Positions 1 through 51,638 of a stretch of DNA of 51,638 bases are shown piece by piece; position 1 is the first letter of the stretch; every line of letters starts with the position of its first letter. The stretch is from assembly GCA_021850095.1 (NCBI GenBank), contig JAJZRX010000017.1, positions 1-51,638 of the forward strand, written 5' to 3'. This DNA is from Deltaproteobacteria bacterium. Its GTDB lineage: Bacteria; Desulfobacterota; Desulfuromonadia; Geobacterales; Pseudopelobacteraceae. The position numbers and the translations under genes are program-made. Under the pieces are notes generated by a model. That model did not search any database, had not been told where the DNA came from, and saw only the letters and a list, made by a program, of their open reading frames with translations.

Positions 1-999
1 CGATCTCAGTTTGCCGGCATAGCAGCACATGGTGATGCTCTTTCCCGATCCTTGCGTGTGCCAGACCACCCCGGCCTTGCGCGAACCAGGCTGCACCTCC
101 CGTCCATATGATGCCCGAGCCTCTGCCACCCGTTCCGACTCAATAGGAGCAGATACGATCAGCGTTACCCTCACCGCCTCGCGCACTGCATGGAACTGGT
201 GATAACCGGCGATCTTCTTGATGACATTGCCGTCGTCCTGCTCAAAGAGGATGAAGTAGCGCAGATAATCGAGAAGCAACTCACGGTCGAAGAACCCTTT
301 GACTACCTTCTCCAGCTCGTATTCCAGTAGTGGCTTATCGTTCTCGTTGCGGATTGTACGCCAGGGAAGGAAACGCTCCTTGTTGGCGGTCAGCGAGCCT
401 ATACGCGTCGTCAGGCCATCAGAAACCACCAGTGCCTCGTTGCAGACGAACAGGTCGGGGATTTCGTCCTTGTAGGTCTGTAGCTGATCATAGGCCTTCC
501 AGATGTCGGCGTTAATGTCGGCGGGGTTCTTCAACTCGATCACTGCCAGCGGCAGACCATTGATGAAAACGACGATATCGGGGCGGCGCAGTTGCTTGCT
601 CCCCTGGATGGTGAACTGGTTGACAACGAGGAACTGATTGCGCTCGACATTGTGAAAGTCAATCAGCTGCACATGGTCGGATTTAGTTTCGTCGCCATCG
701 CGGTATTCAACCGCAACCCCTTCGAGGAGCAGCTTGTGAAAGGCGCGGTTGTTGTGGATCAGCACCGGAGATTCGAGCTTTGTGACTGCTAGAGTAGCTT
801 CTATAAGTGTATCAAGTGGAATGTTTGGATTAATTTTTTCCACAGCAAAGAGCAAACGGTCAATCAGCACAACCTGCTGATAATCACGCCGTTCCGGCAT
901 ATCTCCGTCATGGGCGATATCCGGGCCATAGGCGTACTCATAGCCACCGGTACGGAACCAGTCGAGGCAGAGTTGTTCGAGTTGGTCTTCAGTTATCAT
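1..999 (-). CDS. hsdR: Type I restriction enzyme R subunit, N-terminal part (cut by window edge)
   Basis: An open frame of 333 codons starts at the ATG at 997-999 and runs off the left edge, so only the N-terminal part is visible. HsdR is the DNA-cleaving and ATP-driven translocating subunit of type I restriction systems. The nuclease signature is visible (D141, then E155-x-K157 in 'AVIELKNP'), as is the Walker A motif of the motor near residues 315-322 ('TQGSGKS'). It follows hsdM, hsdS and two accessory genes on the same strand, after a 260-base gap, so it may have its own promoter. The family is clear; completeness of the gene cannot be judged. Confidence 0.93.
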   Translation of the reverse strand, partial: MITEDQLEQLCLDWFRTGGYEYAYGPDIAHDGDMPERRDYQQVVLIDRLLFAVEKINPNIPLDTLIEATLAVTKLESPVLIHNNRAFHKLLLEGVAVEYRDGDETKSDHVQLIDFHNVERNQFLVVNQFTIQGSKQLRRPDIVVFINGLPLAVIELKNPADINADIWKAYDQLQTYKDEIPDLFVCNEALVVSDGLTTRIGSLTANKERFLPWRTIRNENDKPLLEYELEKVVKGFFDRELLLDYLRYFILFEQDDGNVIKKIAGYHQFHAVREAVRVTLIVSAPIESERVAEARASYGREVQPGSRKAGVVWHTQGSGKSITMCCYAGKLRS

Positions 1000-1259
1000 G
1001 CTTTCCCCATAAACTGGTTTTACACCTAAATAAGTAACTATATGTATTTACAAGCATCTTATATAAGTGGCATTGCCAGCGCTAGTTAGCGCCTAAATGA
1101 AAAAACTTTGCCCAGAATGGTGCTTAATGTGTTTATCTTATGTGTATGCATTCTGCTTTAAAATCTAATTGACAAAAACCGGTAAATGCCTATAGTAACA
1201 ATTAATACGCCCGGCGCCTCTTCGTGGATTTTATCTTCGTACGCGTCGGTTTTCTTTTT
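1000..1259. other. Intergenic gap between hsdR and the abi gene, with a short inverted repeat
   Basis: AT-rich noncoding stretch. It contains the inverted repeat GCGCTA-GT-TAGCGC at 1079-1092, about 80 bases upstream of hsdR. It could be an operator or a small hairpin for hsdR. No clear promoter could be assigned. Confidence 0.4.
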
Positions 1260-2210
1260 TCAGGCCCACAGTTCCCACGTTCTCCAATCATCAATCAAGC
1301 CAAAATCCCCAATCTTTATTGCACTACTCTCAACAGCGGGGAAATCCTCATTAATTAGTGTATTAAGCCGTTGCCCCCAGGTTGACGTCGGGCATATCAC
1401 CCGCAGGAACATCTGCATCAGGCAAAAGTAGAAGAACGGACGAGCATTGTTGAGCTGCTGCCAGTGCTCCCCCTGCGGCAGTGAAGAACGATCAACAACG
1501 TTCACATTCCATAGCCGTGTATGATGTGCTGAAACATTGCGGATAAAGTTTAAACTTCTGAGATAACTCGCCATCTTGTTGCCGTCAGTTGCTCCATATT
1601 TATCAGCCAGCACATTCTTGTCCTGGTGTTTCATGCCGGCATAGAGGGTAGACAGCATGCCGAAATCCCAAACCTCTATAGCGACCCAGATGGGGATGCA
1701 ACCATATTTATCGAGGTTATGAACGACAAATGGTGTATGGCGTGCGCGACGAACTTGCTGCTGATATTTCTCCAGCCATATTTGATGACCAGTTTTTCCA
1801 CTATTGGGGTCAATCCTATTGCTGAAATTCCCATGAAAACAAGCCGGATTCTCATGAGCACGAGCATCCCGTTCACCAAGCAAATGGGCAATATCAACCC
1901 GCAGCGCCATTTCGATGCGCTCAAGGGCGTCCAGCGCCAGCAACCGCAACTTCTTGTCAAAGACATACAGCTTGATCAAGTCATCAAACCGGCTGCCTGC
2001 CATGAAATCATCGTTACGCATCTCAGTGGTTTGAGCATCAGCAACATTTCGAAACTGACGAAACGGATACCAGTAACCGCTCAGGCGGTAATAACCCAAA
2101 CGTCTCAGATACCGTTTTGCCCGATCAGAGTCTTCGATCTGCAACCCTCGTGATTGCAGGATTTCTACCTGTTCATCAATCGATTTCCAAGGCTTTACCT
2201 GAGTAGTCAT
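1260..2210 (-). CDS. Abi_2 (AbiD/AbiF-type) HEPN abortive-infection protein
   Basis: 316 residues, the usual length for Abi_2 (PF07751) proteins, which are linked to phage abortive infection. The N-terminal family signature is present around residues 30-50 ('YLRRLGYYRLSGYWYPF'). The C-terminal half carries R224-N-x3-H229 ('RNVSAH'), the metal-free RNase motif of the HEPN superfamily, so RNA cleavage on activation is the expected activity. Its ATG overlaps the stop of the FRG gene by four bases (2207-2210), which implies translational coupling. Position inside a type I restriction locus supports a defence role; the trigger is unknown. Confidence 0.88.
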   Translation of the reverse strand: MTTQVKPWKSIDEQVEILQSRGLQIEDSDRAKRYLRRLGYYRLSGYWYPFRQFRNVADAQTTEMRNDDFMAGSRFDDLIKLYVFDKKLRLLALDALERIEMALRVDIAHLLGERDARAHENPACFHGNFSNRIDPNSGKTGHQIWLEKYQQQVRRARHTPFVVHNLDKYGCIPIWVAIEVWDFGMLSTLYAGMKHQDKNVLADKYGATDGNKMASYLRSLNFIRNVSAHHTRLWNVNVVDRSSLPQGEHWQQLNNARPFFYFCLMQMFLRVICPTSTWGQRLNTLINEDFPAVESSAIKIGDFGLIDDWRTWELWA

Positions 2211-3430
2211 TCAGACACCACATCATCTTTTGCAGTAACTTCAATGAGTTTCTCAACTGCAGCCTCACGAGATAGAAACGGGAACCCGTATTTACGTAGA
2301 ATAGCCCTGGCAACATTTCGTAATTTTGCTTGAGCAGCATCGCGGGTTTCCCAATCAACGACTTTATTCTTTTTAAGCTCTTTGGCGAGCTGCTCGGCAA
2401 TCAACTGAATTCTTCCAGGCTCAACCTGCTCACTGCCTTCCGCTGATTTAAGTAGATCAACCAGGCTTGCAGCCTCACTCTCCTCTGCTGTTGACTCCGC
2501 TGGAATAACTGTCACTACAACTTCCTCTGAAACAACAACGTGCTCCGCAACGCCAACCTCTTTATTTGCCTCCGCAATCGCCTGTATCTGCTGCGTTTCC
2601 TCCATAAGGATGTTGCAGTAATCGGAAGCGCCGATCAGGTCGGGGAACAGGCTGGCATGATGGACGTTCATCCGGCGCAAGCTACGCAGGCAGCCTTGGC
2701 GATCTTCGTTGCGGATGTAAATTTTGCAGATGTATTTAGCCAGAAACTCAGCTTCGTTTTCTTCGTCGGTTTCCTTGAATTCGTCAAACTCGGAGATAAT
2801 TTCAATGAGCTTGTTTTCTATGGTTGCATCTGAGGGGGAGAAGGTAAACAGCCCAGCTTGATTTACGAGGCGGCCGTGGTCGTCTCGGCGCGGCTCGAAA
2901 AAACGGATGTCAGTACAGTCAGATGTTACGAAGGATTTGTTCAGCACATAAACCGAACGATACGGATTATCCTCCTCGCCTTTCTGATCTTCCTTTGCAA
3001 AGGCAAAAAACAACGCCACATAGGGGGAATATGTCCAATCAAGCAGTGGCGTCATTAACCCATGATGCTGACCAACCGACCAAAGCTCATCCTCTTGCTC
3101 ATCCTCTACCAATATGGAATCTTTGAGACGGCCTCTGACTGCCCTTCGGAATAATTCGAGCTGCTGATTGGCCAGCTCATCACTGATGATGCCATTCTCA
3201 GTAAGTCGGCCCAGTGTTGGCAACAAGCTCCAATCATAACGCCGGTGCCCACGAAACACTAATTGAGTGCCATTCTGGTTGAAAAAATCACTTTCAAGCA
3301 ATGTTGAAAAATCCTGCCATCGTTCGATTCTTGCCACCGGAATGCGACCGCTAATGGCATCGGCAGTAATCTCAAATCGTTTATCAGCTTCATTCCAAAG
3401 AGGAATTTTATCGAAGTATGAGGGTTCCAT
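2207..3430 (-). CDS. FRG-domain protein, probable accessory defence gene
   Basis: 407 residues. The FRG domain (PF08867) is recognisable by 'FRGH' at residues 59-62 followed by a 'WSLLPTLGR' segment, and further on by 'HGLMTPLLDWTYSP' and 'ALFFAFA'. The C-terminal third (from about residue 290) is rich in acidic and charged residues and ends in a helical segment with no family I recognise. The start codon shares one base with the hsdS stop (TGATG at 3428-3432). The FRG domain has no settled biochemical function but is common in defence islands. Coupling between hsdS and an Abi_2 gene suggests it belongs to the same defence unit. Confidence 0.82.
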   Translation of the reverse strand: MEPSYFDKIPLWNEADKRFEITADAISGRIPVARIERWQDFSTLLESDFFNQNGTQLVFRGHRRYDWSLLPTLGRLTENGIISDELANQQLELFRRAVRGRLKDSILVEDEQEDELWSVGQHHGLMTPLLDWTYSPYVALFFAFAKEDQKGEEDNPYRSVYVLNKSFVTSDCTDIRFFEPRRDDHGRLVNQAGLFTFSPSDATIENKLIEIISEFDEFKETDEENEAEFLAKYICKIYIRNEDRQGCLRSLRRMNVHHASLFPDLIGASDYCNILMEETQQIQAIAEANKEVGVAEHVVVSEEVVVTVIPAESTAEESEAASLVDLLKSAEGSEQVEPGRIQLIAEQLAKELKKNKVVDWETRDAAQAKLRNVARAILRKYGFPFLSREAAVEKLIEVTAKDDVVSE

Positions 3431-4791
3431 CAGTCACCATTAACCACTTCATTGATTTTAATTTCGCCAGAGAGGAGCTTGGGGAGGAGGCAGTCTCTGG
3501 TCAGGGAAAGTTGATGCACCTCGGCATTCAAGCTTTCAATGTACGAGTAGTAAGGCCGCACTTTTCCAGAGAAAAAACTTCTTAGCTCATGATTTGCACA
3601 GGGAAACTTCCAGCCTGCAATTGCGTCCTTGTCACCTCGCGGCATCTTCGCGCCTTTCGATGTACGCATCATGAACTCAAAAAAATCATCTTGATAAAGC
3701 AAATTGTACAGAAACTCGGTACAATCGCGTTCTCTTGCATTAAAAGCTAAGACATCATTTGATCGACCGCCAGCAAAACGTGCAAGCCATATTTTTTTAA
3801 AGTATGGCCTGATATTGGAGATCAGAACTTGCCCTTTGGAAAAACTCGGCACAGTTGCAACCGTGGGAAGGGAGGCTGCGGAGCTCACGCCTCCTTTGTT
3901 TTCCAACATATTTTCCGTTGAAATATAGTTCTCCAAACTAAGCGCAGAAACGTCGACCTTCCCAGATGCAAACGTTGAAACGTCAGTGATGGACTTGACC
4001 TCCCAGCCCTCCGGAATCAACCCCAACTCCGACTCCACCTGCTCATCGGTAAACAGGGCAGCGGTGGCGGCGAGTTGTTGATGTTGTTCGGAGGGGAGCT
4101 GGTCGAGTTCGGACTCACATTTGCCGCTGATGGCGCACATGGCGGCGCGCTCGGGGTCGCGGCCGGCAGCTTTGCCTTCAATCTTGGCTTTGACAGGCTC
4201 GAAATCGACAAACCAGCTTTTGAAGATGGTCTGGGCGATCTGTTCGAGGGTTCGGTTGATTTGGCGGTTGAGTTCGATTTTGTCGTCGATGGCGCTTAAT
4301 TGTTCCGCAATAGTATCTTGAATAGTCTTGTCAACGTAAGGGACTGAAATTTTAGCTAGATCTGAACCTCTTATCCCTGCTGCCCCTGCCCCTTGTTCGA
4401 TAATTGCATCAATTGTCTGTTTGCCAATGCTGCTTCGGAAGAAGTAGTAGTAAAAAAGAGGATTGGCTATCTCTTTATCAAGCCTGCATCGTATGAGATG
4501 CGATTCGAAGCAAACTTTTTCATCATCAAAAAGAAAAATAGAACACTGCCCAGCACCATCTCTAACAAGTGACTGACGTGCGAACAACAAATCTCCGTGT
4601 TCTAGTAATGAAGTTTCTAGTTCTCTTGGAAGCAGGGGCACTCGATCCATAGGAATATTTATCATCCGCGGGACTGCGAAGAGCTCTCCCATGTTGACCA
4701 TCTTGTAACCTTCCCCACGAACTACTTTTGGCTTTGTAAGCCCGTTGCGGAGAGGTATTTCAAACAAATCTTCAAAGGGCTTAAATATCAT
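3430..4791 (-). CDS. hsdS: Type I restriction-modification specificity subunit
   Basis: The DNA-recognition subunit of the restriction-modification complex. I place the start at the ATG at 4789-4791 (453 residues, 'MIFKPFEDLFEI'), which overlaps the end of hsdM by 11 bases; an upstream start at 4848 would add 19 residues unlike the family. It has the two-TRD layout: TRD1 about residues 1-150, a conserved helical region about 150-205 ('IDDKIELNRQINRTLEQIAQ'), TRD2 about 275-425 and a second helical repeat at the end ('LLPKLLSGEI'). The recognised site cannot be read from the sequence. Confidence 0.92.
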   Translation of the reverse strand: MIFKPFEDLFEIPLRNGLTKPKVVRGEGYKMVNMGELFAVPRMINIPMDRVPLLPRELETSLLEHGDLLFARQSLVRDGAGQCSIFLFDDEKVCFESHLIRCRLDKEIANPLFYYYFFRSSIGKQTIDAIIEQGAGAAGIRGSDLAKISVPYVDKTIQDTIAEQLSAIDDKIELNRQINRTLEQIAQTIFKSWFVDFEPVKAKIEGKAAGRDPERAAMCAISGKCESELDQLPSEQHQQLAATAALFTDEQVESELGLIPEGWEVKSITDVSTFASGKVDVSALSLENYISTENMLENKGGVSSAASLPTVATVPSFSKGQVLISNIRPYFKKIWLARFAGGRSNDVLAFNARERDCTEFLYNLLYQDDFFEFMMRTSKGAKMPRGDKDAIAGWKFPCANHELRSFFSGKVRPYYSYIESLNAEVHQLSLTRDCLLPKLLSGEIKINEVVNGD

Positions 4792-6433
4792 ACCCAAGCC
4801 CCGCCAGATTCCGCTTGATCTGTTCCTCCAGCTCCGCACTCTTCTCAAACTGCCCTTTCAACTGTGCCGTTAACCGCGTCATCTTCTCGGCAAAGGGCTC
4901 CCCATCCTCCACCTCGTCTGCTGCGCCGACATAGCGACCCGGTGTCAGCACGAAGTCGTGTTTTCTGATCTCCTCCAGTGTTGCCGAACAGCAGAAACCG
5001 GCCTCATCCTCATAGCCTTTCCCCTGCTGCCACGAATGGAAGGTATTGGCAACCGTGGCAATATCCTCCGGCCTGAAGTCGCGCAACACGCGGTCCTTCA
5101 TGTAGCCGAGGTTTCGGGCGTCGATGAACAGCACCTTGCCGGATCGATCGGCCAGTGCCCCCCGCGCTTTCTTGTTGCGGGTGAGAAACCAAATACAGGC
5201 CGGAATCTGAGTGTTGGTGAAGAGCTGTCCCGGCAGGGCAACCATGCACTCCACCAGATCGTTCTCCACCAGCGCCCGGCGGATATCCCCCTCGGTGTTG
5301 GTATTGGAACTCATGGAGCCGTTGGCCAGCAAGAGCCCCATGGAGCCGTTGGGGGCCAGGTGATAGAGCATGTGCTGCAGCCAGGCGAAGTTGGCGTTGC
5401 CCGTGGGCGGGCGGCCGTACTGCCAGCGCGGGTCGTCATCCTTAACGCCGGTGTCCCACTCCTTCATGTTGAAAGGGGGATTGGCCATGATGTAATCGGC
5501 GCGCAGGTCGGGGTGCTGGTCGTTGGTGAAGGTGTTGGCCGGTTCCTTGCCGAAGTTGAAGTCCAGCCCGCGGATAACCATGTTCATGGCCGCCAGCTGC
5601 CATGTGGTGTGGTTGTACTCCTGGCCGTAGATGGAGACATTGCCCAGCTTGCCGCCATGTTCCTTGATGAACTGCTCGCTTTGCACGAAGAAGCCACCGG
5701 AGCCCATGGCCGGGTCGTACACCCGACCCTGGAACGGCTGGAGCATCTCGACGATCAGGGTAACGATGGACTTGGGGGTATAGAACTGCCCCCCCTTCTT
5801 CCCTTCGGCCAGGGCGAACTGGCCGAGGAAATACTCGTAGACGTGGCCGAGGATGTCTTTGGCCTGCAACGAGGCATGCACAAACGGGATGGTGGCAATC
5901 AGGTCGATCAACTCCCCCAGCTTGGCCTGGTCGATCTGCAACCGGCCGTAGGACTTGTTCAGCACCCCTTTCAGCTTGGGGTTGTCCTTCTCGATGGCAT
6001 CCAGGGCATCGTCGATCAACCGGCCTACGCTGCGCATCTCATAGATTTCTGTCTTGCCGTTTTTTATCTCGATCTTGGTTCCCAGCGGCAGCTTGGAGTT
6101 GTTTTGCAACGTCTCCCAACGAGCCAACTGCGGCACCCAGAAAACATTCTTCTCGGTGTAGTAGTCGCGGATCTCCAGCTCGGCGGCAATTTCAGCCTGG
6201 TACTCCTCGGCGGAGTCGTAATCTTCCGGGTTCAGGTAGTAGTCATGATCCGGGTCCTTAAACTGCGCCGTCAACTCCTGACGGCGAATATCAAAGGCAT
6301 CTGATACGTATTTGATAAACAGCAGGCCGAGCACCGCATGCTTGTATTGAGCGGCATCCAGGGTGGAGCGCAGCTTGTCGGCGGCGGTCCAGAGTTTTTT
6401 TTCGAGGTCTTGCAGAAACTGATTATCTGACAT
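4781..6433 (-). CDS. hsdM: Type I restriction-modification methyltransferase subunit (N6-adenine)
   Basis: 550 residues, typical for HsdM. It methylates adenine in the site chosen by HsdS using S-adenosylmethionine. An HsdM N-terminal helical domain spans about residues 1-170. The SAM-binding motif I ('DPAMGSGGFF') is near residue 245 and the catalytic motif IV 'NPPF' near 315. 'GQFYTPKSI' just before motif I is a family hallmark. The start has a good ribosome site (GGAGATTTC before ATG). It is the first gene of hsdM-hsdS-FRG-Abi_2-hsdR. Confidence 0.96.
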   Translation of the reverse strand: MSDNQFLQDLEKKLWTAADKLRSTLDAAQYKHAVLGLLFIKYVSDAFDIRRQELTAQFKDPDHDYYLNPEDYDSAEEYQAEIAAELEIRDYYTEKNVFWVPQLARWETLQNNSKLPLGTKIEIKNGKTEIYEMRSVGRLIDDALDAIEKDNPKLKGVLNKSYGRLQIDQAKLGELIDLIATIPFVHASLQAKDILGHVYEYFLGQFALAEGKKGGQFYTPKSIVTLIVEMLQPFQGRVYDPAMGSGGFFVQSEQFIKEHGGKLGNVSIYGQEYNHTTWQLAAMNMVIRGLDFNFGKEPANTFTNDQHPDLRADYIMANPPFNMKEWDTGVKDDDPRWQYGRPPTGNANFAWLQHMLYHLAPNGSMGLLLANGSMSSNTNTEGDIRRALVENDLVECMVALPGQLFTNTQIPACIWFLTRNKKARGALADRSGKVLFIDARNLGYMKDRVLRDFRPEDIATVANTFHSWQQGKGYEDEAGFCCSATLEEIRKHDFVLTPGRYVGAADEVEDGEPFAEKMTRLTAQLKGQFEKSAELEEQIKRNLAGLGYDI

Positions 6434-6533
6434 GAAATCTCCGGGAATAGTTGCTCTGGTAATGTCTTAAGGCTTGAATTCAGCGCCGGAAAGATAGCAT
6501 GAACCCGCTATAATCTCCAGCAAAAGAGGGACA

Positions 6534-6573
6534 AAACAAAACGCCCCCGGACAATAGATCATCCGGGGGCGTT
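6534..6573 (-). terminator. Intrinsic terminator of the mobB-moaA-MOSC operon
   Basis: A perfect 12-bp stem (AACGCCCCCGGA, 6540-6551, with TCCGGGGGCGTT, 6562-6573) and a 10-base loop, followed on the minus strand by a TTTTGTTTTG run. It lies just after the MOSC gene stop. Confidence 0.92.
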
Positions 6574-6599
6574 GATAGGGCACTCAAGTTTTCGTTTTA

Positions 6600-7043
6600 T
6601 CAGGATGTTACTGCCGGTATTTTCTCCACCTCATCCCCAGGCCTGATCACCCCTCCGCTGATGACTTTGGCAAAGATCCCCTCCTTGGGCATGACACAGT
6701 CGCCGGCCTGGTAGTAGATCGCGCAGCGGGTGTGGCACTCCTTGCCGATCTGGGTCACCTCCAGCAGGGTTTCGCCCACCTGCAGGCGGGTGCCGACCGG
6801 CAGCGACACCAGATCGATGCCGCTGGTGGTGATGTTTTCGGCGAAGTCGCCGGCCGTCACATCCAGCCCCAGCGCCCGCATCTTTTCGATGCTTTCGGTT
6901 GCCAGCAGGCTGACCTGGCGGTGCCATTCGCCGGCATGGGCGTCGCCGACGATGCCGTGTTTCTCGCGCAGCTCGACCGATTGAACCGGTGTCTTGCGCT
7001 CCCCTTTGTTTTCGCTGATGCAGACCGCTTCTACCTGTGCCAT
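6600..7043 (-). CDS. MOSC-domain protein linked to molybdenum cofactor genes
   Basis: 147 residues forming a single MOSC domain, the sulfur-carrier fold found at the C-terminus of Moco sulfurases and in stand-alone proteins such as YiiM. The family features are 'GDAHAGEWHRQVSL' in the N-terminal half, 'AGDFAENI', a cysteine near residue 103 ('GKECHTRC') that could be the sulfur carrier, and 'MPKEGIFAKVI' with a closing 'GDEV'. The start lies six bases after the moaA stop and its ribosome site (GGGAGGA) overlaps the end of moaA. The role is presumably modification or delivery of molybdenum cofactor; substrate unknown. Confidence 0.88.
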   Translation of the reverse strand: MAQVEAVCISENKGERKTPVQSVELREKHGIVGDAHAGEWHRQVSLLATESIEKMRALGLDVTAGDFAENITTSGIDLVSLPVGTRLQVGETLLEVTQIGKECHTRCAIYYQAGDCVMPKEGIFAKVISGGVIRPGDEVEKIPAVTS

Positions 7044-7049
7044 CCTGGA

Positions 7050-8030
7050 TTATCCTCCCACTTGTGCCATCGTAAAGTTCTTGTGCGTGTACCCATCGTT
7101 GGAAATGCCGTGACGCTCCGGCTTGGTTGTGACGATATTTCGCAGGGTCTGCTCCAGTCCCTCCCGGTCCGGCGGCCGCAGAAAGGGAATCAGATCGGTC
7201 TTCTGATCGGAGAAAAGGCAGCCCTTGGCCTGGCCGGTGGAGGTGACCCGGATGCGGTTGCATTCGCTGCAGAAATGTCCGGATACGGCGGTGATGATGC
7301 CAAGGCTGCCCTGCGCGCCCGGAATACGGAAGTCGCGTGACGGCCCGGCGTATCTGCCCTTGTCAACCTGTTCCAGGTTGTAGCGCCCGGCGATGCGCTG
7401 CAGGATTTCATCGCCGGAGATGCAGTAGCGCTGCCAGCCCTGCTCCCGGACGACCGGCATGTACTCGATGAAGCGCACCGAATTGCCGCGCCGGCGGGTC
7501 ATTTCGACAAAATCGAATATTTCGGAATCGTTGACGCCGCGCATGATGACGACATTGATCTTGGGTGGCGGAAAGCCGGCCTTTTCGGCGGCATCCAGTC
7601 CGGCCAGCACCCTCCCCAGGTCGCCGCCCCGCGTGATCTGCTTGAAAGTTTCGGGATCCAACGAATCCATGCTGACGTTCAGGCGCTGCACCCCGGCCCG
7701 CTTCAGGTCGGCGGCCATATCGGCCAGCAGCAGCCCGTTGCTGGTCAGGGCCAGATGGCGCAGCCCCGTAATACCGGCCAGCCGTTCCAGGAAAGCGACG
7801 ATCCCGGCCCGCACCAGCGGCTCTCCGCCGGTGATACGGATCTTCTCGATCCCCAGCCCGACCGCTGTTTCGGCAATCAGCTGCAGTTCTTCATAGGACA
7901 GCACCGCCTCATGCCCCTTCTTGAAGATGCCTTCCTTGGGCATGCAGTAAAAACAGCGCATGTTGCAGCGGTCGGTGACCGACAGGCGCAGATAGTTTAT
8001 GTTTCTTCCCAGGGAATCAGTCAGCTGCAC
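7050..8030 (-). CDS. moaA: GTP 3',8-cyclase (first step of molybdopterin synthesis)
   Basis: 326 residues, normal length. A radical-SAM enzyme that, with MoaC, turns GTP into cyclic pyranopterin monophosphate. The N-terminal radical-SAM cluster ligands are C22-x3-C26-x2-C29 ('DRCNMRCFYC'). The C-terminal second cluster is in 'FCSECNRIRV' followed by 'KGCLFS'. The protein ends with the two glycines needed for activity ('QVGG'). The start overlaps the end of mobB by 14 bases. moaC and the other mo genes are not in this window. Confidence 0.97.
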   Translation of the reverse strand: MQLTDSLGRNINYLRLSVTDRCNMRCFYCMPKEGIFKKGHEAVLSYEELQLIAETAVGLGIEKIRITGGEPLVRAGIVAFLERLAGITGLRHLALTSNGLLLADMAADLKRAGVQRLNVSMDSLDPETFKQITRGGDLGRVLAGLDAAEKAGFPPPKINVVIMRGVNDSEIFDFVEMTRRRGNSVRFIEYMPVVREQGWQRYCISGDEILQRIAGRYNLEQVDKGRYAGPSRDFRIPGAQGSLGIITAVSGHFCSECNRIRVTSTGQAKGCLFSDQKTDLIPFLRPPDREGLEQTLRNIVTTKPERHGISNDGYTHKNFTMAQVGG

Positions 8031-8529
8031 GAATGATGGTCTTCTCGACGAAGTCGGCTACCTGGAGCGGATCGTTCAAATCCAGAACTGGCACATCCAG
8101 CTCCAGCGGCTCATCGCTGGCCACCGCCAGCAGGGAGGGATCGTGCTGCTCGCCTCGGCAAAGCAGCGTGGCGCTCCGTTCCCGGCGGTGAACTTCGATC
8201 TTGGGCAGGCCGCTCTTCTTGAAACCTTCGGTCAAAATCAGATCCATATCGCCGAAATAGGTGGCGATCAGCTCTTCGATCGGGGGTGATTGGGCATGTT
8301 TCTTCACCATCGCCAGTTTTTCCGGCGACGAGATCAGCATCGTGTCGGCCCCGGCGGCGGTCAGGCGGTGGCTGTCCTTGCCGGGATGGTCGATCTCGAA
8401 CTGGTGGGCGTCGTGCTTGATAACTCCCACCCGGTAACCGCGCAGTTTAAGCTCGGCAATCACCTTTTCCAGCAGGGTGGTCTTGCCGGTCCCGGATTTG
8501 GCGACGAATGAAACGGCTTTGGCGATCAT
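8017..8529 (-). CDS. mobB: Molybdopterin-guanine dinucleotide biosynthesis protein B
   Basis: 170 residues from the ATG at 8527-8529, preceded by GAGG at suitable spacing; a longer frame upstream to 8757 is rejected because it does not resemble the family. MobB is a small P-loop GTPase that assists MobA in attaching GMP to molybdopterin. The Walker A motif is at residues about 10-18 ('AKSGTGKTT'). The remainder has the MobB 'GVIKHDAHQFEID' and 'DLILTEGFKKS' signatures. First gene of the mobB-moaA-MOSC operon. Confidence 0.95.
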   Translation of the reverse strand: MIAKAVSFVAKSGTGKTTLLEKVIAELKLRGYRVGVIKHDAHQFEIDHPGKDSHRLTAAGADTMLISSPEKLAMVKKHAQSPPIEELIATYFGDMDLILTEGFKKSGLPKIEVHRRERSATLLCRGEQHDPSLLAVASDEPLELDVPVLDLNDPLQVADFVEKTIIRAAD

Positions 8530-8608
8530 GGAAACCTCATGGTGTGTAATAGTGGCCTTCGAAATGTATCCCAATCCGGTTGCAGGCGCAAAGGAAAAGC
8601 TGAAAAAA

Positions 8609-8622
8609 TTGACCTGTGTCAT
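8609..8622 (+). promoter_or_regulatory. HcpR/FNR-like palindrome upstream of the YgbA-type gene
   Basis: TTGACctgtGTCAT lies 24 bases before the ATG of the nitrosative-stress gene. It matches nine of ten positions of the TTGAC-N4-GTCAA palindrome I know as the HcpR site of deltaproteobacteria. HcpR is a CRP/FNR-family regulator of nitrite and nitric oxide stress genes. The match is by eye. Confidence 0.5.
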
Positions 8623-8645
8623 GTATGCTAAAGGAAACGTGAGGC

Positions 8646-9002
8646 ATGATCGCAACCATGGAAACGCTGACCAAGCAGCAGAAAAAAGATATCCGGCTGA
8701 TCGGCAAATTTGTCGAAGTCTACTGCACCGGAAAGCATGGCGCGCTGGAGCGCTCACCGTTCCGACTGCCGGAAGGATTGGGTCAGCGCACGTTCTGCCG
8801 CGAGTGCGCCGCCTTCATGGAATATGCGGTGGGCAAGCGGCTCAAATGCCCGCTGGAGGCCGAGAAGCCCAGCTGCAAGCATTGCCGGATTCATTGCTAT
8901 CGCAAGGATCAGCGGGAAAAGGTGCGGGAGATCATGGGCTATTCCGGGCGCCGGTTGATGCTGCGGGGGCGGCTGGATTATGTCTGGCACTACTTCTTTT
9001 AA
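8646..9002 (+). CDS. Nitrous oxide-stimulated promoter family protein (YgbA-like)
   Basis: 118 residues matching the YgbA_NO family (PF11756), small cysteine-rich proteins induced by nitric oxide or nitrite. Visible features are paired cysteines 'FCREC' in the middle, 'CPLEAEKPSCKHCRIHCYRKDQ' as the hallmark stretch (broken here: CPLEAEKPSC, then KHCRIHCYRK) and 'REIMGYSGRRL'. The cysteines could bind iron-sulfur or zinc. A GTGAGG ribosome site precedes the start at 8646. It is divergent from mobB, and an HcpR-like palindrome sits just upstream, in line with regulation by nitrosative stress. Confidence 0.88.
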   Translation: MIATMETLTKQQKKDIRLIGKFVEVYCTGKHGALERSPFRLPEGLGQRTFCRECAAFMEYAVGKRLKCPLEAEKPSCKHCRIHCYRKDQREKVREIMGYSGRRLMLRGRLDYVWHYFF

Positions 9003-9039
9003 CCCCGATGGACAAAGCCTGAAAAAGCATTTGAAACAC

Positions 9040-9152
9040 TGAGCAACAGAGTAAAAACAAAGGAAAATCTTGCTGAAAAGACTTTTTGAGATTTTCCTGT
9101 CTGTTTGCTGAAACCTCCTTCAAATGTGACATATCGATTTCTCTGTTGCTCA
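9040..9152. repeat. Nested inverted repeats upstream of the ferredoxin gene
   Basis: Outer arms TGAGCAACAGAG (9040-9051) and CTCTGTTGCTCA (9141-9152) are perfect reverse complements. Inside them GGAAAATCT (9062-9070) pairs with AGATTTTCC (9089-9097). The CAGAG-containing arms resemble the CACAGAG inverted repeat at 25838-25978, so this may be a dispersed palindromic element rather than a regulatory hairpin. Confidence 0.6.
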
Positions 9153-9222
9153 ATTGCTCTGTGTTATTGAAACTGCCGTTTCTGGAAAAAATAGAAATAT
9201 TCATAAATAAAAGGAGAACACC

Positions 9223-9978
9223 ATGCTGAGAAAAATCGTGAAAATTGACCAGGAAAAATGTGACGGCTGCGGATTGTGCGTACCATCCTGCGCCGAGGGC
9301 GCTATCCAGATGATCAACGGCAAGGCGGTCCTGTCGGCCGACAACCTCTGCGACGGCTTGGGAGCCTGTCTGGGCGAATGCCCCCGGGATGCCATCACCG
9401 TTGAAGAACGCGAGGCCGATGAATTCGACGAAGCCGCGGTCGAGCGGCACCTGGCCGCCCAGGGTAAACCGGCCCCGCAGCACCAGCACGCTCCACAGCC
9501 GCCGGCAGCCGCGCAGTATCAGCACAGCGGCGGAGGCTGCCCCGGTTCGCGGGCGATGAGCTTCGCCCGCCCCCAGGAGCCGGCCGCCACTGAACCGGGC
9601 GCCAGCCGCCAGAGCCAGCTGGCCCAGTGGCCGGTGCAGCTGCACCTGGTTTCGACGACAGCGCCCTATTTCCAGGATGCCGACCTGCTGATCACCGCCG
9701 ACTGCGTGCCGGTGGCCTACGCCGGCTACCACGAGGATTTCCTGAAGGGCAAGGCGGTTGTGATGGGCTGCCCCAAGCTGGACGACAACAATTTTTACAC
9801 CCAGAAACTGACCGAACTGTTCAGCAAATCGGATGTTAAGAGCATCACGGTCTTGAAGATGGAAGTGCCCTGCTGCGGCGGCATCGCGCTGGCCGCCCGC
9901 CAGGCGCTGGCCGCCAGCGGCAAGCAGATCCCTTACAAGGAAGTGACAATCGGTATCAAGGGCGAGATCAAGGGCTGA
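9223..9978 (+). CDS. Two-[4Fe-4S] ferredoxin-domain protein
   Basis: 251 residues. The N-terminal 65 residues form a bacterial ferredoxin with 'CDGCGLCVPSC' and 'CDGLGACLGECP' clusters. A linker of about residues 75-130 is rich in Ala, Pro, Gln and His and has its own 'GGGCPGS' piece. The C-terminal part (about 135-251) holds 'GCPKLDD' and 'PCCGGIALAARQAL', which could carry another metal or redox site. This kind of protein is often near hcp and nitrosative-stress genes in Geobacter-like genomes; here it lies next to the YgbA-type gene. Its 3' end is duplicated at 12568-12742. Electron partner unknown. Confidence 0.85.
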   Translation: MLRKIVKIDQEKCDGCGLCVPSCAEGAIQMINGKAVLSADNLCDGLGACLGECPRDAITVEEREADEFDEAAVERHLAAQGKPAPQHQHAPQPPAAAQYQHSGGGCPGSRAMSFARPQEPAATEPGASRQSQLAQWPVQLHLVSTTAPYFQDADLLITADCVPVAYAGYHEDFLKGKAVVMGCPKLDDNNFYTQKLTELFSKSDVKSITVLKMEVPCCGGIALAARQALAASGKQIPYKEVTIGIKGEIKG

Positions 9979-10021
9979 ACCTCCGATAGCTCGCTATAAA
10001 AGCAACTCCGGGTTTCACCAT

Positions 10022-10066
10022 CACCCCGCTTCCGCATTCCGTGCGGTGGCGGGGTGTTTTGTTTTT
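10022..10066 (+). terminator. Terminator of the ferredoxin gene, copy A
   Basis: Stem CACCCCGC (10022-10029) with GCGGGGTG (10049-10056), an inner CCGCA/TGCGG pairing and then TTTTGTTTTT. The same structure recurs at 12786-12830. Confidence 0.9.
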
Positions 10067-10165
10067 AATACCAGCCTCCGAAAGCAGCCGAACTCTTCGT
10101 GACAACCCAACAACATTAGAATTATTGCAGTTTGCAATGGGTCACGCTACGGACATTTGCAGATT

Positions 10166-10246
10166 CTCACCGAAAAGGCACAGCACGGGCAACCGTGTGT
10201 CGCAAAGCTACCATCCCGTCGCAGGGTAGATGGGTTATCGAAGTGA
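10166..10246 (+). promoter_or_regulatory. GEMM-I-like (cyclic dinucleotide) riboswitch, copy 1
   Basis: Reads GGCACAG, a hairpin CACGG-GCAA-CCGTG (10184-10197) with a GNRA tetraloop, then GTCGCAAAGCTACC (core CGCAAAGC at 10201-10208), and a 3' part GGGTAGATGGGTTATCGAA. This order (GGCAnAG, GNAA-capped hairpin, CGCAAA[G/A]C, GGTAG..GGGTT.nCGA) is that of cyclic-di-GMP-I/GEMM RNAs. The P2 arm is short. Some Geobacter members of this class sense 3',3'-cGAMP; I cannot tell the ligand here. Confidence 0.7.
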
Positions 10247-10309
10247 AGTTCTGGATGCCATTTGACAAGCTTTAACGGCTGTTGAATTAATAAACCAGGA
10301 GGAAGTAGC

Positions 10310-12415
10310 ATGATGAAATATTTACGATTATTAATTTTGTGGCTGGCTTTGACTCTGCTCCTTTCAGCATGCGGTGGTAGTTCAAACTCCACCTCAACGT
10401 CCAACAGCAGTTTCAACATTGTGGGTGGGGCAATTCAAGCCAAGCCACTCTCCCTCTCGCAGATAGTTTCCACATTTTCCGGACCATTACCAAGCTTGGA
10501 CGGCATGGGCAATGAAGCTGCATTTTTCAATCCGCAAGGAGTTACAACTGACGGTGTCAATCTCTTCGTTGTTGACTCTGGCAATGAAACAATACGTAAA
10601 GTAACAATTGCAACGGGCGTTGTTACGACTTTTGCAGGTAATAAAAGTAGCAGAGGAGCGGCTGATGGTACAGGTACAACGGCCAGATTCTCTGGTCCTT
10701 CAAGCATCACAACAGATGGCATAAACCTTTACATAACTGACTCCGGCAACCATACGATCCGTAAGATTGAGATTACCACTGGTATAGTGACAACTTTGGC
10801 AGGAAGTGCGGGTAACGAAGGCACGGTAGACGGTATTGGAACTGCGGCTAGATTTAGTCTTCCAACAGGTATAACAACTGACGGAACGAACCTGTATGTG
10901 GCTGACTCCGGCAATTGTACCGTCCGCAAGGTGGTGATCGCCACGGGTGCTGTGACGACTCTGGCCGGGAGTGTAGGGAATTCTGGTTCGTCAGACGGCA
11001 CAGGTGTTGTGGCGAGGTTTTCCTATCCGCAAGGAATTACTACAGATGGAACGAGCCTTTTTGTGACTGACACAAATAATCACACTATCCGTAAAGTGTT
11101 AATCTCAAACGGGAGTGTGACGACATTAGCTGGCAGTGCAGGGAGCAGTGGCACAACAGATGGCACGGGCGCAGCCGCCAGATTTTTCTATCCCAAAGGA
11201 CTCATAACAGATGGAACCAACCTTTTCTTGGCTGATACCAGTAACCAAACGATTCGTAAAGTTGTAATCAATACAGGGGTTGTAACAACTTTGGCAGGAG
11301 ATGCAGGTTTTTTTGGATCAACTGATGGCACGGGAACAGTGGCTAAATTTAACGGTCCAGCAGGTATTACACTATCTGGCGGAAATCTTTTTGTAACAGA
11401 CTCCGGTCAGGGAAAAATTCGTAAGATTGTTGTTGCTTCAGGTGTTGTGACAACCCTTGCCGGGAACCCGGTCAATGGTAATGCAGACGGCACAGGTGCT
11501 GCGGCGAGATTTAGCTCTCCATTGGGAATAACGACAGATGGCGTCAGTCTTTTCATAGCTGATGCTAGGAATGATACAATCCGCAGGATTGACATATCGA
11601 CCGGTATGGTGACGACGCTGGCAGGAAGTGGAAGTGCTGGAGCCACCGACGGCACCGGGGTATCGGCACGCTTTAATTGGCCTCACGGAATAACAAATGA
11701 TGGCAAGAACCTCTATGTTGCGGATCAAGGCAACAGCACCATACGAAAAGTGGAGATATCAACGGGGGCAGTAACAACACTGGCCGGCAGCCCTGGAATC
11801 ACAGGTTCGATTGACGGGACAGGGACAGCAGCAAGATTTAACCGGCCTTCAGGTATTACTACCGACGGCACCAACCTCTATGTTGCCGATTTACAAAACG
11901 CAGTTATTCGGAAAGTTGTTGTTGCAACCGGCGATGTGTCCACACTTGCCGGAACCGCAGGACTTTTGGGATGGTCTGACGGCACAGGTACAGCGGCAAG
12001 TTTTTGGGGGCCATCAGGCATCACAACGGATGGGACGAACCTTTATGTCACTGACGACGGCAATCACTTGATACGCAAAGTGGTCATTGCGACCGGCGTG
12101 GTGACAACCTTTGCTGGAATCAGGGGCTTAGCGGGTTCTGCCGACGGAACGGGAACAGCAGCGACGTTCTCTACTCCACGAGGCATTACCACAGACGGCA
12201 AGCACCTCTATGTTGCTGACTTTGGAGACACCATCAGAAAAATCGTCATCGCGACTAGTGAAGTGACCACTGTTGCAGGAAGTGCTGGAAACTCTGGTTT
12301 CATTGATGGTACAAGCAACGTGGCAAGATTCAGCAATCCAGAAGGGATTACTACTGACGGTGTGAGTCTCTTCGTAACCGACGGAGACAACGATAGTATT
12401 CGAAAAATCAGATAG
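10310..12415 (+). CDS. NHL-repeat beta-propeller lipoprotein with twelve repeats
   Basis: 701 residues. A lipoprotein signal peptide ends in the lipobox 'LLSAC' at residues 17-21, so the protein is lipid-anchored and exported. After a short Ser/Asn-rich spacer come twelve tandem repeats of 53-55 residues with the consensus VTTLAG..G..DGTG.AARF..P.GITTDG.NLYV.D..N.TIRKV.I.TG, i.e. NHL-type propeller blades. Twelve blades fit two six-bladed propellers. The downstream paralog has exactly six. The ligand is unknown; NHL propellers often bind protein, carbohydrate or RNA. A GEMM-like riboswitch lies in the leader, which suggests control by a cyclic dinucleotide. Confidence 0.9.
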   Translation: MMKYLRLLILWLALTLLLSACGGSSNSTSTSNSSFNIVGGAIQAKPLSLSQIVSTFSGPLPSLDGMGNEAAFFNPQGVTTDGVNLFVVDSGNETIRKVTIATGVVTTFAGNKSSRGAADGTGTTARFSGPSSITTDGINLYITDSGNHTIRKIEITTGIVTTLAGSAGNEGTVDGIGTAARFSLPTGITTDGTNLYVADSGNCTVRKVVIATGAVTTLAGSVGNSGSSDGTGVVARFSYPQGITTDGTSLFVTDTNNHTIRKVLISNGSVTTLAGSAGSSGTTDGTGAAARFFYPKGLITDGTNLFLADTSNQTIRKVVINTGVVTTLAGDAGFFGSTDGTGTVAKFNGPAGITLSGGNLFVTDSGQGKIRKIVVASGVVTTLAGNPVNGNADGTGAAARFSSPLGITTDGVSLFIADARNDTIRRIDISTGMVTTLAGSGSAGATDGTGVSARFNWPHGITNDGKNLYVADQGNSTIRKVEISTGAVTTLAGSPGITGSIDGTGTAARFNRPSGITTDGTNLYVADLQNAVIRKVVVATGDVSTLAGTAGLLGWSDGTGTAASFWGPSGITTDGTNLYVTDDGNHLIRKVVIATGVVTTFAGIRGLAGSADGTGTAATFSTPRGITTDGKHLYVADFGDTIRKIVIATSEVTTVAGSAGNSGFIDGTSNVARFSNPEGITTDGVSLFVTDGDNDSIRKIR

Positions 12416-12480
12416 ATTATAAACAGGATGTAGGAGACATCTCTCCATTCTCCATTTTTAATAGCAGAAGAGATGAAAAT

Positions 12481-12526
12481 GGGTCAAGCCTCCAAATTTT
12501 AAATTTGAATCTTGGAGACTTGACCC
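12481..12526. repeat. Long imperfect hairpin after the first NHL gene
   Basis: GGGTCAAGCCTCCAA (12481-12495) and TTGGAGACTTGACCC (12512-12526) pair over 14 of 15 positions around an AT-rich loop. It may be a REP-like dispersed palindrome or a terminator remnant; the tail is only TTAT. Confidence 0.7.
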
Positions 12527-12580
12527 TTATGCCCTTGGTGACCCTTATGCCCTTGGAAACTGACCGAGAAACTGACCGAG
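12521..12580 (+). repeat. Two adjacent micro-duplications at the duplication joint
   Basis: TGACCCTTATGCCCTTGG occurs twice back to back (12521-12538, 12539-12556), directly followed by AAACTGACCGAG twice (12557-12568, 12569-12580). The second pair is at the exact edge of the duplicated ferredoxin fragment, so this is likely the scar of the joining event. Confidence 0.85.
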
Positions 12581-12742
12581 CTGTTCAGCAAATCGGACGT
12601 TAAAAGCATCACGGTCTTGAAGATGGAAGTGCCCTGCTGCGGCGGCATCGCGGTGGCAGCCCGCCATGCGCTGGCCGCCAGCGGCAAGCAGATTCCCTAC
12701 AAGGAAGTCACGATCGGGATCAAGGGCGAGATCAAGAGGTAA
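12568..12742 (+). pseudogene. 3' fragment of the ferredoxin-domain gene
   Basis: Encodes the last ~55 codons of the 9223-9978 protein in the same frame, including 'EVPCCGGIAVAARHALAAS', with several substitutions and a TAA stop at 12740-12742. There is no start, ferredoxin domain or promoter. It is a leftover of the tandem duplication and is not expected to be expressed as a protein. Confidence 0.92.
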
Positions 12743-12785
12743 ACCTCCGATAGCTCGCTAAAAAAGCAACACCGGGTTTCACCAT

Positions 12786-12830
12786 TACCCCGCTTCCGCA
12801 TTCCATGCGGTGGCGGGGTGTTTTGTTTTT
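12786..12830 (+). terminator. Duplicated terminator, copy B
   Basis: Same stem-loop as at 10022-10066 (TACCCCGC pairing with GCGGGGTG, then TTTTGTTTTT), with one G-T wobble at the base of the stem. Confidence 0.8.
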
Positions 12831-12990
12831 GTAACTGTTCAGCTCAACTCAGGAGCGCAGGCATCTTGCCTGCGTTTCGAGCAAGTTTTTGCTCGAATAG
12901 ATGGTTATTGTGCAAAAACGATGCAAGCGATAAATCCCGCTTGCAAGGCGGGCAGGATGCCCACCCTCCCTGGTAATGCTGTACAGTTAC
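12831..12990. mobile_element. 160-base IS66-type MITE with 8-base target duplication
   Basis: Ends are GTAACTGTTCAGC (12831-12843) and GCTGTACAGTTAC (12978-12990), inverted over 12 of 13 bases. Both sides are flanked by TTGTTTTT (12823-12830 and 12991-12998), and copy A of the duplication has only one such site, which shows the empty target. Ends starting GTAA and 8-base duplications are typical of the IS66 family. It codes for no protein. Inside are three hairpins: GCAGGCA/TTGCCTGC, TCGAGCAA/TTGCTCGA and GCAAGC/GCTTGC. Non-autonomous; a transposase elsewhere in the genome would be needed. Confidence 0.85.
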
Positions 12991-12998
12991 TTGTTTTT

Positions 12999-13390
12999 AA
13001 AACCCGGCGTCCGAAAGCAGCCTACCTCTTCGCGACAGACCAATAACATTAGAATTATTGCAGTTTGCAATGGGCCATGCTACGGACGTTTGCAAATTCT
13101 CACCGAAAAGTCACAGTACGGGCAACCGTGTTTCGCAAAACTAGCATTTCGTCGTGGGGTATAGGGGTTGCCGAAGTGAAACAGTTCTGCATAACATTTG
13201 ACAAGCTATAACGGCTGCTCACCCGGCATCTGTACCAGCGGGCGGCCGTTGTGGTTTGCATCTTGGTTTATAAGTCGGTCGTGATTGAATGTATTGCTGA
13301 AAACCAGGGTGAGCGCTTGTTGTCAGGATAAATGTTCTATTTGGGGGGCTCAATAAGGAGCTGGACATTGAATACTAATTTGGAGGGATC
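12999..13390 (+). other. Leader of the second NHL lipoprotein gene
   Basis: Noncoding. Holds the second riboswitch copy (13098-13178), then about 210 bases unlike copy A. A ribosome site (TTTGGAGGGATC) precedes the ATG at 13391. No terminator hairpin was found. Confidence 0.6.
13098..13178 (+). promoter_or_regulatory. GEMM-I-like riboswitch, copy 2 (diverged)
   Basis: Homologous to 10166-10246: GTCACAG, hairpin TACGG-GCAA-CCGTG (13117-13130), CGCAAAAC (13134-13141) and GGGGTTGCCGAA at the 3' end. The CGCAAAGC-to-CGCAAAAC change is also seen in clostridial members of the class. The closing P1 pairs of copy 1 and copy 2 each carry a different single mismatch relative to GGCA/TGCC. Confidence 0.6.
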
Positions 13391-14503
13391 ATGAATTGTT
13401 TTAAAGAGATTTTCAGTACTTTGGCTTTACTTGCTTGTATTATTACTGCGGGTTGTGGCAACAGCAATGTTGCCAATTCGGATATGACAACACAAACTCA
13501 AATGGGAGGAGCTATTCAGGGAAAAGAACTTGCTCTGACTGGATCAGTAACCACGTTCACAGGTTCACCCATAGCGGAATTAGGCTTTGATGATGGAGTA
13601 GGACTCACTGCGAAATTTGCATCACCTTACGATATAACAACTGACGGAACAAACCTATATGTAGCCGATGCGATTAACAAAACCATTAGAAAGATTGTTA
13701 TTTCCACTGGTGCCGTCACCACTCTCGCTGGGACAGCAGGTGTTTGGGGTCTTACTGATGGTGTCGGATCGGCCGCTTCCTTTAATGATACCCGTGGCAT
13801 TACCACCGATGGCAAAAATCTTTATGTCACTGATACCGGGTTGATCAGAAAAATCGAAATCGCCACAGGAACTGTAACAACATTGGCTGGAAGTACTGGC
13901 GGATCTACCGACGGAATTGGAACTGCCGCACAATTCAGCACTTATATTGGTGGTATTACCACTGATGGTACAAACTTATATGTTGCTGATAGCAGTAATG
14001 CCACTATTCGCAAGGTTATTATTTCAACTGGCGAAGTTACCACATTTGCAGGTACCGCTGGAATTTGGTGGCAAACAACTGATGCTATCGGAACAGCGGC
14101 AAGGTTTCAAGGTCCAGAGGGTATAACTACTGACGGAAAAAATCTTTATGTTGCAGATATAAATAATACTATTCGTAAGATCGTAATTTCTAGCAGGGAG
14201 GTAACAACTCTTGCAGGCACACCCGCCCAATATGCAGATAGTAATGGACGAATTATAGGAATGAGAGGGATTACAACAGATGGAGCAAACCTCTATGTGA
14301 CGAGTACCAATACCCATACGATCCAAAAACTGGTTCTTTCCACAGGTGTAATGACAACACTTGTCGGCTCACAAGGGAATTTAGGTTTTGTCGACGGTAA
14401 CGGAACCGGTACAAAATTCAATTATCCTATTGGCATTACAACTGACGGAACCAATCTTTTTGTAGTAGATTCAAGTAACAATTCTATTCGTAAAATATTT
14501 TAA
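13391..14503 (+). CDS. NHL-repeat beta-propeller lipoprotein with six repeats
   Basis: 370 residues. Signal peptide with lipobox-like 'ITAGC' near residues 18-22, then six NHL repeats of 50-56 residues with the same consensus as the upstream gene (VTT.AG....TDG.G.AA.F....GITTDG.NLYV.D..N.TIRK). Six blades would close one propeller. Repeat 5 is eroded ('YADSNGRIIGMRGITTDG'). Codon use is more AT-rich than in the flanking housekeeping genes. It is the downstream member of the tandem duplication; the 12-repeat and 6-repeat forms suggest gain or loss of a whole propeller. Confidence 0.88.
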   Translation: MNCFKEIFSTLALLACIITAGCGNSNVANSDMTTQTQMGGAIQGKELALTGSVTTFTGSPIAELGFDDGVGLTAKFASPYDITTDGTNLYVADAINKTIRKIVISTGAVTTLAGTAGVWGLTDGVGSAASFNDTRGITTDGKNLYVTDTGLIRKIEIATGTVTTLAGSTGGSTDGIGTAAQFSTYIGGITTDGTNLYVADSSNATIRKVIISTGEVTTFAGTAGIWWQTTDAIGTAARFQGPEGITTDGKNLYVADINNTIRKIVISSREVTTLAGTPAQYADSNGRIIGMRGITTDGANLYVTSTNTHTIQKLVLSTGVMTTLVGSQGNLGFVDGNGTGTKFNYPIGITTDGTNLFVVDSSNNSIRKIF

Positions 14504-14505
14504 AC

Positions 14506-14569
14506 GCCCAACAAGGCGGCGGCAGACGGTCTTCGCTACGCTTCACCGCTGCACCCGCTACCGTTGATC
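14506..14569. other. attC-like imperfect palindrome after the second NHL gene
   Basis: Starts with GCCCAAC (14506-14512), fitting an integron R'' box, and ends with GTTGATC (14563-14569), which agrees with an R' box only in GTTG. The GC-rich stretch between can fold imperfectly. No integrase is in the window. Confidence 0.25.
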
Positions 14570-14596
14570 CCTCAACAACCATCAATCAAGGACAGC

Positions 14597-15196
14597 ATGT
14601 ACCCTGAATCTGACGATTTAAACGATTATCTGGCTTCCGACGCAATTGTTGACTGGCAGACCCCGGCGGTCCGGCAGAAGGCGCTGGAACTTGCCGGGGC
14701 ATTACCGGATGAAGTTGACAAAGCTCGCTGTCTGTACGAATGGGTCAGAGATTCCATTTCCCACTCCAATGATACCGGGCTTGATATCGTGACCTGCACG
14801 GCGAGCGAAGTGCTTCAGCACGGCACCGGGATCTGCTTTGCAAAAAGCCACCTTTTGGCTGCCCTGCTCAGGGCGGTCACTATCCCGGCCGGTTTCTGCT
14901 ACCAGGTTTTACGCCGGGATCCCCCAATTGATAACGAGCCGGTTTTGCATGGCTTTAATGCGATCTACCTCGCAACCCTCGACAGATGGATTCGGGTTGA
15001 TGCGCGGGGCAACACCAACGGGATCAATGCCCAGTTCAGCCTGAAGAAAGAGCGTCTGGCCTTTGCCATGGACCCTTCGGCCGACGAATTTATCTACGAA
15101 GCGATTTTTGCGGCACCGGTTGACAGTGTGGTCAACAGGTTGAAGATGTACACGACCAGAAGCGAATTGTGGCTCGATCTGCCCCAATCCCTGTAA
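14597..15196 (+). CDS. Transglutaminase-like (cysteine protease fold) protein
   Basis: 199 residues from the ATG at 14597, which has AAGGA just upstream; a TTG at 14564 would add 11 residues without a ribosome site. The transglutaminase-like core (PF01841) is seen as 'YEWVRDSISHS', the catalytic cysteine in 'GTGICFAKSHLLAALLRA' (about residue 80), the histidine in 'LHGFNAIYL' and the aspartate in 'WIRVDARGN'. No signal peptide, so cytoplasmic. The function of bacterial members is usually peptide or amide hydrolysis; substrate unknown. Convergent with the PPOX gene. Confidence 0.87.
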   Translation: MYPESDDLNDYLASDAIVDWQTPAVRQKALELAGALPDEVDKARCLYEWVRDSISHSNDTGLDIVTCTASEVLQHGTGICFAKSHLLAALLRAVTIPAGFCYQVLRRDPPIDNEPVLHGFNAIYLATLDRWIRVDARGNTNGINAQFSLKKERLAFAMDPSADEFIYEAIFAAPVDSVVNRLKMYTTRSELWLDLPQSL

Positions 15197-15209
15197 AGCA
15201 CTTCTCAAA

Positions 15210-15581
15210 CTACCACGTCTGGGTAATGGAATCGGGTGTTACCGCCACGGTGGCGCGCAGCCACTCGAATTTCGACTTCAGCAGATCGAAATCCGGGCCG
15301 GACGTTATAAAGGCGGCTTTGCCTTTGATCAGAAAACCGGCGCCCGGTCCGTGCAAGCCATGCACTTTGCTGCTTCCCAGGGTGATCAGCACCTCAGGGT
15401 TGAAGGAAATGTTGGCCTCGGTGCGATGCATGTAACCGGCGGGGATCAGCAGGCGGCCATCGGCGGAAATCCGGATGTAGCTGTTCCAGGTGTTGACCAT
15501 GTGCGGCCCGTCCTGGCCCAACGTGGCGATGGCAACCACGCCATCCTGTTTAAGTACCTCCAGCAGTTTTTCGGTAATCAT
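15210..15581 (-). CDS. Pyridoxamine 5'-phosphate oxidase family protein
   Basis: 123 residues with the FMN-binding split-barrel fold: 'VVAIATLGQDGPHMVNTWNSYI' at the N-terminus (split: VVAIATLGQDG, PHMVNTWNSYI), 'LLIPAGYMHRTEANI' and 'GFLIKGKAAF'. Small stand-alone members are flavin- or heme-binding reductases of unknown substrate, not true PdxH. Its ATG overlaps the stop of the MutY-like gene by four bases, so the two are translated together. Confidence 0.85.
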   Translation of the reverse strand: MITEKLLEVLKQDGVVAIATLGQDGPHMVNTWNSYIRISADGRLLIPAGYMHRTEANISFNPEVLITLGSSKVHGLHGPGAGFLIKGKAAFITSGPDFDLLKSKFEWLRATVAVTPDSITQTW

Positions 15582-16513
15582 CGGTATTTTCTCCTGTTAT
15601 GTGATGCTATTAGAGGTGTTGTTACTTCCGTCCGGTTGTTTTGTGCCTCTCCTGCAATACCATACCCCAAACTTGTTTTTTGCAGAAATCCTTCCTGACT
15701 CATTGCTTCCAGATTGCGTTCCACCGCCAGCAGATCCGAATCCAGTTGCCCGGCCAGGGCTTCGGCCGACATCCCCGCCTGGGCCATGATCGCCCGCAAG
15801 ATCCGACTGCGCAGCTGGCGGTTGGAACCTTTGAAGGGGGACTGCCGGGTATGATGGGCACTGCGGCGGCCCGGATTGTGGCGGCCGCGCTTGAGCATGA
15901 CACCGTAATCCATCAGCGCATAGTACCACTCGCGCGGATTGTCATGATCAATGGTCTGCTCCACCAGCGGCATGATTTCGCGGTCGGACACCTGGTCTCG
16001 TCCGGGGAAGAAGGTGTGGATGAATACGGTGCGGATATTGGTCTCGATGAACGGTTCGACAACGCCAAAGGCAAAGAGTGCCACGGCCCGGGCCGTGTAG
16101 TGCCCAATGCCGGGCAGGGATTCCAGCTCGGCGGCCGTTGCCGGAAAGCGGCCGTCACAGCGGATCATGATTTCAACAGCGCAGTTTTTCAGCGCAATTG
16201 CGCGCCGGTTGTACCCCAATCCCTGCCAGACCCGCAGCACATCCGCCAGGGGGGCGGCCGCCAAGGCGGCCAGGGTGGGAAACTCACCCAGAAACTCGGC
16301 ATATTTGGACAGAACCCGTTCCACCTGGGTCTGCTGCAGCATGATCTCGGACAACAGAATCCGGTAGGGGTCGCGGGTATCTCGCCACGGCATGGGGCGG
16401 GCTGCGGCCTGGTAGTGGGAGCGGATCAGCTGCTGAAACGCCCTGACGCCGGCAGCATCCAGCAGGCCGTCAGGCAGAAGGGAACAGCGATCGGGAACGG
16501 CTGGTTGGTGCAT
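15578..16513 (-). CDS. MutY/Nth-like HhH-GPD DNA glycosylase without Fe-S ligands
   Basis: 311 residues. The HhH-GPD domain is clear: 'LLSEIMLQQTQV' with E56 (equivalent to E37 of E. coli MutY), and the helix-hairpin-helix 'LPGIGHYTA' at 133-141. Two oddities: the residue equivalent to the catalytic Asp is Glu157 ('FIETNIRTV'), and the four cysteines of the MutY [4Fe-4S] loop are absent, replaced by a basic stretch ('KRGRHNPGRRSAHHTRQSP'). A winged-helix-like tail (about 230-285) follows. It probably removes a damaged or mispaired base, but true A/G activity is uncertain. Confidence 0.82.
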   Translation of the reverse strand: MHQPAVPDRCSLLPDGLLDAAGVRAFQQLIRSHYQAAARPMPWRDTRDPYRILLSEIMLQQTQVERVLSKYAEFLGEFPTLAALAAAPLADVLRVWQGLGYNRRAIALKNCAVEIMIRCDGRFPATAAELESLPGIGHYTARAVALFAFGVVEPFIETNIRTVFIHTFFPGRDQVSDREIMPLVEQTIDHDNPREWYYALMDYGVMLKRGRHNPGRRSAHHTRQSPFKGSNRQLRSRILRAIMAQAGMSAEALAGQLDSDLLAVERNLEAMSQEGFLQKTSLGYGIAGEAQNNRTEVTTPLIASHNRRKYR

Positions 16514-16558
16514 CAGGTGCCTTGCTTCAGCGGGGATGTTTTCATAACAGAATAAATT

Positions 16559-16858
16559 TCAGTCAGTACAAGTAAAACGGCGGCAGATTTCGGGGCGGGC
16601 CTCGTAGATCGAGCAGCGGCCGCTCTTCAGAAATTCGCAGCCGTAATCGATCAGCAGGCGGTGGGGCCCGGTAAGCGAAAGCTGCAAACGGCTGGCGCCC
16701 AGTTTCCGCAGGCGTTCGTACTCATCCCAGGTCAGCTCCACGTCGGCAAAGGAGCGGCAGCAGTCGCCGCCGCAGCTGAAACAGCGCTGATCACCATCCA
16801 AGGGATTATCGAGAAGAATTCCGTGACGTCGTGCTTTTGAGCGGCTGATGAAGAGCAT
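16559..16858 (-). CDS. YkgJ-like cysteine-cluster (zinc/iron-chelating) protein
   Basis: 99 residues from the ATG at 16856-16858, chosen because AGGAGG lies six bases upstream; a longer frame reaches 16942. It has the YkgJ/CxxCxxCC family pattern: 'RCFSCGGDCCRSF' near residue 27, 'CEFL..GRCSIYEARPEICR.F.C' in the C-terminal half. Such proteins are thought to bind zinc or an iron-sulfur cluster; function is not established. Monocistronic between the MutY-like gene and a terminator. Confidence 0.85.
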   Translation of the reverse strand: MLFISRSKARRHGILLDNPLDGDQRCFSCGGDCCRSFADVELTWDEYERLRKLGASRLQLSLTGPHRLLIDYGCEFLKSGRCSIYEARPEICRRFTCTD

Positions 16859-16923
16859 GGCGGCCCTCCTGTGCATCGGGAATCCAGGATCGGAGATGTG
16901 GAAACATCCTAGCACAACCGGCC

Positions 16924-16970
16924 AAGTAAAGAAACGGCCCACATCAGCGGGCCGTTTCTTTACTTAATTT
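16924..16970 (-). terminator. Terminator of the Cache-domain gene
   Basis: A perfect 17-bp stem (AAGTAAAGAAACGGCCC, 16924-16940, with its complement at 16949-16965) and an 8-base loop, T-rich on both sides, so it can work in both directions. It lies directly after the 16988-17434 gene. Confidence 0.92.
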
Positions 16971-16987
16971 TGGGTTATCCCTTCGGA

Positions 16988-17434
16988 CTACTTGTAATAG
17001 CCGACCGCGCAGACCTGATCGTCAACCTTGGTGGCATAGGAAACTTTCTGCACCGGTTCGGTGCTCCCCGGACGCGGCCACATGTACGAGACCTCGCTGA
17101 TCGCCCCTTCTTTGGCGGTTGCGTAGATTTCTTCTCCCAGCGCTTTGCCGGCCTTATCCTTGAGTCCTTTCAAACTTTTGCCGACCAGTGTGGGGTGGGC
17201 GGTAAAGTTGCCGTCGGGACCGCCACAGAACGGATAGAGATCCCGATCCTTGAATCCACCCTCACCCTTTACAAATTGGGCCAGAGCCTCGGACTTGTTG
17301 GCCTTGATGGCCACGACCGCTTTTTCGAGCATTGCCTTCGCTTCCTCGGCCGTGCCGAAGTTGCCGGCAAATACTGGTGACGAGATGGCCAGAAGCGCCG
17401 CAGCAAGGGTAAACGTTTTAGTCAATTGCTTCAT
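16988..17434 (-). CDS. Exported single-Cache domain protein
   Basis: 148 residues from the ATG at 17432-17434, which has AGGAG six bases upstream. A signal peptide ends after 'SSPVFA', so it is periplasmic. The rest is a Cache-type fold ('AKAMLEKAVVAIKANKSEAL', 'YPFCGGPDGNFTAHPTLVGK', 'EVSYMWPRPGST..VQKVSYA'), similar to stand-alone Cache (sCache_2) proteins of Geobacter. Such domains bind small molecules and usually sense; here there is no transmembrane or output part. Alone in its transcription unit. Confidence 0.82.
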   Translation of the reverse strand: MKQLTKTFTLAAALLAISSPVFAGNFGTAEEAKAMLEKAVVAIKANKSEALAQFVKGEGGFKDRDLYPFCGGPDGNFTAHPTLVGKSLKGLKDKAGKALGEEIYATAKEGAISEVSYMWPRPGSTEPVQKVSYATKVDDQVCAVGYYK

Positions 17435-17669
17435 ACATATCTCCTCTTTCTTTTTGGGCAATTACAACTATAAGTCCATTTGGACGACTCGGTAAGTGAC
17501 ACTTTTGTCACCCCCGAAGACCAAATAACACTATTTTATTTTTGCTGCAATAGAAAAACACAATGTGCGCTGACAAATATTTTTAAACCATAATTTAATA
17601 TATTTAGTGTTCACACAATAATTTAAAACATCTGTTTACTACATGACGTTGTTACGACATTTCCGTCGT

Positions 17670-17981
17670 TTACAGATTGTAATCGACCGCGGTTTGGGTG
17701 CTGGCTGAAACTTTTACCAGGGTGTCACCAACCAGGATGACTTTGTCTCCGGCCTTGAACTTCTCGGCATTGCTGAATTGAGCGACGATTGTATTGTCTT
17801 TGTCCCCGAGATCCTGAAGAGTGACATTGTCCCGGTCTATGCGGATAACCATTGCTTCCGCTTCCCGAATTAATTGCTGGTTACTGGTTAAATCGGGAAC
17901 GTCATGTGCAAAACACTGAATCGATAATCCCAGCAGCGACACACACAAAAAAGCTGTTTTTGAGATGGTACTATTTTTCAT
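17670..17981 (-). CDS. Small exported protein of unknown function
   Basis: 103 residues with a signal peptide ('FLCVSLLGLSIQCFA'), followed by a ~80-residue domain that looks like a small beta barrel: 'AMVIRIDRDNVTLQDLGDKD', 'KFKAGDKVILVGDTLVKV'. The pattern recalls small OB-like periplasmic proteins but I do not recognise a family. The start has AGGAG upstream. It stands alone between the Cache gene and a luxR-type gene. Both flanking gaps are AT-rich. Confidence 0.7.
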   Translation of the reverse strand: MKNSTISKTAFLCVSLLGLSIQCFAHDVPDLTSNQQLIREAEAMVIRIDRDNVTLQDLGDKDNTIVAQFSNAEKFKAGDKVILVGDTLVKVSASTQTAVDYNL

Positions 17982-18352
17982 TTTTCTCCTCCCGTGGTTT
18001 GATGTGTTGCGCGGTGAATATATCCAACTCGGTCCGGAAAGCGGAGCCGACTGGAGCGCAACTTTTGTTTAATGACAGCGTTTGTAGCAGATGACAGGTG
18101 TGGCAACAATCGCTCAAAAGGCTATTTCTTTTGGAATAGGGAGTACAACCTAAGGTTGGCAATCGGAACAGACTTTCTACAGGAAGGGAAACAAAGGAAG
18201 TGGTTGTTCTGCAGTAACCTGCTGTCTTATTGGGGTTTTTATTTGCATCTGACAGAAAGCGCACGTGTGCGCCTGCAACCAAATTGCTAGTACTTTAGTT
18301 TGATATATCACAATGCAGGTAATTAAAAAATTTTAGGTGGGGTGTGAAAGAA
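17982..18352. other. Noncoding gap with a GCGCAC/GTGCGC inverted repeat
   Basis: No gene supported. GCGCAC-GT-GTGCGC at 18259-18272 is an inverted repeat with a 2-base centre, the same build as the one at 1079-1092. The 103-codon open frame at 17971-18282 has no family features and is not called. Confidence 0.45.
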
Positions 18353-18958
18353 TTAAGAAACCAGATCTGCACTTAATTTTATTCCCAGAGGGACCAGCTG
18401 GGTACGGCGCGACACGTTCAGCTTTTTGAAAATACTGTTGATGTGGGATTTTACGGTTTGTTCACTGATGAAAAGTTGTGATGCTATTTCCTTGTTTGTC
18501 CGACCCTGGGAGATACAGATGACTACTTCCCGTTCCTTGTTACTTAAACTTCCCGCAAGGTTTGAATCTTTATTGCTGTCGGCAAAGTTGACCAACGCCT
18601 TGATATTGCAGTTGTCAATCCAGATCTGCCCCTTGCTTATGGCGTGGAATGCCTTTAAAAGCAGACGCATATCCGTGTCGGTAGTCATTATTCCATCGAT
18701 TTTGTTGGTGATTATCAGGGCTGCAATCGCATCTTCGCTGAGACCGTAGTCAAGCAGGACCGTTTTGGCCCTGGTCAGGAAGGCGGGTTTCTTCAGGTTG
18801 ATGGTATAAACGTCGGTAACGATAAAATCCGCTTCAAAGTCCTCAATATCGCCGGCCGGATTCAGCATGGCCACCGCGGATATTCCTGGCTCCTTCAGTA
18901 ACTGTTCCCGCAGGGCGCTGCCCAACAGGGAACTTCCAAGACTGATAGCTATTTTCAT
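18353..18958 (-). CDS. LuxR/NarL-type regulator with an atypical receiver
   Basis: 201 residues from the ATG at 18956-18958 (GGAG five bases upstream). The C-terminal ~65 residues form a LuxR helix-turn-helix: 'LSNKEREVVICISQGRTNKE', 'LFISEQTVKSHINSIFKKLN'. The N-terminal ~120 residues have the receiver length but lack the usual acidic pair (start 'MKIAISLGSSLLG'), the conserved Thr/Ser and the Lys; only the Asp in 'VTDVY' could match the phospho site. It may be phosphorylation-independent. No kinase is adjacent. Confidence 0.8.
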   Translation of the reverse strand: MKIAISLGSSLLGSALREQLLKEPGISAVAMLNPAGDIEDFEADFIVTDVYTINLKKPAFLTRAKTVLLDYGLSEDAIAALIITNKIDGIMTTDTDMRLLLKAFHAISKGQIWIDNCNIKALVNFADSNKDSNLAGSLSNKEREVVICISQGRTNKEIASQLFISEQTVKSHINSIFKKLNVSRRTQLVPLGIKLSADLVS

Positions 18959-19266
18959 GCCTACTCCGTTCACGCGTGCCAAAACGCCACTAACATTAAA
19001 ATTGAATCCGGTTATCCTTTAACACATTTTTGAACATAAAGGGCGAAGCAATGATTTTTCTGCTTCGCCCTTTATGCGTTAAGATCAAAAGCGGGGAAGC
19101 AGACCTTGCTTGGAAATTCAACCCTCCTCCGACATTTTGCACAGCATACTCCCTTGCGCAGACCATTTCAACGCAATGCAACGTCCGGAGTTTGGACTTG
19201 ATTTTTTCGCCTTCTGGTATATCATTCGCGCACACAGAGATACTTATTCTAAAGGAGACAACAGCA
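18959..19266. other. Divergent intergenic region with a terminator-like hairpin
   Basis: Lies between the luxR-type gene (minus) and trxA (plus). Apart from the hairpin at 19036-19075 it holds no gene. The trxA ribosome site (AAAGGAGACAAC) is at its right edge. Confidence 0.5.
19036..19075. terminator. Perfect 15-bp hairpin between divergent genes
   Basis: ATAAAGGGCGAAGCA (19036-19050) pairs with TGCTTCGCCCTTTAT (19061-19075) around a 10-base loop. The build is that of an intrinsic terminator, but neither flanking gene ends here. It may insulate the two promoters or end an unannotated transcript. Confidence 0.6.
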
Positions 19267-19596
19267 ATGGCCAGTGAAAAAGTAATGGCGTTTACCGACG
19301 CAAATTTCGATAAGGAAGTACTCCAGTCCGACATACCGGTACTGGTTGATTTCTGGGCCACCTGGTGCGCCCCCTGCAAGGCGATCGCCCCGCTGGTGGA
19401 CACCATAGCCGACGAGTATGCCGGCAAAGTCAAAGTCGGCAAGGTCAACGTGGATGAGAACCAGGGCACACCGGCAAAATACGGCGTACGCGGCATTCCG
19501 ACCATCATCGTTTTCAAGGGCGGCGTACAGGTCGACCAGGTTGTGGGCGCGGTTCCCAAATCACAGCTCGACGCTCTGATCGCCAAAGCACTCTAG
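19267..19596 (+). CDS. trxA: Thioredoxin
   Basis: 109 residues, the classic cytoplasmic thioredoxin. The active site 'WCAPC' is at residues 33-37, preceded by 'VLVDFWAT' and followed by the cis-Pro segment '[12 protein letters not shown]'. It reduces protein disulfides with electrons from thioredoxin reductase. The start at 19267 has GGAGAC upstream; the longer open frame to 19030 is noncoding. Only five bases separate its stop from the exported thioredoxin-like gene, so the two are co-transcribed. Confidence 0.97.
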
Positions 19597-19601
19597 GAGC
19601 G

Positions 19602-20120
19602 ATGTACGCATCACGATCTGTATTTTCTTTTGTGCTGGCCGGCCTGACCACTGCCTGCCTGTCCTTGCCGGGCAGGCTGGATGCGGCGCCCAGGCCGGGC
19701 CAGCCTGCCCCCGATTTTAACGTTGTCAGCACCTCGGGCCAACAGGTCAGCCGCGACAATTACCGCGGCCATGTACTGCTGGTGGATTTCTTTGCCACCT
19801 GGTGCCAACCCTGCCGGCAATCAATCCCCCATCTGGTTGAAATGAACCGCAAATACGGCAAGCAAGGCCTTCAGATTCTCGGATTAAGCGCCGATGAAGA
19901 TGGCGAACGTCCGGTGCGGGCCTTTGCCAGCCAGTATCGCATCACCTACCCGCTGGCGCTGGCCGGTGATACCACGAGCGCAGATTTTGGCATCCGCTCC
20001 GTGCCGGTCATGTTTGTGATCGATAAAAAAGGTGTAATTGCCGAGGTATACCGTGGATTTTCGGATGAGATGGGCCGTTCAATGGAAAAACTGATCAAGC
20101 GCCTTCTGGCGGAAAAATGA
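19602..20120 (+). CDS. Exported TlpA/ResA-like thiol-disulfide oxidoreductase
   Basis: 172 residues. N-terminal signal peptide ('SVFSFVLAGLTTACLSLPG' then 'RLDAA'), so it acts in the periplasm, perhaps membrane-tethered. The AhpC/TSA-Redoxin fold starts at 'GQPAPDF'; the active site 'WCQPC' has C68 and C71. 'VPVMFVIDKKG' holds the cis-Pro. This family reduces apocytochrome c thiols or other periplasmic disulfides, which fits a cytochrome-rich organism. Co-transcribed with trxA. Its 3' end overlaps convergently with truA by 26 bases. Confidence 0.9.
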   Translation: MYASRSVFSFVLAGLTTACLSLPGRLDAAPRPGQPAPDFNVVSTSGQQVSRDNYRGHVLLVDFFATWCQPCRQSIPHLVEMNRKYGKQGLQILGLSADEDGERPVRAFASQYRITYPLALAGDTTSADFGIRSVPVMFVIDKKGVIAEVYRGFSDEMGRSMEKLIKRLLAEK

Positions 20121-20880
20121 GCCCTTCCCGTTCGACGATGTTTTCAGGATAGAAAACTTTTATCAGGCAGAGACCGCAGGCCGGCGCCGTAACTCCCCCC
20201 TTGTGCCGGTCACCTTCCCGTAGCAGTTGCTTCACATGCTCCGGGGCGAAACGCCCCCGGCCGATATCCACCAGCGTTCCGGCCATGACCCGCACCATGT
20301 ATTTCAGAAAACCTTCTCCGACCACATCAATGCTGATACTGCTGCCGTCCCGGCTGATTTCAACCGAATCAATCCGGCGCTCCGTCGTTTTTGCCACGCA
20401 GTTGGAGGCCCGGAATGCGGCAAAGTCATGCCGGCCGACAAAATAGCGCGCCGCAGCGGTCATCGCCGGCAGATCAAGGGCTTCCCGCACCTGCCAGCTA
20501 TACAGCCGGTCCAGCGGTGAACGGATCGGGGAGTTCAAAACCGTGTAACGGTACTGCTTGGCCAGCGCAGCGCTGATCGGCTTGAAACCATCCGCAACCT
20601 GGCGGGCACTTTGTACGGCAATATCGTCGGGAAGATAACGATTGACACCCTCCACAAAAGCCCGCAGCGGCAGGTCTCGCGTCGTGAAAAAGGCCGCCGG
20701 CATGGCCCGGGCATGCACGCCGGCATCGGTCCGGCCTGAAGAGCAGAGCCGGACACGCTCACCCAGCAAACGCTCCAGCGCGTCCTCCACGACCTGCTGG
20801 ACAGCCAGGCCGTTGGGCTGAACCTGCCAGCCGCAGTAGTTGCCACCGTCGTAGGCAATTGTCAGCAGAATGGTCGGCAC
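20095..20880 (-). CDS. truA: tRNA pseudouridine(38-40) synthase
   Basis: 261 residues, normal size. It makes pseudouridine at positions 38-40 of tRNA anticodon arms. The catalytic Asp52 is in 'GRTDAGVHA'. Other family blocks are 'AYDGGNYCGWQ' at the N-terminus, 'FVGRHDFAAFRA' and 'FLKYMVRVMAGTLVDIGRG'. It follows hslO with a two-base gap on the same strand, and its tail overlaps the convergent tlpA-like gene. Confidence 0.97.
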   Translation of the reverse strand: MPTILLTIAYDGGNYCGWQVQPNGLAVQQVVEDALERLLGERVRLCSSGRTDAGVHARAMPAAFFTTRDLPLRAFVEGVNRYLPDDIAVQSARQVADGFKPISAALAKQYRYTVLNSPIRSPLDRLYSWQVREALDLPAMTAAARYFVGRHDFAAFRASNCVAKTTERRIDSVEISRDGSSISIDVVGEGFLKYMVRVMAGTLVDIGRGRFAPEHVKQLLREGDRHKGGVTAPACGLCLIKVFYPENIVEREGLIFPPEGA

Positions 20881-20882
20881 GT

Positions 20883-21773
20883 TCAGCTGCCGCTGTTGCC
20901 TGCTGCCCGTGTAATCAGCAGTTCCAGACTTTCGTGATCAAAATCATAGGTTTTACGGCAAAATTCGCAGGTAACGACCGCACCGTTATCCTGTGCCTGC
21001 ATGTCCGCCAGCTCTTCCGCGCCCATCGTCAGCAAGGCACGTTCGACCTTCTCCCGCGAGCAGCCGCACTGGAAGGAAAGAGCGTGACGTTCAAGAATCG
21101 TGTAGGGGATGTCGCCGAAAATCTCCCGCAGAAGGCCTTCCGGACCGGGTTCTTTCAAAACGGATGAAAGCGGGGGCAATGTGGATAAACGACCCATGAT
21201 TTTTTCCAGTTCAGCTTCGTCAGCTTTCGGCAGCGCCTGAATCAAAAAGCCGCCGCACACGGAAATGTGACCATTTTCATCCAGAGCGGCTCCCAGTCCC
21301 ACCGCGGAGGGGATCTGTTCCGATTCGGTCAGGTAATAGGCCAGATCTTCACCGATCTCACTGCTGACCAGTTGCACCAGCCCCTGGTAGGGCGTCCCCC
21401 CGCCGCCAAGATCCTTCGAGACCGTCAGGAAACCGGCTTTGCCGATCAACCCGGCCACATTCCATTTACCGTCCAAGGGTTCAATTTCGGCCGACGGATT
21501 CCCGGCACAACCGCAGACAGACCCGTCGCTGTCGGCTTCGACCAGCAGTTTACGCAGCGGGCCGTTCCCCTCAAACTTGAGGGCAATCCGCTGCCCGGAC
21601 TTCAGCAGGGCACCCATCAGCGCCCCGCCGGCCAACCCGCGCCCCATGGCAATACTGGCCGTAGCGGAGGTTTTTTGCAGTGAACAGACTTCACGGGCCA
21701 ATTCAGCAGCACTGCACGCCAGAACCCGAATACCACCCGAAAGACATAACGCCCTGACCATCTGATCCGCCAT
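20883..21773 (-). CDS. hslO: Redox-regulated chaperone Hsp33
   Basis: 296 residues, typical length. Hsp33 is a cytoplasmic holdase switched on by oxidation. The zinc site is C236-x-C238 ('CGCSREKVERAL') and C269-x2-C272 ('CEFCRKTYDF'). The N-terminal domain carries 'GRGLAGGALMGALLKSGQR' and 'SGQRIALKFEGNGPLRKL' type features of the family. First gene of an hslO-truA pair. Confidence 0.96.
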   Translation of the reverse strand: MADQMVRALCLSGGIRVLACSAAELAREVCSLQKTSATASIAMGRGLAGGALMGALLKSGQRIALKFEGNGPLRKLLVEADSDGSVCGCAGNPSAEIEPLDGKWNVAGLIGKAGFLTVSKDLGGGGTPYQGLVQLVSSEIGEDLAYYLTESEQIPSAVGLGAALDENGHISVCGGFLIQALPKADEAELEKIMGRLSTLPPLSSVLKEPGPEGLLREIFGDIPYTILERHALSFQCGCSREKVERALLTMGAEELADMQAQDNGAVVTCEFCRKTYDFDHESLELLITRAAGNSGS

Positions 21774-21841
21774 AAATTCATTACTCCAATTCGTGTATGT
21801 TCGACACCAAGCTCTCTTTTATATATCAACTGGGCAAACAA

Positions 21842-21871
21842 AAAAAGCCGCATCTTTCGATGCGGCTTTTT
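21842..21871 (-). terminator. Terminator of the Ala/Lys-rich protein gene
   Basis: 13-bp stem AAAAAGCCGCATC/GATGCGGCTTTTT with a TTTC loop, directly after the 21893 stop. It has T-runs in both directions. Confidence 0.92.
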
Positions 21872-21892
21872 ACTTCATTCGTGAAAAACGAA

Positions 21893-22150
21893 TTACTTTG
21901 CGGCAGGAGCAGCTGCGTCAGCGGCAGGAGCAGCTGCGTCTTTCTTAACAGCTTTCTTTACTTTCTTGGCTTTCTTTACTTTCTTGGCAGGCTTTGCTTC
22001 CGGTGCAGCGGCATCAGCAGCAGGAGCGGCAACAGCGGCAGGAGCAGCTGCAGCAGCAGGAGCAGCCTTGGTTGCAGGAGAAGCGAAAGCAACTGCGGCG
22101 AAAGAAACGGCTACGAGGGTGGCTACGATTGAGGACATGATTTTTTTCAT
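21893..22150 (-). CDS. Exported low-complexity Ala/Pro/Lys-rich small protein
   Basis: 85 residues from the ATG at 22148-22150, preceded by TTGGAGGTAGTACAA. A signal peptide ends in 'AAVAFA'. The mature part is almost wholly Ala, Pro and Lys: Ala/Pro-rich blocks flank a lysine core ('KPAKKVKKAKKVKKAVKKD'), with the acidic repeat 'AAPAAD' four or so times. Short repeats at DNA level suggest slippage growth. No enzyme motif. A histone-H1-like tail or cell-surface polymer-binding function can be imagined but is not supported. Confidence 0.75.
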   Translation of the reverse strand: MKKIMSSIVATLVAVSFAAVAFASPATKAAPAAAAAPAAVAAPAADAAAPEAKPAKKVKKAKKVKKAVKKDAAAPAADAAAPAAK

Positions 22151-22300
22151 TTGTACTACCTCCAAGGGAATGTGTTTGATCATGTAAGTGCAGGCTATAT
22201 GCCAAAAAGCCTTACAGTCATTAACATTCTGTTTTTATTGGTTTAATAACAGCAGGAGCACCCGAAGCCGGCCGCATCCTACCGCATACACAACATTTGT

Positions 22301-22316
22301 TACCTCATATGAGGTA
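22301..22316. promoter_or_regulatory. Perfect 16-base palindrome, possible operator
   Basis: TACCTCATATGAGGTA, about 150 bases upstream of the Ala/Lys-rich gene and just after the QueG-like stop. The core CTCATATGAG recurs at 28654-28663. Confidence 0.45.
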
Positions 22317-22325
22317 TTGTTTTTG

Positions 22326-23159
22326 CTATCGCTCCGGATAAATTGCAACACCTTTCCCGGCCGGTACACGCGACTCGCACGGCACCCGCGTCTGGCACAG
22401 GCCGCAGCCGGCCTGGGCCACCCCATAATGCTCACCAACCGCCTCGGGAACGGCGCCATAGACATACGCGCGACAAACGGCCTTGTCGTGCCCCTGCCGG
22501 GACAGGGCTCCAACCGGACAACGGCCGATGCAGGCGCCGCAGCTGCCTTCACGGTGGTAAAGGCAATTATGACGGTAATCGGGAGTTCGGCGCGGCGTCG
22601 GTGCCAGCTGCAGCGTGGTGACGACACTCCCCAGGCGGTGCGCGATCCCCCGTTCGGTTATCAGGCCGTCGTTGAGGCTGAAGGTACCCAGTCCGGCGGC
22701 ATAGGCGGCGTGCCGCTCCGACCAACTGGAAGCGATTCCGACCACCGCATCATCCAGCTGTCGCCAATCCGACGCCAGTTGCGGCGCCACGGCATTCTGG
22801 CCGTGTGCTTCAAGCCAGCCAACAACATGGCGGCGCAGGGCCGAATTAAAATTTTCACCGTTATTGCGGGTCAGTGACCACGCCCGTGAGGGCCAGCAAG
22901 ACTCCTGCCGGTTGCTGGTGCGGGTATCCCGGGTAACCGGAAGAACCCAGCAGATCACTGACTGTGCCTCTGACAGAATCTCGTGCGGTGTCCGGTGAAA
23001 ATCGCCGATAATCCGTTTATACTCTCTGAAAAGCGGATCAGATCCCGCCGCAATCCCGATCAGCGGGGCGTCAAAATAGGGCTCGCCGCTGCCGGGAAAA
23101 CGGTTGTCCGGACTGTTCCGCACAAAACCTTCAATCTCTGCACACAGCGACTCTCTCAT
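22326..23159 (-). CDS. QueG-like 4Fe-4S double-cluster protein
   Basis: 277 residues from the ATG at 23157-23159 (GGAGG upstream); a start at 23192 would add 11 residues. The C-terminal part has two cluster motifs resembling epoxyqueuosine reductase: 'CGACIGRCPVGAL' with an upstream 'NCLYHREGSC', and 'CGLCQTRVPCESRVP'. The N-terminal domain includes 'AGLGTFSLNDGLITERG', as in QueG where it contacts the cobalamin. True QueG is longer (about 380 residues) and this one lacks the HEAT-repeat tail, so an unknown reductase activity is more likely. Next to a flavodoxin-like gene. Confidence 0.78.
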   Translation of the reverse strand: MRESLCAEIEGFVRNSPDNRFPGSGEPYFDAPLIGIAAGSDPLFREYKRIIGDFHRTPHEILSEAQSVICWVLPVTRDTRTSNRQESCWPSRAWSLTRNNGENFNSALRRHVVGWLEAHGQNAVAPQLASDWRQLDDAVVGIASSWSERHAAYAAGLGTFSLNDGLITERGIAHRLGSVVTTLQLAPTPRRTPDYRHNCLYHREGSCGACIGRCPVGALSRQGHDKAVCRAYVYGAVPEAVGEHYGVAQAGCGLCQTRVPCESRVPAGKGVAIYPER

Positions 23160-23198
23160 GGCTGCCTCCGCTTCAGCTTGTCCCCCAGACAACCTCGC

Positions 23199-23768
23199 CT
23201 ATGCCAGCAGCGCCCGGGCCACTTCTTCCGCCTGCTGCAGGGCCTGTGCAGGAACCTGATCGATGCTGCCCGGCCCGATGCCGCAGACGCGGACCAGACG
23301 TGTTTCGCTGAAACCCATCCATTTCAGGAAACCTTCATAGCGCGGGAAGATATCGGCGAAGAGGGTTTCGTCCGGGTGTCCCTGGGTCAGCACGAAAACA
23401 AGTTTCTTGGGGCTGAGCCGGCTTGGCTGCGGGTTGGTCAGATAGTCCGGTTTCATGTATGAATAGCAGCGGTCGATAAAACCTTTCAGCTGGGCGGTGA
23501 TATCCCCGTAGTACACCGGTGACGCCAGTACGACCAGATCGGCTGTTTGGACTTCATGAAGCACCTCGGTCAGGTCGTCGTTCAGCACGCAGTAATCGAT
23601 GGTCTTCTTGCAGGCATAACACCCCTGGCAGCCGCGATAGTTAAGCCGGTTCAGCTCGAAGGTTCGGATTCCGGCGCCCAGCCCGGCGGCGGTTTCGGTA
23701 AAGCGGTTGGCAAGGCTGGCGCTGTTTTTTCCATGCCGGGGACTTCCCAGCAAAGCTACGATTTTCAT
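23199..23768 (-). CDS. Flavodoxin-fold NADPH-dependent FMN reductase family protein
   Basis: 189 residues from the ATG at 23766-23768 (AAGGAGAATGCC upstream). The flavodoxin fold is shown by 'MKIVALLGSPRHGKNSASLA' (P-loop for FMN phosphate), 'GCQGCYACKKTIDYCVLNDD' with the CxxC pair of the iron-sulfur flavoprotein-like group, and 'ADLVVLASPVYYGDIT'. It likely reduces flavin or a quinone or iron substrate. It is followed by the QueG-like gene 39 bases on. Confidence 0.85.
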   Translation of the reverse strand: MKIVALLGSPRHGKNSASLANRFTETAAGLGAGIRTFELNRLNYRGCQGCYACKKTIDYCVLNDDLTEVLHEVQTADLVVLASPVYYGDITAQLKGFIDRCYSYMKPDYLTNPQPSRLSPKKLVFVLTQGHPDETLFADIFPRYEGFLKWMGFSETRLVRVCGIGPGSIDQVPAQALQQAEEVARALLA

Positions 23769-23800
23769 GGCATTCTCCTTGGATTGATCACCCTGAACGG

Positions 23801-23829
23801 AAAAAGGGCCCCGGCACATACCGGGACCC
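23801..23829 (-). terminator. Terminator of the etf operon
   Basis: GGGCCCCGG (23806-23814) with CCGGGACCC (23821-23829), one mismatch, and a TTTTT run on the minus strand. Directly after the membrane Fe-S oxidoreductase gene. Confidence 0.82.
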
Positions 23830-23842
23830 CGCTGTGATTCGA

Positions 23843-25819
23843 TCAAGGCCTTAGCAGCGCCTCGGCCATGATTTCGGCCACGTCCCGCACCTTGACGTTG
23901 TCAGCCTTGACGTCCTTCAGGCCATCCTCGAACATTGTCAGACAGTACGGGCAGGCCACGCAGACCGTGTCCGGCTTTTCCTGCAGCGCCTCCGTGACCC
24001 GGGTCAAATTGATCCGCTCGCCGGTGTGTTCTTCCATCCACATCCGGCCGCCGCCGGCGCCGCAGCAGAAGGCGTTGTTGCGATTGCGCTCCATTTCAGC
24101 CGGTGCTTTCCCGGTGGCAGCCTCGACAACCTGGCGCGGGGCGTCATACACATCGTTATGCCTTCCCAGGTAGCAGGAATCGTGAAAAACCGTCGCGCCC
24201 ATCTCGCTCGTGGTCTTGTCCAGTTTGAGCCGGCCGTCCTGAACAAGATTGCGCAGCAGTTCGCTGTGGTGGATCACCTCCAGTTCGATACCATACTGGC
24301 GGTAATCGTTCTTGAGGGTCGAGAAGCAGTGCGGGCATTGGGTAATGACCTTCTTGACGCCCCGCTCCCTGAAAAGCGCCACGTTTTCCCGGGCCATTTT
24401 GTCAAACACGTATTCGTTGCCCAGTCGGCGGACACTGTCACCGCAGCACTTCTCATCCTTGCCCAGGATCCCCCAGGAGATGCCGGCCTTGTCCAGAAGC
24501 TGGGCCATGGCCACGCTGACGTGCTTGTTGCGGGAATCAAAGGAACCGGCGCAGCCGACGTAAAAGAGGTACTCGGTGGCATGCTTGTCGAAGGGCTTGA
24601 CCTCCATCTGGCTGCACCACTTGGTACGCTCGCTGGGAGCGATGCCCCAGGGATTGCTGCGCCCCTCCATGTTCTCGAACAGATTCAGCAGCTCTTCCGG
24701 GAAGTTGGCTTCGGTTTCCACCAGATGACGGCGCAGCTGGATGATCTTGGGCATCTGCTCGATAAAGACCGGGCAGGCCTCCATGCAGGCCCCGCAGGTC
24801 GTGCAGCCCCAGATCGACTCTTCGGAAATGCTCCCCTCGCCCTGTTCGCCGATCAGCGGAACCTGCGGCTGCTCCCCGTTTTTCAGCGAAGGGCCGTTTT
24901 CCAGCAGATTGACCTTGATATCATGGACAACAGCGCGGGGATTGAGCGGCTTGCCGGTGATGCTGGCCGGGCAGACCTTCTGGCAGCGCCCGCATTCGGT
25001 GCAGGAAAAGGAATCCAGCAGATCCTTCCAGCTGTAGCGGTCAACCTGGGCCACACCGAAGGTATTTCCGGGGGAGAAGTCTTCACGGGGAACCGTATTC
25101 GGTTTTTCCAGGCGGCGGAAAAAACAGTTCGGTATGGCGGTCAGGATGTGCATGTGCTTGCTGTGCGGCAGGTAGCACATGAAGGCCAGCAGCGCAAAAG
25201 CGTGGGCCCACCAGGAAAAGCCATGGACCACCTCTCCGGACGCGGCCGGAACCAGCGTTGCGAACTGAGCCGAAACCGGCATCCAGGTTCGGGCCACCGC
25301 CAGGGTTCCCTCCTGCATGGCAGCGATCTTGGCGCCGTTGATGCCGAAGTAGGCCAGCATCAGGATGCCGATCAGGGAAAGGATGAAAAAAGCTTCCGGC
25401 GTCCTGGCCTCCGGGTAGGGAGGGGAAACAACCCGGCGCACGGCCGCGATCACCACCGCCAGCAGGGCCAGCAGCGAGACGATGTCCAGGGCCAGCAGCA
25501 GCGGAAAGTAGATGCCGTCCGGCAGTTTTGCAAGGCTGATGGCAGGGAAAACCCCATGCAGCAGAAACTCGGTATTGGCGATCAGCAGGATGATGAACGA
25601 CCAGAAAATGACGAAGTGGTTAATGCCGAACGGCTTGGCCAGAACGCGCTTCTGGCCGAAGGCGTACAGCAGCATCTCGCCGATGCGGCTGCCGATGTTG
25701 TCAAAGCGGTCCTCGGACTGGCCGAGTGATATCAGGCTGAGCCTTTTCCAGCAGCCCCAGGCAAAGACGGCCAGGGAGGCGACGAGAAGTACGGTGAATA
25801 TGGTCGGATTTGGTGTCAT
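23843..25819 (-). CDS. Membrane Fe-S oxidoreductase (DUF224/EMO type, ETF:menaquinone oxidoreductase candidate)
   Basis: 658 residues. The N-terminal ~230 residues are hydrophobic with several membrane helices, like a NarI/DsrM cytochrome b-type unit. Two [4Fe-4S] motifs follow: 'CTECGRCQKVCPASI' and 'CTTCGACMEACPVFIEQM'. The C-terminal half has two CCG domains ('CCGDSVRRLGNEY', 'CCGAGGGRMWMEEH') as in HdrD/GlpC. Proteins of this DUF224 group encoded beside etfAB move electrons from reduced ETF to menaquinone. Last gene of etfB-etfA-this. A start GAGG lies eight bases upstream. Confidence 0.9.
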   Translation of the reverse strand: MTPNPTIFTVLLVASLAVFAWGCWKRLSLISLGQSEDRFDNIGSRIGEMLLYAFGQKRVLAKPFGINHFVIFWSFIILLIANTEFLLHGVFPAISLAKLPDGIYFPLLLALDIVSLLALLAVVIAAVRRVVSPPYPEARTPEAFFILSLIGILMLAYFGINGAKIAAMQEGTLAVARTWMPVSAQFATLVPAASGEVVHGFSWWAHAFALLAFMCYLPHSKHMHILTAIPNCFFRRLEKPNTVPREDFSPGNTFGVAQVDRYSWKDLLDSFSCTECGRCQKVCPASITGKPLNPRAVVHDIKVNLLENGPSLKNGEQPQVPLIGEQGEGSISEESIWGCTTCGACMEACPVFIEQMPKIIQLRRHLVETEANFPEELLNLFENMEGRSNPWGIAPSERTKWCSQMEVKPFDKHATEYLFYVGCAGSFDSRNKHVSVAMAQLLDKAGISWGILGKDEKCCGDSVRRLGNEYVFDKMARENVALFRERGVKKVITQCPHCFSTLKNDYRQYGIELEVIHHSELLRNLVQDGRLKLDKTTSEMGATVFHDSCYLGRHNDVYDAPRQVVEAATGKAPAEMERNRNNAFCCGAGGGRMWMEEHTGERINLTRVTEALQEKPDTVCVACPYCLTMFEDGLKDVKADNVKVRDVAEIMAEALLRP

Positions 25820-25837
25820 ATTTAAAACCTCAATTAG

Positions 25838-25978
25838 CCACAGAGAACACAGAGTTCACAGAGTAAATTCAAATTAGTAAACATCGGACTACTCAAAAAG
25901 ATATTCAGAACCAGGGAGTTTCACCTAATCATTCTTTTTGAATATTTTTCTCTGTGTCCTCTGTGTCCTCTGTGGCAG
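25838..25978. repeat. CACAGAG-type inverted repeat between etfA and the oxidoreductase gene
   Basis: The left arm has CACAGAG units (about 25838-25861: ccacagag, acacagag, tcacagag) and the right arm has the reverse complement (about 25950-25978: ctctgtg, ctctgtg, ctctgtgg). An inner pair AAAAAGATATTC/GAATATTTTT is present. This kind of palindromic repeat is widespread in deltaproteobacterial genomes. It lies inside an operon, so it may affect mRNA stability. Confidence 0.75.
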
Positions 25979-25991
25979 ATGTTTGTTTAGG

Positions 25992-27314
25992 TTATTTTCG
26001 CTGCTGTTTCAGTTCGCGGATCTTCTTGGTGATGGCCGGCACGACCTGGAACAGGTCGCCGACGATGCCGTAGGTGGCAACCTCGAAGATCGGCGCGCTG
26101 CTGTCGCGGTTGATGGCGATGACCATATCCGAATCCTGCATGCCGACCAGGTGCTGTATCGCACCGGAGATGCCGCAGGCGATGTAGATTTTGGGGCGGA
26201 CGGTCTTGCCGGTCTGGCCGACCTGGCGGTCACCCGGCATCCAGCCGGCGTCCACCGCGCTGCGGGAAGCACCCACCACGCCGCCCAGTTCGTCGGCCAG
26301 CTCCTGCAGCATGGCAAAGTTTTCCGACCCCATCAAACCGCGGCCGCCGGAAATGATGAATTCGGCTCCGGTGATATCCACAGCGCTCTTGCTGTGCGCA
26401 TCACGGATAATTTCCACGACCTTGGTCAGGATGCTCTCCTCCGGAACGGTAAACCCGTCGCGGACGATCGTACCCTGAGCGCCTTCCTGGCGCTCCGGCA
26501 TCGGCATGACGTTCGGCCGTACGGTCGCCATCTGGGGACGGAACTTGTCGCACATGATGGTGGCCATGATGTTACCGCCAAAGGCCGGGCGGGTCTGCAT
26601 CAGGTTGCGCTTGTCATCGATGGCCAGTCCGGTGCAGTCTGCGGTCAGGCCGGTGGCCACCCGGGTGGCGATCGCGCCGGCCAGATCGCGCCCCATGCCG
26701 GTGGCGCCCATCAGAATCACCTCCGGTTTATGGGTTTCGATCAAATGGCAGCACCCCTCCACATACGCTTCGGTGCGGTAATGCCAGTAAACCGGCGCGT
26801 CCAGCAGATAGGCCTTGCTGGCGCCATAGGCAAAAGCCTCGGCGCAGAGATGCTCGACCTTGTGCCCGATCACCAGCGCACAGAGTTCGACCCCCAGGGT
26901 CTTGGCCAGTCCGGCCCCGACCCCCAGCAATTCCCAGGAAACCTTGGCCGGTTCCCCTTCAGTCTGCTCGATGAACACCCACACCCCGCGATAGGCGGCC
27001 AGTTTTTTCGCCAGGGCCGCCGCCTCCGGATCGATCTCTTCTTCGACCGGAGCGGCCGAAGCGGCCAGTTCCGCCAGAATCTTCTGCTCCTCGGGGGTGA
27101 AGTACATCTCCAGGGCGCTGGCCGGGCAGATTTTGATGCATTTCTGGCAGCCGATGCACTTGACGGCCTCGATGATCGGCTCGCCGCTGTCGGTCATCTC
27201 AACACAATTGACCGGGCAGACGCTCTGGCAGCGGGCGCCGCAGGCGATGCATTTGCCTTCCAGCAGGCGGGCGACGCCGCGCGGTTTCTTCGGTTTTGGT
27301 TTGGTATCAGTCAT
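25992..27314 (-). CDS. etfA: Electron transfer flavoprotein alpha subunit with N-terminal ferredoxin domain
   Basis: 440 residues, about 100 more than plain EtfA because an N-terminal ferredoxin domain is fused. Its clusters are 'CIACGARCQSVCPVNCVEM' and 'CIGCQKCIKICPASALEM' (residues about 20-75). The EtfA part begins near residue 115 and carries the FAD-binding C-terminal signature 'GGRGLMGSENFAML' and 'VDAGWMPGDRQVGQTGK'. The pair with EtfB passes electrons from acyl-CoA dehydrogenases; the ferredoxin may link to the Fe-S oxidoreductase encoded next. Confidence 0.94.
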   Translation of the reverse strand: MTDTKPKPKKPRGVARLLEGKCIACGARCQSVCPVNCVEMTDSGEPIIEAVKCIGCQKCIKICPASALEMYFTPEEQKILAELAASAAPVEEEIDPEAAALAKKLAAYRGVWVFIEQTEGEPAKVSWELLGVGAGLAKTLGVELCALVIGHKVEHLCAEAFAYGASKAYLLDAPVYWHYRTEAYVEGCCHLIETHKPEVILMGATGMGRDLAGAIATRVATGLTADCTGLAIDDKRNLMQTRPAFGGNIMATIMCDKFRPQMATVRPNVMPMPERQEGAQGTIVRDGFTVPEESILTKVVEIIRDAHSKSAVDITGAEFIISGGRGLMGSENFAMLQELADELGGVVGASRSAVDAGWMPGDRQVGQTGKTVRPKIYIACGISGAIQHLVGMQDSDMVIAINRDSSAPIFEVATYGIVGDLFQVVPAITKKIRELKQQRK

Positions 27315-27334
27315 GTAAAACCCTTTTGTTGTCG

Positions 27335-28150
27335 TTAGATCGGCAGCATATCTTTGGCCAGCAGTTTTTCGATCAGCAGTTCGGCCGTTCCCTCCGGATC
27401 GGCGTAGCCATCACCCAGGATCTCTCCCTGCGCCCGATCGGGCGAAAAGATCTTGGAAACCCAGGTTGGCGAACCTTTCAAGCCGATTTTCTGTTCATCC
27501 AGCTTGAGGATCTGATTGTTCCAGACCTCGACCGTTGCCGTCGCGGCTGCCAATCGCATCGGCACCCTGGGGTAGCGCGGACGGTTAAGCTCGCGCACAA
27601 CGGTCAGCATGGCCGGCAGCGGAGCATCGACGATCTCGTGCCTGCCTTCCAGCTTGCGACTGACCCGGATTTTATTTTCGGAAAGGTTCAGGTCAACAAT
27701 CCTGTCCACCAGAGTCAGCTGCTGATACTCCAGCCGGCTGGCAATGCCGGGCCCGACCTGGGCGGTATCGCCGTCAATGGTCTGCTTGCCGCACAATACC
27801 AGGCCGACCTGATCAACCTCCTCGTGCAGCTTGCGAATGGCGGCTGCGAGGACATTGCTTGTGGCCAGGGTATCGGCGCCGCCAAAGACGCGGTCGGAAA
27901 GCAGGATGGCATGATCCACGCCCAGAGCCAGAGCTTTTTTAAGGGTAGCCTCGGCGTTGGGCGGCCCCATGGAAATCGCTGCCACACGGCAGCCGAAGCG
28001 GTCCTTGAGACGCAGCGCCTCTTCCAGGGCATGGGTATCGTAAGGATTGACTATGAAAGGGATGCCGTCACGGATCAGTGTGTTGGTGACCGGGTCGATC
28101 TGAACCTGGGTTGTGTCGGGAACCTGCTTGATACAGGCAACAATGAGCAT
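27335..28150 (-). CDS. etfB: Electron transfer flavoprotein beta subunit
   Basis: 271 residues, normal for EtfB. It starts 'MLIVACIKQVPDTTQVQIDP', the family N-terminus, and includes 'VNPYDTHALEEALRLKD' and 'DGDTAQVGPGIASRL'. It binds AMP and forms the ETF dimer with the following etfA, 20 bases on. The start has GAGG five bases upstream. First gene of the etfBA operon; the closest identified promoter lies beyond the ncRNA at 28239-28507, and there may be another in 28151-28238. Confidence 0.95.
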   Translation of the reverse strand: MLIVACIKQVPDTTQVQIDPVTNTLIRDGIPFIVNPYDTHALEEALRLKDRFGCRVAAISMGPPNAEATLKKALALGVDHAILLSDRVFGGADTLATSNVLAAAIRKLHEEVDQVGLVLCGKQTIDGDTAQVGPGIASRLEYQQLTLVDRIVDLNLSENKIRVSRKLEGRHEIVDAPLPAMLTVVRELNRPRYPRVPMRLAAATATVEVWNNQILKLDEQKIGLKGSPTWVSKIFSPDRAQGEILGDGYADPEGTAELLIEKLLAKDMLPI

Positions 28151-28238
28151 GGGTACCTCGGCTAATAGTTAAATGAACTTATTTCAGCTGTTCTCTGGCT
28201 GATAAACGGTCATCCCGGATGAACCGGCGGATTGAAAC

Positions 28239-28270
28239 AAAAAAACGCCCGGCTGATGTTCCAGCCAGGC
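28239..28270 (-). terminator. Intrinsic terminator ahead of etfB
   Basis: GCCCGGCTG (28247-28255) pairs with CAGCCAGGC (28262-28270) with one mismatch, followed by seven T on the minus strand. Confidence 0.85.
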
Positions 28271-28497
28271 TTCGGTGCCTCACGTCCTGCGCAGTGACGA
28301 GGCCTCTGAAGCTTTTGCCGGAAGTGGGCTGTTTTTAAGCAAAGTTAAAAACGTGTCTGCCTACCCGCAAGCCTTGTCTCTGGATCCAGCCGGTTAGCCT
28401 GCCTGTGCCCACGGGAACATTTTAGTTTCACCAAAAATTCCCGGTCGCGCCATGCCTGTTTTCAAGGCAGAGCGCTGTTAAAATAGGCAGATACAGG
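28239..28497 (-). ncRNA. Unidentified structured RNA or long leader upstream of etfBA
   Basis: A transcript of about 255 nt is predicted from the promoter at 28502-28529 to the terminator at 28239-28270. Visible stems, read on the minus strand: GCGC..GCCT/AGGC..GCGC; a long arm CGGGAA..TTTT/AAAA..TTCCCG at about 28412-28442; GTTTTTAA/TTAAAAAC (28330-28352); GCCTCGTC/GAC..GAGGC (about 28275-28302). It does not match 6S, RNase P, SRP, tmRNA or common riboswitches as far as I can see. It could be a free small RNA or an attenuating leader, since etfB begins 89 bases after the terminator. Confidence 0.62.
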
Positions 28498-28501
28498 CGG
28501 C

Positions 28502-28529
28502 ATTGTACCGATTTTACGTTTCCGGTCAA
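28502..28529 (-). promoter_or_regulatory. Sigma-70-type promoter of the ncRNA
   Basis: On the minus strand TTGACC (28529-28524), a 16-base spacer and TACAAT (28507-28502). Predicted start near 28495. Confidence 0.7.
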
Positions 28530-28787
28530 CTGATTTATACTGCCGGCAGGGCAAAAAAGTCAGCTGTCGTGCCGTTCCAGCGGCCTGTCGTGCGGCAATC
28601 CGTCCGCTGAACCGGAGTCCGCAGCAACGAGCCAGCCACTCAACACATTTCCACTCATATGAGTTTAAAAACAACTCTACACGTGAAAGAAAAAAGAGCC
28701 TTCCGTTCACAAACACACCATCGCCCAAGCCCCTAACTGCCTAATTTAAAGCCAATACCGCACAAAAACAAGGCAGCGGCACACTGC

Positions 28788-28803
28788 TGGCATGATACCT
28801 GCT
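28788..28803 (+). promoter_or_regulatory. Sigma-54 promoter of gdhA
   Basis: TGGCATGATACCTGCT fits the -24/-12 consensus TGGCACG-N4-TTGCW with two mismatches and correct GG-GC spacing. The start would be near 28814, giving a leader of about 70 bases. Confidence 0.72.
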
Positions 28804-28820
28804 TACATAATGAGCTTTAG

Positions 28821-30230
<1,410 letters not shown>

Positions 30231-30258
30231 ACCGCTGCACCCTGATTAAAATGCTGTC

Positions 30259-30287
30259 AAAGCCCGGCTCCGGCCGGGCTTTTTTTA
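30259..30287 (+). terminator. Terminator of gdhA, shared edge with draT
   Basis: AAAGCCCGGC/GCCGGGCTTT stem with a 4-base loop and a T-run. The T-run reaches the stop codon of the convergent draT gene. Confidence 0.92.
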
Positions 30288-31079
30288 TACGGTGCACATG
30301 ACACTGCGGACACGGTAGTCCCCTCCGATAACCAAATATTCCCCCTCGCCCTTCAGTATGCTGCCCGGCAGCAGATCGTTGTAAAAAAAGATCTTGCAGA
30401 GCGGCACCTGCACCCGCCAGACCGTGGATCCGAATTCCCAGGCCCGCACCTCATCCGAGGTAAAGGAGACCAGATTATTCAGTCTGACGATCTGTTCCCG
30501 CTTGCCGATGGATTCGACCAGATCATGCTCGCTGGCGTCATAGGTGCCCCGGTAAAGGTGAATTGACTTCTTGTCCGGAAACTTTTCAGACAACTCGAAC
30601 TGGCAGTACTGGTAAAGAATATCCAGTTGCGATTGGATCGCATTGGTTCGGGCGCTCCCCTTCATGACATCCACCGCATAATCGAAATAAGCCTGGCTAT
30701 GAAGTCCGCTTATGCGCGCCTTGTGGAAACTGGGCATAATTCCGATCCGGCTCTCCACCCAGCGCTTCAGCACCGCCCCCTCGACCGAATTGGAATCCAT
30801 CATCCAGCCACGCAGAAAGCGCAGATAACTGTTCTTGATGCTTTTCCGGGCGGTGTCGGTCTGCTCCTGCCAGTGGTGCAGCTGGAACTTGACCGACATG
30901 TAATCATTGAAAACCACCGCCCGCTCTTCCTGGCTGGCCAAACCGGCCAGCCGCTGGAACAGGAAACGGTTGCCGGACTTGACCCCCTGGATCTCCAGCG
31001 GCTGCGGGTTCTCGTTGAAATGATGCGATGCGATCACCCAAGGGGGCAGGTTGCAGTTGTTGAAGGAGCCATTGTGCAT
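30285..31079 (-). CDS. draT: NAD+-dinitrogenase reductase ADP-ribosyltransferase
   Basis: 264 residues, as for DraT. It switches nitrogenase off by ADP-ribosylating an Arg of NifH after ammonium upshift or energy loss. Recognised by 'NLPPWVIASHHFNENPQPLE' at residues 10-29, the NAD-binding 'LYRGTYDASEHD' with the catalytic Arg, and the late 'ILKGEGEYLVIGG' with the catalytic ExE. The partner hydrolase draG is not in this window. It is the last gene on this strand of the nif block. Confidence 0.95.
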   Translation of the reverse strand: MHNGSFNNCNLPPWVIASHHFNENPQPLEIQGVKSGNRFLFQRLAGLASQEERAVVFNDYMSVKFQLHHWQEQTDTARKSIKNSYLRFLRGWMMDSNSVEGAVLKRWVESRIGIMPSFHKARISGLHSQAYFDYAVDVMKGSARTNAIQSQLDILYQYCQFELSEKFPDKKSIHLYRGTYDASEHDLVESIGKREQIVRLNNLVSFTSDEVRAWEFGSTVWRVQVPLCKIFFYNDLLPGSILKGEGEYLVIGGDYRVRSVMCTV

Positions 31080-31129
31080 GAGCGCTGATCACCTCGTTGT
31101 GAATCCCTGCAGGGACGATCCTCGTGACC

Positions 31130-31168
31130 TTACAAGGCGGGCGATCACAAGGATTCGCCCCTACAGGA
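31130..31168. repeat. TGTAGGGGCGAA-type dispersed palindrome between nifX-like gene and draT
   Basis: On the minus strand TGTAGGGGCGAATCCTTGTG then ATCGCCCGCCTTG; GGGCGA pairs with TCGCCC. A relative of the palindrome inserted in nifEN. It reaches the last codons of the 31161-31490 gene. Confidence 0.7.
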
Positions 31169-31490
31169 TTTTTGCCAGCTCAACCAGAGTGGCCTTGATC
31201 GGTCCGGAAGCCACAAACGGTTCGATTCCCAGATTCTCCAACTCTCCCTTGGGATGCTCACCCATCTGGGCCGTAACAACCGCCCGACAGCCAGCCAGCG
31301 CTTCAGCGATGCCCTTCAGCACATGCCCGCGCAGCGGGTGCTGCGGGTCAAAACTGCAGTAGCGCTCGACCGTTTTCTCGTCCACCAGCCTGGCGCAGCC
31401 CTGTTCCACGTCGTAGATCAGAAAACGCTCGGCATGCCCGAAATGCTGGTTAATCTCCTTGCCATCCTTGGATGCAACCGCGATCAGCAT
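31161..31490 (-). CDS. NifX/NafY-like FeMo-cofactor-binding domain protein
   Basis: 109 residues forming one dinitrogenase iron-molybdenum cofactor domain (PF02579): 'MLIAVASKDGKEINQHFGHAERFLIYDV' (split here: MLIAVASKDGKEINQ, HFGHAERFLIYDV) and 'CRAVVTAQMGEHPKGELENL'. Such proteins hold NifB-co or FeMo-co in transit. The next gene upstream is the nif ferredoxin, 58 bases away. It is close to nifX but lacks the NifX C-terminal 'NPPPWL' tail. It may be another carrier in the NifEN assembly route. Confidence 0.85.
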   Translation of the reverse strand: MLIAVASKDGKEINQHFGHAERFLIYDVEQGCARLVDEKTVERYCSFDPQHPLRGHVLKGIAEALAGCRAVVTAQMGEHPKGELENLGIEPFVASGPIKATLVELAKIL

Positions 31491-31547
31491 GATATGCCTC
31501 CTTGACCGGCAGCCGCGATCTGCACCGACTGCCGTGACTCCCGTCCG

Positions 31548-31811
31548 CTACATCAGAACCGCTTCAAAACTGAAGCACTTCTTGGGACAGGTTCTGCCGC
31601 ATGCCTGACAGCCGATACAGTTGCCGGCGTTGCCCACCCGCATGAACATTTTGGCCGAATCATCTTCGTCCAGCTCCTCAAACGCCAATACATCGTGCGC
31701 ACAAACCTTGTAGCAGCGTCCGCAGCCGATGCAGACCGCCTCATCGATGGAGTTTACAAACTGGGGCGTCCACTCCTGCTTATCTCGTGTTAATCCGGTT
31801 ATGTAGGCCAT
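31548..31811 (-). CDS. Nif-specific 2[4Fe-4S] ferredoxin (ferredoxin III type)
   Basis: 87 residues. Two clusters: 'CIGCGRCYKVCAHDVL' and 'CIGCQACGRTCPKKCF', the second followed by 'SFEAV'. The N-terminal 'ITGLTRDKQEWTPQFV' is the hallmark of nif-associated ferredoxin III. It likely donates electrons in nitrogenase cofactor assembly or to nitrogenase reductase. Lies between nifX and the second NifX-like gene on the same strand. Confidence 0.92.
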   Translation of the reverse strand: MAYITGLTRDKQEWTPQFVNSIDEAVCIGCGRCYKVCAHDVLAFEELDEDDSAKMFMRVGNAGNCIGCQACGRTCPKKCFSFEAVLM

Positions 31812-31841
31812 GACTTTCTCCTTTTGAATCTGGTGTGGTGT

Positions 31842-32234
31842 TCACTCGTCCAGGAATGACGAGCGTATGTTCTTGTTGAGCGCCTTTTTCAGCCAGGGGG
31901 GCGGATTTCCCCGCAGCACCTGCTGCAGCCGTTCCACGGTCTCCTGCAGGCTGACTTCAGCGTTGGTCTTCATCGGGTGGATCTTCTGGGCCACCAGCTT
32001 GGCCGCCGCCGGGCCGCCGATCTGCATGGTATACACGATGGCACAGTCGGAAAGCAGCTGCGCCCGGGCGGCGATCCGATCTTCCTCGTCGCCGCCATGC
32101 TCGCCCACGCTGACCGCCTCCAGGAAAGCGGCCTGATCCGCCCCGACTTCCCAGATGTGGAAACTGTGGCACTGACCGAAATGCTGGTCGATGGTTTCTC
32201 CGTTTGAGGTGGTAAATGCTATTTTCATTTTCAC
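31842..32234 (-). CDS. nifX: Nitrogenase cofactor carrier NifX
   Basis: 130 residues with the FeMo-co binding domain ('MKIAFTTSNGETIDQHFGQC', 'VYTMQIGGPAAAKLV') and the NifX C-terminal tail 'RGNPPPWLKKAL'. NifX carries precursor clusters between NifB and NifEN. It begins 10 bases after the nifEN stop, so they are co-transcribed. Confidence 0.93.
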   Translation of the reverse strand: MKMKIAFTTSNGETIDQHFGQCHSFHIWEVGADQAAFLEAVSVGEHGGDEEDRIAARAQLLSDCAIVYTMQIGGPAAAKLVAQKIHPMKTNAEVSLQETVERLQQVLRGNPPPWLKKALNKNIRSSFLDE

Positions 32235-32243
32235 GCTCCTTTT

Positions 32244-34991
32244 TTAGTTGTGGGCCAGCTTCTGCGCCTCGCGGGCGTTGGCCTGGAACAGGTTGGCGGT
32301 TTCAAAAACCAGGTTCAGCGTTCCCCGGTAGCCGACCCACATCTTCTGGTGCGACCCCAGCCGATCAAAGACCGGCAGCCCGGCCCGCAGGTGGGCGCCG
32401 ATCTTCAACTTGGCCGCCGCCTGGCGGCCGTTGGAGTTGGCCACGATCAGATCGGCCCCCTGGGCGGCAGTTTCCAGATCCTCCAGATCCCCAACAAAGA
32501 CGTTTTCGCAGGGCAAGCGATCCAACCCACGGGTGCGGGTGGCGGAAAGCGCCGCCTGGATCCGGCAGCCCATGCCGTGCAGAAAGAGCGTCAGGGTCTT
32601 GAGATTATCCGCTTCCAGCGCCAGGGCCACCTTCTTGTTGCCGAACTGGTAATGGCTGTCGACCATGGCATCCATCAGACGGCTGCGCCAGCGGCGCTGC
32701 TTCTCCGCAATCGGGCGCCCGGAGATGAAACTCAAGGCACCCATGAAACGATCGGTTTCGGCCAGGCCGGTCAGCGAGGTGAAGCCGTAGGCCGGAATAG
32801 CGAACTTTTCTTTCAGGATCAAGGCGGCCTTGGCCAGGGAATCACCGACATACAGCGTCGCAACGCTGCGGCCGGCCTTTCTGATATCGTCAATCGTGAT
32901 ACCGCCGGTTGACAGCGGCGATACGACCTCATCGATGTGGCCATCCATGGCGTTGGAGATGTCCGGGATCGTCAGCACGGTCAGGCCGAAGGACTGTATC
33001 AGCTCTTTCAGCTCTTCCACATCGGCCGGAGTCAGATGGGCGCCGGGCAGCAGATTGACCTGATCCGTGACGGGTTCGCCCGCTTGCGGCAGGCTGTTGA
33101 CAATCGCCTCCACCGCCGCGGCGTAGCCTTCCTGCAGCGAACCGCAATAATCGGGCGTTGAGGCATGGATGATCGGGATATGGGCAACATCAGGATTTTC
33201 CTGACGGAAATGTACGATGGCACTCTGCACGTCGTCGCCCATGGTTTCGGTCAAGCCGGAGGTCATGACCCCCACCACCTGGGGCTTAAACTTCTCGATC
33301 ACCCGTCCGATCCCTTTTTTCAGGTTTTCCCAGCCGCCGAAAATAGCGCTGTCCTCGCTCATGGCGGTGGCGTTCAGAGCGATGGATTCCTTGTAATGCC
33401 GTGAGAGCTGCAGGCGGATAAAGGTCGAGCAGCCCTGGGCGCCATGCAGCAGCCCGAGCATATTGTCGATCCCCAGATAGGCCATGGTGGCCCCCAGGGC
33501 CGGGGAATTCTTCTGGGGATTGACCGTGGCTACTTTTTTCGGCACAACCACCCGCGAGGATGAAAGGTCTTCCGCCAGGAAGTTTTCGGCATGCCGTAGG
33601 GGCAATTCATGAATTGCCCCTACACCGTTCTCCCAGGGCGCCGGGGCGTTCAGGGCCGGCCAGATCGGATTGTTGACGGTCATGTCCAGTTGTTGGGCAA
33701 AGGTCACCATCCCCTCGTAGCCGGCATAGGGGTGGGAACGGCCATGGTTGATGTCCAGAAAGGGGGTCTTGGTCTTGAGCGCCAGGAACTTGGTCTTGCC
33801 GCCGGCCACGATCAGATCCGGCATCTTTTCACGCATCACCGCCAGCAGCCCGGCGGTGGAGGTGTCCTCGATAATCCCGGCATCCTTGTGCATCAAGCCC
33901 TTCATGCGGTAGAAATCCTCCAGGGTCGAATTCTGGGTGCCGGCCGCCAGGATCTCTACTCCCAGTTCGCGCAGCGAATTGACCATCGACCAGGTCTTGA
34001 CTCCGCCGGTGAAAAGCACCGCTGTTTTCCCCTCCAAGCGGGCCCGGTAGGGCGCGATCCGTTGACGGCATTTTTCCTCTTCCTCCGCCAGCAGCTTTTC
34101 GACCCGCTCCTGCATGACTCTTTTTTCCAGACCGTTGACAACATTGTCCAGCTCGCGGGCGATGTCGCGCAAGGCCTTGGCGGTGTCGGTCATACCGTAG
34201 AAAGACTCCTCCAGATAAGGCATGCCGTAGGCTTTCTGCATCTTCTTGGCCAGGTTGGTCAGGGATTTGGAGCAGATGATGATATTCAACTTGGCCCGGT
34301 GGGCGTAGCGCAGCTCCTCAAAGCGGGCATCGCCGCTGAAGCAGGACAGAATCTGGATTCCCAGCTTTTCAAAGAGCGGCAGCATGCCCCACAGGTCGCC
34401 GGCGATGTTGTACTCGCCGATCAGGTTGATGGGATAGTCGCCCAGTTCGGGCGGCTCGGCTGTCCCGACCACATATTTGTAGAGGATCTCGCCCGCCAGG
34501 CGGTTGCCGATATTCTTGTCGCCGATAAAGCCGGGCGTGTTGACCGGGATGACCGGAATGGTGACCTTTTCCGATGCGGCCGTGCAGACCGCCTCCACGT
34601 CATCGCCGGTCATGGCGGTCACGCAGGTGGCATAGACGAAGATCGCCCGGGCTTCGGGATAGCGTCCGGCCAGGTCCACAATCGCCTGGTAAAGTTTTTT
34701 CTCCCCCCCGAAAATGACGTCGTTTTCCAGCATCTCGGTCGTAAAGCCGCGCCGGTACAGCTGCGAACCGGAGGAACGGGCGCCGCGGTTGTCCCAGGAA
34801 TTGCCGGCACAGGCTATCGGGCCGTGCACCAGGTGGATGGCGTCGGTGATCGGCATCAGCACTACCCGGGCGCCGTCGTAGGCGCAGGAGCGTTCGGTCC
34901 CTTCGCCCGGTTCGGATTTTTTGCAGAACTTGGGAGCGCCCTTGTCGTGGGTTTCACAATTGTCGGTATCGTACCAGTCCGGTTTGGCCAT
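32244..34991 (-). CDS. nifEN: Fused nitrogenase cofactor scaffold NifE-NifN
   Basis: 915 residues from the ATG at 34989-34991 ('MAKPDWYDTDNCETHDKG'). Residues 1 to about 450 are NifE and about 490-915 NifN, normally two proteins forming the tetramer on which FeMo-co is built. NifE features: 'HGPIACAGNSWDNRGARSS', 'VYATCVTAMTGDDVEAVC', 'SCFSGDARFEEL'. NifN features: 'GLLHGAQGCSTF', 'VGVMTSGLTETMGDD'. Gene fusion of nifE and nifN is known in Geobacter relatives. The linker near residue 465 contains a translated palindromic repeat (33597-33624). Expression is expected from the sigma-54 promoter at 35118-35135. Confidence 0.95.
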   Translation of the reverse strand: MAKPDWYDTDNCETHDKGAPKFCKKSEPGEGTERSCAYDGARVVLMPITDAIHLVHGPIACAGNSWDNRGARSSGSQLYRRGFTTEMLENDVIFGGEKKLYQAIVDLAGRYPEARAIFVYATCVTAMTGDDVEAVCTAASEKVTIPVIPVNTPGFIGDKNIGNRLAGEILYKYVVGTAEPPELGDYPINLIGEYNIAGDLWGMLPLFEKLGIQILSCFSGDARFEELRYAHRAKLNIIICSKSLTNLAKKMQKAYGMPYLEESFYGMTDTAKALRDIARELDNVVNGLEKRVMQERVEKLLAEEEEKCRQRIAPYRARLEGKTAVLFTGGVKTWSMVNSLRELGVEILAAGTQNSTLEDFYRMKGLMHKDAGIIEDTSTAGLLAVMREKMPDLIVAGGKTKFLALKTKTPFLDINHGRSHPYAGYEGMVTFAQQLDMTVNNPIWPALNAPAPWENGVGAIHELPLRHAENFLAEDLSSSRVVVPKKVATVNPQKNSPALGATMAYLGIDNMLGLLHGAQGCSTFIRLQLSRHYKESIALNATAMSEDSAIFGGWENLKKGIGRVIEKFKPQVVGVMTSGLTETMGDDVQSAIVHFRQENPDVAHIPIIHASTPDYCGSLQEGYAAAVEAIVNSLPQAGEPVTDQVNLLPGAHLTPADVEELKELIQSFGLTVLTIPDISNAMDGHIDEVVSPLSTGGITIDDIRKAGRSVATLYVGDSLAKAALILKEKFAIPAYGFTSLTGLAETDRFMGALSFISGRPIAEKQRRWRSRLMDAMVDSHYQFGNKKVALALEADNLKTLTLFLHGMGCRIQAALSATRTRGLDRLPCENVFVGDLEDLETAAQGADLIVANSNGRQAAAKLKIGAHLRAGLPVFDRLGSHQKMWVGYRGTLNLVFETANLFQANAREAQKLAHN
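33597..33626. repeat. Palindromic repeat inside nifEN, translated in the linker
   Basis: TAGGGGCAATT-CATG-AATTGCCCCTA is a perfect palindrome. On the minus strand it is in frame and reads 'GVGAIHELPLR', between NifE and NifN domains. The TGTAGGGGC start resembles the intergenic repeat at 31130-31168. Confidence 0.88.
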
Positions 34992-35033
34992 GATCGCATC
35001 CTTTTTCAGCATGTGGTCTGTTCGACCGGCAAT

Positions 35034-35082
35034 AAAAAAACGGCGCTCCGGTTCATGCGGGATGAACCTGGATGGCGCCGTT
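35034..35082 (-). terminator. Terminator hairpin in the nifEN leader
   Basis: AACGGCGC/GCGCCGTT (35039-35046 and 35075-35082) outer stem, GGTTCAT/ATGAACC (35050-35056 and 35062-35068) inner stem, then seven T on the minus strand. It is between the sigma-54 promoter and the start codon, so it would stop transcription unless overcome. Confidence 0.85.
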
Positions 35083-35117
35083 GCCAAAATTAAAAAGATT
35101 GTTCTTTGGATGTTAGT

Positions 35118-35135
35118 TTAGCACGGGGCGTGCCA
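35118..35135 (-). promoter_or_regulatory. Sigma-54 promoter of the nifEN operon
   Basis: Minus strand TGGCACGCCCCGTGCTAA, one mismatch to TGGCACG-N4-TTGCW. The start would be near 35110, giving a leader of about 120 bases that includes the terminator hairpin. Confidence 0.85.
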
Positions 35136-35237
35136 AACTGCCTGGATCGCTTATCTGGCCGAAAATGTTGATCTTTACAACCAGCCCCACCGGCGGAGGC
35201 GCCAAACGGTGCTCATAAAACAGGCAGATGCTTCGGC

Positions 35238-37960
35238 TCAAGCCGATTTCAGGCTGCTGATAACCTCTTTCAGGGCCGACAGCGTGTAGGGTTTCTGGAT
35301 AAAGCCGGCCAAACCGGCGCCGGCAAACTTTTGCGTCACCTCCTGCTCATTGTAGCCGCTGGAGATGATCACCTGCAGATCCGGTTTTATACGCCGCAAC
35401 TCGAGAAAACATTGCCCGCCGTCCATCTGCGGCATGGTCAGATCCAGAATAACGAAATCCACACCGGGGTTGGAACGAAAAACCTCCAGCGCTTCTCGCC
35501 CATCGCTGGCGGTGATGGTTGCGAAACCCAGCTCCTGCAGCATCTGACAGGCGGTGCTGCGCACACTCTCTTCGTCGTCCACCAGCAGTACCGTTCCGTC
35601 CCCGCGCCAGCCTTCCTTTTCGCTGCGTTCGGGGCGGATTTCGGGCTGGCCGTTAGAAGCCGGCAGCAGAACCCGGAAAGTCGTGCCCCGCCCCGGCTGG
35701 CTGTCCACCTTGATGGCGCCCCGATGGCCGCGCACGATCCCCTGCACCGCCGCCATACCCAGGCCGCGGCCGGTGAATTTGGTGGTGAAAAAAGGATCGA
35801 ACAGCCGGGCCAGGGTGTCCTTGTCCATACCGCAGCCATCGTCGCTGATTTCCAGGTACACATACTGCCCCCCCTGCGGGGTGTCCGTCAGCCAATCGTT
35901 TTTCAGATAATCCTGATCGCAGGCCAGCTGGCCGGTTGTTACGGCGATCACTCCGTTTTCGTCTCCCAGCGCTTCCGAGGCGTTGATGACCAGGTTCATG
36001 ATGATCTGGTGCATCTGGGCGACATCGGCTTCCACGGCCGGCAGCGGACGGGTCAGATTCAGACGCAGCTCGGCCTTTTTGGAGATCGAGACCTGCAGAA
36101 TGTGCAGCATCTCCTCCAGCAGGCTGTTCAGATCCAGCTGCCCGACCATGAATTTGCCCTTGCCGGAGTAGGCCAGCATCTGCCTGGCCAGATCGGCGGC
36201 CCGGGAAGCGGCTTTGCCGATCCGCTGCAGATTATCCACCGCCGGGGATTCCGGCTTCACCCGCATCAGGGCCAGGTCGGCGTTGCCGATGATGGCGGTC
36301 AGGATGTTGTTGAAATCGTGGGCGATGCCCCCCGCCAGCACCCCCAGACTCTCAAGCTTCTGGGCGTGCAGCAGCTGCTGCTCCAGTTTCCGGCGCTCCT
36401 CTTCGCCCCGCTTGCGGTTGACGACCTTCCAGACCGCATCCATGAAAAGTGTCAGCTGCATCACGTCCGATTCCAGATAATCGCCGGATTTATTGGCCAC
36501 CCCGGCCACCGCCACAATGGCGTCATCGGCCATCACCGGCACGGTCAGGAAGCGTTTGAGCGGCACATGACCTTCCGGCAGACCTTTCTTGAGCGGATTG
36601 TGAGCCACAAAATCATTCAGCAGGATCGGCTTGCGCTGACGAACCACTTCGCCCCAGATCCCGGTGCTGTCCAGGTCGTAGACCGTTTTCTGCTCCTGGA
36701 CCGAACAATCCCGTTCGACCAGCTGTGCAGGATGAACTGCCGGGTGTGCTCGTTGTAGAAATAAATATAGCCGATGGCGCTGGCGGTCAGCCGGACGACC
36801 TCGTTCAGGGCATGATCCAGAAAACCGGCCTCATCACTGAACGGATATTGGGAAATATTGTACAGGCTGGCGGTGCGGTTCTCGCTTTCCCGCAAATCCA
36901 GCTCCTGACGATAAAGCGTATCGGCCATCGTCTTGAGAGAGCCGGACAGCTGGTTGAACTCGTCGATCGAGCTCAACGGCCAGGCACCCGAGCGGTCACC
37001 CCGGGCGATGGTGCGGGCATGTAGCGCCAGGGCATCAAAGCGCGCCGCCAACTTGCGGGCCAGATAGATCGAGGCTGCGACCGCGCAGAGCAGAGCGGTC
37101 AAAATACAGGCCAGAACAATCCAGGCGATGTTGAGCACCGTCCGGTACAGCGCACCATCTTTTTGCGCCACCAGCACATGCCAATCAACGGCGGGAATCT
37201 GGATCATGCTGCCGGTCATGCGGGCCCCGGAAAGATCGAAACGGCCGGTGGTGGGAAGATCGCTGTCGAGCCCCCGGCGCACGAGGGAAATATTGCCGAT
37301 GTTAAGCTGCTGGGCCGTACGGCGGCCGTCATGGTCGGCGATCACCTGTCCTTTGTCGTCCACGATCATGATCAACAGATCGTTACCGCCGCTGACCTGT
37401 TTGAGGAACCTGGACAGGCTCCCCAGATCCACCTCGCCGACCACGATCACCCCGTCGCCCGGCACGGCATAGGCGGCCGAGAGACCGCCGTTGATAACCG
37501 ACAGGAACGCTTCCGACCAGCCCGGCTTACCGCTCTGCGCCACCGTGCGGAACAGTGCATTGCGGGAAAGATCCAACCCCTCCAGTTCCTGATTCTGCTT
37601 CGGCGCTTCCCTGGCCAGGGCAATGCTGGAGATCCTGCCATCCGGATTGACGGCGTACAGACTGCCCAGCGAGCGGGAAGAGCTCACCAGACCGTCCAGC
37701 AGGTGCTGACGATTGTGCCCGGTCATGCCCAGATCGTGGTGGATGGCAGCCGCGGCCCCGACAATCGCCATGCTGGTATCCAGATAGCTTTCAACCTGGC
37801 TGGCGACAGCCCGCGCAATCTGCAGCTGGCGGGATTCGGCATCCTTTCTTATCTGCGGGGCAATCCAGAAATATCCGATCAGGGCCGCCACCCCGAAAGG
37901 GAGCAGCAGCGCCACGATCGGCTGCAGGGTCAATATGCGGCGGAGCGGAAAAGTCGCCAT
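35238..37960 (-). pseudogene. Cache-GAF hybrid histidine kinase, frameshifted in the GAF domain
   Basis: Two open frames (36617-37960 and 35238-36647) join into one kinase if one G is restored in the GGG run at 36710-36712: '...FILHSWSNG' then 'DCSVQEQKTVYDLDSTGIWG' and 'EVVRQRKPILLND'. Order: TM helix, periplasmic dCache-type domain (about 35-280), TM helix, HAMP, GAF (about 375-530), HisKA with 'GGIAHDFNN', HATPase and C-terminal receiver ('VLLVDDEESVRS', 'VDFVILDLTMP'). A homopolymer loss can be a real mutation or a sequencing error. Directly after the binding-lipoprotein gene (three-base gap). Confidence 0.85.
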
Positions 37961-37963
37961 GAT

Positions 37964-39079
37964 CTAGTTCACCGTAACGTACTGGCCATTAAGGATCACG
38001 GCCATAAAGGTATTCCGGTCTGCGTCACCGGATGTATCAAAAACAAGTGTCTGCTGGACGCCTTGAAAGCTTCCTTTGCCCAGAATGGCCTGCTTCAGCT
38101 TTTCACCTTCTTTGCGGATGGCAAAAGCCTCCAGTGCCACCAGCGCCGCATCATAGCCGGCCATCCCGGCAAAACCCGGATCCTGGCTGAAGCGGGCCCG
38201 GTAGGCCGTCAGAAAATTCCGGTAGCGCGGCGAAGTGTCATTGCGATCCATAAACTGGGCCACGACAACGCCTTCAGCCGCCGTGCCGGCCAGCTCGATG
38301 AAGCGTTCGGTGGAAGCCCACTCCGACATGCCGATTCGCATGCGGGGCGAAAGCTTGCGGATCTGCTGGCAGATCAGGGCCGAATCCACGGCGCCGCTGA
38401 TAATCAGCACCGTGTCAGCCTGTGAGGCGAGCAGTTCCCGCGCCACGGGCTGGAAAACCGTATCCCGCCCGGATTGGAAGGTTTTGGTCAGAACGATCTT
38501 TCCCCCCTGGGCCTCAAATGCGCTGCGGAAATCATTCAGCCACCCCTCGCTGTAGGAACGGTTGCTGTTGTCGAAAATGGCTGCCACGCTGCGGCTGCCG
38601 AGTTTCTGGTACAGGTAGCGGGCGCTCTTCGAGGCATAATTGCTTGTGTCCGAAATGACGCGCAGGAAGTTGTCATCCTGACCGTTCAATTCGACCGTGG
38701 TCACGGTCGGGCTCAACAGAATGGTCTGCGAGGCGTTGATCTGCGGCATGACCGCCATAGCCATACTGCTGGTCATCGGTCCGACTATCAGCTCGATCCG
38801 CTGGCCGATCAGCTCGCCCGCCACCCGCTTGGCGGTCTCCGGATTCTGCTCATCGTCCCGGACAGCCAGCGCCACCTGCCGGCCAGCGATGCCGCCAGCC
38901 GCATTGCACTGTTCCACCGCCAGCTGGACTCCGTTCCGGCCGGCCACCCCCAGGTCGGCCACCCGGCCGGAAAGACCGCCCAGAAAACCGAGCCGGATCG
39001 GCTCATTTTTCTGGCAGCCGCTCGGAGGAAGCAGCAACAGTCCGCACACCACCAGCTGAATTATTGATCTGCATCGCAT
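37964..39079 (-). CDS. Branched-chain amino-acid-type periplasmic binding lipoprotein
   Basis: 371 residues from the ATG at 39077-39079, seven bases after GGAG; an ATG at 39083-39085 sits too close to the ribosome site. Lipobox 'LPPSGC' near residue 22. The fold is Peripla_BP_6 (LivJ-like): 'RLGFLGGLSGRVADLGVAGR', 'NGVQLAVEQCNAAGGIAGRQ', 'ELIVGPMTSSMAMAV'. There are no ABC transporter genes nearby; the next gene is a Cache kinase, so it probably presents ligand to a sensor. Ligand unknown. Confidence 0.88.
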   Translation of the reverse strand: MRCRSIIQLVVCGLLLLPPSGCQKNEPIRLGFLGGLSGRVADLGVAGRNGVQLAVEQCNAAGGIAGRQVALAVRDDEQNPETAKRVAGELIGQRIELIVGPMTSSMAMAVMPQINASQTILLSPTVTTVELNGQDDNFLRVISDTSNYASKSARYLYQKLGSRSVAAIFDNSNRSYSEGWLNDFRSAFEAQGGKIVLTKTFQSGRDTVFQPVARELLASQADTVLIISGAVDSALICQQIRKLSPRMRIGMSEWASTERFIELAGTAAEGVVVAQFMDRNDTSPRYRNFLTAYRARFSQDPGFAGMAGYDAALVALEAFAIRKEGEKLKQAILGKGSFQGVQQTLVFDTSGDADRNTFMAVILNGQYVTVN

Positions 39080-39081
39080 TG

Positions 39082-41442
39082 TCATGCTCCTTGCCCTCGA
39101 TTGAAGTTTTCCAGGGTGCTGCGCAGGGCGGCCAACAGCTCCAGGGGCTTGAGCGGTTTCGGCATGAACAGGACCTTGAGCTGGTCGAGCGCCTGCCGGT
39201 CAACCTCCTCTTCAGTGTAGCCGCTGGTCATGATGACCGGCAATTCCGGACGCTGGCGGCGCAGCGCCTCCACCAGTTCAGAGCCGTTCATACGCGGCAT
39301 GATCACGTCCACAATCGCGGCCTGAATCCGGTCGCCCTGGCGGTTGAACAGCTCCAGCGCCTCGACCCCATCGCCGGCCGTCAGAACCGTATAACCGTAG
39401 CGCTGCAGCACTTCCCCCAGCAGTTTCATGATGGCGGCGTCATCCTCGGCCACCAGCACCGTTTCGCTGCCATGGTAGTTGACGGGAGCGGCGTTTTCGG
39501 CCGCCCGCTGCAGCGCCTGGCCGCTGTACAGCGGCAGGTAGATGCGAAACTCGGCCCCGCGGCCGGGAGTGCTGACAACGGAGATATAGCCGTTGTGGCG
39601 GGAAACGATCTTATGGACGATGGAAAGTCCCAGACCGGTGCCCTTGCCCTTTTGCTTGGTTGTAAAAAAGGGCTCGAAAATATTTTTTACGGTTTCGCTG
39701 TCCATGCCGCTGCCGTTGTCGCGGACACAAAATCCGGCGTAACGGCCGGGCGGAATCTCCGCCGTGCCTTCCTTCAGCGGCTGGCCCAGTTCGGCCGTCA
39801 TGCTCGCAACCGTGATCAGACCGCCGGTTTCCAGCGCGTCGCGGGCGTTGACCACCAGATTGATCAGGGCCTGTTCGATCTGCACCCGATCCACATACAC
39901 CGGCAGGTGCTCCGGGCAAGCCTGGATGACGAGCGTGATATCCTCACGGATCAGGCGCCCCAGACTCTTGCGGATCGATTCAAGGATCTGGTTCAGATCA
40001 TCGTACTGCAGCTGCATGTCATGCTTGCCGCTAAAAGCCAGCAAACCATGGGTTATCTCGCTGGCCCGCTTGGTCGAGGCGGAAATTTCCCGCACCAGGG
40101 GCAGGTTTTCCTGATCATTTTCCAGAGTCAGCTTCAGCAGGTCGGCGTAACCGCCAATCACGGTCAGCACGTTATTGAAATCATGGGCCACGCCTCCGGC
40201 CAGAATCCCGAGCGATTCCATTTTCTGGGACTGCAGCAGCTGGGCCTCCAGTGAAATCCGTTCGGTGATGTCTTCCAGGGTTTCGATGGCGGCGATAATG
40301 GTACCATCCTGATCACGAATCGGCGCAGAAGCGAACGACAGGCGGCAGCTGCGGTTATTCAGCACGAAATCCCCTTCGGCGTGCATACCGTCCCGGATCA
40401 GCCGTGAAGGGTAAAAATGTTCATAAAGAGCGGCCGCCTGCCCGATGTTTCCGTCGATCACATAATCGGCCAGACAGGGCTGGGGCGTCGCATAGAAGGC
40501 CCGCCAGTGCTGATCGGTAGCGATGATATCCGGCGCCCGCACTCCGCTCAAAACCTCCAGGGCCCGGTTCCAGATCAGAACCTTGTGATCGCCGTCAATT
40601 ACAAAGGTGGGGACGGTGGAGTTGAGGATCAGATTCTCGGCGAAATTCATCTTGTCGCGCAGCGCCCGGGAAGCGGCGCTGACTTTGCGGTAGCTGAACC
40701 ACAAACCTGCCAGGCCGGCCAGCCAGATTGCGGCAATCATCAGAACATGAAGAAGACTGCTTCTGTACATGGTATGGATGCTGGATTCCATCGGGATCGA
40801 GACGCTGATGCCGCCGCGAACGTCCCCTTCCCGGTAGCCCTGTGTAGCATGGCATTTCAGGCAGGGCTGCTCGGTGTCCAGACTGCGCATGTAACGGAAA
40901 TAGGGCTTGCCGTTGATATCCTGAAACTCGCTGAACTCCCGTTCCCCCTTTTCGAACTTCTCCAGGACCATTCTTTCCCAGGCATCCGGGGCGTTTTCCG
41001 GGCGGATCGGGTTCAGGCTGGTGATGTGCCCCTGGGGAGCGCCGGGCTGCAGGCGGCTTATCTCATAGACCTGACGGGTCATGTAGGCCGGGTTCATGCG
41101 CGTCAGCGGCACCCCGGAGGGGGTGGTGATATCCCGTTCGGGAATAGTGAGATAGGGGTTGGGGGGGGTCTCGTCCGTGACCGGAACATACACGCCGCCA
41201 TGCTTGGCGGCCCAGCGCCGGAAGGCGATATCCTTCTCGAAGCTGGCCCGGGCGGTATTGAGGGCATTGGCGGCCACAAAAGCGCGCTGGTCGCTTACTT
41301 CCAGGATCATAAAAACGGCGCAGACCACGCTCCAGATCAGCGCGGCCGCGCCGAACAGACTGCTAAACGGCGGGCGCTTGACCACCGGCTGTGCCGATTT
41401 TTCCGCTGCCGCTTCTTTTTCAATCTGTCTGTCGTCGGCCAT
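39082..41442 (-). CDS. Hybrid histidine kinase with a c-type heme sensor domain
   Basis: 786 residues. TM helix about 28-50, a periplasmic DUF3365-type (Tll0287-like) domain about 50-225 with heme motif 'CLKCH' (C194, C197, H198), TM helix about 232-252, PAS about 265-385, HisKA ('GGVAHDFNN', His near 413), HATPase ('NGSGMD', '[15 protein letters not shown]') and C-terminal receiver ('[12 protein letters not shown]', '[13 protein letters not shown]'). The heme could sense redox, NO, CO or O2. It ends three bases before the binding-lipoprotein start. No output domain. Confidence 0.93.
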
Positions 41443-41487
41443 AAAGATTATCCTGTAAAAACATAAAACCAGGAAAAAGCGCCAAAA

Positions 41488-43827
41488 TCATTGATTATTC
41501 ACGCCCAGCACCCGACCCAGCTCGTCCGCAAGGTTCTTGAGCGTGTAGGGTTTCATGATTGCGCCGCAAAAACCGTAGCCCTCCAGATCCACCGTAACGG
41601 CATCATTTGAATAGCCGCTGGAAACCAGCAAACGGGCATCCGGGTCGATTTCCCTGATCCGACGGGCCGCCTCCAGCCCCCCCATGCCGCCCGGCACGGT
41701 CAGATCAAGAATCACCAGGTCATAGGGGGTTCCCCGCTCCAGGGCCTGGCGATACAGCTCCAGCGCCGCCCCGCCTTCGCCGCACAGCTCCGGCAGACAG
41801 CCCAGCTCGGTCAGCATCATGCCGGCCACATCACGGATGAGCTCCTCGTCATCCATGACCAGCACCCGGCAATCGGGCGGTATAGCGGCGGCCCTGACTT
41901 CGCCCTGCTCCGCCTTCGAGGCTGCGGATTCCCCGGCGGCCGGCAGGCAGAGCACAAATTCGGCACCATTCCCCAGCTGCGACGAGACCGTCACCGTGCC
42001 GCCGTGGCGGGTGACAATCGAGTAAACCGAGGCCAGCCCCAGGCCGCTGCCGCTCTGTTTGGTGGTAAAATAGGGGTCGAATATTTTGTTCAGCTGATCC
42101 GGGGCAATGCCGCTGCCGGTGTCCCGGACAGTCACCCTGACATGGCGGCCGAGCGCTTGCGCCAGGTTGTCAGCAGTGCGGTTTTCGGCCCGGATCGTGA
42201 CCGTCCCGCCATCCGGCATGGCCTGCATGGCGTTGATCAGCAGATTGTTGAGGGTCTGATTGATCTGCCCCTCGTCGGCGTCGATATTCCACAATCCTTC
42301 GGGCAGTTCCAGCAGCTCTTTTACATGGGAACCGCGCAGGGCGAATGAAGCCGCCTCGCGGATCAGGCGGGCCGGATCGACGCTTTTTTTGACCGGCTCT
42401 CCGCCCCGGGCAAAGGTCAGCAGCTGCTGGGTCAGCTCGCTGGCCCGTTTGGCCGCTTTTTCACACTCATCCAGCCGGCCGGCCGCCCGGTGGCCGTCGT
42501 CGATCATCATGCGCGCCAGGGAAAGGTTGCCGACGATGCCGGTCAGGATGTTGTTGAAATCGTGGGCGATGCCCCCCGCCAGAAGCCCCAGCGATTCCAG
42601 GCGCTGGTTCTTTTCCTGCTCCTGCTGCAGCAGCAGTTTGTCGGTGATGTCGGTGTCGATCCCCTGCAGGCCGGCAAAAGCACCTTTTTCATCGAAGATC
42701 GGCCCGCCGCTGGACTCGATGAAACGCCACGAACCGTCCCGCGCCCGCCAGCGCAGCAGCAGACCGTTCCACTCCCTGCCGCCGGCGGCTTCTGCGGCTG
42801 TTTTCCGGAGAATCTCATGGTCATCGGGGTGAACCAGCTCCAGAATATCCAGCTGCTGAAATTCCTCGATCGAATAGCCCAGCATCTTTTCCACATAGCC
42901 GTTGGAATAGGTGGGCTTCAGCTGGCTGTCGGTCCGCCAGATCCAGGCCGGGGTACTCTCCACCAGCCGGCGGTAGCGCTGCTCGCTTTCGCTTAACTGC
43001 TGTTCCGCCAGCACGCTTTCGGTGATGTCCCGCGCTATGCCCAGCACCGTCTCAAAGGTCCCGTCTTCTCCCCGTTCCGGCACGATGCGTGATTCATAGT
43101 GCCTGATTCCATCCACGGCGGGAAAGGAAAAGCGGATTTTAACGGCCTCGCCCTGCTCAAAGGCATGGGACACGGCCTGCTCCCACTGTTCCAGCAGCTC
43201 GGGCGGCATCCCCAGTTCCCGGTTGGTTTTGCCGAGATAATCATTCACCGATAATCCGGTGATAGCTTCGATCTGGCGGTTGACGTAGATATGGCGCAAG
43301 GAACGGTCAAAGCGCGCCACCACATCCGGCAGATTGTCCGCCAGGGAGGAAAACTGCTGTTCCCGCTGTTTTAGCTTTTCCTGGGCGCGCCTGATTTCGG
43401 ATATATCGGCAATCACCCCCACCAGCGAGCAGAGATTCGCCTGATCGTCCTCCAGGCGGCGACCGCTTAAATGCCCCCAGAAATCGCGGCCGTCCTTGCG
43501 GATATAGTGCCGTTCGTGATGCACATGGTCATCCTCCCCGGTGATCAGCCGGCGCATGCGGAAATCCCCTTCAGAGCGCTGGTCGGGGTGAACGTGCTCG
43601 CTATAGGCGGACCCGATCAGCTCCGCCAGCGGATAGCCGAACATGGCCGCCATGCGCTGGTTGGCAAAGGTGATCACCCCCCGCGAATTGACCAGCAGAA
43701 TGCCGGCCTGCATCGTGTCGAAGATGCTTTCCAGCTGCTGGCGGGCCTCGGCCAGATCCCGTTCGACCGAGCTGCCGACTGCGTCCGTTGCGCTATCCCC
43801 ACCAGTTGTGTTAATCGATTTTTCCAT
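41488..43827 (-). CDS. Hybrid histidine kinase with three PAS domains
   Basis: 779 residues, no membrane helix, so cytoplasmic. A coiled coil leads into PAS1 (about 25-150, 'YPLAELIGSAYSEHVHPDQR'), PAS2 (about 160-280, 'SVNDYLGKTNRELGMPPELL') and PAS3 (about 285-405, 'GYSIEEFQQLDILELVHPDD'), then HisKA ('GGIAHDFNN'), HATPase ('DTGSGIAPDQL', 'KQSGSGLGLASVYSIV') and a receiver ('VLVMDDEELIRD', 'DLVILDLTVPGGMG'). Its kinase core differs from the three very similar ones in this cluster. Confidence 0.93.
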   Translation of the reverse strand: MEKSINTTGGDSATDAVGSSVERDLAEARQQLESIFDTMQAGILLVNSRGVITFANQRMAAMFGYPLAELIGSAYSEHVHPDQRSEGDFRMRRLITGEDDHVHHERHYIRKDGRDFWGHLSGRRLEDDQANLCSLVGVIADISEIRRAQEKLKQREQQFSSLADNLPDVVARFDRSLRHIYVNRQIEAITGLSVNDYLGKTNRELGMPPELLEQWEQAVSHAFEQGEAVKIRFSFPAVDGIRHYESRIVPERGEDGTFETVLGIARDITESVLAEQQLSESEQRYRRLVESTPAWIWRTDSQLKPTYSNGYVEKMLGYSIEEFQQLDILELVHPDDHEILRKTAAEAAGGREWNGLLLRWRARDGSWRFIESSGGPIFDEKGAFAGLQGIDTDITDKLLLQQEQEKNQRLESLGLLAGGIAHDFNNILTGIVGNLSLARMMIDDGHRAAGRLDECEKAAKRASELTQQLLTFARGGEPVKKSVDPARLIREAASFALRGSHVKELLELPEGLWNIDADEGQINQTLNNLLINAMQAMPDGGTVTIRAENRTADNLAQALGRHVRVTVRDTGSGIAPDQLNKIFDPYFTTKQSGSGLGLASVYSIVTRHGGTVTVSSQLGNGAEFVLCLPAAGESAASKAEQGEVRAAAIPPDCRVLVMDDEELIRDVAGMMLTELGCLPELCGEGGAALELYRQALERGTPYDLVILDLTVPGGMGGLEAARRIREIDPDARLLVSSGYSNDAVTVDLEGYGFCGAIMKPYTLKNLADELGRVLGVNNQ

Positions 43828-43935
43828 ACATGTACTCCCCGTGAATGTTCCCGGTCAGGACCCTGATCACCGCTTTCAGTTCCGGCAGCGTGTACGGTTT
43901 CTGGATGAAACCGGCTGAAGCAGTGCCGCACACGG
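43811..43935 (-). pseudogene. Receiver-domain 3' fragment of a hybrid kinase
   Basis: In frame it reads 'ASAGFIQKPYTLPELKAVIR' then 'VLTGNIHGEYMYGKID' and a stop. The first part is nearly identical to the receiver end of the neighbouring kinases ('LAGFIQKPYTLSALKEVI'). No kinase core precedes it, so it is a leftover of recombination. The tail overlaps the start of the three-PAS kinase. Confidence 0.8.
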
Positions 43936-44003
43936 CCCGACGGGGTCGGCATGAATGCTTGTGGCAGAAAAAGCGCATCGCAACGTTTCCTTTCGCTGAA
44001 AGG

Positions 44004-44612
44004 TCAGAGGGATGAAGCAAGCACGGCCTGCCTGCCCAGTTCGCCGTACATTTCCTCGGCACAGACCGGACAGATGCCGTGGCTGAACTGTGCCTGGGAA
44101 CGGCTGCTGATGTACGCTTCCAACTGGTTCCAGTAGCCGGCGTCATCCCTGATCTTTTTGCAGCACATACAGATCGGCAACAGTCCATGCAGGCTGCTGA
44201 TCTCGGCTTCTTGAGCAGTTTTGAGCGCTTCCTGGGCTTCGATCTTTTCGGTAATGTCGATACAGCTGCCGATAAACCCGGCAAATTCGCCGTTATCTGA
44301 ATAAAAGGGTACGCCTCGATCCAACAGCCAGCGATAGATCCCGTCATGGCGCATCAGGCGGTATTCCATCTCGAAGATCCTGCGGGCATGGAAATTCTCC
44401 AGGTAGATCTTCAGGCAGCGCTCGAAGTCGTCCGGGTGAACCCCCTCGGCCCAGCCGTTGCCAAACTCTTCTTCCATCGTCCTGCCCCGGAAAGCCAGCC
44501 AGCGTTCGTTGAAATAATCGCACAGAGAATCCGGCCGGGCTCGCCAGATCAGGATCGGCGCCTGCTCAACCAGGGCCTGGTATTCATTTTTTGTCAGATG
44601 TTTGTGGGGCAT
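44004..44612 (-). CDS. PAS-domain protein with a C-terminal two-CxxC module
   Basis: 202 residues, soluble. PAS of the PAS_3 type about 8-128 ('LIWRARPDSLCDYFNERWLA', 'GWAEGVHPDDFERCLKIYLE', 'FIGSCIDITEKIEAQEALK'). After a short coiled coil comes a ~50-residue module with C148-x2-C151 ('ICMCCKKIRDD') and C181-x2-C184 ('HGICPVCAEEM'), joined by a conserved W-x3-E-x-Y stretch. The module is found after PAS domains in many environmental bacteria; two CxxC knuckles suggest a zinc site. It has no kinase or enzyme domain and may act as a partner of the flanking kinases. Confidence 0.85.
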   Translation of the reverse strand: MPHKHLTKNEYQALVEQAPILIWRARPDSLCDYFNERWLAFRGRTMEEEFGNGWAEGVHPDDFERCLKIYLENFHARRIFEMEYRLMRHDGIYRWLLDRGVPFYSDNGEFAGFIGSCIDITEKIEAQEALKTAQEAEISSLHGLLPICMCCKKIRDDAGYWNQLEAYISSRSQAQFSHGICPVCAEEMYGELGRQAVLASSL

Positions 44613-44642
44613 TTCTTCTCCTTGCAGTGGTGTGGCAATAAA

Positions 44643-46757
44643 CTACACTTTCCTGACAACCTTCTTCAGCTCCGACAGCTTGTACGGTTTCTGGATAAAG
44701 CCGGCCGGTGCCATGCCGGAAAACTTCTGGCTGATTTCCTGCTCGTTGTAACCGCTGGACATGATCACGCGCAGCCCCGGATCAAGCCGGCGCAGCTCAC
44801 GGAAGCACTGCTCGCCATCCATGTGCGGCATGGTCAGATCCAGAATCACGAAGCTGATGCCGGGAACGGTCTTGAAAACGTGCAGCGCCTGGTGGCCGTC
44901 ACTGGCGGTGACAACCGTGAAGCCCAGTTCCTTCAGCAGCTCGCTGCCGGTGCTGCGCACGGTTTCCTCGTCATCCACCAGCAGAACCGTGCCGCTGCCG
45001 CTCCAGCCGCTCGTATCCTTTTTTTCCTCGCAGAGTTCGACCGCTGTTCCGGAAGCCGGCAGCAGAACCGTGAAGGTCGTGCCCCGGCCCGGCTGGCTGT
45101 CAACCGTGATCGCCCCGCGATGGCCGCGTACGATCCCCAGCACCGCCGCCATCCCCAGGCCGCGGCCGGTGAATTTGGTGCTGAAGAAGGGATCGAAGAT
45201 CTTTGACAGGGTCTCGGGATCCATGCCGCAGCCGCTGTCGGAAACCTCCAACCAGACGTACCGGCCGGCGGTCAGGTTTTCAGCCAGCCAGATGGTCTTC
45301 AGGCCGTTTTCATCGCACTCCCGGCTGCCGGTTTTGATTGCGATAACGCCGCTTGCATCGTCCAGCGCTTCCGAGGCGTTGATGACCAGGTTCATGATGA
45401 TCTGGCGCAGCTGAGTGGCGTCGGCTTCCACGGCCGGCAGCGGGCGGGTCAGATCCAGGCGCAGCTCGGCTTTTTTGGAGATCGAGACCTGCAGCATCTG
45501 CAGCATCTCCTCCAACAGGCTGTTCAGATCCAGATGTTCGACCACGAATCTGCCCTTGCCGGAGTAGGCCAGCATCTGTTTGGCCAGGTCGGCGGCCCGG
45601 CACGCGGCCTGTTCGATGCGCTGCAGGTTGTCCGCCGCCGGGGAGCCCGGAGCCAGCCGCATCAGGGCCAGGTCGGCATTGCCGATGATGGCCGTCAATA
45701 TGTTGTTGAAGTCATGGGCGATGCCCCCCGCCAGCACCCCCAGACTCTCCAGCTTCTGGGCGTGCAGCAGCTGCTGTTCCAGCTTGAGGCGCTCATCTTC
45801 GGCCTGTTTGCGTTCCGAAATATTGCGCGCCACCCCCAGCACCGCCGGCTGATCGGCATAATCGACGGCCTGGACGTTGAGCTCAACCGGGAAAATGCTG
45901 CCGTCTTTGCGGCGATGGGAGCTCTCGAAGGTGATCGAGGACCCCTGCTTGAGAATCTCCAGATTACGGGCAAACTGGTCATGCACACTTTCCGAGGCAT
46001 CCACGTCCGCCAGCGTCAACTGCAGCAGCTCTTCGCGGGAATAGCCAAGCTCCCGGCAGGCCTGGCGGTTGGCGGCGATGATCTTACCGGCTTGATTGCT
46101 GATATAAACCGGATCGGTGATATTCTGAAACAGTTCGCGGAAGCGCTGCTCGCTTTTGCGCAATTCATCTTCGATCTGGTTCCGTTTCTTTCTGTTGGCC
46201 AGCAGCATCCCCAACAACGCGGTGCCTATCGGATAGATCAGCAGAACCGGCAGGGCCAGGCTGGTGATGAATTTTTTGATCAGCTCCTGGGGCAGCAGCA
46301 GCATGCAGAGTACCATGGTCACATGGACGGCCACTCCGAAGAGGTACAGTTCCGTCAGGGAAAATTCCTGTCTGCGCTGCGCGCGGACCTGTCTCCAGGC
46401 CAGACCGATCAAGCCGGAGGAAGCGATGGTGGCAATGCCCATAACGACGCCACCGCCACCCAGATTAAAGCGGTAGGCGGCAGCCAGCGCCATGGCTATG
46501 CAGGCCGGCAGAGCGCCGAAGAACAGCCCGGCCAGACCGAGCAGGATGGTGCGGGTGTCAAAGATGACTCCCGGCTCCCAGCGGACCGGGGTGGCCATCA
46601 GCACGATCGCGATTCCTCCGATCAGCAGGCCCGAGACGATCTGGTAGAAGCTGGAGCCGCGGGCCTTTTTACTGCCGCTGACGGTGTCGTAAAGCAGCCC
46701 GAGCGCCATCAGCAAGGCGGCGTTATTAACCAGACCGAAGATGATGTTTTCGTTCAT
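44643..46757 (-). CDS. Hybrid histidine kinase with a 5TM-LYT membrane sensor
   Basis: 704 residues. Residues 1 to about 190 hold membrane helices of the 5TMR-LYT type ('RTILLGLAGLFFGALPACIA', 'NLGGGGVVMGIATIASSGLI'). PAS about 205-325 ('YISNQAGKIIAANRQACREL'), HisKA with 'GGIAHDFNN', HATPase ('DSGCGMDPETL', 'GRGLGMAAVLGIV') and receiver ('VLLVDDEETVRS', 'SFVILDLTMPHMDG'). The core from HisKA on is very similar to the kinases at 46824 and 35238. 5TM-LYT domains sense small molecules or membrane state. Confidence 0.93.
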   Translation of the reverse strand: MNENIIFGLVNNAALLMALGLLYDTVSGSKKARGSSFYQIVSGLLIGGIAIVLMATPVRWEPGVIFDTRTILLGLAGLFFGALPACIAMALAAAYRFNLGGGGVVMGIATIASSGLIGLAWRQVRAQRRQEFSLTELYLFGVAVHVTMVLCMLLLPQELIKKFITSLALPVLLIYPIGTALLGMLLANRKKRNQIEDELRKSEQRFRELFQNITDPVYISNQAGKIIAANRQACRELGYSREELLQLTLADVDASESVHDQFARNLEILKQGSSITFESSHRRKDGSIFPVELNVQAVDYADQPAVLGVARNISERKQAEDERLKLEQQLLHAQKLESLGVLAGGIAHDFNNILTAIIGNADLALMRLAPGSPAADNLQRIEQAACRAADLAKQMLAYSGKGRFVVEHLDLNSLLEEMLQMLQVSISKKAELRLDLTRPLPAVEADATQLRQIIMNLVINASEALDDASGVIAIKTGSRECDENGLKTIWLAENLTAGRYVWLEVSDSGCGMDPETLSKIFDPFFSTKFTGRGLGMAAVLGIVRGHRGAITVDSQPGRGTTFTVLLPASGTAVELCEEKKDTSGWSGSGTVLLVDDEETVRSTGSELLKELGFTVVTASDGHQALHVFKTVPGISFVILDLTMPHMDGEQCFRELRRLDPGLRVIMSSGYNEQEISQKFSGMAPAGFIQKPYKLSELKKVVRKV

Positions 46758-46823
46758 GATGCGCCTCCACGGCGATCGTTTCTCCGGCGGGCAGACAGCA
46801 GACCCGCAGCAGGCAGAGCGGCG

Positions 46824-48905
46824 CTAACCGATATGCACAAGCGCCTCTTTCAAGGCCGACAGTTTGTACGGTTTCTGAATGAAGCCGGCCAGCCCCTTGC
46901 CGGCAAACTTCTGGGTGACCTCGTATTCGTTGTAGCCGCTGGAGATGATCACTTTGACCCCGCAATCCAAACGACGCAGTTCGCGGAAACACTCCTCGCC
47001 ATCCATATGCGGCATGGTCAGATCCAGAATGACGCAGGCGATGTCATCCCGGTTTTTAACAACCTCCAGCGCCTGACGTCCGTCGTTGGCGGTGATCACG
47101 CCAAAACCCAGCGCCTTCAGCATTTCACTGCCGATACTGCGCACCGCCTCTTCATCATCCACCAGCAGCACCGTGCCGGTGCCCCGCCAGGCGCCGCTTG
47201 CCGGCTCACCGTGTGAAGGTTCGACCGCTTTGCCGCAAGCCGGTAGCAAAATCTTGAAGGACGTGCCCCGGCCCGGTTCGCTGTAGACCCTGATCGCGCC
47301 GTGATGGCCGCGCACAATCCCCAGAACGGCCGCCATACCCAGGCCCCGCCCGGTAAACTTGGTGGTGAAGAAGGGATCGAAGATTTTAGACATGGTTTCC
47401 TGATTCATGCCGCAGCCGTTATCGGAAATTTCCAGGTAGACATACAGGCCGTCCGCCAGACCTTCCGACAACCACACGTTTTTCAGATAGGCGCTGTCGC
47501 ATTCCATGCTGCCGGACGTGACGGCGATCACGCCGCTCCGGTCTCCAATCGCTTCCGAGGCGTTGATGACCAGGTTCATGATGATCTGGCGCATCTGGGT
47601 GGCGTCGGCTTCCACGGCCGGCAGCGGACGGGTCAGGTTCAGGCGCAGGACGGCTTTTTTGGAGATCGATACCTGCAGCATGTGCAGCATCTCTTCCAGA
47701 AGCCGGTTCAGATCCAGACTTTCAATGATGAATTTGCCCTTGCCGGAGTAGGCCAGCATCTGCTTGGCCAGATCGGCGGCCTGGGAAGCGGCTTTTTCGA
47801 TGCGCCGCAGATTGTCCAGCGCCGGAGATTCACGGTTGAGCCGCATCAGGGCCAGATCGGCGTTGCCGATGATGGCTGTCAAGATGTTGTTGAAATCATG
47901 GGCGATGCCCCCCGCCAGACCCCCCAGACTCTCCAGCTTCTGGGTGTGCAGCAGTTGCTGTTCCAGCTTTTGGCGTTCCTCTTCGGCGCGCTTCATCTGG
48001 CTGATGTCGCGATGGATCGCCAACACCATCTGCTGACCGGCCAGCTCGAACATCTTCAGCGAAATCAGCATCGAACGCCGGTCACCATCCTTCGTACGAT
48101 GGACAGATTCAAAGCTGCTGGCTCCGTCCCGGCGCAGTGTATCCAATACTTCACTGATGGCATCCCGGTTCTGGACAGCTTCCAGATCGGCCACCGTCAA
48201 GGCGGCAAATTCGTCGCGGGAATAATTCAGCAACTGATGGGCGGCCTGATTGAATTGCAGCGGTTTGAGTTCCGGTACACTCCAGAGAATAATCCCGTCC
48301 GGTGACTGTTCAAACAGGGTACGGTAGAGTGTTTCCGACTTCTGCAGGCGGCGATGAGCGTCGGCCAGCTGCGAATGGCTGGAGATTTCATTGTCCAGCA
48401 TCAGTCCGGCATAGACGAAAAAGGGCTGCAGATCGTCATAAATGCTCTGGTCGGTCAGCTGCATTCCCTCCATGCAGACCGCTCCGATTGTGCGGCCATG
48501 GGACAGCAAGGGAAAGATCCAGTTTTCGACCGCCAGCGTGCCGCCGGCGCCGGGGTAGGGAACCCGCATGGCGGGATCGCTGATCCGCAGCGCTTCGCCG
48601 CTGGCGAGCACTCTGGCAAGGTCCGGATTATCAGCTTCCTCAAAACATTCTGCGGTTCCGAAAACATCCCGCCGCCGCCAGCCGCCGTCCAGGGAAAAAA
48701 CTATCGATACATTGGCGGCTCCGATGGTCTGCATCAGAATAGCGAGGATATGTTCCACCATATTGACAAGACCGGCAACGGAACTTAAACTCGTCAGCAG
48801 CCGGTTGACCAGCTCCAGTCGCGATTTGCTCCTGGCCAGCTCCACCAGACGGCTGTGCAGCTCTTCCACCGTTGCGGCGCTGTTTATCCCGGCGCTACTG
48901 TTCAT
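46824..48905 (-). CDS. GAF-PAS hybrid histidine kinase coupled to the corrinoid genes
   Basis: 693 residues, soluble. N-terminal helix about 10-45, GAF-like about 48-185 ('LVNMVEHILAILMQTIGAAN', 'WIFPLLSHGRTIGAVCMEG'), PAS about 195-315 ('LFEQSPDGIILWSVPELKPL'), HisKA ('GGIAHDFNN', His near 345), HATPase ('DNGCGMNQETM', 'GRGLGMAAVLGIV') and receiver ('VLLVDDEEAVRS', 'ACVILDLTMPHMDG'). Its ATG overlaps the DUF1638 stop by four bases (48902-48905), so it belongs to the corrinoid operon. Confidence 0.93.
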   Translation of the reverse strand: MNSSAGINSAATVEELHSRLVELARSKSRLELVNRLLTSLSSVAGLVNMVEHILAILMQTIGAANVSIVFSLDGGWRRRDVFGTAECFEEADNPDLARVLASGEALRISDPAMRVPYPGAGGTLAVENWIFPLLSHGRTIGAVCMEGMQLTDQSIYDDLQPFFVYAGLMLDNEISSHSQLADAHRRLQKSETLYRTLFEQSPDGIILWSVPELKPLQFNQAAHQLLNYSRDEFAALTVADLEAVQNRDAISEVLDTLRRDGASSFESVHRTKDGDRRSMLISLKMFELAGQQMVLAIHRDISQMKRAEEERQKLEQQLLHTQKLESLGGLAGGIAHDFNNILTAIIGNADLALMRLNRESPALDNLRRIEKAASQAADLAKQMLAYSGKGKFIIESLDLNRLLEEMLHMLQVSISKKAVLRLNLTRPLPAVEADATQMRQIIMNLVINASEAIGDRSGVIAVTSGSMECDSAYLKNVWLSEGLADGLYVYLEISDNGCGMNQETMSKIFDPFFTTKFTGRGLGMAAVLGIVRGHHGAIRVYSEPGRGTSFKILLPACGKAVEPSHGEPASGAWRGTGTVLLVDDEEAVRSIGSEMLKALGFGVITANDGRQALEVVKNRDDIACVILDLTMPHMDGEECFRELRRLDCGVKVIISSGYNEYEVTQKFAGKGLAGFIQKPYKLSALKEALVHIG

Positions 48906-49489
48906 AGGTCAGGTTTCCTTGAGTTTTTGATGCTTGCGCTGAGACATGCCTCCAGATTTTCAAGACCGGCATCCAGCCAGCGCAGCTCCAGTCCGGTCAT
49001 CTCACTGACGGCGGCCGCTTCGGCGCTGAAATCCCCGGAACAGGGGCTGCGAATCGCCAGCAGGTATTTGTGGGCGCCCCGGAAGATGCTGCGCATGATC
49101 TCCGGGTTGCCCGGCATGACCTCGCCGATAATTTCCCTCCAGTGCAGCGCCCAATCCTCGAACAGGAAAAAGGCGCCCTGCTCCAGTTCACGGCTGAAGA
49201 TTTCCTGCCCGAGGTAGATCTCGACGCAGTTCTGCCCGGGCGTGCGGACAACATCAGCCTGTTTCAGGATGTGATCCATGCGGGGGTGGCAGGCGCCGTA
49301 GAAAACAAACGCCGTCTGGCCGCCATGCGCGGCCAGACTCTTTTCGAGACCGCTCTGCAGCTTTTCAAAATCAACATGCAGCCCGGAGGGAAGAAATGCC
49401 GTGGCCAGCCCCCAGCCGTTTTTGCTGATCAGGAAGCGGATCTCCTTCTGCAGGATTCCGCACCCGACGATGGTTCCCCTCTGGCTCAT
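48902..49489 (-). CDS. DUF1638-family protein
   Basis: 195 residues. Matches DUF1638 (PF07796) by 'GCGILQKEIRFLI', 'VFYGACHPRMDHIL' and 'GQNCVEIYLGQEIFSRELEQ', 'GAFFLFEDWALHWREI'. The family is found near corrinoid methyltransferase genes in methanogens and anaerobic bacteria, often with trimethylamine-type systems; activity not known. Conserved Cys and His in 'GACHPRMDH' could bind a metal. It overlaps both neighbours by four bases. Confidence 0.87.
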   Translation of the reverse strand: MSQRGTIVGCGILQKEIRFLISKNGWGLATAFLPSGLHVDFEKLQSGLEKSLAAHGGQTAFVFYGACHPRMDHILKQADVVRTPGQNCVEIYLGQEIFSRELEQGAFFLFEDWALHWREIIGEVMPGNPEIMRSIFRGAHKYLLAIRSPCSGDFSAEAAAVSEMTGLELRWLDAGLENLEACLSASIKNSRKPDL

Positions 49490-50529
49490 GAGTGCCCTTC
49501 CCCGTAGGAGCCATGCCGGATGGCGGCTTCCACCAGGGCCCGGATATTGACCTCGGGGATCTTGAAGGGCATCAGCAGGGTGCCGAAGAGGAAACCGCCG
49601 GCCCTTTTGCCGGCCCGCATGATTTTTTGCACCTCGCGATCGATTTCCTCCGGCGACCAGTCGATCAGGCGGATATCGTTGACGGCCCCGGCGATCAGCG
49701 CCTGCGGCCCCAGCAGCGAACGGGCTTCTGTGATGTCGTCGTAGGGATTCAGGTAATAAGCGCCGATGCCGGTCGCGGATTGAAGGTCGGCCAGGATCGG
49801 ATTGATCCGTCCGCCGCCGTTGAAAAAGACCACTCCGGCCGGACCGCCCTGCTCCAGGTCACGAATCGTCCAGGGCAGCGCCAGTTCGCGGAATTTGTTG
49901 AGCTGGATAAAGGTGGCCGAAGCCAGCGGATTGACATACACGATCAGATCGGCCCCCGCTTCGCGCAGGGCCTGGATCTGGCGCCGGCAGAAGGTCGAGC
50001 AGGTCTGCAGCAGATGATTCCGCAGGGCCGGATCGCCGTTCAAAAACAGATCCATCCAGGGCCCGATGCCCATCAGCATGGCCGGCAGCGTAAAAGACGC
50101 CGTCACGGCCGCCAGAACAGGATAGCGCCCCTGGGCCTCGGTTTTCAGGATCCGCACACAGCTGGTCAGTTCCCGGAAGCGGGGATGCTCGTTCAGATCG
50201 TCCGGAACAAACAGCTGCTGGATGTCCTGGGCGGTACGGATCACCAGATGCCCGACGTTGGGAGGGCCGTCATCGGCGTAGATTATGTTTCTGCAGCCCA
50301 TGACTTCGGCCTCCAGGGCTGAATAAAACATGGCGAGCAGCGTGTCGTAGCCGTATTTCCGGCGCAAACGCAGCTGGCCTTCGGCCACCAGATCGCCACG
50401 GGCGTAGTAGTCGCGAATCGTCAGCCCCAGCTCCTGCGCGCCCTGATCCAGCAGATTGCAGATGATCGGCACCCTGTCGGGGATTTGTCCCGACATCAGC
50501 GCGCCAAAACGTTCCATGCCGCTGGTCAT
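49486..50529 (-). CDS. MtaA/UROD-family methyltransferase-like protein without the usual zinc ligands
   Basis: 347 residues of the uroporphyrinogen decarboxylase-like TIM-barrel family that includes corrinoid methyltransferases MtaA and CmuA. Family blocks: 'ERFGALMSGQIPDRVPI', 'YGYDTLLAMFYSALEAEVMG', 'IVYVNPLASATFIQLNKF'. In MtaA, zinc is held by an H-x-C pair and a distant Cys. Here the matching places read 'FFNGGG' (235-240) and 'LLMPFKIPEV', and there is no Cys after residue 181. Zinc-thiolate chemistry therefore seems lost. It overlaps the corrinoid gene and DUF1638 by four bases each. Confidence 0.85.
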   Translation of the reverse strand: MTSGMERFGALMSGQIPDRVPIICNLLDQGAQELGLTIRDYYARGDLVAEGQLRLRRKYGYDTLLAMFYSALEAEVMGCRNIIYADDGPPNVGHLVIRTAQDIQQLFVPDDLNEHPRFRELTSCVRILKTEAQGRYPVLAAVTASFTLPAMLMGIGPWMDLFLNGDPALRNHLLQTCSTFCRRQIQALREAGADLIVYVNPLASATFIQLNKFRELALPWTIRDLEQGGPAGVVFFNGGGRINPILADLQSATGIGAYYLNPYDDITEARSLLGPQALIAGAVNDIRLIDWSPEEIDREVQKIMRAGKRAGGFLFGTLLMPFKIPEVNIRALVEAAIRHGSYGEGHS

Positions 50530-51206
50530 GACCGCACCTCGCGCACCAGCCGGGCGACGATCCCGGGCGCCTGCGCGGCGGTATCGCCCCAGGCGTCGGC
50601 GCCGACGTCGCGGTACAGATCAGGATGGAAACGGTAGGGGGCTCCGCCGACAATTATCCGCAGGCGATCCTCCAGACCGCGCTCCTGAAGGATGTGCCGG
50701 ATCCGCTTCGGACCGCGCTCGCCGGTGGCGGTGTGAACCATCATCGAGGAAACGGCGATCACCTCGGAGCCGGTCGCCAGAGCCTGATCGACAAACAGTT
50801 CCGGTGCGACATTGATTCCCAGGTCGTTGACTTCGAACATCCTGGCCTTCAGACAGCCGATCACTATTTTTTTGCCCAGGCCGTGAAAATCGCCGTGACT
50901 CGTGCCGATCACGACGCGTCCCTGCACTTCGGGAGCGGTGGCAAAAAGCGGTATCAGGCGGTCAGCCGCCTCTTCGGCGATCTGTGAAGCCAGAAAGTGC
51001 TGCGAAAGCGTCACCAGGCTGTCGGAGGAGATCATATCCCCGATCATCCTCTCCATACCCGGGATAATAACCTCGAAGATCACCTGTTCGGGAGTAACGC
51101 CGTCGTCAAGGGCTTTCTGCACGATCCGCAGGGCGGCGGCCTTGTCGGTGTCAAAAAGAGACTTCAGGTAGGATTCCAGTATCTCTTTGGGGATGCTTTC
51201 GGTCAT
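50526..51206 (-). CDS. Corrinoid (B12)-binding protein of methyltransferase type
   Basis: 226 residues, the usual length of MtaC/MtbC-type corrinoid proteins. Helical cap domain about 10-90 ('TPEQVIFEVIIPGMERMIGD'), then the Rossmann cobalamin domain with D106-x-H108-x2-G111 ('SHGDFHGLGKKIV'); the His would be the lower cobalt ligand. Later 'VIAVSSMMVHT' and 'RIIVGGAPYRF' complete the site. It would carry a methyl group between a substrate methyltransferase and an acceptor. First gene of the operon; ribosome site AGGAGAAGCCGCC. Confidence 0.93.
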   Translation of the reverse strand: MTESIPKEILESYLKSLFDTDKAAALRIVQKALDDGVTPEQVIFEVIIPGMERMIGDMISSDSLVTLSQHFLASQIAEEAADRLIPLFATAPEVQGRVVIGTSHGDFHGLGKKIVIGCLKARMFEVNDLGINVAPELFVDQALATGSEVIAVSSMMVHTATGERGPKRIRHILQERGLEDRLRIIVGGAPYRFHPDLYRDVGADAWGDTAAQAPGIVARLVREVRS

Positions 51207-51569
51207 GGCGGCTTCTCCTGTGTAGGTAGGCGCTGCAGGTTTTAGGGAAAACAGACAGCCGCAAACATACCGGGTTTGCTTGTCCGCGCTGGAGGTTCTG
51301 GAACGGAGACGTTCTCATTATACCCGATTGCCGTACCAACTCAAGGTGTTACTGGCGATATGGCCGCCTGGGGGGCAACAACTCCGCTTTTCATGCCACC
51401 CGTAACTCCTGTTGTGCTTGCTGACATAACAATAGCGCTCTGCAGCACTTGTTTTTTGGCATGCTGTAACGCATAATTCGCTTCAGGCAGATGTTCTCCT
51501 CTGCCGCTTTCTTCATGATAGCCTGATGATATTGGTTTTAAAGTGAAGCCAATCATGTCGGGGGGATTT
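51207..51569. other. Divergent gap between the corrinoid operon and thpR
   Basis: 363 bases with the promoter at 51317-51344 and a 5' leader of about 104 bases for the corrinoid gene. No cobalamin riboswitch features were seen. An 89-codon minus frame (51341-51610) has no family features and is not called. Confidence 0.55.
51317..51344 (-). promoter_or_regulatory. Sigma-70-type promoter of the corrinoid/kinase operon
   Basis: Minus strand TTGAGT (51344-51339), a 16-base spacer and a perfect TATAAT (51322-51317). Start near 51310. Confidence 0.7.
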
Positions 51570-51638
51570 ATGCGTCTGTTTATTGCCATAGAGATCCCGG
51601 AAGATCTCAAGAAAAGGCTCGCGCGGTTGCGGGTGGAC
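51570..51638 (+). CDS. thpR: RNA 2',3'-cyclic phosphodiesterase, N-terminus (cut by window edge)
   Basis: Only 23 codons are visible: 'MRLFIAIEIPEDLKKRLARL'. This is the typical start of ThpR/LigT proteins of the 2H phosphoesterase superfamily, whose first strand is 'RLFIAIELP'. GGGGGGA lies four bases before the ATG. The catalytic HxT motifs would be beyond the edge. Confidence 0.8.
   Translation, partial: MRLFIAIEIPEDLKKRLARLRVD

Follow-up and report, generated by a model that had tools for sequence, protein, structure and literature searches.

Three genes, encoding a corrinoid protein (COR), a URO-D-like protein and a DUF1638 protein, appear on balance to specify a complex that provides the next-encoded kinase with its sensory input; the complex would be read through a GAF or PAS domain and combined with exchangeable outputs. 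The genes lie in the window, i.e. the whole analysed stretch of 51,638 nucleotides (contig JAJZRX010000017.1, GenBank assembly GCA_021850095.1). The order COR, URO-D, DUF1638 next to kinases was found in 20 of 20 regions around close DUF1638 homologues in related bacteria, and 80 loci, belonging to 14 phyla according to the record titles, were retained from a scan of named genomes. The shared occurrence of the trio and a signalling protein suggests that the B12 chemistry may serve there to sense a chemical, not to feed on it.

Gene organization of the locus

Every gene of the run is on the minus strand (Table 1). The three junctions between the COR, URO-D, DUF1638 and transducer kinase genes are overlaps of exactly 4 bases each, as the original prediction had stated. 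It had also counted ten same-strand genes; the single strand is correct, and the open reading frames (ORFs) number eleven. No DNA-binding or GGDEF domain was matched in these eleven ORFs at E values up to 0.001 (Pfam for ten ORFs, the last one scanned separately), in agreement with the earlier reading.

Table 1 Features of the gene run in the window
Feature	Position	Strand	Size	Basis
COR, corrinoid (B12-binding) protein, MtaC/MtbC-like; first of the overlapping four	50526..51206	-	226 aa	Pfam
URO-D superfamily protein, methyltransferase-like, without MtaA zinc ligands; second of the four	49486..50529	-	347 aa	Pfam
DUF1638 protein, invariant Cys10, Cys67, Cys88; third of the four	48902..49489	-	195 aa	PF07796
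Transducer kinase: N-terminal coupler GAF, PAS, HisKA, HATPase_c, receiver; fourth of the four	46824..48905	-	693 aa	Pfam
Coupler GAF (NGAF) of the transducer	48330..48881	-		Own HMM, match 1.1e-57
Hybrid kinase: 5TM-LYT sensor, PAS, histidine kinase, receiver	44643..46757	-		Pfam
PAS protein with two CxxC motifs	44004..44612	-	202 aa	Pfam, translation
Hybrid kinase with three PAS domains	41488..43827	-		Pfam
Hybrid kinase with Tll0287-like sensor	39082..41442	-		Pfam
Periplasmic binding protein, Peripla_BP_6 5.4e-54	37964..39085	-		Pfam
Split kinase, N-terminal part: dCache, HAMP, start of GAF	36617..37960	-		Pfam
Split kinase, C-terminal part: kinase and receiver	35238..36647	-		NCBIfam

The last two ORFs look like one kinase broken by a frameshift inside the GAF domain, because a relative has an intact 872-aa homologue directly upstream of COR (locus L037, 1752-4370). 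The kinase-receiver cores of the 5TM-LYT kinase and of this dCache kinase are 75 % and 72.5 % identical to that of the transducer, respectively, which makes it probable that both are sensor-swapped paralogues in one pathway. The original prediction had tied the whole array to the trio. This is supported in part: for the first kinase, the conserved partner, and probably for the 5TM-LYT and dCache kinases, but less for the three-PAS and Tll0287 kinases, the cores of which are distant (35 % and 39 % identity to the transducer, respectively). Much of the array beyond the cassette varies among relatives. A homologue 66 % identical to the Peripla_BP_6 protein adjoins the L037 cassette, and in L205 a Peripla_BP_6 gene lies beside a dCache kinase and URO-D.

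The three proteins of the module

COR matched B12-binding (3.7e-18) and B12-binding_2 (3.1e-07) in Pfam and has the B12-binding and cap domains with DxHxxG of a methyltransferase corrinoid protein. This cobalt-ligand motif was present in all 82 COR homologues found in 83 loci. A weak match to CarH was obtained with NCBIfam. By script, COR was located beside URO-D in 79 of the 80 loci; no COR was found in L101, where URO-D is 287 bases from the contig start.

The URO-D-like protein belongs to the URO-D fold family (Pfam, 1.9e-49, 169 bits). It was rejected as a curated MtaA/CmuA type, scoring 83.0 bits against the TIGR01463 cut-off of 235.4 (NCBIfam). Its best solved relative by sequence profile is MtaA (4ay7, E 2.8e-30), which has a zinc motif of HxC and a distal Cys, letters visible in the 4ay7 alignment. 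Unlike MtaA, none of the 81 URO-D homologues found in 83 loci had HxC, and a Cys somewhere in 311-323 was seen in 6 of them. Both URO-D proteins of the genome's other corrinoid cluster, used as a positive control, carry HxC and the distal Cys; five of seven URO-D-like ORFs from other DUF1638 loci had HxC somewhere, not all at a comparable place.

The DUF1638 protein matched PF07796 well above the cut-off (7.2e-28, 97.9 bits compared to 27), and its AlphaFold2 model had a pLDDT of 87.9. The three cysteines were present in 69 of 69 homologues, His38 in 68. DUF1638 follows URO-D in 65 of the 80 loci and is absent from the other 15, and it is thus not required at every locus. Fusions of DUF1638 to a kinase were found with Pfam in 10 genomes, L206 among them at 26.4 bits, below the cut-off of 27, and L189 encodes a DUF1638-GAF-PAS-HD-GYP fusion.

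Conservation of the order and exchange of outputs

The original prediction staked the link between the trio and signalling on conservation of the order in relatives, and the order was kept by a wide margin, both in the 20 regions and in the 80 named loci. The fusions are in addition a physical tie in some genomes. In one of the 20 regions (L046) the URO-D gene is broken in two. A kinase is encoded next in 66 of 78 loci. Outputs other than kinases are few: HD-GYP in L081 and L089 and GGDEF in L084. The protein downstream of the cassette in L139 and L075 shows no catalytic output domain, and in L116 RACo, COR, URO-D and DUF1638 are present with no transducer after them. At a contig end, G030 has a kinase followed immediately by URO-D, and neither COR nor GAF was seen there. 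Cassette strains with records other than metagenome bins are Citrifermentans bremense R1, Desulfospira joergensenii DSM 10085, Mariprofundus sp. KV and Terasakiella sp. PR1.

Two directions had been offered, the trio signalling to the kinases or the kinases controlling methyl metabolism. The former is the better supported, because the module and the coupler domain stay constant while the outputs change.

The transducer and its coupler GAF

With HisKA, HATPase_c and a receiver, the transducer is a hybrid histidine kinase, and the H-box is visible in the translation. Pfam assigned PAS, HisKA, HATPase_c and Response_reg, with GAF and GAF_2 below threshold. The AlphaFold2 model of the coupler GAF (pLDDT 90.6) had GAF domains as its top Foldseek matches (PDE5A, 6.7e-07), which places it in the GAF fold. 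Of 78 proteins encoded immediately after homologous cassettes, 64 were matched by an HMM built from this domain of the window's transducer; three of the 14 loci in which that protein lacks the domain carry the GAF in another ORF. Loci L032-L144 gave another 33 matches, 32 of them in other cassette proteins and one of 19 bits. Among 58 genomes, including the one studied here, all 20 genomes bearing the GAF also hold a module-type URO-D. Five of the 29 GAF matches in these 58 genomes lie away from cassettes, namely one kinase and four proteins of a single genus, and the one of these four that was scanned ends in a SpoIIE phosphatase. No Cys or His is conserved in the coupler GAF, and the module is therefore expected to be read by contact or through a small ligand.

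Mirror trees of 39 non-redundant loci gave correlations of the coupler GAF with COR, URO-D and DUF1638 of r = 0.82, 0.85 and 0.74, compared to 0.40, 0.33 and 0.41 for the kinase core. Partial correlations were 0.78, 0.83 and 0.69 for the GAF and 0.12, -0.03 and 0.18 for the kinase core, respectively. Shared ancestry accounts for part of the signal, because the kinase-core correlations, much lower, are still above all 999 permutations.

Activase and search for a second methyltransferase

Of 75 assessable loci, 29 encode the activase RACo immediately upstream and 46 do not; its identity was confirmed by Pfam in 5 of 5 tested. In the genome studied here RACo is encoded together with two MtaA-like proteins in another, separate corrinoid cluster. 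A second methyltransferase was searched for in 18 chosen cassette genomes with the MtrH and Pterin_bind profiles. MtrH was found in one genome, and Pterin_bind proteins other than FolP-like or MetH-like in four, the MtrH genome among them, leaving 14 of the 18 with no candidate. In the present genome there was no candidate: MtrH had no match, and two Pterin_bind matches are on other contigs. Of 148 neighbouring proteins found by script 114 were scanned, and among the best 25 of 186 families listed none had more than 4 members; transport-type families were few, with 2 matches each.

Discussion

We propose, tentatively and with somewhat less confidence than the input complex itself, a receptor class with covalent detection. 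Co(I) of the corrinoid in the URO-D/DUF1638 complex may accept a methyl or alkyl group from the signal compound, a GAF or PAS coupler would pass this to a kinase, c-di-GMP or phosphatase output in many phyla, and RACo would act as the reset. The ligand and the methyl transfer are what we infer for this module. A small methyl (or alkyl) donor would bind to the URO-D-like protein, which would transfer the group to Co(I) on COR, as in methyltransferases I of the URO-D family. An ATP-driven activase of the RACo/RamA family would bring oxidised cobalt back to Co(I); many cassettes have its gene immediately upstream, and in this genome it is located elsewhere. DUF1638 may aid the reduction of cobalt or read its state, because of its three invariant cysteines and a genetic tie to a B12 methyltransferase: according to the available part of the Phaeobacter study, DUF1638 mutants need methionine, as do mutants of the split corrinoid methionine synthase (PMC5764234). 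That synthase likewise has a DUF1638 gene beside a corrinoid protein gene and a RamA-like activase. It differs in being biosynthetic, with pterin-binding and homocysteine parts, and no kinase is mentioned in the same excerpt (PMC5764234).

The state of COR/URO-D would then reach the dedicated N-terminal GAF of the transducer, putatively by direct contact, to which the co-variation and the fusions point; this domain would be replaced by a PAS or a second type of GAF in other lineages. The output domain, here histidine kinase and receiver, may feed a phosphorelay common with the sister kinases that bear other sensors, judging from their near-identical cores. Most cassette genomes examined gave no second methyltransferase candidate; metabolism would then not receive the methyl group, and the methylated or oxidised cobalt itself would therefore be the signal. 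In the B12 photoreceptors CarH and AerR cobalamin is a sensor cofactor, as proposed here, and we know of no URO-D partner, activase or kinase for either.

We consider it unlikely that the locus is a catabolic demethylase or dehalogenase, composed of methyltransferase I and corrinoid protein, with an adjoining regulator, the kinase sensing the substrate alone and turning the operon on. The closest precedent is of this kind, the dichloromethane mec cassette, described in the available text as MecA kinase, MecB corrinoid protein, MecC/MecE methyltransferase I, MecD response regulator and MecF methyltransferase II (PMC9768040). It qualifies the earlier statement that no described system has this layout, since a kinase and regulator are clustered there with a corrinoid protein and URO-D-superfamily proteins. 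However, mec is catabolic, has a methyltransferase II and a kinase with its own PocR ligand domain, and DUF1638 is without mention in that part of the description (PMC9768040). The gene run was rejected as a mec-type cassette, as Pfam found no methyltransferase II among the array genes and no PocR in the transducer, which has GAF and PAS instead; PocR was also absent among the best 25 of 43 families listed for 69 transducers. The known systems with a URO-D-family methyltransferase I (CdmBC, MtvB, OdmB, VdmB, CmuA), which likewise pair a corrinoid protein with a URO-D-fold partner, are catabolic and own a methyltransferase II as far as the available account goes (PMC13222342), whereas the window's genome gave no candidate. 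One of them, CdmB, is reported there not to need zinc (PMC13222342); solved CdmB matches the URO-D-like profile only over 140 C-terminal residues. The upstream RACo genes would fit catabolism, and the genome's separate corrinoid cluster could be the target of such a regulator. Against this, most cassette genomes examined have no candidate second methyltransferase and no neighbour family among the best 25 of 186 listed exceeds 4 members; moreover, the DUF1638-transducer fusions, the exchange of outputs and the closer co-variation of COR/URO-D with the GAF than with the kinase core are unexpected for a separate regulator.

Similarly improbable, in our view, is a sensor of redox state, gas or B12 status, in which the URO-D-like protein would serve just as a scaffold that keeps the corrinoid, a redox- or ligand-binding cofactor, against the GAF. 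The missing zinc ligands (0/81), the invariant DUF1638 cysteines, the redox activase family of RACo and the ethylene-receptor domain ETR1_N in 6 of 69 transducers scanned agree with such a sensor. The 17 invariant URO-D columns over 27 sequences, mostly Gly and Pro, fit a scaffold, but some polar residues kept in 27 of 27 sequences (Asp18, Gln52, Asp62, Asn91, Asp264) suggest a ligand site. Where RACo is present it yields Co(I); this methyl-transfer nucleophile would be superfluous for plain ligand-binding cobalt. The available texts on Methanosarcina acetivorans describe MsmS and RdmS as PAS/GAF kinases tied to methyl sulfide metabolism or methyltransferase genes, RdmS being proposed as a methyltransferase-associated redox sensor (PMC6944256, PMC11784639), the redox-dependent autokinase activity of which is revised in PMC11784639. 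They differ from the transducer in having no H-box and in being heme- or thiol-based, and no corrinoid complex is described as their input in these portions (PMC11784639, PMC6944256). Since HisKA was matched, the transducer was rejected as a kinase of this H-box-less kind.

A chance neighbourhood in kinase-rich genomes is very improbable: the genome does hold 17 matches to the transducer core, counting the transducer's own (E at most 1e-40), and much of the remaining array differs among relatives, but the order is kept across many phyla with fusions and a dedicated GAF, and in 11 other-type DUF1638 loci of the same phylum a kinase directly follows DUF1638 in only 2 (one of the 11 stops there at a contig end).

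If covalent detection by the corrinoid module is correct, parts of B12-dependent methyltransferases would be an input of two-component and c-di-GMP signalling, spread over Geobacter relatives, iron oxidisers, methanotrophs and Bacteroidota. Reaction-based sensing would be added to signal transduction, and a use would be found for methyltransferase-like corrinoid/URO-D genes without a metabolic pathway. The module would also provide a second setting for finding the role of DUF1638, needed for methionine synthesis in Phaeobacter.

Cassette and neighbouring genes in the window

The genes for the corrinoid (B12-binding) protein (COR), the URO-D-like protein (URO-D), the DUF1638 protein and the hybrid kinase encoded directly after them, here called the transducer, overlap by four bases at each junction on the minus strand. 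A gap of 66 bases separates the transducer from a 5TM-LYT hybrid kinase, after which come five more genes. A dCache-HAMP-GAF-kinase-receiver gene at the end of these looks frameshifted; in a relative (locus L037) this kinase is unbroken (872 amino acids) and lies directly upstream of COR. The split may be either a sequencing error or true decay.

Features of the window discussed in the text
Feature	Coordinates	Strand	Basis or remark
COR	51206-50526	minus	Pfam
URO-D-like protein	50529-49486	minus	Pfam
DUF1638 protein	49489-48902	minus	Pfam
Hybrid kinase (transducer)	48905-46824	minus	Pfam
dCache-HAMP-GAF-kinase-receiver gene, last of array	37960-36617 and 36647-35238 (two ORFs)	minus	looks frameshifted within GAF
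NifEN-like fusion, 947 aa	32244-35087	minus	two nitrogenase component 1 domains
DRAT gene	30285-31079	minus	
NHL-repeat protein gene	10310-12415		
c-di-GMP-I riboswitch	10167-10242	plus	Rfam, 42.8 bits

The original prediction had tied the corrinoid trio to the whole run of hybrid kinases, which was too far-reaching. In 20 regions of relatives, most other array genes had no full-length homologue at 40 % or more adjoining the cassette. The Peripla_BP_6 and dCache-kinase pair was found again in L037 and L205. The kinase-receiver cores of the transducer, the 5TM-LYT kinase and the split dCache kinase are 72-75 % identical and their sensors differ, while the remaining two array kinases are 35-39 % identical to the transducer. 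In the genome, five kinases, the transducer included, have cores at least 68 % identical. From such near-identical cores with different sensors we infer that several inputs may feed one phosphorelay.

Directly past the kinase array is the NifEN-like gene and slightly beyond it the DRAT gene, both nitrogen-fixation genes. No cobalamin riboswitch was found in the window at the Rfam gathering score. The sole match of the riboswitch search was to c-di-GMP-I, far from the cassette and directly upstream of the NHL-repeat protein gene.

Conservation of the gene order

A DUF1638 search of 58 genomes, our own included, matched 23. In 20 regions around close matches (three genera, two families), COR, URO-D and DUF1638 stand in the same order beside kinases (URO-D is broken in two in L046; the DUF1638 of L044, which is the same as L088, was seen only in the genome search and in the count of named loci). 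Among 13 further regions around weaker matches, ten (L053-L062) carry a second, distant form of the four-gene cassette, group C, with a kinase directly downstream in all ten. A kinase is two genes further on in L052, and none was seen in the regions L063 and L064.

When named bacterial and archaeal genomes were scanned with the URO-D alignment, 80 loci were kept from 126 relatives found, several of the closest being Geobacteraceae, Desulfuromonadaceae or Pelobacter records. By record title these loci span 14 NCBI phyla, with four loci lacking a phylum; 13 is the safer figure, since 'Deltaproteobacteria' is all that the titles give for most of the seven Myxococcota rows. URO-D is followed by DUF1638 in 65 of the 80 loci. 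In 66 of the 78 loci with downstream sequence (all but L123 and L128), the protein encoded next contains a kinase domain. Both counts lean towards these loci because the HMMs used (COR, URO-D, DUF1638, HK, REC, GAF and RACo) were trained on them. Pfam provides an independent check on part of the counts: HATPase_c was matched in 57 of 69 downstream proteins, i.e. the 78 minus nine longer than 1200 amino acids, three of which (L079, L089 and L104) were scanned singly. Of 75 assessable loci, 29 have a gene for a RACo-type reductive activase directly upstream, with Pfam agreeing in 5/5 tested. In L083 a CheW protein (Pfam) is encoded directly upstream of COR, and its L088 counterpart starts with nearly the same sequence, which suggests a chemotaxis tie of the cassette in some genomes.

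Four of the 12 loci without a kinase next are cut by a contig end, and in L140 the wrong ORF had been scored, the actual downstream protein having GAF and kinase domains. HD-GYP proteins take the place of the kinase in L081 and L089, and a GGDEF protein in L084. The coupler GAF, the dedicated N-terminal GAF domain of the transducer, is present with no catalytic domain seen in L075 and L139; in L093 just a scrap of the GAF was seen ahead of the following kinase, and the cassette of L116 has no transducer after it.

Gene fusions further support the link. In ten genomes (L074, L126, L197-L200 and L206-L209, L126 being on the same contig as L050) a single ORF encodes both DUF1638 and a histidine kinase; nine of the ten pass the DUF1638 cut-off of 27, and L206 scores 26.4. 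L189 has a fusion of DUF1638 to GAF, PAS and HD-GYP, and COR and URO-D are a single ORF in seven loci. The predicted link of the corrinoid trio to a kinase is thus real, given these fusions and the order kept in the 20 regions of relatives and the 80 named loci, although 15 of the latter equal contigs of the relatives in length, so that the two sets overlap.

In a different context, DUF1638 is fused to a hydantoinase/oxoprolinase-type protein in L183 and L186, of the same phylum, perhaps a sign that DUF1638 has an activase-like partner. From the contrast count of other DUF1638 loci, L196 was excluded as having no DUF1638 by HMM, and L189, L191 and L192 as module cassettes.

The coupler GAF and its co-variation with the corrinoid module

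The coupler GAF makes up the first ~180 residues of most transducers, its structure model shows a GAF fold, and its HMM matches 64 of the 78 proteins encoded right after the cassettes. Loci L032-L144 gave 33 additional matches: 32 to other cassette proteins or adjoining second copies, and one at 19 bits. The 58 genomes gave 29 matches in 20 genomes, 24 of them in cassettes. The five outside are one kinase of G002, a genome with its cassette elsewhere, and four proteins of genus g2, whose genomes each carry a divergent cassette on another contig; thus module-type URO-D is present in all 20 genomes with the coupler GAF. Five further genomes have URO-D without it, four of them with the DUF1638-kinase fusion form; in G030 URO-D follows a kinase at a contig end, with no visible COR.

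In genus g2 (L178-L181) the coupler GAF heads proteins away from any cassette; the sole one scanned with Pfam, that of L180, is a GAF-PAS-SpoIIE phosphatase. A TrpRS/TyrRS-like gene adjoins the protein in L180 and in L179.

Cassettes without the coupler GAF carry a constant domain of their own. Group C kinases have another GAF-like N-terminus, common to 10/10, and nine beta/gamma-type transducers have a PAS in common, preceded in the alignment by an ethylene-receptor-like membrane domain in six (L118, L119, L121, L127, L130 and L134). Pfam ETR1_N was matched in six of the 69 transducers scanned and confirmed singly for L118; a link to ethylene was considered and set aside, since most transducers lack this domain.

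Of 82 loci, 48 were complete; mirror trees were made from 39 of these, picked so that their URO-D sequences differ by more than 15 %. The distance matrix of the coupler GAF correlated with those of COR, URO-D and DUF1638 at 0.82, 0.85 and 0.74, compared to 0.40, 0.33 and 0.41 for the transducer's kinase core, and 0.41 between the coupler GAF and its own kinase core. Partial correlations, in the same order, were 0.78, 0.83 and 0.69 for the coupler GAF given the kinase, and 0.12, -0.03 and 0.18 for the kinase given the coupler GAF. All ten pairwise correlations, kinase ones included, were above every one of 999 permutations, so shared ancestry partly runs through all parts. The contrast between coupler GAF and kinase is as expected if the former touched the corrinoid complex, a predicted contact, and the output were exchangeable. 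A receiver protein is encoded after the transducer in L035 (7169-7735) and L037 (9187-9753). The latter is a receiver-ANTAR protein (RNA-binding antiterminator), the former is equal in length and score, and it is possible that such a protein is an output of the transducer.

Chemistry of the module

Residues were checked over 83 loci. In COR, the D, H and G of DxHxxG are conserved in 82/82 found, as are Ser153 and both glycines, and DUF1638 has three cysteines in 69/69 and the fourth in 62. The HxC motif was found in none of 81 URO-D proteins; as a positive control, both URO-D proteins of the C25 corrinoid cluster of this genome have HxC and the distal Cys. The absent zinc ligands speak against an MtaA-like function, but not against methyltransferase I, since CdmB is described as active without zinc (PMC13222342). 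Of 18 cassette genomes, one has MtrH and four, that one included, have Pterin_bind proteins beyond FolP-like and MetH-like ones, two types distinguished by frame length alone. The usual methyl sink is missing in most of these 18 genomes. In Phaeobacter, methionine synthesis requires a DUF1638 gene, which has been grouped with B12 reactivation, with no specific proposal (PMC5764234; also PMC12478193).

The C25 cluster itself (L203) encodes a NifH-like protein, COR, two MtaA-like proteins with zinc motifs, RACo, an FeS protein and an SsuA-type sulfonate transporter, with no kinase or DUF1638 seen; it possibly handles a methylated sulfonate. A metabolic theme was also sought among cassette neighbours, and none appeared in the best 25 of 186 families (114 proteins chosen from 148). 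In a quick URO-D tree without bootstrap, a single branch separates the C rows from the rest, and three changes are needed for the A/B rows; the tree was not relied upon because its catabolic rows have very long branches.

Relation to known systems

The nearest published layout found is the mec cassette, which, unlike the module, is catabolic and has methyltransferase II and a PocR kinase (PMC9768040). MsmS and RdmS, kinases associated with methyltransferases, have no H-box (PMC11784639, PMC6944256). Searches of open-access literature turned up no account of corrinoid protein, URO-D and DUF1638 serving together as input to signalling. A role of the module as sensory input we consider quite probable; for transfer of a methyl or alkyl group to cobalt as the sensed event, our confidence is slightly less than even. 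With this function, deduced from genomes, the system would be new as input chemistry, though assembled from known parts.
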